In this document: one piece after another, positions 1 through 22,113 of the stretch | How the letters are laid out: the number at the start of each line of letters is the position of its first letter | Position numbering within the stretch: position 1 is the first letter of the stretch | IMG/VR virus record: IMGVR_UViG_3300032093_000939 | Span: 1-22,113 of that record | Source: a virus | DNA: 22,113 bases | Reading direction: 5' to 3' (one strand) | The notes under the pieces: generated by a model | The model's database searches: none | Seen by the model: only the letters and a program-made list of their open reading frames with translations | What the model was told of the DNA's origin: nothing | Translations under genes and position numbers: made by a program

Positions 1-1
1 G

Positions 2-220
2 GAACTGGAATATCAGAATAAGTTTATTGAATATTGGCAGCACTTTTTAGACCGTGCTGCAAACTATCCTGATATTGTTACATTGGTTAATCATCTTTAT
101 GATGCAATGGACAACAGTGAAATTCCAGGAAAAGGAACTAAATTTCATAACGCTATTAAAGAAGTGAATGATAAGTTTCCAAGACCTGATGGTGAGCCAC
201 CGGTAAGAACTGATAAATAA
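2..220 (+). CDS. C-terminal fragment of an unidentified protein (5' end outside window)
   Basis: An open frame runs from the window edge to a TAA at 218-220 and gives 72 residues. The translation begins ELEYQNKFIEYW and ends GEPPVRTDK. It is rich in charged and aromatic residues and looks mostly alpha-helical up to about residue 58, followed by a proline-rich polar tail. This is unlike the glycine- and asparagine-rich beta proteins that follow, so it is probably the end of a different functional class. No start codon is visible and I do not recognise the family. The next gene starts 18 bases downstream on the same strand, so it is probably in the same late cluster. The antisense frame over it is treated as a shadow. 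Confidence 0.7.
   Translation, partial: ELEYQNKFIEYWQHFLDRAANYPDIVTLVNHLYDAMDNSEIPGKGTKFHNAIKEVNDKFPRPDGEPPVRTDK
212..219 (+). promoter_or_regulatory. Possible T4-type late promoter box (GATAAATA)
   Basis: GATAAATA differs at one base from the T4 late promoter box TATAAATA. It overlaps the end of the preceding gene and lies 19 bases before the ATG at 239. The match could be chance, because GAT AAA TAA simply encodes Asp-Lys-stop. Confidence 0.25.
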
Positions 221-238
221 AAACAAATAAGGAATTAA

Positions 239-604
239 ATGTCGTACATTGGAAATCAAGTAACATCTGTACCTTTTACTGCTGATGTTTTCAGTGGTAC
301 AGGTAGCGAAACGGTCTTTGGACCAATGATACGCATACCTGCTACTGCTGCTTCTGTGGCAGTTTTTGTTGATGGTTCTTATAAGACTCCAGGTGTCGAT
401 TATACATTAAATGTAGATTACCTTGTCTTTACAACACCACCAGCATCAGGTACAAATAATGTTGTTGCACACCATTTAGGTAATGGTGTCATGGCGACAC
501 AAGTTCCAGTCGATGGTTCAGTAACAGTAGCAAAATTTTCACCATCAGCAAATTCAAAAATTACAGGTTCGGGCTTAGTCGGCTCAATCATTTTCGGAGG
601 TTAA
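239..604 (+). CDS. Small beta-sandwich fibre-tip-like protein (121 aa)
   Basis: The ATG is preceded by AAGGA at 229-233. Residues about 10-85 show the pattern 'VFVDGSYKTPGVDYTL...YLVFTTPPASG', a small beta-sandwich common at the ends of phage fibres. The same pattern occurs three times in tandem near the C-terminus of the giant fibre encoded at 7155-12947. The tail, from 'VPVDGSVTVAKFS' to 'GSIIFGG', also parallels that fibre's own ending ('VIPDGSITSQKLS' to 'MSIVFGG'). The gene therefore looks like a free-standing copy of one fibre beta domain plus its C-terminal tail. A structural or receptor-contact role is inferred. No catalytic motif is visible. Its last codons (TTC GGA GGT) supply the ribosome binding site of the next gene. 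Confidence 0.8.
   Translation: MSYIGNQVTSVPFTADVFSGTGSETVFGPMIRIPATAASVAVFVDGSYKTPGVDYTLNVDYLVFTTPPASGTNNVVAHHLGNGVMATQVPVDGSVTVAKFSPSANSKITGSGLVGSIIFGG
596..600 (+). promoter_or_regulatory. Ribosome binding site GGAGG inside the upstream stop region
   Basis: GGAGG ends 7 bases before the ATG at 608. It is formed by the last two glycine codons of the previous gene (TTC GGA GGT TAA). The conserved protein ending FGG and the next gene's ribosome binding site therefore share the same bases, which suggests coupled translation. Confidence 0.65.
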
Positions 605-607
605 TAA

Positions 608-991
608 ATGGCTGCGCCAAACATTGTTAGCGTATTAGATATTAGAGGTAAAAGTAATGTCGCCAACATTACTACCGTTGCATCATCAGTAATTGTTAAT
701 CCCGTCAACTCAAATAAAGTGTTTAAAATTAACACACTGATTGTATCAAATGTTGACGGAACAAACGCTGGCAATGTATCAGTAGAACTGTTTAAATTTG
801 GCGCACAAAATTCAAGCACAGGTGTTGGTAACTCAGTTTATGCAATCGCAAACGTAGTTACTGTACCTGCCAAATCATCACTTGATATTCTGTCAAAATC
901 ACTTTACTTAGAAGAAGGTGATAATATCAGAGTCAGGGCTGATGCAAACAATCGTCTACACTTCATCTCATCGTTCGAAGAGATTAGCTAA
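608..991 (+). CDS. Small beta-rich structural protein (127 aa), function unknown
   Basis: The start is fixed by GGAGG at 596-600. The protein has alternating hydrophobic strands ('VFKINTLIVSNVDG', 'NVSVELFKFGAQ', 'NVVTVPAKSSLDIL', 'LYLEEGDNIRVRAD'). This resembles a compact beta-sandwich: the 'VPAKSSLDILSKSLYLEEGDNIRV' pattern recalls small phage proteins with a jelly-roll or Ig-like fold. There are no cysteines, no signal peptide and no membrane segment. It ends in a TAATG overlap with the glycine-rich gene that follows, so the two are probably translated together. It may be an accessory subunit of the fibre or baseplate periphery. That role is inferred from neighbours only. Confidence 0.75.
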   Translation: MAAPNIVSVLDIRGKSNVANITTVASSVIVNPVNSNKVFKINTLIVSNVDGTNAGNVSVELFKFGAQNSSTGVGNSVYAIANVVTVPAKSSLDILSKSLYLEEGDNIRVRADANNRLHFISSFEEIS

Positions 992-3576
992 TGCCTTTAG
1001 GTTTAAATGGCGGTTTGATTGGTCTAAACAACCCATCGTCATTTGTTGGCGCTTCGGGTATTTGGACACTTGACCAAATAGGTATCAGTAGACTTGCTGG
1101 CTTATGGCCAGACCCGTCTGTTGGTGTTCAGGTTTTCAATGAAAGTACAACCTGGGTAGCACCATCAGGTGTAACGCAGGTTGAATACCTTGTCGTTGCT
1201 GGTGGTGGTGCTGGTGGAACATTGGGTGGCGGTGGTGGTGCAGGTGGGTTTTTAAGTGGAACAAACTTAGTTGTTACACCAGGACAATTGTATACAATCG
1301 TTGTTGGTGCGGGTGGTGGCGCAGGAAATTTTGGTCCAGCAGCGTCTAGAGGCTCAAACGGTTCAAACTCTGGCATCTGGTCTTCGTCGCCATTTCCTGC
1401 TATTTGGGGAGTGGGTGGTGGTGCCGGTGGTGGTGATGATCCCAGTCCTTTGAATACTGCTGGATGTTCTGGCGGTTCGGGTGGTGGTGCAGGAAGAGTT
1501 GCTCCATTTCAAGGAGGTGCAGCCACACCAGGACAAGGATTTGGTGGTGGAAACGCCGTAACAGTTGGACCAGGTGATATCTCAGCGGGTGGAGGTGGTG
1601 CTGGTTCAGCAGGCACTTCTGGCACATCTAGCCCAGTGGTTGCTGGTGGTAATGGCGGTATAGGTATTTTCTCTTCTATTACTGGAGCCAATGTTGGTTA
1701 TGCTGGAGGTGGTGGTGGAGGTGCATATTTTTCGGCGACTATAAATGGTTTTGGTGGTGGTGGTAATCCTTCATATGGTGGAGGAAATTCTTCACCTGTG
1801 TTCACAACTACCACAGCACAAAGTGGTGCAAATAATTCGGGTGGTGGTGGTGGAGGTAGTTCTTATCAGGGTTCTCCTGTCAGTCAATATGGTAAAGCAG
1901 GTGGTGGCGCCTCTGGTGTAGTCATCCTCAAATGGCGATTCAACAATCCCGCTAATCAAGTTTTTGTCTTTGCAAACACAGGACAATTCAGAGTACCTGA
2001 TGGTGTAACATCAATTGATTATCTATTAGTCGCTGGAGGTGGTGGCGGTGGCGCTCGTATAGGTGGTGGCGGTGGTGCAGGTGGTTTATTGCAAGGTATG
2101 GGGTACTCCGTAGGACCAAATCAACTTTACACAATAACAATAGGTGCTGGTGGCTCAGCCGGCGCACATCCAGTCGCCGGTGGTAATGGAGTAAACACAA
2201 TCTTATCTGCTGGTAACACAGCTAATGCTCCATTATTCACGGCGATAGGTGGTGGGGGTGGTGCTGCAACCGATAGTGGTTATGGTAGAAATGGTGGTTC
2301 AGGTGGTGGTAATGGTAGAGGTATAAACAATACAACACCAGGAGGAAGAGCCACTCCCGGTCAGGGGTTTGATGGTGGTGCTGGTGGTAGTGTTTCTGGT
2401 AATAATAGTGACCGTTCTGGTGGAGGAGGTGGTGCTAGTGGCGCCGGCTTTGGTGGACCAGCAGCCTCACCAACGGGTTCTTCAAATGGTGGTATCGGAA
2501 TATTTTCGTCAATCACTGGTGCTAATGTTGGTTATGCAGGTGGGGGTGGTGGCGGCGCCTATGCAAACCCAACAAACGCACCTTTCGGACATTTTATTTG
2601 TGGTGGTGCAAATGGGGTGAATTCCCCATCAGCATCAACCGGTGGGAACGGTTTAACGAATCGTGGTGGCGGCGGCGGTGGTGGTGGTTATACCGATGCG
2701 GGTGCAACAGCTTATAATGGTGGCGCCGGCGGTTCTGGTTTTGCAGTCATCAAAGTTTCCTCTGTGCAAAACAAAATCGTAATCTTTTCTAACACAGCCA
2801 CATGGAACGTACCTGCTGGTGTAACAAGTGTTGAATATCTCATCGTCGGTGGTGGTGGTGCTGGAGGCACTGACGGTGGTACTGGTGCTGGTGCAGGCGG
2901 TGGTGGTGCTGGTGGTTTTAGAACAAGTCCGGCACTAACAGTTACACCTGGAGCAACAATGACCATCAGTGTTGGTGGTGGTGGAGCAGCAGGCGCACCT
3001 TCACCTGGCGCACAATCTACAAACGGTTCTAATTCAGGTATTTTTGGTTCTTCACCATTTACTGCTGTATGGTCATCAGGTGGTGGTAGAGGTGGTGGTT
3101 ATTCCGCACCAGCATATTATGCAGCAATGTCGGGTGGTTCTGGTGGTGGCGCCACTGGCTATATTCAAGTAACAGGTGCGCCAGGTAATCTTGGTGGTTA
3201 TTCACCTTCAGAGGGTAGTGCGGGTGGATCAACTCCTGGTGGCGCACAATACGCTGGTGCCGGCGGTGGTGGTGCTGGTGGTGTAGGACAAAATGGAACT
3301 GGTCCAGCAGCAGGTAATGGCGGCATAGGAATATTCTCATCAATTTCCGGATCAAACACAGGTTATGCTGCTGGCGGTGGCGGTGGTGGAAACAATACTG
3401 ATGGTCCTGGTGCTGATGGTGGCATGGGTATAGGCGGTCGTGGTGGCACAGGACCTGCCACTAGTGGAACTACTGGAGCTGCTGCCACTGGTAGTGGTGG
3501 CGGCGGTGGTGTTGAAAACTCAGGAACAACAGGTGGTTCTGGTGGTGGCGGTATCGTCATTCTCAAATGGACATAA
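991..3576 (+). CDS. Glycine-rich three-module fibre/adhesin protein, copy 1 (861 aa)
   Basis: The ATG overlaps the preceding stop (TAATG). Residues 1-44 form an N-terminal segment ('NGGLIGLNN...GIWTLDQI...LWPDPSVGVQVF') shared with the next gene and probably an attachment element. Three modules follow at about residues 45-318, 322-590 and 594-861. Each opens with 'F-x-x-T-x-x-W/F-x-V/A-P-x-G-V-T-x-V/I-x-YL', then a long tract of GGG runs, an inner 'NGGIGIFSSITGAN' element, and a closing strand such as 'GVVILKW'. The last module ends VILKWT. These are glycine-rich phage domains. In the T4-like phage S16 adhesin gp38, glycine-rich stretches pack as polyglycine-II helices, and a similar fold with receptor contact is inferred here. 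Module 2 is much closer to module 2 of the distant copy at 14219-16666 than to its own neighbours. Confidence 0.8.
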   Translation: MPLGLNGGLIGLNNPSSFVGASGIWTLDQIGISRLAGLWPDPSVGVQVFNESTTWVAPSGVTQVEYLVVAGGGAGGTLGGGGGAGGFLSGTNLVVTPGQLYTIVVGAGGGAGNFGPAASRGSNGSNSGIWSSSPFPAIWGVGGGAGGGDDPSPLNTAGCSGGSGGGAGRVAPFQGGAATPGQGFGGGNAVTVGPGDISAGGGGAGSAGTSGTSSPVVAGGNGGIGIFSSITGANVGYAGGGGGGAYFSATINGFGGGGNPSYGGGNSSPVFTTTTAQSGANNSGGGGGGSSYQGSPVSQYGKAGGGASGVVILKWRFNNPANQVFVFANTGQFRVPDGVTSIDYLLVAGGGGGGARIGGGGGAGGLLQGMGYSVGPNQLYTITIGAGGSAGAHPVAGGNGVNTILSAGNTANAPLFTAIGGGGGAATDSGYGRNGGSGGGNGRGINNTTPGGRATPGQGFDGGAGGSVSGNNSDRSGGGGGASGAGFGGPAASPTGSSNGGIGIFSSITGANVGYAGGGGGGAYANPTNAPFGHFICGGANGVNSPSASTGGNGLTNRGGGGGGGGYTDAGATAYNGGAGGSGFAVIKVSSVQNKIVIFSNTATWNVPAGVTSVEYLIVGGGGAGGTDGGTGAGAGGGGAGGFRTSPALTVTPGATMTISVGGGGAAGAPSPGAQSTNGSNSGIFGSSPFTAVWSSGGGRGGGYSAPAYYAAMSGGSGGGATGYIQVTGAPGNLGGYSPSEGSAGGSTPGGAQYAGAGGGGAGGVGQNGTGPAAGNGGIGIFSSISGSNTGYAAGGGGGGNNTDGPGADGGMGIGGRGGTGPATSGTTGAAATGSGGGGGVENSGTTGGSGGGGIVILKWT
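1123..3573 (+). repeat. Three tandem glycine-rich modules (about 270 residues each) in copy 1
   Basis: The units start near 1123, 1954 and 2770. Each has an opening strand pair, GGT/GGC/GGA tracts, the 'IFSSITGANVGY' type element and a closing 'VI(L/K)' strand. The copies are diverged at DNA level but clearly homologous in protein. The coding strand is strongly biased to G, and the antisense proline-rich frames are a by-product. Confidence 0.8.
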
Positions 3577-3579
3577 CAA

Positions 3580-6048
3580 ATGGCAATTAGTAGAAGATTT
3601 AATGGTGGTATAATTGGTGTTAGAAATATTTCTACACCTATTTCTGCTGTGGGTATGTGGACAACTAATGAAATTCAATTAGCAAAAATATCCAATCTGT
3701 GGCCAGACCCACCTGTTGGTGTTCAAGTTTTCACGACAAGTTCATCGTGGGTGGCCCCAACGGGTGTGTCGGAAGTTGAATATCTTGTTGTTGGTGGTGG
3801 AGGTGGCGGTGGTTACGGTGGTGTTGGTGGTGGCGGCGGTGGCGCCGGTGGTGTTTTACAAGGCACCAATCTTTCTGTGACACCGGGACAAACTTATACA
3901 ATTACAATTGGTGGAGGTGGCGCAACATCAGACTATAACGCTGAAGGTAAAATAGGTTCAAACTCTTCATTAACTGCTGGTGCTCCATTTTCAAATGTAG
4001 TCGCTTTTGGTGGAGGCGGCGGACATCAATATGTTCCACCTGTTGTGATTGGTTCTTCTGGTGGTAATCAAGGCACAAACACTCAAATTATAACAGTAAA
4101 TACACTCAGCCAAGGAAATCGTGGAGGTGGCGGACAACCCGGCACTGGCTATTCGGGTGGTGGCGGCGGCGGTGCTGGTGGAAATGGATTTAATGGTGCT
4201 TCTGGAGTTGGTGGTAATGGTGGTGTAGGAATATTTTCTACGATTACTGGTTCAAATACAGCATATGCTGGAGGTGGTGCGGGTGGTGGTCCTGGACAAT
4301 TTTCTGCACCTACTGCACCGGGCGCAAGGGGTGGTGCTGGTGGTGGTGGAAATGGAGCGGTCAGTGACCCTGGTGACGGTACAGAAGGAGTAATCAACAC
4401 TGGTGGTGGTGGTGGCGGACATCGTGGTGGTTCTGGTATTGGTGGAAGAGCAGGTGGCTCCGGCGTAGTCATTCTCAGATGGCGTTTCAACAATCCTGCC
4501 AATCAAATTTTCTTTTTTGCAAATACAGGTCAGTTTAGAGTTCCTGAAGGTGTAACAACAATTGATTATCTATTAGTGGGCGGTGGCGGCGGTGGTGGAT
4601 CAAGCAGAGGCGGTGGTGGTGGTGCGGGTGGTTTATTGCAGGGCACCAATTTCCCTGTAAATGTAAACGACATATACACAATTACCATTGGTGCAGGCGG
4701 TGCAGGAGCATCTTCAAACGGCACAAGAGGTTCTAATGGTGGTAATTCTATTTTTAGCACCCTTGTTAGCATTGGCGGCGGTGGCGGTGGTGGAGATAAT
4801 GGTGGTGCTGGTCAAAATTTTGGACTCTCCGGTGGTTCGGGTGGTGGTGGGTCTGGGACATTTGGTGTTCAATTAGGTGGTTTAGGAACTTTAGGTCAAG
4901 GAAATAATGGAGGCAGCAGTTTTGATGGGGGTTCACGTTCAGCGGGTGGCGGCGGTGGTGCGGGTGCTGTTGGCTCCAATGGGACTTCAAGTGTTTCTGG
5001 TGCTGGTGGAGTAGGAGCATTTTCAACAATTACTGGTTCAAACACAGCATATGCTGGTGGTGGTGGAGGTGGTGCTGGAGATTCTCCGGGCACCGCCGGT
5101 AATGGTGGTACGGGTGGTGGTGGACAAGGAAGTGATGCAACAAGAAATGCAACTGCTGGCGCAAACACAACAGGTGGTGGTGGCGGTGGTAAAGGAACAA
5201 CTTATTTAAGCACAAATGCTGGCGGTGCGGGTGGCTCAGGTTTTGCAGTTATCAAAGTTTCTGGTACACAAAACAAACTGGCAATTTTCTCAAACACTGC
5301 TGCATGGACTGCTCCAGAAGGCGTCATAAGTGTAGAATATTTAATTGTTGCTGGTGGTGGCGGTGGTGGTACCGTTGGTGGCGGCGGTGGCGGCGGTGGT
5401 GGGTATAGAACATCGTCCAGTTTGGCTGTGACTCCAAGACAAACATACACTGTTGTTGTTGGTGGCGGTGGTGGCGGTGCTATCTTCCCAATATTTCAAG
5501 GTTCAAACGGCTCAAATTCTGGAATTTATGGTACATCACCATTTCCTTCTGTTTGGTCTGAAGGTGGTGGCGGTGGGGGTGGCGGATTTTCTACACCACA
5601 GGGTGATGGTAGAAGTGGTGGTTCAGGTGGTGGTGGAGGATGTCCAGGCAGTGGTTATTCAAATGGCGGTGACGGAATAGGTGCGCCTGGTGTATCGGGG
5701 CAAGGCAACTCTGGTGGAACAGGTCGTCACAACCCAGGATTTTTTGCATACACCGCTGGTGGTGGTGGTGCTGGTGGTTCTGGAGGAAGCGCACCAGTTA
5801 ATTTTGGTGGCGTAGGAGCGTTTTCTTCAATTACAGGAGCAAACACTGGTTATTCTGGTGGTGGAGGGGGCTCTGCTGCATCAGCCGGTGCCGGCACAGG
5901 TGGAAGTGGTGGAGGTGCCAATGGTGGACCTAATGGTAATGGTTTTTCCTCAAACAATTTCACTGGTGGAGGCGGTGGTGGTGGCTATTTCCCGAACTTT
6001 AACGGAGGTTCTGGTGGCTCTGGTATTGTTATTCTCAAATGGACATAA
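3580..6048 (+). CDS. Glycine-rich three-module fibre/adhesin protein, copy 2 (822 aa)
   Basis: It begins 3 bases after the stop of copy 1 with no obvious ribosome binding site, so coupled translation is likely. Residues 1-46 ('FNGGIIGVRN...GMWTTNEI...LWPDPPVGVQVF') match the N-terminal segment of copy 1. The modules lie at about residues 47-305, 308-562 and 565-822. The first junction, 'VILRWRFNNPANQ', is almost the same as in copy 1 ('VILKWRFNNPANQ'), and the protein ends VILKWT. The interior loops are much diverged, as expected if these regions face selection by host receptors. It is probably a tail-fibre or baseplate-edge adhesin. The pair is a tandem gene duplication. No chaperone or enzymatic domain is visible. 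Confidence 0.8.
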   Translation: MAISRRFNGGIIGVRNISTPISAVGMWTTNEIQLAKISNLWPDPPVGVQVFTTSSSWVAPTGVSEVEYLVVGGGGGGGYGGVGGGGGGAGGVLQGTNLSVTPGQTYTITIGGGGATSDYNAEGKIGSNSSLTAGAPFSNVVAFGGGGGHQYVPPVVIGSSGGNQGTNTQIITVNTLSQGNRGGGGQPGTGYSGGGGGGAGGNGFNGASGVGGNGGVGIFSTITGSNTAYAGGGAGGGPGQFSAPTAPGARGGAGGGGNGAVSDPGDGTEGVINTGGGGGGHRGGSGIGGRAGGSGVVILRWRFNNPANQIFFFANTGQFRVPEGVTTIDYLLVGGGGGGGSSRGGGGGAGGLLQGTNFPVNVNDIYTITIGAGGAGASSNGTRGSNGGNSIFSTLVSIGGGGGGGDNGGAGQNFGLSGGSGGGGSGTFGVQLGGLGTLGQGNNGGSSFDGGSRSAGGGGGAGAVGSNGTSSVSGAGGVGAFSTITGSNTAYAGGGGGGAGDSPGTAGNGGTGGGGQGSDATRNATAGANTTGGGGGGKGTTYLSTNAGGAGGSGFAVIKVSGTQNKLAIFSNTAAWTAPEGVISVEYLIVAGGGGGGTVGGGGGGGGGYRTSSSLAVTPRQTYTVVVGGGGGGAIFPIFQGSNGSNSGIYGTSPFPSVWSEGGGGGGGGFSTPQGDGRSGGSGGGGGCPGSGYSNGGDGIGAPGVSGQGNSGGTGRHNPGFFAYTAGGGGAGGSGGSAPVNFGGVGAFSSITGANTGYSGGGGGSAASAGAGTGGSGGGANGGPNGNGFSSNNFTGGGGGGGYFPNFNGGSGGSGIVILKWT
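3718..6045 (+). repeat. Three tandem glycine-rich modules in copy 2
   Basis: The units begin near 3718, 4501 and 5272. They follow the same scheme as copy 1, with 'GIFSTITGSNTAYAGGG' in modules 1 and 2 and 'GAFSSITGANTGYSGGG' in module 3. Runs of GGN codons reach eight or more glycines near 5340-5400. Confidence 0.75.
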
Positions 6049-6055
6049 ATAGATT

Positions 6056-6063
6056 TATAAATA
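6056..6063 (+). promoter_or_regulatory. T4-type late promoter box TATAAATA
   Basis: This is an exact match to the T4 late promoter -10 box. It sits in the 51-base gap between two genes, 36 bases before the ATG at 6100. A near copy (CATAAATA, 6044-6051) overlaps the end of the upstream gene. T4 late promoters need only this box, the phage late sigma factor and the sliding clamp, so the absence of a -35 element is expected. Confidence 0.6.
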
Positions 6064-6099
6064 CAAAGTAACTTTTTAAACAAAGAGGGAGTTTTACAA

Positions 6100-6489
6100 A
6101 TGGCACATTTTGCACAACTTGATGATAACAATGTAGTAACACAGGTCATTGTTGTGTCTAACAATGAACTGCTTGACGCTGGTGGTCAAGAACGTGAAGA
6201 AATGGGTATTGGTTTTTGCCAAAGATTGTTCGGTGGCAATTGGAAGCAAACATCATACAATCACAACTTCCGTAAGCGTTATGCAGGTATCGGTTATACA
6301 TACAATGCAGAACTTGATGCATTCGTTCCACCTAAACCATTTGCTTCATGGGTGTTAAACACAGAAGAAGCAAATTGGGAAGCACCTGTACCACAGCCAG
6401 CAGACATGGGTATAGGTGAAGGTAAGAAAATGTATTCATGGGATGAAGAAACAACTTCATGGAAAGAAGTTGAAGAGCAACCAGCATAA
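6100..6489 (+). CDS. Uncharacterised protein of a type common in marine T4-like phages (129 aa)
   Basis: The ATG follows a GAGGGAG-like ribosome binding site. The sequence 'MAHFAQLDDNNVVTQVIVVSN' opens a protein with 'GIGFCQRLFGGNWKQTSYN', 'RKRYAGIGYTYN', 'FVPPKPFASWVLN' and a C-terminal acidic stretch 'YSWDEETTSWKEVEEQPA'. I recognise this pattern from many marine T4-like phage genomes, where it is usually listed as hypothetical. The alternating W/Y/F and P residues suggest a small beta-rich structural or fibre-associated protein. No enzymatic motif is visible. It has its own late promoter box upstream and an intrinsic terminator 22 bases after the stop, so it can be made as a single-gene transcript or as the end of the glycine-rich operon. 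Confidence 0.85.
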   Translation: MAHFAQLDDNNVVTQVIVVSNNELLDAGGQEREEMGIGFCQRLFGGNWKQTSYNHNFRKRYAGIGYTYNAELDAFVPPKPFASWVLNTEEANWEAPVPQPADMGIGEGKKMYSWDEETTSWKEVEEQPA

Positions 6490-6510
6490 CATTGTTTTTC
6501 ATTTTTAAAA

Positions 6511-6540
6511 TAAAAACCCCGCTTGTCGGGGTTTTTTATT
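6511..6540 (+). terminator. Intrinsic transcription terminator
   Basis: The stem is AAAAACCCCG (6512-6521) paired with CGGGGTTTTT (6527-6536), with the loop CTTGT, followed by further T residues. The A-run before and T-run after make it possibly active on both strands, although no minus-strand gene is seen. It closes the first fibre operon. Confidence 0.9.
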
Positions 6541-6556
6541 AGCGGTACAAGATTGA

Positions 6557-6563
6557 CTAAATA
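6557..6563 (+). promoter_or_regulatory. Late-promoter-like box CTAAATA
   Basis: CTAAATA lies between the terminator and the TTG start at 6585. The same heptamer occurs in two other intergenic leaders (12950-12956 and 22018-22024). It matches the right half of TATAAATA and its placement directly after a terminator supports promoter function. Confidence 0.5.
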
Positions 6564-6572
6564 CACGATTAG

Positions 6573-6578
6573 AAGGAG
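6573..6578 (+). promoter_or_regulatory. Strong ribosome binding site AAGGAG that sets a TTG start
   Basis: AAGGAG lies 6 bases before TTG at 6585. An in-frame stop (TAG, 6570-6572) rules out an upstream start and no in-frame ATG occurs near the N-terminus, so TTG is the likely start. Confidence 0.8.
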
Positions 6579-6584
6579 ATAGTC

Positions 6585-6920
6585 TTGGCTGCTTACGTAG
6601 AAATTACCATTGAGCAAGGTGCAAACCTAACATCAACCGTCACAGTGAATGATACACAAGGTGACTCTGTAAACCTTACAACATATTCTGCATCGGCACA
6701 ATTACGCAAATCATATTATTCTTCATCAGCAAATACACTCACAGCAACAATTACTGGTAATGCCAACGGTCAAATCACATTATCAATGACCGCTGCGAAT
6801 ACATCAAGTCTAACACCAGGTCGTTATGTTTATGATTTGATTATTAGAAACTCAGTTGACAATTCTGTGACCCGTGTAGTAGAAGGCACTGCTGTTGTTC
6901 TTCCATCCGTTACGAGGTAA
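6585..6920 (+). CDS. Ig-like (BppU N-terminal type) baseplate or fibre structural protein (111 aa)
   Basis: The start is TTG, fixed by the ribosome binding site at 6573-6578. The sequence runs 'IEQGANLTSTVTVND', 'GDSVNLTTYSASAQLRKS', 'GQITLSMTAANTSSLTPGRYVYDLI', 'VVEGTAVVLPSVTR'. This is the pattern of the Ig-like domain at the start of baseplate upper protein BppU and of small structural proteins in marine phages: 'NLTgYtA..qiRks' followed by 'G.itLs.t...t..l..GrYvYDl'. It is probably a virion surface protein at the baseplate or fibre base. It opens the second transcription unit after the terminator. The next gene starts 3 bases after the stop, and both lead into the giant fibre gene. Confidence 0.8.
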   Translation: MAAYVEITIEQGANLTSTVTVNDTQGDSVNLTTYSASAQLRKSYYSSSANTLTATITGNANGQITLSMTAANTSSLTPGRYVYDLIIRNSVDNSVTRVVEGTAVVLPSVTR

Positions 6921-6923
6921 GTC

Positions 6924-7145
6924 ATGCCAGATTTAGGTAAAGTCACGGTTTTTCAACCAAATAGAACAACGCTTGTATCACCAAATTATAAACCAAAACC
7001 AAACGTTACTTTAGCTGAGATAAACGATGTATCAACTGAGGATGTTCAAGATGGTGACTCTTTAGTTTACAGTTCAGCCAATAATCGTTTTGAAATGAAA
7101 ATTGCTACTACCGTTTTAGAAAAACTTGACGGTGGATTATTCTAA
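6924..7145 (+). CDS. Small linker-type structural protein (73 aa)
   Basis: The ATG follows ACGAGGTAAG, so the ribosome binding site is partly inside the previous gene. The N-terminal part is proline- and asparagine-rich. The core 'LAEINDVSTEDVQDGDSLVYSSANNRFEMK' is the 'd-V-d-t...v-q-d-G-D-x-L-v-Y...n-x-F' repeat seen in many phage fibre proteins, and the end 'LEKLDGGLF' resembles the '...DGGtF' ending of marine phage virion proteins. It is small enough to be a connector between the baseplate and the giant fibre encoded 9 bases downstream. That role is inferred from sequence type and position only. Confidence 0.75.
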   Translation: MPDLGKVTVFQPNRTTLVSPNYKPKPNVTLAEINDVSTEDVQDGDSLVYSSANNRFEMKIATTVLEKLDGGLF

Positions 7146-7154
7146 GAATTACAA

Positions 7155-10100
7155 ATGGCAAATACACCAATTCAAATAAAACGTTCGCTAACGTCGAACA
7201 CACCAGCAACACTAAACATTGGCGAACCAGCGTATTCGTACAGCAGTAATACATTATTCATTGGTTCACCAGCAGAAACGGGTGCCATTCCTATTGGCGG
7301 CTACGATTCTTACATTCGTGGCATTTCTGCTTATGATAAATTAAACACCGCACACAATCATGCAAATTCTGCTTATGTTCGTGCAAATAATGCACTGAAT
7401 GCAAATGTTGGTGGCTTAATTACCGGTGATGTTGTCATTCAAGGTAATCTAAGTATCGTTGGTGGTTCGATTGGTGCCAATGTACCTGTTGTATTAATTG
7501 GTGATAATATCATTTCACTGAATACTGCAATCAGTCCGTCGGGTGAACCGACAATGAATGCAGGTATTGAAATTGATCGTGGCGCACAACCAAATGTTTA
7601 TTTGTTATGGAATGAAACAGATAACAAATGGCAGTTTACAAATGACGGTGTTACATATGACGACTTCGGCGGTTCTGCTGCCTCTTCATATGCCAACTCT
7701 GCATTTGTAAAAGCAAACTCGGCATTTTTACACGCCAACTATTCGTTCAATCATGCCAACTCAGGTTTTATTCAGGCAAACTCAGCATTCTTACACGCCA
7801 ACTTTGCTTTTGCCAATGCAAATGCTGGTCTTGCGATGGCCAATGCGGCATATATTCATGCCAACTCAGGATTCATTCAAGCCAACTCATCGTTCTTCCA
7901 TGTAAATGCGGCATACTTACACGCAAATGCGGCATACACAAGTCAGAACACAAGTGGCATCAGAGCAAACTCGGCATTTGAACAAGCCAACGCAGCATTC
8001 TTTCATGCTAATTCGGCATTTCAGTTTCAGAATACATCAGGTAATTATGCGAACAGTGGTTTCATTCAAGCCAACTCTGCATATCATCATGCTAATGCTG
8101 CCTTTGCAAATGCTAATGGTGCTTTTGCTGCCGCTAATGCTGCTTACATTCAAGCAAACTCGGCATTTATACAAACGAATGCAGCATTTATTCATGCAAA
8201 CAGTGGTTTCATAAAAACAAATTCAGCGTTTGATCATGCGAACGCTGCCTTTGCAAATGCTAACGGTGCCTTTGCTAGAGCCAATGCCGCTTTTGCAAAT
8301 GCCAATGGTGCGTTTGCTGCTGCTAATGCTGCATATATTCAAGCAAACTCAGGATTCATTCAGTCCAACGCCGCATTCAATCATGCAAATGCAGGATTTA
8401 TTCGTGCAAACAATTCACTCAATGCAAACGTTGGTGGTCAAGTTACTGGTGATGTTGTCATTGTTGGTAATCTTACATCAAATACTTTAACAACAACGGG
8501 TTCAAATGGTAGCATTACAGGTGCTAATGCTATCTTCTCAAATTATTTCTTTGGTGCAAACGGTACAGTAGACCTGTATGTCTACACATCATATGCTTTC
8601 GCAAATGCCAATGGTGCTTTTGCTAGAGCCAATGCTGCCTTTGCAAACGCTAACGGTGCTTTTGCTGCTGCTAACGCCGCATACATTCAGGCTAACAGTG
8701 CATTTATAAAAACGAATGCCGCTTTTGATCACGCCAATGCGGCATACATCTCACAGAATGCAACTGGTCAGTATGCTAATGCTGCATTCATTTGGGCAAA
8801 TGCTGCGTACAATCAAGCAAATACTGACAAAGCAAACTTAGTTAATAGTGGCTTCACTGCTCAATTACATTCAAATGGTGCATTTGCTCTTCCCGGCACT
8901 TTAATATTCGGACCTTCCAAAGGAAGAATTACCAATCAGGGTGATGGAGTATTATCAATAACAGCAAATGCACAAAGTGGTAATACTGGAATATATTTGG
9001 ATAATGCTAGTCAAGCAGTGCTGTATGGTAAAACTAGCGTTCTTATTCAGACGAATCAAGGTCTTTTTGATTCACCAACAAGAAGTTTCACGTTCACTCA
9101 AGATGGTACAATAACATTACCAGCATCACGTGGAGATATCGGTAGAAGTGGTTTCCCGAATGGTATTGATTTATATAACAATAACGGTGGCGCTGGTTAT
9201 GTAAGAATGAATTTTGCCGACGAATCGGTTATGTGGGTTGATCCGGGTGGCGCACATATTCAAACCACTGGAACTACAAGCAATACATGGGACTTTGGTA
9301 CAGATGGCCAGATAAGATTTCCGGATTCTACAAAACAATTCACAGCATTCATTGGCTATGGTATTGATAATGTTGCAAGAGATACTTCAAACTCAGCATT
9401 CATTCGTGCTAACAATTCATTAGACGCAAATCTTGGTGGTACAGTTACCGCTAATGTTGTAATTGATGCTAATCTAACTACACAAAATGTATTTGTTGGT
9501 TCGTATATTGATCTAAACACATCATCTTCTGTACCACCAAGAAATGAAGGTCGTATTTTTTACGACAATGATCAAAAAACTTTAGCATACAACAACGAAT
9601 CTGATAACACGATTCAACTTGGTCAAGAAACAGTAATTCGTGTATGGAACAATTCTGGTACCACGATTGACAGAGGCAAAGTTGCCCGTATAGGTGGTGA
9701 TGCATCAGCAAATGGCTTCCCTGCTGTTGCACTTGCTTCTGCTGACATTGCTGCAAATGCAGAAGTTGTTGGTGTTACTTCAACTGCAATTGCAAATAAT
9801 GATTATGGTTATGTAACGATACATGGTAAAATCAGAGGACTTAACACTTCATTATTGGCTGCTGGACAAGAGTTGTTCTTGTCAGATACGCCGGGTGAAT
9901 ATCAAACAACTCCTCCAGTGCCGCCAAGTATACCAATGGCAGTTGGTTATGTTACTCTGTCAGACGTAACAGACGGTTCAATTCTCGTCTATTCACATTT
10001 GATGGAAGGCAAGAATAAAACAAATGGTGCTATTCTGTTTGGTCGTAATGGTGCAATTGATCAAGACCCAACTAAACTGTATTGGGATTATGCCAACGAC

Positions 10101-12947
10101 CGTTTAGGCATTGATACAGACAGCCCACAAGCAAACCTACACGTTGCTGGTGATGGTTTGTTCACAGGTAATCTGACTATCACAGGCAATCTTGTAATTA
10201 GTAATGCTCAAACAATTACTACGGACCAATTGTTTGTTGGTGGTAACAATGTAATTCTGAGTGCCAATGTTACTGGTACACCAACACTCAATGCCGCAAT
10301 CATTGTCAATCGTGGTTCATCACCAAACGCATATATTCTTTGGGATGAAACTGTTAATGAATGGTTAGCATATGAAGGATCGGGTGAACCCGGCCATATT
10401 ATTCTTGCAAATAAAACTGCGAACAGTTGGGCAGTATATGACACGTTTGAAGCATACGAAAAAGAGTTTTATCCTATTGGTGCGAATCTTGCAAACAGTA
10501 CAAATGAACACGCTAAAGCGGGATTTGCGACAGCGAACATTGCAGAGAACTTAGCAACTGCAAGTTTTAAACATGCAAACTCCGGATTCATTCAGGCAAA
10601 CTCATCGTATGTTCATGCGAATGCGGCTTATCTATCGCAAAATGCAACTGGTCAATATGCCAATGCGGCATTTATACATGCGAACTCTGCATATCAGTCA
10701 CAGAATGCTACAGGTCAATACGCTAATGCTGCGTTTACTGTAGCCAACGGCGCATTTATTCATACCAACTCCGCATTCGGTCATGCCAACGCAGCATATC
10801 AGTCACAGAATGCGACTGGTCAATATGCAAATGCGGCATTTATACATGCTAACAGTGGTTACATTCATGTCAACTCAGCCTTTGATCATGCCAATGCTGC
10901 TTACGTAAGTCAAAACTCAACTGGTAATTATGCCAACGCTGCTTTTGCAAATGCAAATGCTGGTCTTGCGATGGCCAATGCCGCTTTTGCCAATGCTAAT
11001 GGTGCATTCGCTTCTGCTAATGCGGCGTTCAACACGGGCAATTCAGCATTTATTCAGGCTAATGCATCGTTTGACCATGCCAATGCAGCCTTTGCGGCGG
11101 CAAACAATGTATTCCCGCAAGTACAGCCCGCATACGATACTGCCAACTCAGCATTTATACATGCTAATGCATCGTTTGATAAAGCAAATACGGCCGATCA
11201 AAATGCACTATCTGCCGGATCATATGCTAACTCTGCGTTTGTACACGCCAACGCTGCATTTGCTTCTGCAAACAATGTAGCACCACAGGTACAACCGGCG
11301 TTTAATACCGCCAATGCGGCATTCATTCAAGCCAATGCGTCATTTATCACAGCAAACAACGCTGATGCAAATGCTTCGTCTGCTGGTGTATACGCTAATG
11401 GTGCATACGCCCATGCGAATGCTGCGTTTGCTGCTGCTAATAATGTAGCACCGCAAGTTCAGCCGGCGTTTCATACCGCCAATGCAGCATTCATACAAGC
11501 CAATGCTGGCATACTTCATGCACAGTCAGCCTTTCATCACGCAAATGCTGGATTTGATGCTGCTAACACTGCTGACGATAAAGCAGTAACGGCAAGTAAC
11601 CGTGCAAATGCGGCATTTATCGTTGCGAATGCTACGACGATTCAAGCGAATGCTGGTTTTGATCATGCAAATTCTGGATTTGTGCAGGCAAACTCTGCAT
11701 TCTTCCATGCAAATAGTGGATTCATTCAAGCGAATGCATCATACAATCAAGCGAATGCATCATTCATTGTAGCGAATGCAACTTCGTCACAGGCCAATGC
11801 AGCATTTGACCATGCGAATGCGGCGTTTGCTTCAGCAAATAATGTAGCACCACAAGTACAACCAGCATTTAACACTGCAAATTCTGCGTTTATACAAGCA
11901 AATGCTGGTATTCTTCATGCACAGTCGGCGTTTAATCATGCCAACAGTGGTTTCATTCACGCCAATTCATCATATGTTCATGCGAATGCGGCATTCAATG
12001 CGGCGAATAATGCATCCGATCCTTGGGTTCGTGGTCAAGCAAATGCTGCCTTTATTCAAGCAAATGCTGCATTTGACAAAGCAAATACGGGTGCTAATGC
12101 TGAAGTCACAACATTTAACACAACATCAAATGGTGCTGTTTCTACTTACGCTTTAGGATTTACACCTGCATCTAACAGTGCGGTGATTGTTTCAATTGGT
12201 GGTATTGTTCAAACTGAACTTGTGGATTATATTGTAACTCGTTCAAATAATTCCATTTCATTTAATGAACCTCCACCTGCTGGTCAATCCATTCGTGTGG
12301 CAGGATTTAATAATGTAGTACCTTATTTCTTAGACATTGCGAATTCTGCTGGTGCTGTAGTATCAACATACAGTGCTGTTGGTGATGGTTCAACTCAAGC
12401 ATTTAGTATTGGATTTAGACCGGAATCAAACAAAGCCATTTTTGTTTCTATTGGTGGTATTTTACAACCCGAAACTGCGTATACCGTAACTCCATCAACA
12501 AACACAGTTACATTTGTCACTGCGCCAGGTAATAATGAAAACATTCGAATTGTTGGCTTTGAAAAAATTAATCCTTATTATATTCAATATGTAAGTTCAA
12601 ATGTCTCTGTATCTGTATTTGAAACAATATCAACTGGTACAACTGCTACATTTAACTTAGGATTTAATCCTCAGGCCCGTGAAACACTTATTGTAACAAT
12701 TGACGGTATTGTCCAGTCTATAAATGATTATACTGTAAATACCGCTTTACAGACAATTACATTAGATGAAATTCCTGCTAATGGTGAATTGGTGCGTGTT
12801 GCCACTATGTACACAACGGCAAACGCATTTGTTATTCCAGATGGCAGCATAACTTCACAAAAATTGAGTACATCACTTAATACATCGATTCAGTCTGCGG
12901 CGACAACAGGTAAAGCAATTGCAATGTCAATTGTATTTGGTGGCTAA
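7155..12947 (+). CDS. Giant tail fibre with heptad repeats and beta domains (1930 aa)
   Basis: The N-terminus ('PIQIKRSLTSNTPATLNIGEPAYSY', about residues 4-28, then 'LFIGSPA') is typical of large fibres of marine T4-like phages. Residues about 80-174 hold a beta module ('TGDVVIQGNL', 'AGIEIDRGAQPNVYLLWNE'). Seven-residue repeats of the form A-N-x-A-F-x-x fill about 176-420, 480-561 and 1115-1652. Between them are beta regions: 567-734, 799-939 (including 'HGKIRGLNTS' and 'GQELFLSDTPGEY'), 975-1017 ('DRLGIDTDSPQANLHVAG'), and 1026-1080, which duplicates the first module ('AAIIVNRGSSPNAYILWDE'). Three small beta-sandwiches follow at about 1651-1895, then a tail ending MSIVFGG. The rods are probably trimeric coiled-coil-like shafts. 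It likely binds the host surface. No C-terminal peptidase or chaperone domain is seen. Confidence 0.85.
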   Translation: MANTPIQIKRSLTSNTPATLNIGEPAYSYSSNTLFIGSPAETGAIPIGGYDSYIRGISAYDKLNTAHNHANSAYVRANNALNANVGGLITGDVVIQGNLSIVGGSIGANVPVVLIGDNIISLNTAISPSGEPTMNAGIEIDRGAQPNVYLLWNETDNKWQFTNDGVTYDDFGGSAASSYANSAFVKANSAFLHANYSFNHANSGFIQANSAFLHANFAFANANAGLAMANAAYIHANSGFIQANSSFFHVNAAYLHANAAYTSQNTSGIRANSAFEQANAAFFHANSAFQFQNTSGNYANSGFIQANSAYHHANAAFANANGAFAAANAAYIQANSAFIQTNAAFIHANSGFIKTNSAFDHANAAFANANGAFARANAAFANANGAFAAANAAYIQANSGFIQSNAAFNHANAGFIRANNSLNANVGGQVTGDVVIVGNLTSNTLTTTGSNGSITGANAIFSNYFFGANGTVDLYVYTSYAFANANGAFARANAAFANANGAFAAANAAYIQANSAFIKTNAAFDHANAAYISQNATGQYANAAFIWANAAYNQANTDKANLVNSGFTAQLHSNGAFALPGTLIFGPSKGRITNQGDGVLSITANAQSGNTGIYLDNASQAVLYGKTSVLIQTNQGLFDSPTRSFTFTQDGTITLPASRGDIGRSGFPNGIDLYNNNGGAGYVRMNFADESVMWVDPGGAHIQTTGTTSNTWDFGTDGQIRFPDSTKQFTAFIGYGIDNVARDTSNSAFIRANNSLDANLGGTVTANVVIDANLTTQNVFVGSYIDLNTSSSVPPRNEGRIFYDNDQKTLAYNNESDNTIQLGQETVIRVWNNSGTTIDRGKVARIGGDASANGFPAVALASADIAANAEVVGVTSTAIANNDYGYVTIHGKIRGLNTSLLAAGQELFLSDTPGEYQTTPPVPPSIPMAVGYVTLSDVTDGSILVYSHLMEGKNKTNGAILFGRNGAIDQDPTKLYWDYANDRLGIDTDSPQANLHVAGDGLFTGNLTITGNLVISNAQTITTDQLFVGGNNVILSANVTGTPTLNAAIIVNRGSSPNAYILWDETVNEWLAYEGSGEPGHIILANKTANSWAVYDTFEAYEKEFYPIGANLANSTNEHAKAGFATANIAENLATASFKHANSGFIQANSSYVHANAAYLSQNATGQYANAAFIHANSAYQSQNATGQYANAAFTVANGAFIHTNSAFGHANAAYQSQNATGQYANAAFIHANSGYIHVNSAFDHANAAYVSQNSTGNYANAAFANANAGLAMANAAFANANGAFASANAAFNTGNSAFIQANASFDHANAAFAAANNVFPQVQPAYDTANSAFIHANASFDKANTADQNALSAGSYANSAFVHANAAFASANNVAPQVQPAFNTANAAFIQANASFITANNADANASSAGVYANGAYAHANAAFAAANNVAPQVQPAFHTANAAFIQANAGILHAQSAFHHANAGFDAANTADDKAVTASNRANAAFIVANATTIQANAGFDHANSGFVQANSAFFHANSGFIQANASYNQANASFIVANATSSQANAAFDHANAAFASANNVAPQVQPAFNTANSAFIQANAGILHAQSAFNHANSGFIHANSSYVHANAAFNAANNASDPWVRGQANAAFIQANAAFDKANTGANAEVTTFNTTSNGAVSTYALGFTPASNSAVIVSIGGIVQTELVDYIVTRSNNSISFNEPPPAGQSIRVAGFNNVVPYFLDIANSAGAVVSTYSAVGDGSTQAFSIGFRPESNKAIFVSIGGILQPETAYTVTPSTNTVTFVTAPGNNENIRIVGFEKINPYYIQYVSSNVSVSVFETISTGTTATFNLGFNPQARETLIVTIDGIVQSINDYTVNTALQTITLDEIPANGELVRVATMYTTANAFVIPDGSITSQKLSTSLNTSIQSAATTGKAIAMSIVFGG
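7681..8412 (+). repeat. Heptad repeat block 1 of the giant fibre (21-bp period)
   Basis: Tandem 21-base units encode A-N-[SA]-[AG]-[FY]-x-x. Inner variants such as 'FANANGAFAAANAAYIQAN' recur (near 8100, 8300 and again near 8650). Breaks of the form 'SQNTSGxxAN' interrupt the register. Confidence 0.85.
8592..8835 (+). repeat. Heptad repeat block 2 of the giant fibre
   Basis: This shorter block has the same 21-base units and lies after an inserted 'GGQVTGDVVIVGNL' beta module. Its DNA from about 8596 to 8700 closely resembles 8245-8350, which points to internal duplication. Confidence 0.8.
10496..12110 (+). repeat. Heptad repeat block 3 of the giant fibre, with 168-bp super-repeats
   Basis: This is the longest block. 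Besides simple A-N-x-A-F-x-x units it contains four copies of 'NNV(F/A)PQVQPA(Y/F)' starting at 11103, 11271, 11439 and 11838. The spacings are 168, 168 and 399 bases, or 8, 8 and 19 heptads, so register is kept. 'SQNATGQYANAAF' also recurs near 10636, 10693 and 10810. Confidence 0.85.
12106..12840 (+). repeat. Three tandem small beta-sandwich domains at the fibre C-terminus
   Basis: The units carry 'NSAVIVSIGGIVQ...DYIV', 'NKAIFVSIGGILQ...AYTV' and 'RETLIVTIDGIVQ...DYTV', each followed by a strand and a 'G-x-x-(I/V)-R-(I/V)-(A/V)' close. They are homologous to the stand-alone 121-residue protein encoded at 239-604. Confidence 0.8.
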
Positions 12948-12949
12948 CT

Positions 12950-12956
12950 CTAAATA
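12950..12956 (+). promoter_or_regulatory. Late-promoter-like box CTAAATA
   Basis: This is the third copy type of the intergenic heptamer (see 6557 and 22018). It lies 18 bases before the ATG at 12975, leaving only a very short leader, and no clear ribosome binding site is present. Function is therefore uncertain. Confidence 0.35.
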
Positions 12957-12974
12957 AACAAAAAATGAAATAAA

Positions 12975-13508
12975 ATGACGCAAAGAATAAACACTAATAG
13001 ATTTGCCAATACTTCGGTTACTGGAGCCAAAATAGCCGTTGGTACAATTACGGGTAATTTGGTTGCTAATAACACGATTGCTTCTGTAAAACTTGCTCCA
13101 GTAAATCGTTTATTGGAAAATGCTAATTTGATTTCAAGTTCAACAAGCGGTAATGTAAATGTATCACTTGATGACAATTCAGTTTATTATGTAACCAGTA
13201 ATGTTGCTGATAATGTTACTTTTAATATTCGGGTAAGTCCAGAAACTACTTTAAATAGTTTTATGGCAAACGGTCAATCAATTACTACAGCATTCATATT
13301 GACACAAGGCTCCACACAGTTCTTGGCCAATTTGGCAATTGATGGTGTTTATCAATCAGGCAATACAAGATGGAGTGGTAACACTAGACCGACTTATGCA
13401 GCATCACTTACGAATCAACAATTAGATGTTTATACCTTCACATCAATTAAAACAGGATCCAATGCGTTTTCAGTTTTAGGATCAAGAACATCATATGGAT
13501 TTGGTTAA
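12975..13508 (+). CDS. Fibre-associated beta protein, tandem paralogue A (177 aa)
   Basis: I chose the ATG at 12975 because the ATG at 12965 meets a stop after one codon. Residues about 8-40 form a short repeat-like stretch ('NTSVTGAKIAVGTITGNLVANNTI') with an aliphatic residue about every five positions. The rest is a beta domain ('SGNVNVSLDDNSVYYVTSNV', 'NVTFNIRV', 'GQSITTAFILTQGS', 'LDVYTFTSI') that aligns end to end with the next gene. The aliphatic five-residue pattern is common in phage fibre proteins. It is probably a virion protein near the fibre tip. I do not recognise a named family. It follows the giant fibre by 27 bases. Confidence 0.75.
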   Translation: MTQRINTNRFANTSVTGAKIAVGTITGNLVANNTIASVKLAPVNRLLENANLISSSTSGNVNVSLDDNSVYYVTSNVADNVTFNIRVSPETTLNSFMANGQSITTAFILTQGSTQFLANLAIDGVYQSGNTRWSGNTRPTYAASLTNQQLDVYTFTSIKTGSNAFSVLGSRTSYGFG

Positions 13509-13512
13509 TTAA

Positions 13513-14070
13513 ATGTCAGATCAAAAAGTAGAATCAGGTCGTATTGCAGATGGTGCAATTATTGGAAACAAAATTGCAGGTAATGCCGTTCGTGCAAACA
13601 ATATTGTAGCAGGTCAAATTGCAGGCAACACTCTTGCTGCAAACCTTCACATATCTTTGAGTCAAGTTCTTGAATCTGCAAATGTATACTCCGTTGCTGT
13701 TGGTGGTAATGTAAACATTGATTTAGAAAACAATACTGTTTATTTCTTTTCTTCAAACACAACAGCAAATGTAACTTTTAATTTTAGAGCGAACACACAA
13801 AATACTCTTGATTCACAGTTGACTATTGGACAAACAATTACTGCGGCAATTTTATTGAAGCATGGTGCAACGAGATATCGTGCCAATGTTTATGTTGATG
13901 GTACTTTACAAAATCCTTGGTGGGCAGGAAATTCAGCTCCTGGTTTTTCTACTACACAACAAGAATCCATTGACATATATTCATTTAATATTTTAAAAAC
14001 GGCAGCAAATGTTTACACAGTATTAGCGGCAAATAGTAATTTTCAAAGAGCGTTAAATCAAAACCCCTAA
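13513..14070 (+). CDS. Fibre-associated beta protein, tandem paralogue B (185 aa)
   Basis: It starts 4 bases after paralogue A. Residues about 9-45 show a five-residue periodicity N-x-(I/V/L)-x-(A/G) ('GNKIAGNAVRANNIVAGQIA'), which would suit a small beta-helix or stacked-turn element. The following domain ('GGNVNIDLENNTVYFFSSNT', 'NVTFNFRA', 'GQTITAAILLKHGATRYRAN', 'IDIYSFNI') matches paralogue A, including the 'VDG' turn and the W-containing loop ('NPWWAGNS' against 'TRWSGNT'). The two genes are a tandem duplication that has diverged in the loops. A structural role in the fibre cassette is inferred from neighbours. Confidence 0.75.
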   Translation: MSDQKVESGRIADGAIIGNKIAGNAVRANNIVAGQIAGNTLAANLHISLSQVLESANVYSVAVGGNVNIDLENNTVYFFSSNTTANVTFNFRANTQNTLDSQLTIGQTITAAILLKHGATRYRANVYVDGTLQNPWWAGNSAPGFSTTQQESIDIYSFNILKTAANVYTVLAANSNFQRALNQNP

Positions 14071-14078
14071 GGTGTAAA

Positions 14079-14219
14079 ATGATACAAAAAGTTGAAACTG
14101 GAATAATACAAGTTCGTGCAGTTACAGGCAATTTGATTGCAAATAACGCCGTTAGCGCAAACAACATCGTTTCACCACCCGACATTTTTGACGATGCGTT
14201 TTTATTCGGTGGAATGTAA
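14079..14219 (+). CDS. 46-residue mini-protein related to the N-termini of its two upstream neighbours
   Basis: ATG at 14079 to TAA at 14217-14219, with AAGGTG at 14069-14074 as a plausible ribosome binding site. The product begins MIQKVETGIIQVRAV and continues with 'TGNLIANNAVSANNIVS', closely resembling 'TGNLVANNTI' of paralogue A and 'GNAVRANNIVAG' of paralogue B. It lacks their beta domain and instead ends DDAFLFGGM, which recalls the FGG tails of the 121-residue protein and the giant fibre. The stop overlaps the start of the third glycine-rich gene (TAATG), so the two are probably made together. It could be an adaptor for that protein or a remnant of a third tandem copy. The clean overlap at both ends favours a real gene. 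Confidence 0.7.
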   Translation: MIQKVETGIIQVRAVTGNLIANNAVSANNIVSPPDIFDDAFLFGGM

Positions 14220-16666
14220 TGCCTTTGTTGTCAACTTTTGCGGTTGGTTCTTTACCTGGGATTCTTGGCAGAGGCATCTCTGCTAGTGCTGCCATAGTTT
14301 CATATACAGTCACAAGAATATTCACTCAAGCAACAACATGGGTAGCACCTTCGGGTGTGACATCTGTTGATTATCTTTTAGTCGCCGGTGGTGGAGGTGG
14401 TGGTTCTTTTGGTGGTGGCGGTGGTGCCGGTGGAGTTTTACAAGGCATCGGTTTTTCTGTAACGCCGGGTCAATCATACACAATTACAATAGGTGGTGGA
14501 GGTGCTGCCGCTACCAGTTCCGATAATGGTATAAACGGAAGCAACGGCTCCAACTCAGTATTCGGTTCACTAACAGCGATAGGTGGTGGTGGCGGTGGAA
14601 CAAGAAATGGCAATCCATATGCTGGACAACCTGGGTTTTCGGGTGGCTCTGGTGGTGGTGGCGCAAATTCTGACCCTGCTTTTAATGCACCTGGGGGACT
14701 AGGTACTCCAGGACAAGGAAACAATGGAGGTGCTGGTGGTTCTGGTGTAAGCGGTACACCAAATTATGGTCATGGTGGCGGCGGTGGTGCTGCTAACACT
14801 GGTCAAAACGGGAAAGCAAATGGTGCTTTTGGTGCAGCAGGTGGTGCGGGAATATACTCTACTATATCTGGTGCCAATGTAGCATATGGTGGCGGCGGTG
14901 GTGGAGGTGTATACACAAACGGCACTGTAGGTGGCGGTGGTATTGGTGGTGGTGGTAATGGTGGGGGTAATTATCCCGGTGCGCCGCCAGTGCAAAGTGG
15001 CACAGCAAATACTGGCGGTGGCGGTGGCGGCGGAGCTTACACAGCGGCAGGTGGGGCAGGTGGGTCCGGCATCATCATCATTCGCTATACAGAAACCGCA
15101 GGTGTCAATGGTGTATATGTATTTGCAAACACTGGTCAATTAGTAATACCCCCCGGCGTTACTAATATTGACTATCTATTAATTGCTGGAGGTGGAGGTG
15201 GTGGTGGTCGTATTGGTGGTGGCGGTGGTGCTGGCGGTTTATTGCAAGGTACAGGTTATGTAGTAGCACCCGAACAACTTTACACAATTCAGATTGGTGG
15301 AGGTGGCACGGCGGGTGCTCCTGGTGTCGGTAGTAATGGAGTAAACACAGTTCTTTCTGCTGGAAACACAGTAACTTCTTCTGTTCTTTTGACTGCAATA
15401 GGTGGTGGGGGAGGTGCTGCAACAGACAGTGGATATGGACAATCCGGTGGTTCTGGTGGTGGTAATGGCAGAGGTTTAAATAATTCAACGCCAGGAGGAA
15501 GAGGCACACCAGGTCAAGGATTCGATGGTGGTGCCGGTGGAAGTGCGGTTGGTGGTGGCACTGATCGTTCTGGTGGAGGAGGTGGTGGCGGTGGTGCTGG
15601 CTTTGGCAGCCCGTCAGGAACATCCTCAAATGGTGGCATAGGAATTTTCTCATCAATTACTGGTGCTAATGTTGGTTATGCCGGTGGTGGTGGCGGTGGT
15701 GCATATTTAAATCCAACAAACACACCATTTGGACATTTTATTTGTGGCGGTGCAAATGGCGTAAATTCTCCATCGGCGGCAACTGGAGGTGTTGCTGTAT
15801 CTAATCGTGGTGGTGGTGGCGGTGGTGGTGGATATACTGGTGAACCTGGAACTGCTGGTGGTGCTGGTGGCTCAGGTTTTGCTGTTATTAGAGTATCGGC
15901 TTTACAAAATAAATTTACTGTTTTCTCTAACACCACAACATGGACAGTACCAACAGGCACAACAAGTCTTGAATACCTAATCGTCGCTGGCGGTGGTGGA
16001 GGTGGAGGTTCTGTTGCAGGTGGCGGTGGTGCTGGTGGATTTCTTACAGGCACAAATTTAGCAGTATCTCCGGGACAAGTTTATACAGTTGTCGTTGGAG
16101 GTGGTGGTGGAGGTGGTCCATCACAAGTAGCGGGAACAAATGGATCAAATTCAGGCGTTTTTAGCACATCACCAGTGTCTAGTTTGTGGGCAACCGGTGG
16201 AGGTGGTGGTGCTACTGGTGCTCCAAGCAGTGGCACATTTGCAAGAAGTGGTGGTTCTGGTGGAGGAGGCACTTCTTATCCTGGACAACCGGCAGGTCTA
16301 ATAGCCGGCGCACCTGGAACACCAGGTCAAGGAAACAGCGGCGGAAATGGTGCTAATGATGCTGGCGGTGGCGGCGGTGGTGCAGGAGGAGCAGGACAGA
16401 ATGGTGCAGTTGGTGGAGGCGGTGGCACTGGTGGTGTAGGATTATTTTCAACACTTTCTGGTTCGAGTATTGGATATGCCGGTGGTGGCGGTGGTGGTAG
16501 CGGAAACAGTGGAGGAACTGCTTCTCAAGGCGGTAGTGCTGGTGCTACAAATGCGGCAGCCGCAGCAAATACCAACTCCGGTGGTGGTGGAGGCGGCGGA
16601 TGGCTGTATTCTGGTGGTGCCGGTGGTGCTGGTGGTTCAGGTGTAGTCATTCTCAAATGGACTTAG
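14219..16666 (+). CDS. Glycine-rich three-module fibre/adhesin protein, copy 3 (815 aa)
   Basis: The ATG overlaps the mini-gene stop. Unlike copies 1 and 2 it lacks the 'LWPDP' N-terminal segment and instead has about 30 residues beginning MPLLSTFAVGSLPGILGRG. The modules lie at about residues 31-293, 297-560 and 564-815, with the same openings ('TTWVAPSGVTSVDYLLVAGG', 'GQLVIPPGVTNIDYLL', 'TTWTVPTGTTSLEYLIV') and the same VILKWT ending. Module 2 shares long stretches with module 2 of copy 1, including 'NPTNTPFGHFICGGANGV'. This implies duplication or gene conversion across about 13 kb. It is probably an adhesin attached to the tail. The altered N-terminus suggests a different partner, perhaps the adjacent 46-residue protein. 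Confidence 0.8.
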   Translation: MPLLSTFAVGSLPGILGRGISASAAIVSYTVTRIFTQATTWVAPSGVTSVDYLLVAGGGGGGSFGGGGGAGGVLQGIGFSVTPGQSYTITIGGGGAAATSSDNGINGSNGSNSVFGSLTAIGGGGGGTRNGNPYAGQPGFSGGSGGGGANSDPAFNAPGGLGTPGQGNNGGAGGSGVSGTPNYGHGGGGGAANTGQNGKANGAFGAAGGAGIYSTISGANVAYGGGGGGGVYTNGTVGGGGIGGGGNGGGNYPGAPPVQSGTANTGGGGGGGAYTAAGGAGGSGIIIIRYTETAGVNGVYVFANTGQLVIPPGVTNIDYLLIAGGGGGGGRIGGGGGAGGLLQGTGYVVAPEQLYTIQIGGGGTAGAPGVGSNGVNTVLSAGNTVTSSVLLTAIGGGGGAATDSGYGQSGGSGGGNGRGLNNSTPGGRGTPGQGFDGGAGGSAVGGGTDRSGGGGGGGGAGFGSPSGTSSNGGIGIFSSITGANVGYAGGGGGGAYLNPTNTPFGHFICGGANGVNSPSAATGGVAVSNRGGGGGGGGYTGEPGTAGGAGGSGFAVIRVSALQNKFTVFSNTTTWTVPTGTTSLEYLIVAGGGGGGGSVAGGGGAGGFLTGTNLAVSPGQVYTVVVGGGGGGGPSQVAGTNGSNSGVFSTSPVSSLWATGGGGGATGAPSSGTFARSGGSGGGGTSYPGQPAGLIAGAPGTPGQGNSGGNGANDAGGGGGGAGGAGQNGAVGGGGGTGGVGLFSTLSGSSIGYAGGGGGGSGNSGGTASQGGSAGATNAAAAANTNSGGGGGGGWLYSGGAGGAGGSGVVILKWT
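14309..16663 (+). repeat. Three tandem glycine-rich modules in copy 3
   Basis: The units begin near 14309, 15107 and 15908, with the same architecture as in the copies at 1123 and 3718. The internal element is 'IYSTISGANVAYGGGG', 'IFSSITGANVGYAGGG' and 'LFSTLSGSSIGYAGGG' in modules 1 to 3. Confidence 0.75.
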
Positions 16667-16681
16667 AATAAATAAACAACT

Positions 16682-17635
16682 ATGGCAACTATAAACACAA
16701 GACAACAGTTCAAAGACTACTGCTTACGCCGACTTGGTTGGCCAGTCATTGAAATTAACGTAGATGATGATCAAGTTGATGATCGTATTGATGACGCACT
16801 CGGTTTTTGGCGTGACTATCATTACGATGGAACAGAAAAACTGTTCATGAAGCATCAGATTACACAAGAAGATATTAATCGCAAATGGATTTATTGTCCA
16901 GATGCGGTACAGTTTGTCACAGGTATTTTTCCGTTTGACCAATCAAACGCATCAATCAACATGTTTGACTTGCGTTATCAGTTGCGTCTGCACGATCTTT
17001 ACGACTTTACATCTGTATCATATGTGTCATATGAAATCACGATGCAGCATTTACGCACACTGAACTTATTATTTTCTGGTACACCTCAATTCAGATTTAA
17101 CCGTCATCAAAATAAAGTGTTCTTAGATATTGATTGGACTAGGGATGTACAACCTGGTGATTGGGTTGTAGTTGAGTGCTATCGTACAGTTCAGCCTGAA
17201 ACGGTTGTATTGACGGGTACAGTAACGGGTTCACCATCATCAAACACAATAATTGGTTACGGCACAAAGTTTGACCAAGAAATCGTGCCGTTTGATTTCA
17301 TTACAATTGGTGGAGAGTCAAAACAAGTTGGCAATATTGAGTCACCAACAAGCCTAACACTGATTGGTCCGCCATCAACAACACACAATAATTCGGCTAT
17401 TCAAATTGAAGGCACAACTGATGTATGGAATGACCGTTTTCTGAAGCAGTTAGCCACAGCAAAAATCAAACAACAATGGGGCAACAACCTCAAAAAGTTT
17501 GAAGGCATTCAAATGCCTGGTGGTGTGACACTGAATGGTCAAAAGATTTACGATGAAGCGTCGGAAGAAATTAAAGAAATGGAAGAACAGATTTACATGA
17601 TGGGTTCACTGCCGTCAGAAATCTTTACAGGCTAA
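16682..17635 (+). CDS. gp13: Neck protein gp13 (T4-like), 317 aa
   Basis: It starts 15 bases after the glycine-rich gene and has no clear ribosome binding site. It is recognised by 'TRQQFKDYCLRRLGWPVIEINVDDDQVDDRIDDAL' (about residues 6-40, read in pieces), then 'FWRDYHYDGTEKLFMKHQIT', 'DWVVVECYRTV', 'DVWNDRFLKQL', 'IKQQWGNNLKKFEGIQ' and 'GGVTLNGQKIYDEA'. In T4, gp13 and gp14 form the neck that seals the filled head and receives the tail. Residues about 172-245 ('TVTGSPSSNTIIGYGTKF', 'FITIGGESKQVGNIESPTSL') look like an extra beta domain between 'ECYRTV' and 'DVWNDRF', strand-rich and unlike the flanking sequence. Length is close to T4 gp13 (309). It overlaps gene 14 by one base (TAATG). Confidence 0.9.
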   Translation: MATINTRQQFKDYCLRRLGWPVIEINVDDDQVDDRIDDALGFWRDYHYDGTEKLFMKHQITQEDINRKWIYCPDAVQFVTGIFPFDQSNASINMFDLRYQLRLHDLYDFTSVSYVSYEITMQHLRTLNLLFSGTPQFRFNRHQNKVFLDIDWTRDVQPGDWVVVECYRTVQPETVVLTGTVTGSPSSNTIIGYGTKFDQEIVPFDFITIGGESKQVGNIESPTSLTLIGPPSTTHNNSAIQIEGTTDVWNDRFLKQLATAKIKQQWGNNLKKFEGIQMPGGVTLNGQKIYDEASEEIKEMEEQIYMMGSLPSEIFTG

Positions 17636-18540
17636 TGACTACTAATTTTTATTTCAATAATTTCCCGTCAAAGTTGGGTGGTGGCAATGTCATCACCCCT
17701 GAACAACTATTGGTTGAAAATCTTGTTATTGAAGCACTCAAGATTTATGGCTTGGATGTTTATTATCTACCACGCACAACACGTGATCAAGTAGACTATC
17801 TGTTTGGTGAAGATGTTCTCAAAGAATATCGCACTGCACATCCAATTGAAATGTATTTGGAAAATGTAAATGGTTTTGATGGTGATCAAGACTTTATATC
17901 TAAGTTTGGTTTAGAGATTCGTGACGAAGCAACATTGCTTGTCTCACGACTGAGATTTAGATATGCAGTCAATGGTCTGACAAGACCTCTTGAAGGTGAT
18001 TTGATTTATATACCAATGACCACAAGTTTCTTTGAGATTACTAGTGTAGAATCAGAGAACGATCAAGCAATGTTTTATACATTAGGTCGTGGTCGTGGTG
18101 GTAATGTGTATGTGTATGCTTTGAAAATGAAACAGTTTTATTTCTCAAGTGAGATCATTGAAACTGGTATTGATGAAATTGATGGAAACATTCGTAATTA
18201 CTATCCCAAACTTCGTATCTCATTAGGTTCAGGTTCAGGTAAATTCTTAAATGATGAAATTGTATATCAAGGTTCATCACTATCAACTTCTACAGCACAA
18301 GCATTAGTTTATGACTTTCAACCAAATGCATATATTGATGTCTACCGTATGCAAGGTGATTTCACATCATCAGCGAACGTACACGGTAACACAAGCAGCG
18401 CACAGTGGACAGTAACACTAGCGTCTGATGCACCAACACAAAATACACCATTTGAAGACATCATTGACAACGCTCGTATTGAAGCAGCAAGTGATGGTAT
18501 CATTGACTTTACGGAAGTTAATCCGTTTGGAGAACCGTAA
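17635..18540 (+). CDS. gp14: Neck protein gp14 (T4-like), 301 aa
   Basis: The start overlaps the stop of gene 13. It is recognised by 'NLVIEALKIYGLDVYYLPRTTRD', 'FGEDVLKEY', 'DDxxFISKFGLEIRD'-like text, 'RFRYAVNG', 'RPLEGDLIYIPMTTSFFEI' and 'DIIDNARIEAASDGIIDF'. It partners gp13 in the neck at the head-tail joint. Residues about 196-262 ('GSGSGKFLNDEIVYQGSS' then 'GDFTSSANVHGNTSSAQWTV') form a beta module of the 'G-x-F-x-x-x-E-x-V' type that is also visible in gp15. T4 gp14 is 256 residues, so the greater length may come from this module. It ends in a TAATG overlap with gene 15. Confidence 0.88.
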   Translation: MTTNFYFNNFPSKLGGGNVITPEQLLVENLVIEALKIYGLDVYYLPRTTRDQVDYLFGEDVLKEYRTAHPIEMYLENVNGFDGDQDFISKFGLEIRDEATLLVSRLRFRYAVNGLTRPLEGDLIYIPMTTSFFEITSVESENDQAMFYTLGRGRGGNVYVYALKMKQFYFSSEIIETGIDEIDGNIRNYYPKLRISLGSGSGKFLNDEIVYQGSSLSTSTAQALVYDFQPNAYIDVYRMQGDFTSSANVHGNTSSAQWTVTLASDAPTQNTPFEDIIDNARIEAASDGIIDFTEVNPFGEP

Positions 18541-19541
18541 TGTTAGGTAATGCACAATTTTATCACCGCACCATTCGTAAGATGGTCGTTGTGTTTGGTA
18601 CAATGTTTAACGACCTTGAGATTGTTCGTTACACACAAGCAGGTAATCCAAAAGAAAAACTTAAAGTACCATTGTCTTATGGACCAAAAGAAAGATATCT
18701 GACACAGATTACTTCTGATCCAAATTTAGTTAAGTCGGTTAACTCTGTTATACCAAGAATGTCATTTAATCTTGACAGTCTTGAGTATGATGCAAGTCGC
18801 AAACAGATTTCTACATTACAAAATTTTGCTGCTGTTACAAACACCGGTGTTGCAACACAGTATTTGCCTGTGCCATACAACTATGAATTTAGTTTGTCTA
18901 TCTATGTTCGTAATACAGAAGACGGCACACAAATACTGGAACAAATTTTACCATTCTTCACACCAGATTTTAGTGTTGTAGTAGATTTTATTCCTCAAAT
19001 GGGACAGAAGTATACGGTGCCTATCATATTGAATTCTGTCGCATCTACCGTTGAGTATGAAGGTGGCATGGGTGACGGCACAACAAGAATCATTATTTGG
19101 GACTTAACATTCACTGCTAAGAGTTTCATTTGGCCACCAGTTAAAACTGGCAAACTTATTAATCAAGCCAACACAAACATCAACATTGACCTCACATCTA
19201 AACAAATACAGAAGGTCTATGTTGACTATGCAAATGGTAACAATGTGTTTACTACCGGTGAAACGATTCGTGACAGTGCAAATGGATTCTTTGGTACGGT
19301 AGAATACTTCAGTAACACTTCACTCGGTACACTTGTAATTACTGGAGGCAATGAATACATTAAACCAGGATACACACTTACAGGTGATTACTCTGGTGCA
19401 AGATACAATGTATCCACATTAGACAGCACTTCAATTAATGCTGCTGCTGTAATAGTTGAACCTAATCCAACAACTGCCGCACCGCCTTCTGATTTTGGAT
19501 TCATTGAAACAATTAGAGAATGGCCTGATACTTTATCATGA
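18540..19541 (+). CDS. gp15: Tail completion and sheath stabiliser protein gp15 (T4-like), 333 aa
   Basis: It starts inside the stop of gene 14. It is recognised by 'FYHRTIRKMVVVFGTMFNDLEIVRY', 'LKVPLSYGPKERYLTQ', 'VIPRMSFNLDSLEYDASRKQ' and 'YEFSLSIYVRNTEDGTQILEQIL'. In T4, gp15 caps the end of the tail tube and sheath and gives the site that joins the neck. Residues about 224-296 ('VFTTGETIRDSANGFFGTV', 'GYTLTGDYSGARYNV') carry a beta module like that in gp14, and the protein is longer than T4 gp15 (272). The last part is proline-rich ('EPNPTTAAPPSDFG'). The stop overlaps the next start (ATGA), giving tight coupling to the small terminase gene. Confidence 0.88.
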   Translation: MLGNAQFYHRTIRKMVVVFGTMFNDLEIVRYTQAGNPKEKLKVPLSYGPKERYLTQITSDPNLVKSVNSVIPRMSFNLDSLEYDASRKQISTLQNFAAVTNTGVATQYLPVPYNYEFSLSIYVRNTEDGTQILEQILPFFTPDFSVVVDFIPQMGQKYTVPIILNSVASTVEYEGGMGDGTTRIIIWDLTFTAKSFIWPPVKTGKLINQANTNINIDLTSKQIQKVYVDYANGNNVFTTGETIRDSANGFFGTVEYFSNTSLGTLVITGGNEYIKPGYTLTGDYSGARYNVSTLDSTSINAAAVIVEPNPTTAAPPSDFGFIETIREWPDTLS

Positions 19542-19939
19542 AAAAACTAAACAAAAACTTATCTGAAATCTTTGATGTGGAACCCATTGAAGAGAAATTC
19601 ATTGAAACTTTGCCTGTTGCCGTAAATGACAACGCTAATCAAATTGATGCCGATGCTGAATTTGCCCGCACAAACATGCGTTCATTAATTGACAATGGCA
19701 ATAGAGCATTAACTGAACTGGCATCAGTTGCAAATCAATCAGAGTCACCAAGAGCATATGAAGTCTTAGCCACAATGATGAAAAATCTGGCTGAGATGAA
19801 CAAAGATTTGTTGGAACTTCAGAAACGGAAAAGAGAGCTTGCACCCCAATCTGAATCCGCAAAAGGAGTCAACATAGATAAAGCAGTGTTTGTTGGCTCC
19901 ACCAACGAATTACTCAAAATGATTAAAGGAAATAAATAA
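19538..19939 (+). CDS. gp16: Small terminase subunit gp16 (T4-like), 133 aa
   Basis: The ATG overlaps the stop of gene 15. The central helices ('EFARTNMRSLIDNGNRAL', 'ANQSESPRAYEVLATMMKNL', 'MNKDLLELQKRKREL') match the T4 gp16 core, where the same S-P-R motif precedes a helix. The C-terminal 'NIDKAVFVGSTNELLKMI' corresponds to T4 'NIQNATVFMGSPTELM'. T4 gp16 forms a ring that regulates gp17 and selects the DNA end for packaging. At 133 residues it is somewhat shorter than T4 gp16. It is mostly helical with coiled-coil potential at about residues 70-105. The Dps gene starts 4 bases after its stop, which separates it from its usual neighbour gene 17. Confidence 0.88.
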   Translation: MKKLNKNLSEIFDVEPIEEKFIETLPVAVNDNANQIDADAEFARTNMRSLIDNGNRALTELASVANQSESPRAYEVLATMMKNLAEMNKDLLELQKRKRELAPQSESAKGVNIDKAVFVGSTNELLKMIKGNK

Positions 19940-19943
19940 AATT

Positions 19944-20378
19944 ATGGAACAACTAATCGAACAGATGAAGGTTATTTTGGGTACAAACTTTGGTTTGTAC
20001 TTCAAAGCACACACCTTCCATTGGAATGTAGAAGGTCCTGACTTTGCACAGTATCATGGTTTCTTAGGAGACTTTTATGAAGCAGTGTTTGATCAGACCG
20101 ATCCGATTGCCGAACACATTCGTGCTTTAAATTCATATGCTCCTACAACTTTGGCAAGAATGATGGAACTATCAAAGGTGCAAGACATCGTTGCTATTCC
20201 TTCACCGCTTATCATGATGTCCGAACTTGCTGCCGATAATGATAAGTTCATTATGGAACTACGTGCTGGTATTGCAATTGCTGACGCTGCTGACGAACCT
20301 GCTGTAGGTAACTTCTTACAAGACATTTTAGATGCTCATCAAAAACATGGTTGGATGCTGAAGAGTTTTACACGATAA
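19944..20378 (+). CDS. dps: Dps-family ferritin-like protein (144 aa) between the terminase genes
   Basis: The core 'HTFHWNVEGPDFAQYHGF', then 'FDQTDPIAEHIRALN', is the Dps signature (H-W-N-V-x-G-x-x-F-x-x-x-H, later D-x-x-A-E-x-I). Dps proteins form twelve-subunit shells that oxidise and store iron using hydrogen peroxide, and some bind DNA. The expected iron ligands are visible at H26, H38, D53 and E57. At the position of E. coli Asp67 the sequence has G42-D43 instead of the usual D-G, so one ligand may be shifted or lost. There is no lysine-rich N-terminal tail (it starts MEQLIEQMKVILG), so tail-mediated DNA binding as in E. coli Dps is unlikely. It lies 4 bases after gene 16 and 3 before gene 17, so late expression with packaging genes is expected. 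Confidence 0.92.
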   Translation: MEQLIEQMKVILGTNFGLYFKAHTFHWNVEGPDFAQYHGFLGDFYEAVFDQTDPIAEHIRALNSYAPTTLARMMELSKVQDIVAIPSPLIMMSELAADNDKFIMELRAGIAIADAADEPAVGNFLQDILDAHQKHGWMLKSFTR

Positions 20379-20381
20379 ATT

Positions 20382-22013
20382 ATGGATGACGGGTACCTTG
20401 GTAATGCACGGCTCAAACGAGTCGGTGTTGAAATATCCTACACTGAAGAGCAACTAAAAGAGATTGTAAAATGCACCGAAGATCCGGTGTATTTTATTCG
20501 TACCTACGTTAAGATTGTCAACGTAGATAAAGGTCTTGTTCCTTTTGAGATGTGGCCATTTCAGGAAGAAATGGTCAATCAATTTCATAACAATCGTTTT
20601 GTCATTGCAAAGATGCCACGACAGGTTGGTAAAACAACCACGACTGTTGGTTACATGCTGTGGTCTGCACTGTTCAACGAAGAATTTGTTATTGGTATTC
20701 TTGCCAACAAACTTCAACTTGCACAAGACATTCTAGCCAAGATACAGAAAGCCTATGAGTATTTACCCATGTGGCTTCAGCAAGGTATCATCAACTGGAA
20801 TAAACGATCAATTGAATTAGAGAACGGTTCAAAGATTTATGCGTATGCAACATCAGCAGCAGGTGTCCGAGGTGGTTCATACAATCTAATCTTCCTTGAT
20901 GAATTCGCATTTGTGCCGCACAACATGGCAGTAGACTTTTTTACTTCTACTTACCCTGTTATTTCATCTGGTAAGACATCTAAAGTAATTATTGTTTCTA
21001 CGCCAAACGGCTTGAATCTGTTCTATAAGATGTGGACAGATGCGATTGAAAAACGTTCAACTTACAAAACACTAGAAATCCACTGGTCAATGGTGCCAGG
21101 TCGTGATGAAAAGTGGAAAGAAGAAACGATACGAAATACTTCTGAAGAACAATTCCGTCAAGAGTTTGAGACAGAATTTATTGGTTCTTCAGCAACATTG
21201 ATTTCTGGTTCTAAATTGCGCTCATTGGCGTTCTATGATCCAATGCGTATTGAAGACGATGGCCACTTGTTTGTGTATGAAGACCCACGACCAGGTAGAA
21301 TATACATTGCTACAGTGGATTGTTCAGAGGGTGTTGGTATGGACTATCACACCATCAATGTTTTGGATGCTACAGAAGCACCGTATAAACAAGTTGCACG
21401 ATACCGCAACAATAAATTGCCGCTATTGTTCTTACCTACAGCAATTTATGCTTTAGCAAACCGTTACAATCAGGCTTATGTGCTAATTGAAACCAACAAT
21501 GTGGGTCAGCAAGTGGTAGATATTCTGCATTATGACTTAGAATACGAGAACATCTATAAGTTAGAACATCATCACATCAAAGGTCAGAGCATCTCCGCTG
21601 GTTTCAAACGCTCAGTTGCTTTTGGTGTAAAGACGACCAAATCAGTCAAGAAAATTGGTTGTGCTAACTTGAAAACGCTGATTGAGAACGACAAACTCAT
21701 TATCAACGACTTTGATACCATCGCAGAACTGAATACTTTTGTTCGTACAAGAGATACCTATGCAGCCGAAGAAGGTAACAATGACGATATCGTAATGGGT
21801 TTAGTGCTTTATGCTTGGCTGACAGCACAGACTTTCTTCAAAGACGAAACAAGAATTGACATTCGTAAGATTATGCTAGAAGAACAGAACATTTTGGGAG
21901 AAGAAAGTATGCTGCCGTTCGGTTTTATTGAAGACGGACTGCGTAGAGAGATGGAAGTGGAAGATGGAGACATGTGGGAGCCACCAGCGGGTTATTTATC
22001 ATCAAGTTTGTAA
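20382..22013 (+). CDS. gp17: Large terminase subunit gp17 (T4-like), 543 aa
   Basis: The packaging motor ATPase and headful nuclease. The N-terminal ATPase shows Walker A 'PRQVGKTT' (residues 79-86), Walker B 'LIFLDE' (about 169-174, with D173 and E174) and the coupling motif 'VSTPNG' (205-210). The C-terminal RNase-H-like nuclease shows D313 in 'TVDCSEG', E370 in 'VLIETNN' and D468/D469 in 'NNDDIVMG', matching T4 D401, E458 and D542. It is shorter than T4 gp17 (610), and appears complete. The start at 20382 has no obvious ribosome binding site and lies 3 bases after the Dps stop, so translation probably depends on coupling to the upstream gene. Confidence 0.96.
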   Translation: MDDGYLGNARLKRVGVEISYTEEQLKEIVKCTEDPVYFIRTYVKIVNVDKGLVPFEMWPFQEEMVNQFHNNRFVIAKMPRQVGKTTTTVGYMLWSALFNEEFVIGILANKLQLAQDILAKIQKAYEYLPMWLQQGIINWNKRSIELENGSKIYAYATSAAGVRGGSYNLIFLDEFAFVPHNMAVDFFTSTYPVISSGKTSKVIIVSTPNGLNLFYKMWTDAIEKRSTYKTLEIHWSMVPGRDEKWKEETIRNTSEEQFRQEFETEFIGSSATLISGSKLRSLAFYDPMRIEDDGHLFVYEDPRPGRIYIATVDCSEGVGMDYHTINVLDATEAPYKQVARYRNNKLPLLFLPTAIYALANRYNQAYVLIETNNVGQQVVDILHYDLEYENIYKLEHHHIKGQSISAGFKRSVAFGVKTTKSVKKIGCANLKTLIENDKLIINDFDTIAELNTFVRTRDTYAAEEGNNDDIVMGLVLYAWLTAQTFFKDETRIDIRKIMLEEQNILGEESMLPFGFIEDGLRREMEVEDGDMWEPPAGYLSSSL

Positions 22014-22017
22014 AAAA

Positions 22018-22024
22018 CTAAATA
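22018..22024 (+). promoter_or_regulatory. Late-promoter-like box CTAAATA before the tail sheath gene
   Basis: The box follows the gene 17 stop by 4 bases and lies 44 bases before the ATG of gene 18, giving room for a normal leader. It is the same heptamer as at 6557 and 12950, with a shared preceding A at 6556 and 22017. A dedicated promoter makes sense for the abundant sheath protein. Confidence 0.5.
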
Positions 22025-22055
22025 GACAATAAAAAGAATATTGACCCAACAATAA

Positions 22056-22061
22056 AAGGAG
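22056..22061 (+). promoter_or_regulatory. Strong ribosome binding site AAGGAG for the tail sheath gene
   Basis: AAGGAG is placed 7 bases before ATG at 22069. It is one of the few strong sites in the window, as expected for an abundant virion protein. Confidence 0.8.
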
Positions 22062-22068
22062 AAATCCA

Positions 22069-22113
22069 ATGGCATTTCAATTATCACCTGGAGTGAATGT
22101 ATCAGAGATCGAT
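22069..22113 (+). CDS. gp18: Tail sheath protein gp18, N-terminal fragment (runs off window)
   Basis: Fifteen codons are visible, encoding MAFQLSPGVNVSEID. The 'LSPGVNVxEID' start is typical of T4-like tail sheath proteins (T4 gp18 begins MTLLSPGIELKE). Sheath monomers form the contractile outer tube. Position directly after gene 17 matches T4 order, and the leader carries a strong ribosome binding site and a promoter-like box. The rest of the gene is outside the window. Confidence 0.85.
   Translation, partial: MAFQLSPGVNVSEID

Follow-up and report, generated by a model that had tools for sequence, protein, structure and literature searches.

The nearest solved analogue of the locus considered here appears to be the fibre tip of phage S16, where gp37 seats a separate polyglycine adhesin, gp38, by the N-terminal hydrophobic region of the adhesin with its conserved tryptophans (PMC6851490). 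In the stretch of DNA analysed here (the window, a 22,113-base IMG/VR fragment, record IMGVR_UViG_3300032093_000939) a glycine-rich adhesin of the Pfam family Gly_rich_2 likewise stands beside a carrier gene and has an N-terminal tryptophan-bearing segment. However, gp37 of S16 and T2 has an interdigitated beta-helix tip with tryptophan-pocket docking and no intermediate protein, whereas the window has a third small gene between the carrier and the adhesin. Moreover, carriers in the group of the window, however unlike in other respects, end in a short linear tail, and there are several cassettes per genome. The second comparable system is formed by the tail-fibre assembly chaperones. The genes of Pam3 gp25 (PMC9608196) and V22 gp27 (PMC7289586) lie directly downstream of the fibre gene. 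As with these two proteins, T4 gp38 and Mu Tfa, the MAAPNIV gene of the window is a small gene directly downstream of the carrier, at its tail end. However, no sequence relation between the chaperones and the connectors of the MAAPNIV type was found in the PHROG, Pfam and PDB searches, and the connectors have matching motifs in the genes on either side. Finally, in pelagimyophages and cyanomyophages the neck genes are preceded by a hypervariable island of fibre genes, called the host recognition cluster; the window occupies the same place, but the tail-connector pairing seen in its group is absent from the consulted text of that description (PMC7029224).

The window comes from a T4-like aquatic phage, and the gene of the 121-residue protein lies within the host-recognition cluster (Table 1). 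The gene at 16682 matches a head-tail adaptor family in the profile search, and the gene at 20382 encodes a T4-like large terminase, whose closest relatives among named phages are those of cyanophages and pelagiphages (at most about 55% identity). Directly before the terminase gene there is a Dps/ferritin-like gene (19944-20378, Pfam Ferritin E 4e-20) with 91-92% identity in L054 and L047, an odd member of a packaging operon. In L061 the junction of gp13 and gp14 is interrupted by a 194-residue ORF (17293-17877) starting with MATKTYKIYKCTNNVNGKVYIG, which presumably resembles a GIY-YIG endonuclease.

Table 1. Features of the host-recognition region of the window
Feature	Position	Strand	Basis or remark
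121-aa adapter protein (putative): head, DGSVT spacer unit, tail	239..604	+	intact ORF
N-terminal MSYIGN beta-sandwich head, predicted T7 gp17-N-like fold, about residues 1-85	239..493	+	structure model; phrog_18673 over residues 1-102
Single ten-residue spacer unit DGSVTVAKFS; up to 9 more in relatives	512..541	+	
Candidate C-terminal docking tail SGLVGSIIFGG, variant of TGKAIAMAIVFGG	569..601	+	L018 orthologue has GKSVAMAIVFGG
Shine-Dalgarno-like site (GGAGGT) of the next gene, in overlap with both glycine codons	596..601	+	
MAAPNIV connector, 127 aa, phrog_1276 superfamily; proposed tail partner	608..991	+	
Glycine-rich adhesin, N-terminus NGGLIG..SGIW	991..3576	+	Pfam Gly_rich_2 E 6.6e-61
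Second glycine-rich adhesin, N-terminus FNGGIIG	3580..6048	+	
1930-aa fibre	7155..12947	+	
Three predicted beta-sandwich domains at the fibre C-terminus	12105..12860	+	structure model, fold matches
Canonical candidate docking tail TGKAIAMSIVFGG of the fibre	12906..12944	+	codons GGT GGC, no Shine-Dalgarno
phrog_5906-type carrier 1	12975..13508	+	profile match
phrog_5906-type carrier 2	13513..14070	+	profile match; 9 of 38 orthologues of the 121-aa gene have this type of end instead of the FGG tail
Third glycine-rich adhesin	14219..16666	+	

A preliminary description of the window regarded the 121-residue protein as a stand-alone copy of the C-terminal domain of the 1930-residue fibre, sharing with it a beta-sandwich and a C-terminal tail. 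The likeness itself is confirmed, although it is modest. The second match of the protein within its own record is the fibre end (12630-12944, 36% identity over residues 20-121, E 2.2e-4), and the profiles of the two families match each other as well (E 4.1e-5, probability 70, 74 columns). Single sequences are only weakly similar, as 1, 93 and 13 of 1,000 shuffles of residues 1-101 reach the scores against fibre domains 1, 2 and 3, respectively; thus the case for likeness rests on the family comparison and the folds. The head of the small protein is well predicted by AlphaFold2 (pLDDT block means 82-96 over residues 11-80), and its tail is not predicted confidently. The model of the fibre C-terminus (AlphaFold2, mean pLDDT 64.7, last 45 residues unreliable) contains three such domains, the number given in the preliminary description, each with the same strand order as the head. 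The two models were compared through their matches to solved folds, and 23 of the first 25 entries are common to both. The top matches are phage tail and fibre attachment domains, with Z of 8-10, which is moderate for a small sandwich. In particular, the N-terminal domain of T7 gp17 (7ey9_a) matches the model of the small protein with Z 8.8 (3.2 A over 70 residues) and that of the fibre with Z 9.4 (2.0 A over 67 residues). Judging by the models, the head and the fibre domains have the same sandwich fold as this domain (PF03906, Phage_T7_tail), but a shared fold does not prove membership, and neither protein has a sequence match above the Pfam cut-off: fibre domain 3 (residues 1817-1902) scores 23 bits against PF03906 (E 6.9e-5), below the cut-off of 25.2, and the 121-residue protein matches no family in the Pfam scan. 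At the sequence level the head also matches the N-terminal region of a capsule depolymerase (9k4a, E 8.3e-6), by which it would be a common phage head domain and no more. Both proteins end in SI(I/V)FGG, encoded by mostly different codons (TCAATCATTTTCGGAGGT vs TCAATTGTATTTGGTGGC), and the small gene and the fibre share a tail type, canonically TGKAIAMAIVFGG.

The fold and the tail are thus common to the two proteins, but the word copy is misplaced: in all 38 loci with a relative of the 121-residue protein, the sandwich forms the N-terminal head in a modular family of its own and starts with M(S/A)YIGNQ. The conserved head is followed by 0-9 extra ten-residue spacers and an exchangeable end, which is a short (I/L/V)FG(G/A) tail in 22 relatives, a phrog_5906-type module in 9 and some other end in 7. 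The tailed orthologues have 121, 130, 131, 140, 150, 151, 170, 190, 200 or 210 residues, the protein of the window being the shortest form. The end is linked to the next gene. The MAAPNIV gene directly follows 22 of 22 orthologues with FGG/A tails and 0 of 16 with other ends (Fisher's test, 4.5e-11, a value that overstates independence because loci L021-L025, L027-L029, L034-L035 and L039-L040 are near-identical), and a glycine-rich protein is encoded directly after all 9 orthologues with the 5906 end. In contig groups that include the small gene as well as the fibre end, MAAPNIV occurs exactly when one or both of these bear the FGG/A tail (11 of 11 groups, 8 with and 3 without MAAPNIV, read from the contigs by eye, absence referring to the sequenced stretch; L015 was left out, as its fibre end is unclear). 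For instance, L036/L052 has the 5906 end on the small protein and FGG on the fibre and keeps MAAPNIV, as expected if the two proteins share a plug. The orthologous adapter of L034 and L035 carries a fused domain of the ILGQ type, which in L034 has 41% identity over 107 columns to the product of the next gene. This fusion is seen by direct alignment; the PHROG scan at E 0.01 does not report phrog_1276 for the fused part of the L034 protein. It is the best hint that adapter and connector may be physically associated.

The pairing of the tail with MAAPNIV holds in a wider sample. In the best 80 of 555 confirmed relatives found by a MAAPNIV profile scan, an ORF with this tail at its end lies 0-18 nt before MAAPNIV in 69 loci (66 with a stricter pattern), although these and the following counts are not independent events, since the loci are related, and the tail patterns were tuned on the same data. 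Of the 1,280 other genes called in these loci only 4 end in the tail, and one of them (L146) lies 2 nt upstream of the MAAPNIV match there. With the last 30 residues removed and a coverage rule applied, the 69 carriers form 22 clusters and range from 70 to 1,275 residues. Clustering of the 80 MAAPNIV proteins gives 61 groups at 95% identity but only 10 at 80%, so that they are related. Eleven MAAPNIV genes have no adjacent tail. In L069-L073, relatives of the window, another carrier and a glycine-rich adhesin gene intervene; in L087, L107 and L108 the tailed gene is elsewhere in the locus; in L137 the tail is 357 nt away; and in the loci of L094 and L101 no tailed gene was found.

The reverse search used the FGG tail pattern only, blind to the neighbour, and gave at least 117 matches, on contigs some of which recur in the forward sample. 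In 117 of the 117 matches listed the tail is at the C-terminus. MAAPNIV follows in about 103 of 112 testable cases (96 by pattern, 5 visible homologues and 2 after reassignment of the start), 5 others being too near the contig end. The exceptions L316 and L327 are fibres of the window's own group, followed by a gene for a 5906 or a 160-residue protein; in L384, L403, L416 and L418 a MAAPNIV-like gene lies farther on; and in L341, L392 and L395 no such gene was seen. The fibre of the window behaves in the same way as L316 and L327: its next gene, 27 nt away, encodes a phrog_5906 protein and not MAAPNIV. Thus the family is modular, and its tail class predicts the next gene, with linkage in both directions. 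The order of tail, MAAPNIV-type gene and glycine-rich gene is also present in the isolates HTVC033P (gp66-65-64), Bellamy (gp39-40-41) and DSL-LC04. The isolate S-SKS1 is divergent: its tail reads ..SPIMMGMIF, and the protein encoded next is not rich in glycine. Topic searches of one library returned no title or abstract opening on the tail-connector pairing, and nothing on the tail letters or phrog_1276.

The MAAPNIV proteins are distant homologues of two other families, ILGQ..AFGTE and MANTFKN. All three match phrog_1276, a family of unknown function: MAAPNIV with E 3.1e-4 (window) and 1.4e-4 (L076), ILGQ with E 3.6e-7, and MANTFKN in 9 of 11 members. Neither the solved-structure searches, including those for PDB sequence matches, gave anything convincing for the connectors, nor did the scanned ones (the L076 protein among them) exceed a Pfam threshold. 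Twenty-five columns are invariant in 13 aligned members of the MAAPNIV family. Each family is preceded by its own tail: FGG in 66-69 of 80 loci for MAAPNIV, FLxG in 66 of 77 for ILGQ (two further genes are cut by contig ends) and AIALG in 70 of 71 for MANTFKN. In the final table of the three families no connector is paired with the tail of another. The counterexample L051 has a FLFGGM tail followed by a 5906 protein instead of its connector. The starts of the downstream proteins differ in parallel: NGGxIG/SGxW in 71 of 78 after MAAPNIV, SLxR in 54 of 78 after ILGQ and MxYIG in 67 of 71 after MANTFKN, counted with patterns that were shaped on the same data and, for SLxR, are loose. Off the diagonal, NGG occurs in 10 of 78 and 10 of 71, SLxR in 3 of 78 and 2 of 71, and YIG in 1 of 78 and 2 of 78 cases, one gene being able to show two motifs; the background in 2,306 genes, cassettes included, is 300, 98 and 160 for NGG, SLxR and YIG. 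The adhesins after the ILGQ connector in L151-L173 share a similar N-terminus, and their bodies are glycine-rich (G about 0.34) or not (G about 0.11). In L003 (5405-9528), upstream of the adapter of the window, an AIALG carrier is followed by a MANTFRN connector, a YIGN adapter ending in FLFGGM, an ILGQ connector and a glycine-rich adhesin.

The 121-residue protein is probably a short two-ended adapter, since it starts with MSYIGN, the motif found after MANTFKN connectors, and ends in a tail of the kind found before MAAPNIV. The tail would be a docking peptide binding the small MAAPNIV protein, and the latter would stay in the virion as a connector and seat the next-encoded glycine-rich adhesins by their N-terminal NGGxIG/SGxW region. 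The fibre would carry the same plug, which would explain why two very different proteins share an end; as its tail is the canonical form of that of the adapter, the two proteins may differ in reach while displaying the same connector and adhesins. Rather than to a small protein mixing with, capping or competing with the fibre tip, the gene neighbourhoods point to one docking tail offered by adapter and fibre alike to a common partner. Since the MxYIGN start is the N-terminal motif after the second connector family, MANTFKN, adapters might also be chained in the order tail, connector, YIGN adapter, connector, adhesin. The generalization to a plug-and-socket code in aquatic phages, in which AIVFGG, FLFGGM and AIALG tails on unlike carriers each dock one subfamily of phrog_1276, and each connector takes one class of N-termini (NGGxIG/SGxW, SLxRM, MxYIGN), we consider evenly balanced between true and false.

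The main rival is that MAAPNIV, and with it phrog_1276, is a tail-fibre assembly chaperone, which recognizes the tail as its binding or trimerisation signal, folds the C-terminus of the carrier and then leaves, in the manner of T4 gp38, Pam3 gp25 or V22 gp27. Chaperone genes typically lie directly downstream of the fibre gene and their products act at its C-terminus (PMC7289586, PMC9608196), and the observed order of tail and connector fits this equally well. However, three observations are left unexplained by a chaperone role alone: the N-terminal motif after the connector varies with the connector type; the three connector subfamilies have one short tail each, and one of these tails is spread over 22 carrier clusters; and adapter and connector are fused in L034. 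We regard this role as rather unlikely. Under either role, connector or chaperone, the end motif pointed out in the preliminary description is a functional joint and not a decayed copy. It is very unlikely that the MAAPNIV protein is the receptor-binding tip itself and the glycine-rich proteins are separate fibres: although the gene of DSL-LC04 is annotated as a putative lectin, the 25 invariant columns are unlike what is expected of a variable receptor-binding tip, and it is the following adhesins that vary, from glycine-rich to other types.

There are two further explanations. Neighbouring genes may stay together for expression reasons, as GGAGG in the FGG codons is often the ribosome-binding site of the next gene; the FGG end would then be kept by translational coupling, the genes travelling together as a cassette. 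The 59 tails with the full 12-residue core have 51 nucleotide versions and 13 peptides. In 43 of the 51 distinct tails the FGG stretch contains a Shine-Dalgarno-like site, and in 41 the first glycine is encoded by GGA. Thus the last residues are partly constrained by the DNA, but the other ten are not: twelve residues are conserved rather than two, synonymous change is free upstream of the site, some tails with a single G keep the same peptide with the ribosome site after the stop codon, and the fibre tail of the window uses GGT GGC with the next gene 27 nt away. The canonical tail is therefore conserved at the protein level, and coupling as the whole explanation is highly improbable. For the adapter's own variant, SGLVGSIIFGG, codon evidence is weak (among 15 orthologues the last six residues occur in 8 nucleotide and 6 peptide versions), but the L018 orthologue, which also precedes MAAPNIV, bears the canonical GKSVAMAIVFGG in the corresponding position and so connects this variant with the canonical form. 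The other explanation is that of the preliminary description, in which the small protein is a free copy of the fibre end, acting as a cap, as a competitor or as a partner in sequence exchange with the fibre. Besides the same fold and similar tail, it could draw on one genome (L037 10001-10777 and L054 5837-11317) where one alternative module terminates both the small protein and the fibre, with 60 of 99 residues identical. No MAAPNIV gene was seen in this genome, the next genes encoding MALVxKDRVK-type proteins, and identity of the modules at 186 of 291 nucleotides indicates old divergence, so that matched ends are shown, but not recent exchange. Comparison of the two loci across 7 genomes gave no excess of within-genome over between-genome similarity, either in scores or in longest exact nucleotide matches (9 nt in the window), and exchange between them, including the role of the small protein as donor, is not supported. 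As the head is N-terminal in 38 of 38 relatives as well, the free copy is hardly credible.

In most environmental phages it is difficult to distinguish receptor-binding proteins by sequence from the remaining fibre or glycine-rich proteins. Host-recognition parts could be found in metagenomes if the attachment of adhesins is marked by a 12-residue tail and a small connector; phrog_1276 genes would then gain a role, and modular adhesin exchange would get a concrete, testable joint. If the code of tails, connectors and N-termini is true, phages could swap adhesins, add spacers and chain adapters, and the pairing of adhesins with fibres would be readable from sequence. Before the fibre of the window there is a 73-residue protein (6924-7145) ending in LDGGLF, and the fibre itself starts with IQIKRS. 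In Melnitz, LNGGTF precedes IIQIKRT, and the two cases together possibly represent a further pair of a tail and an N-terminus.
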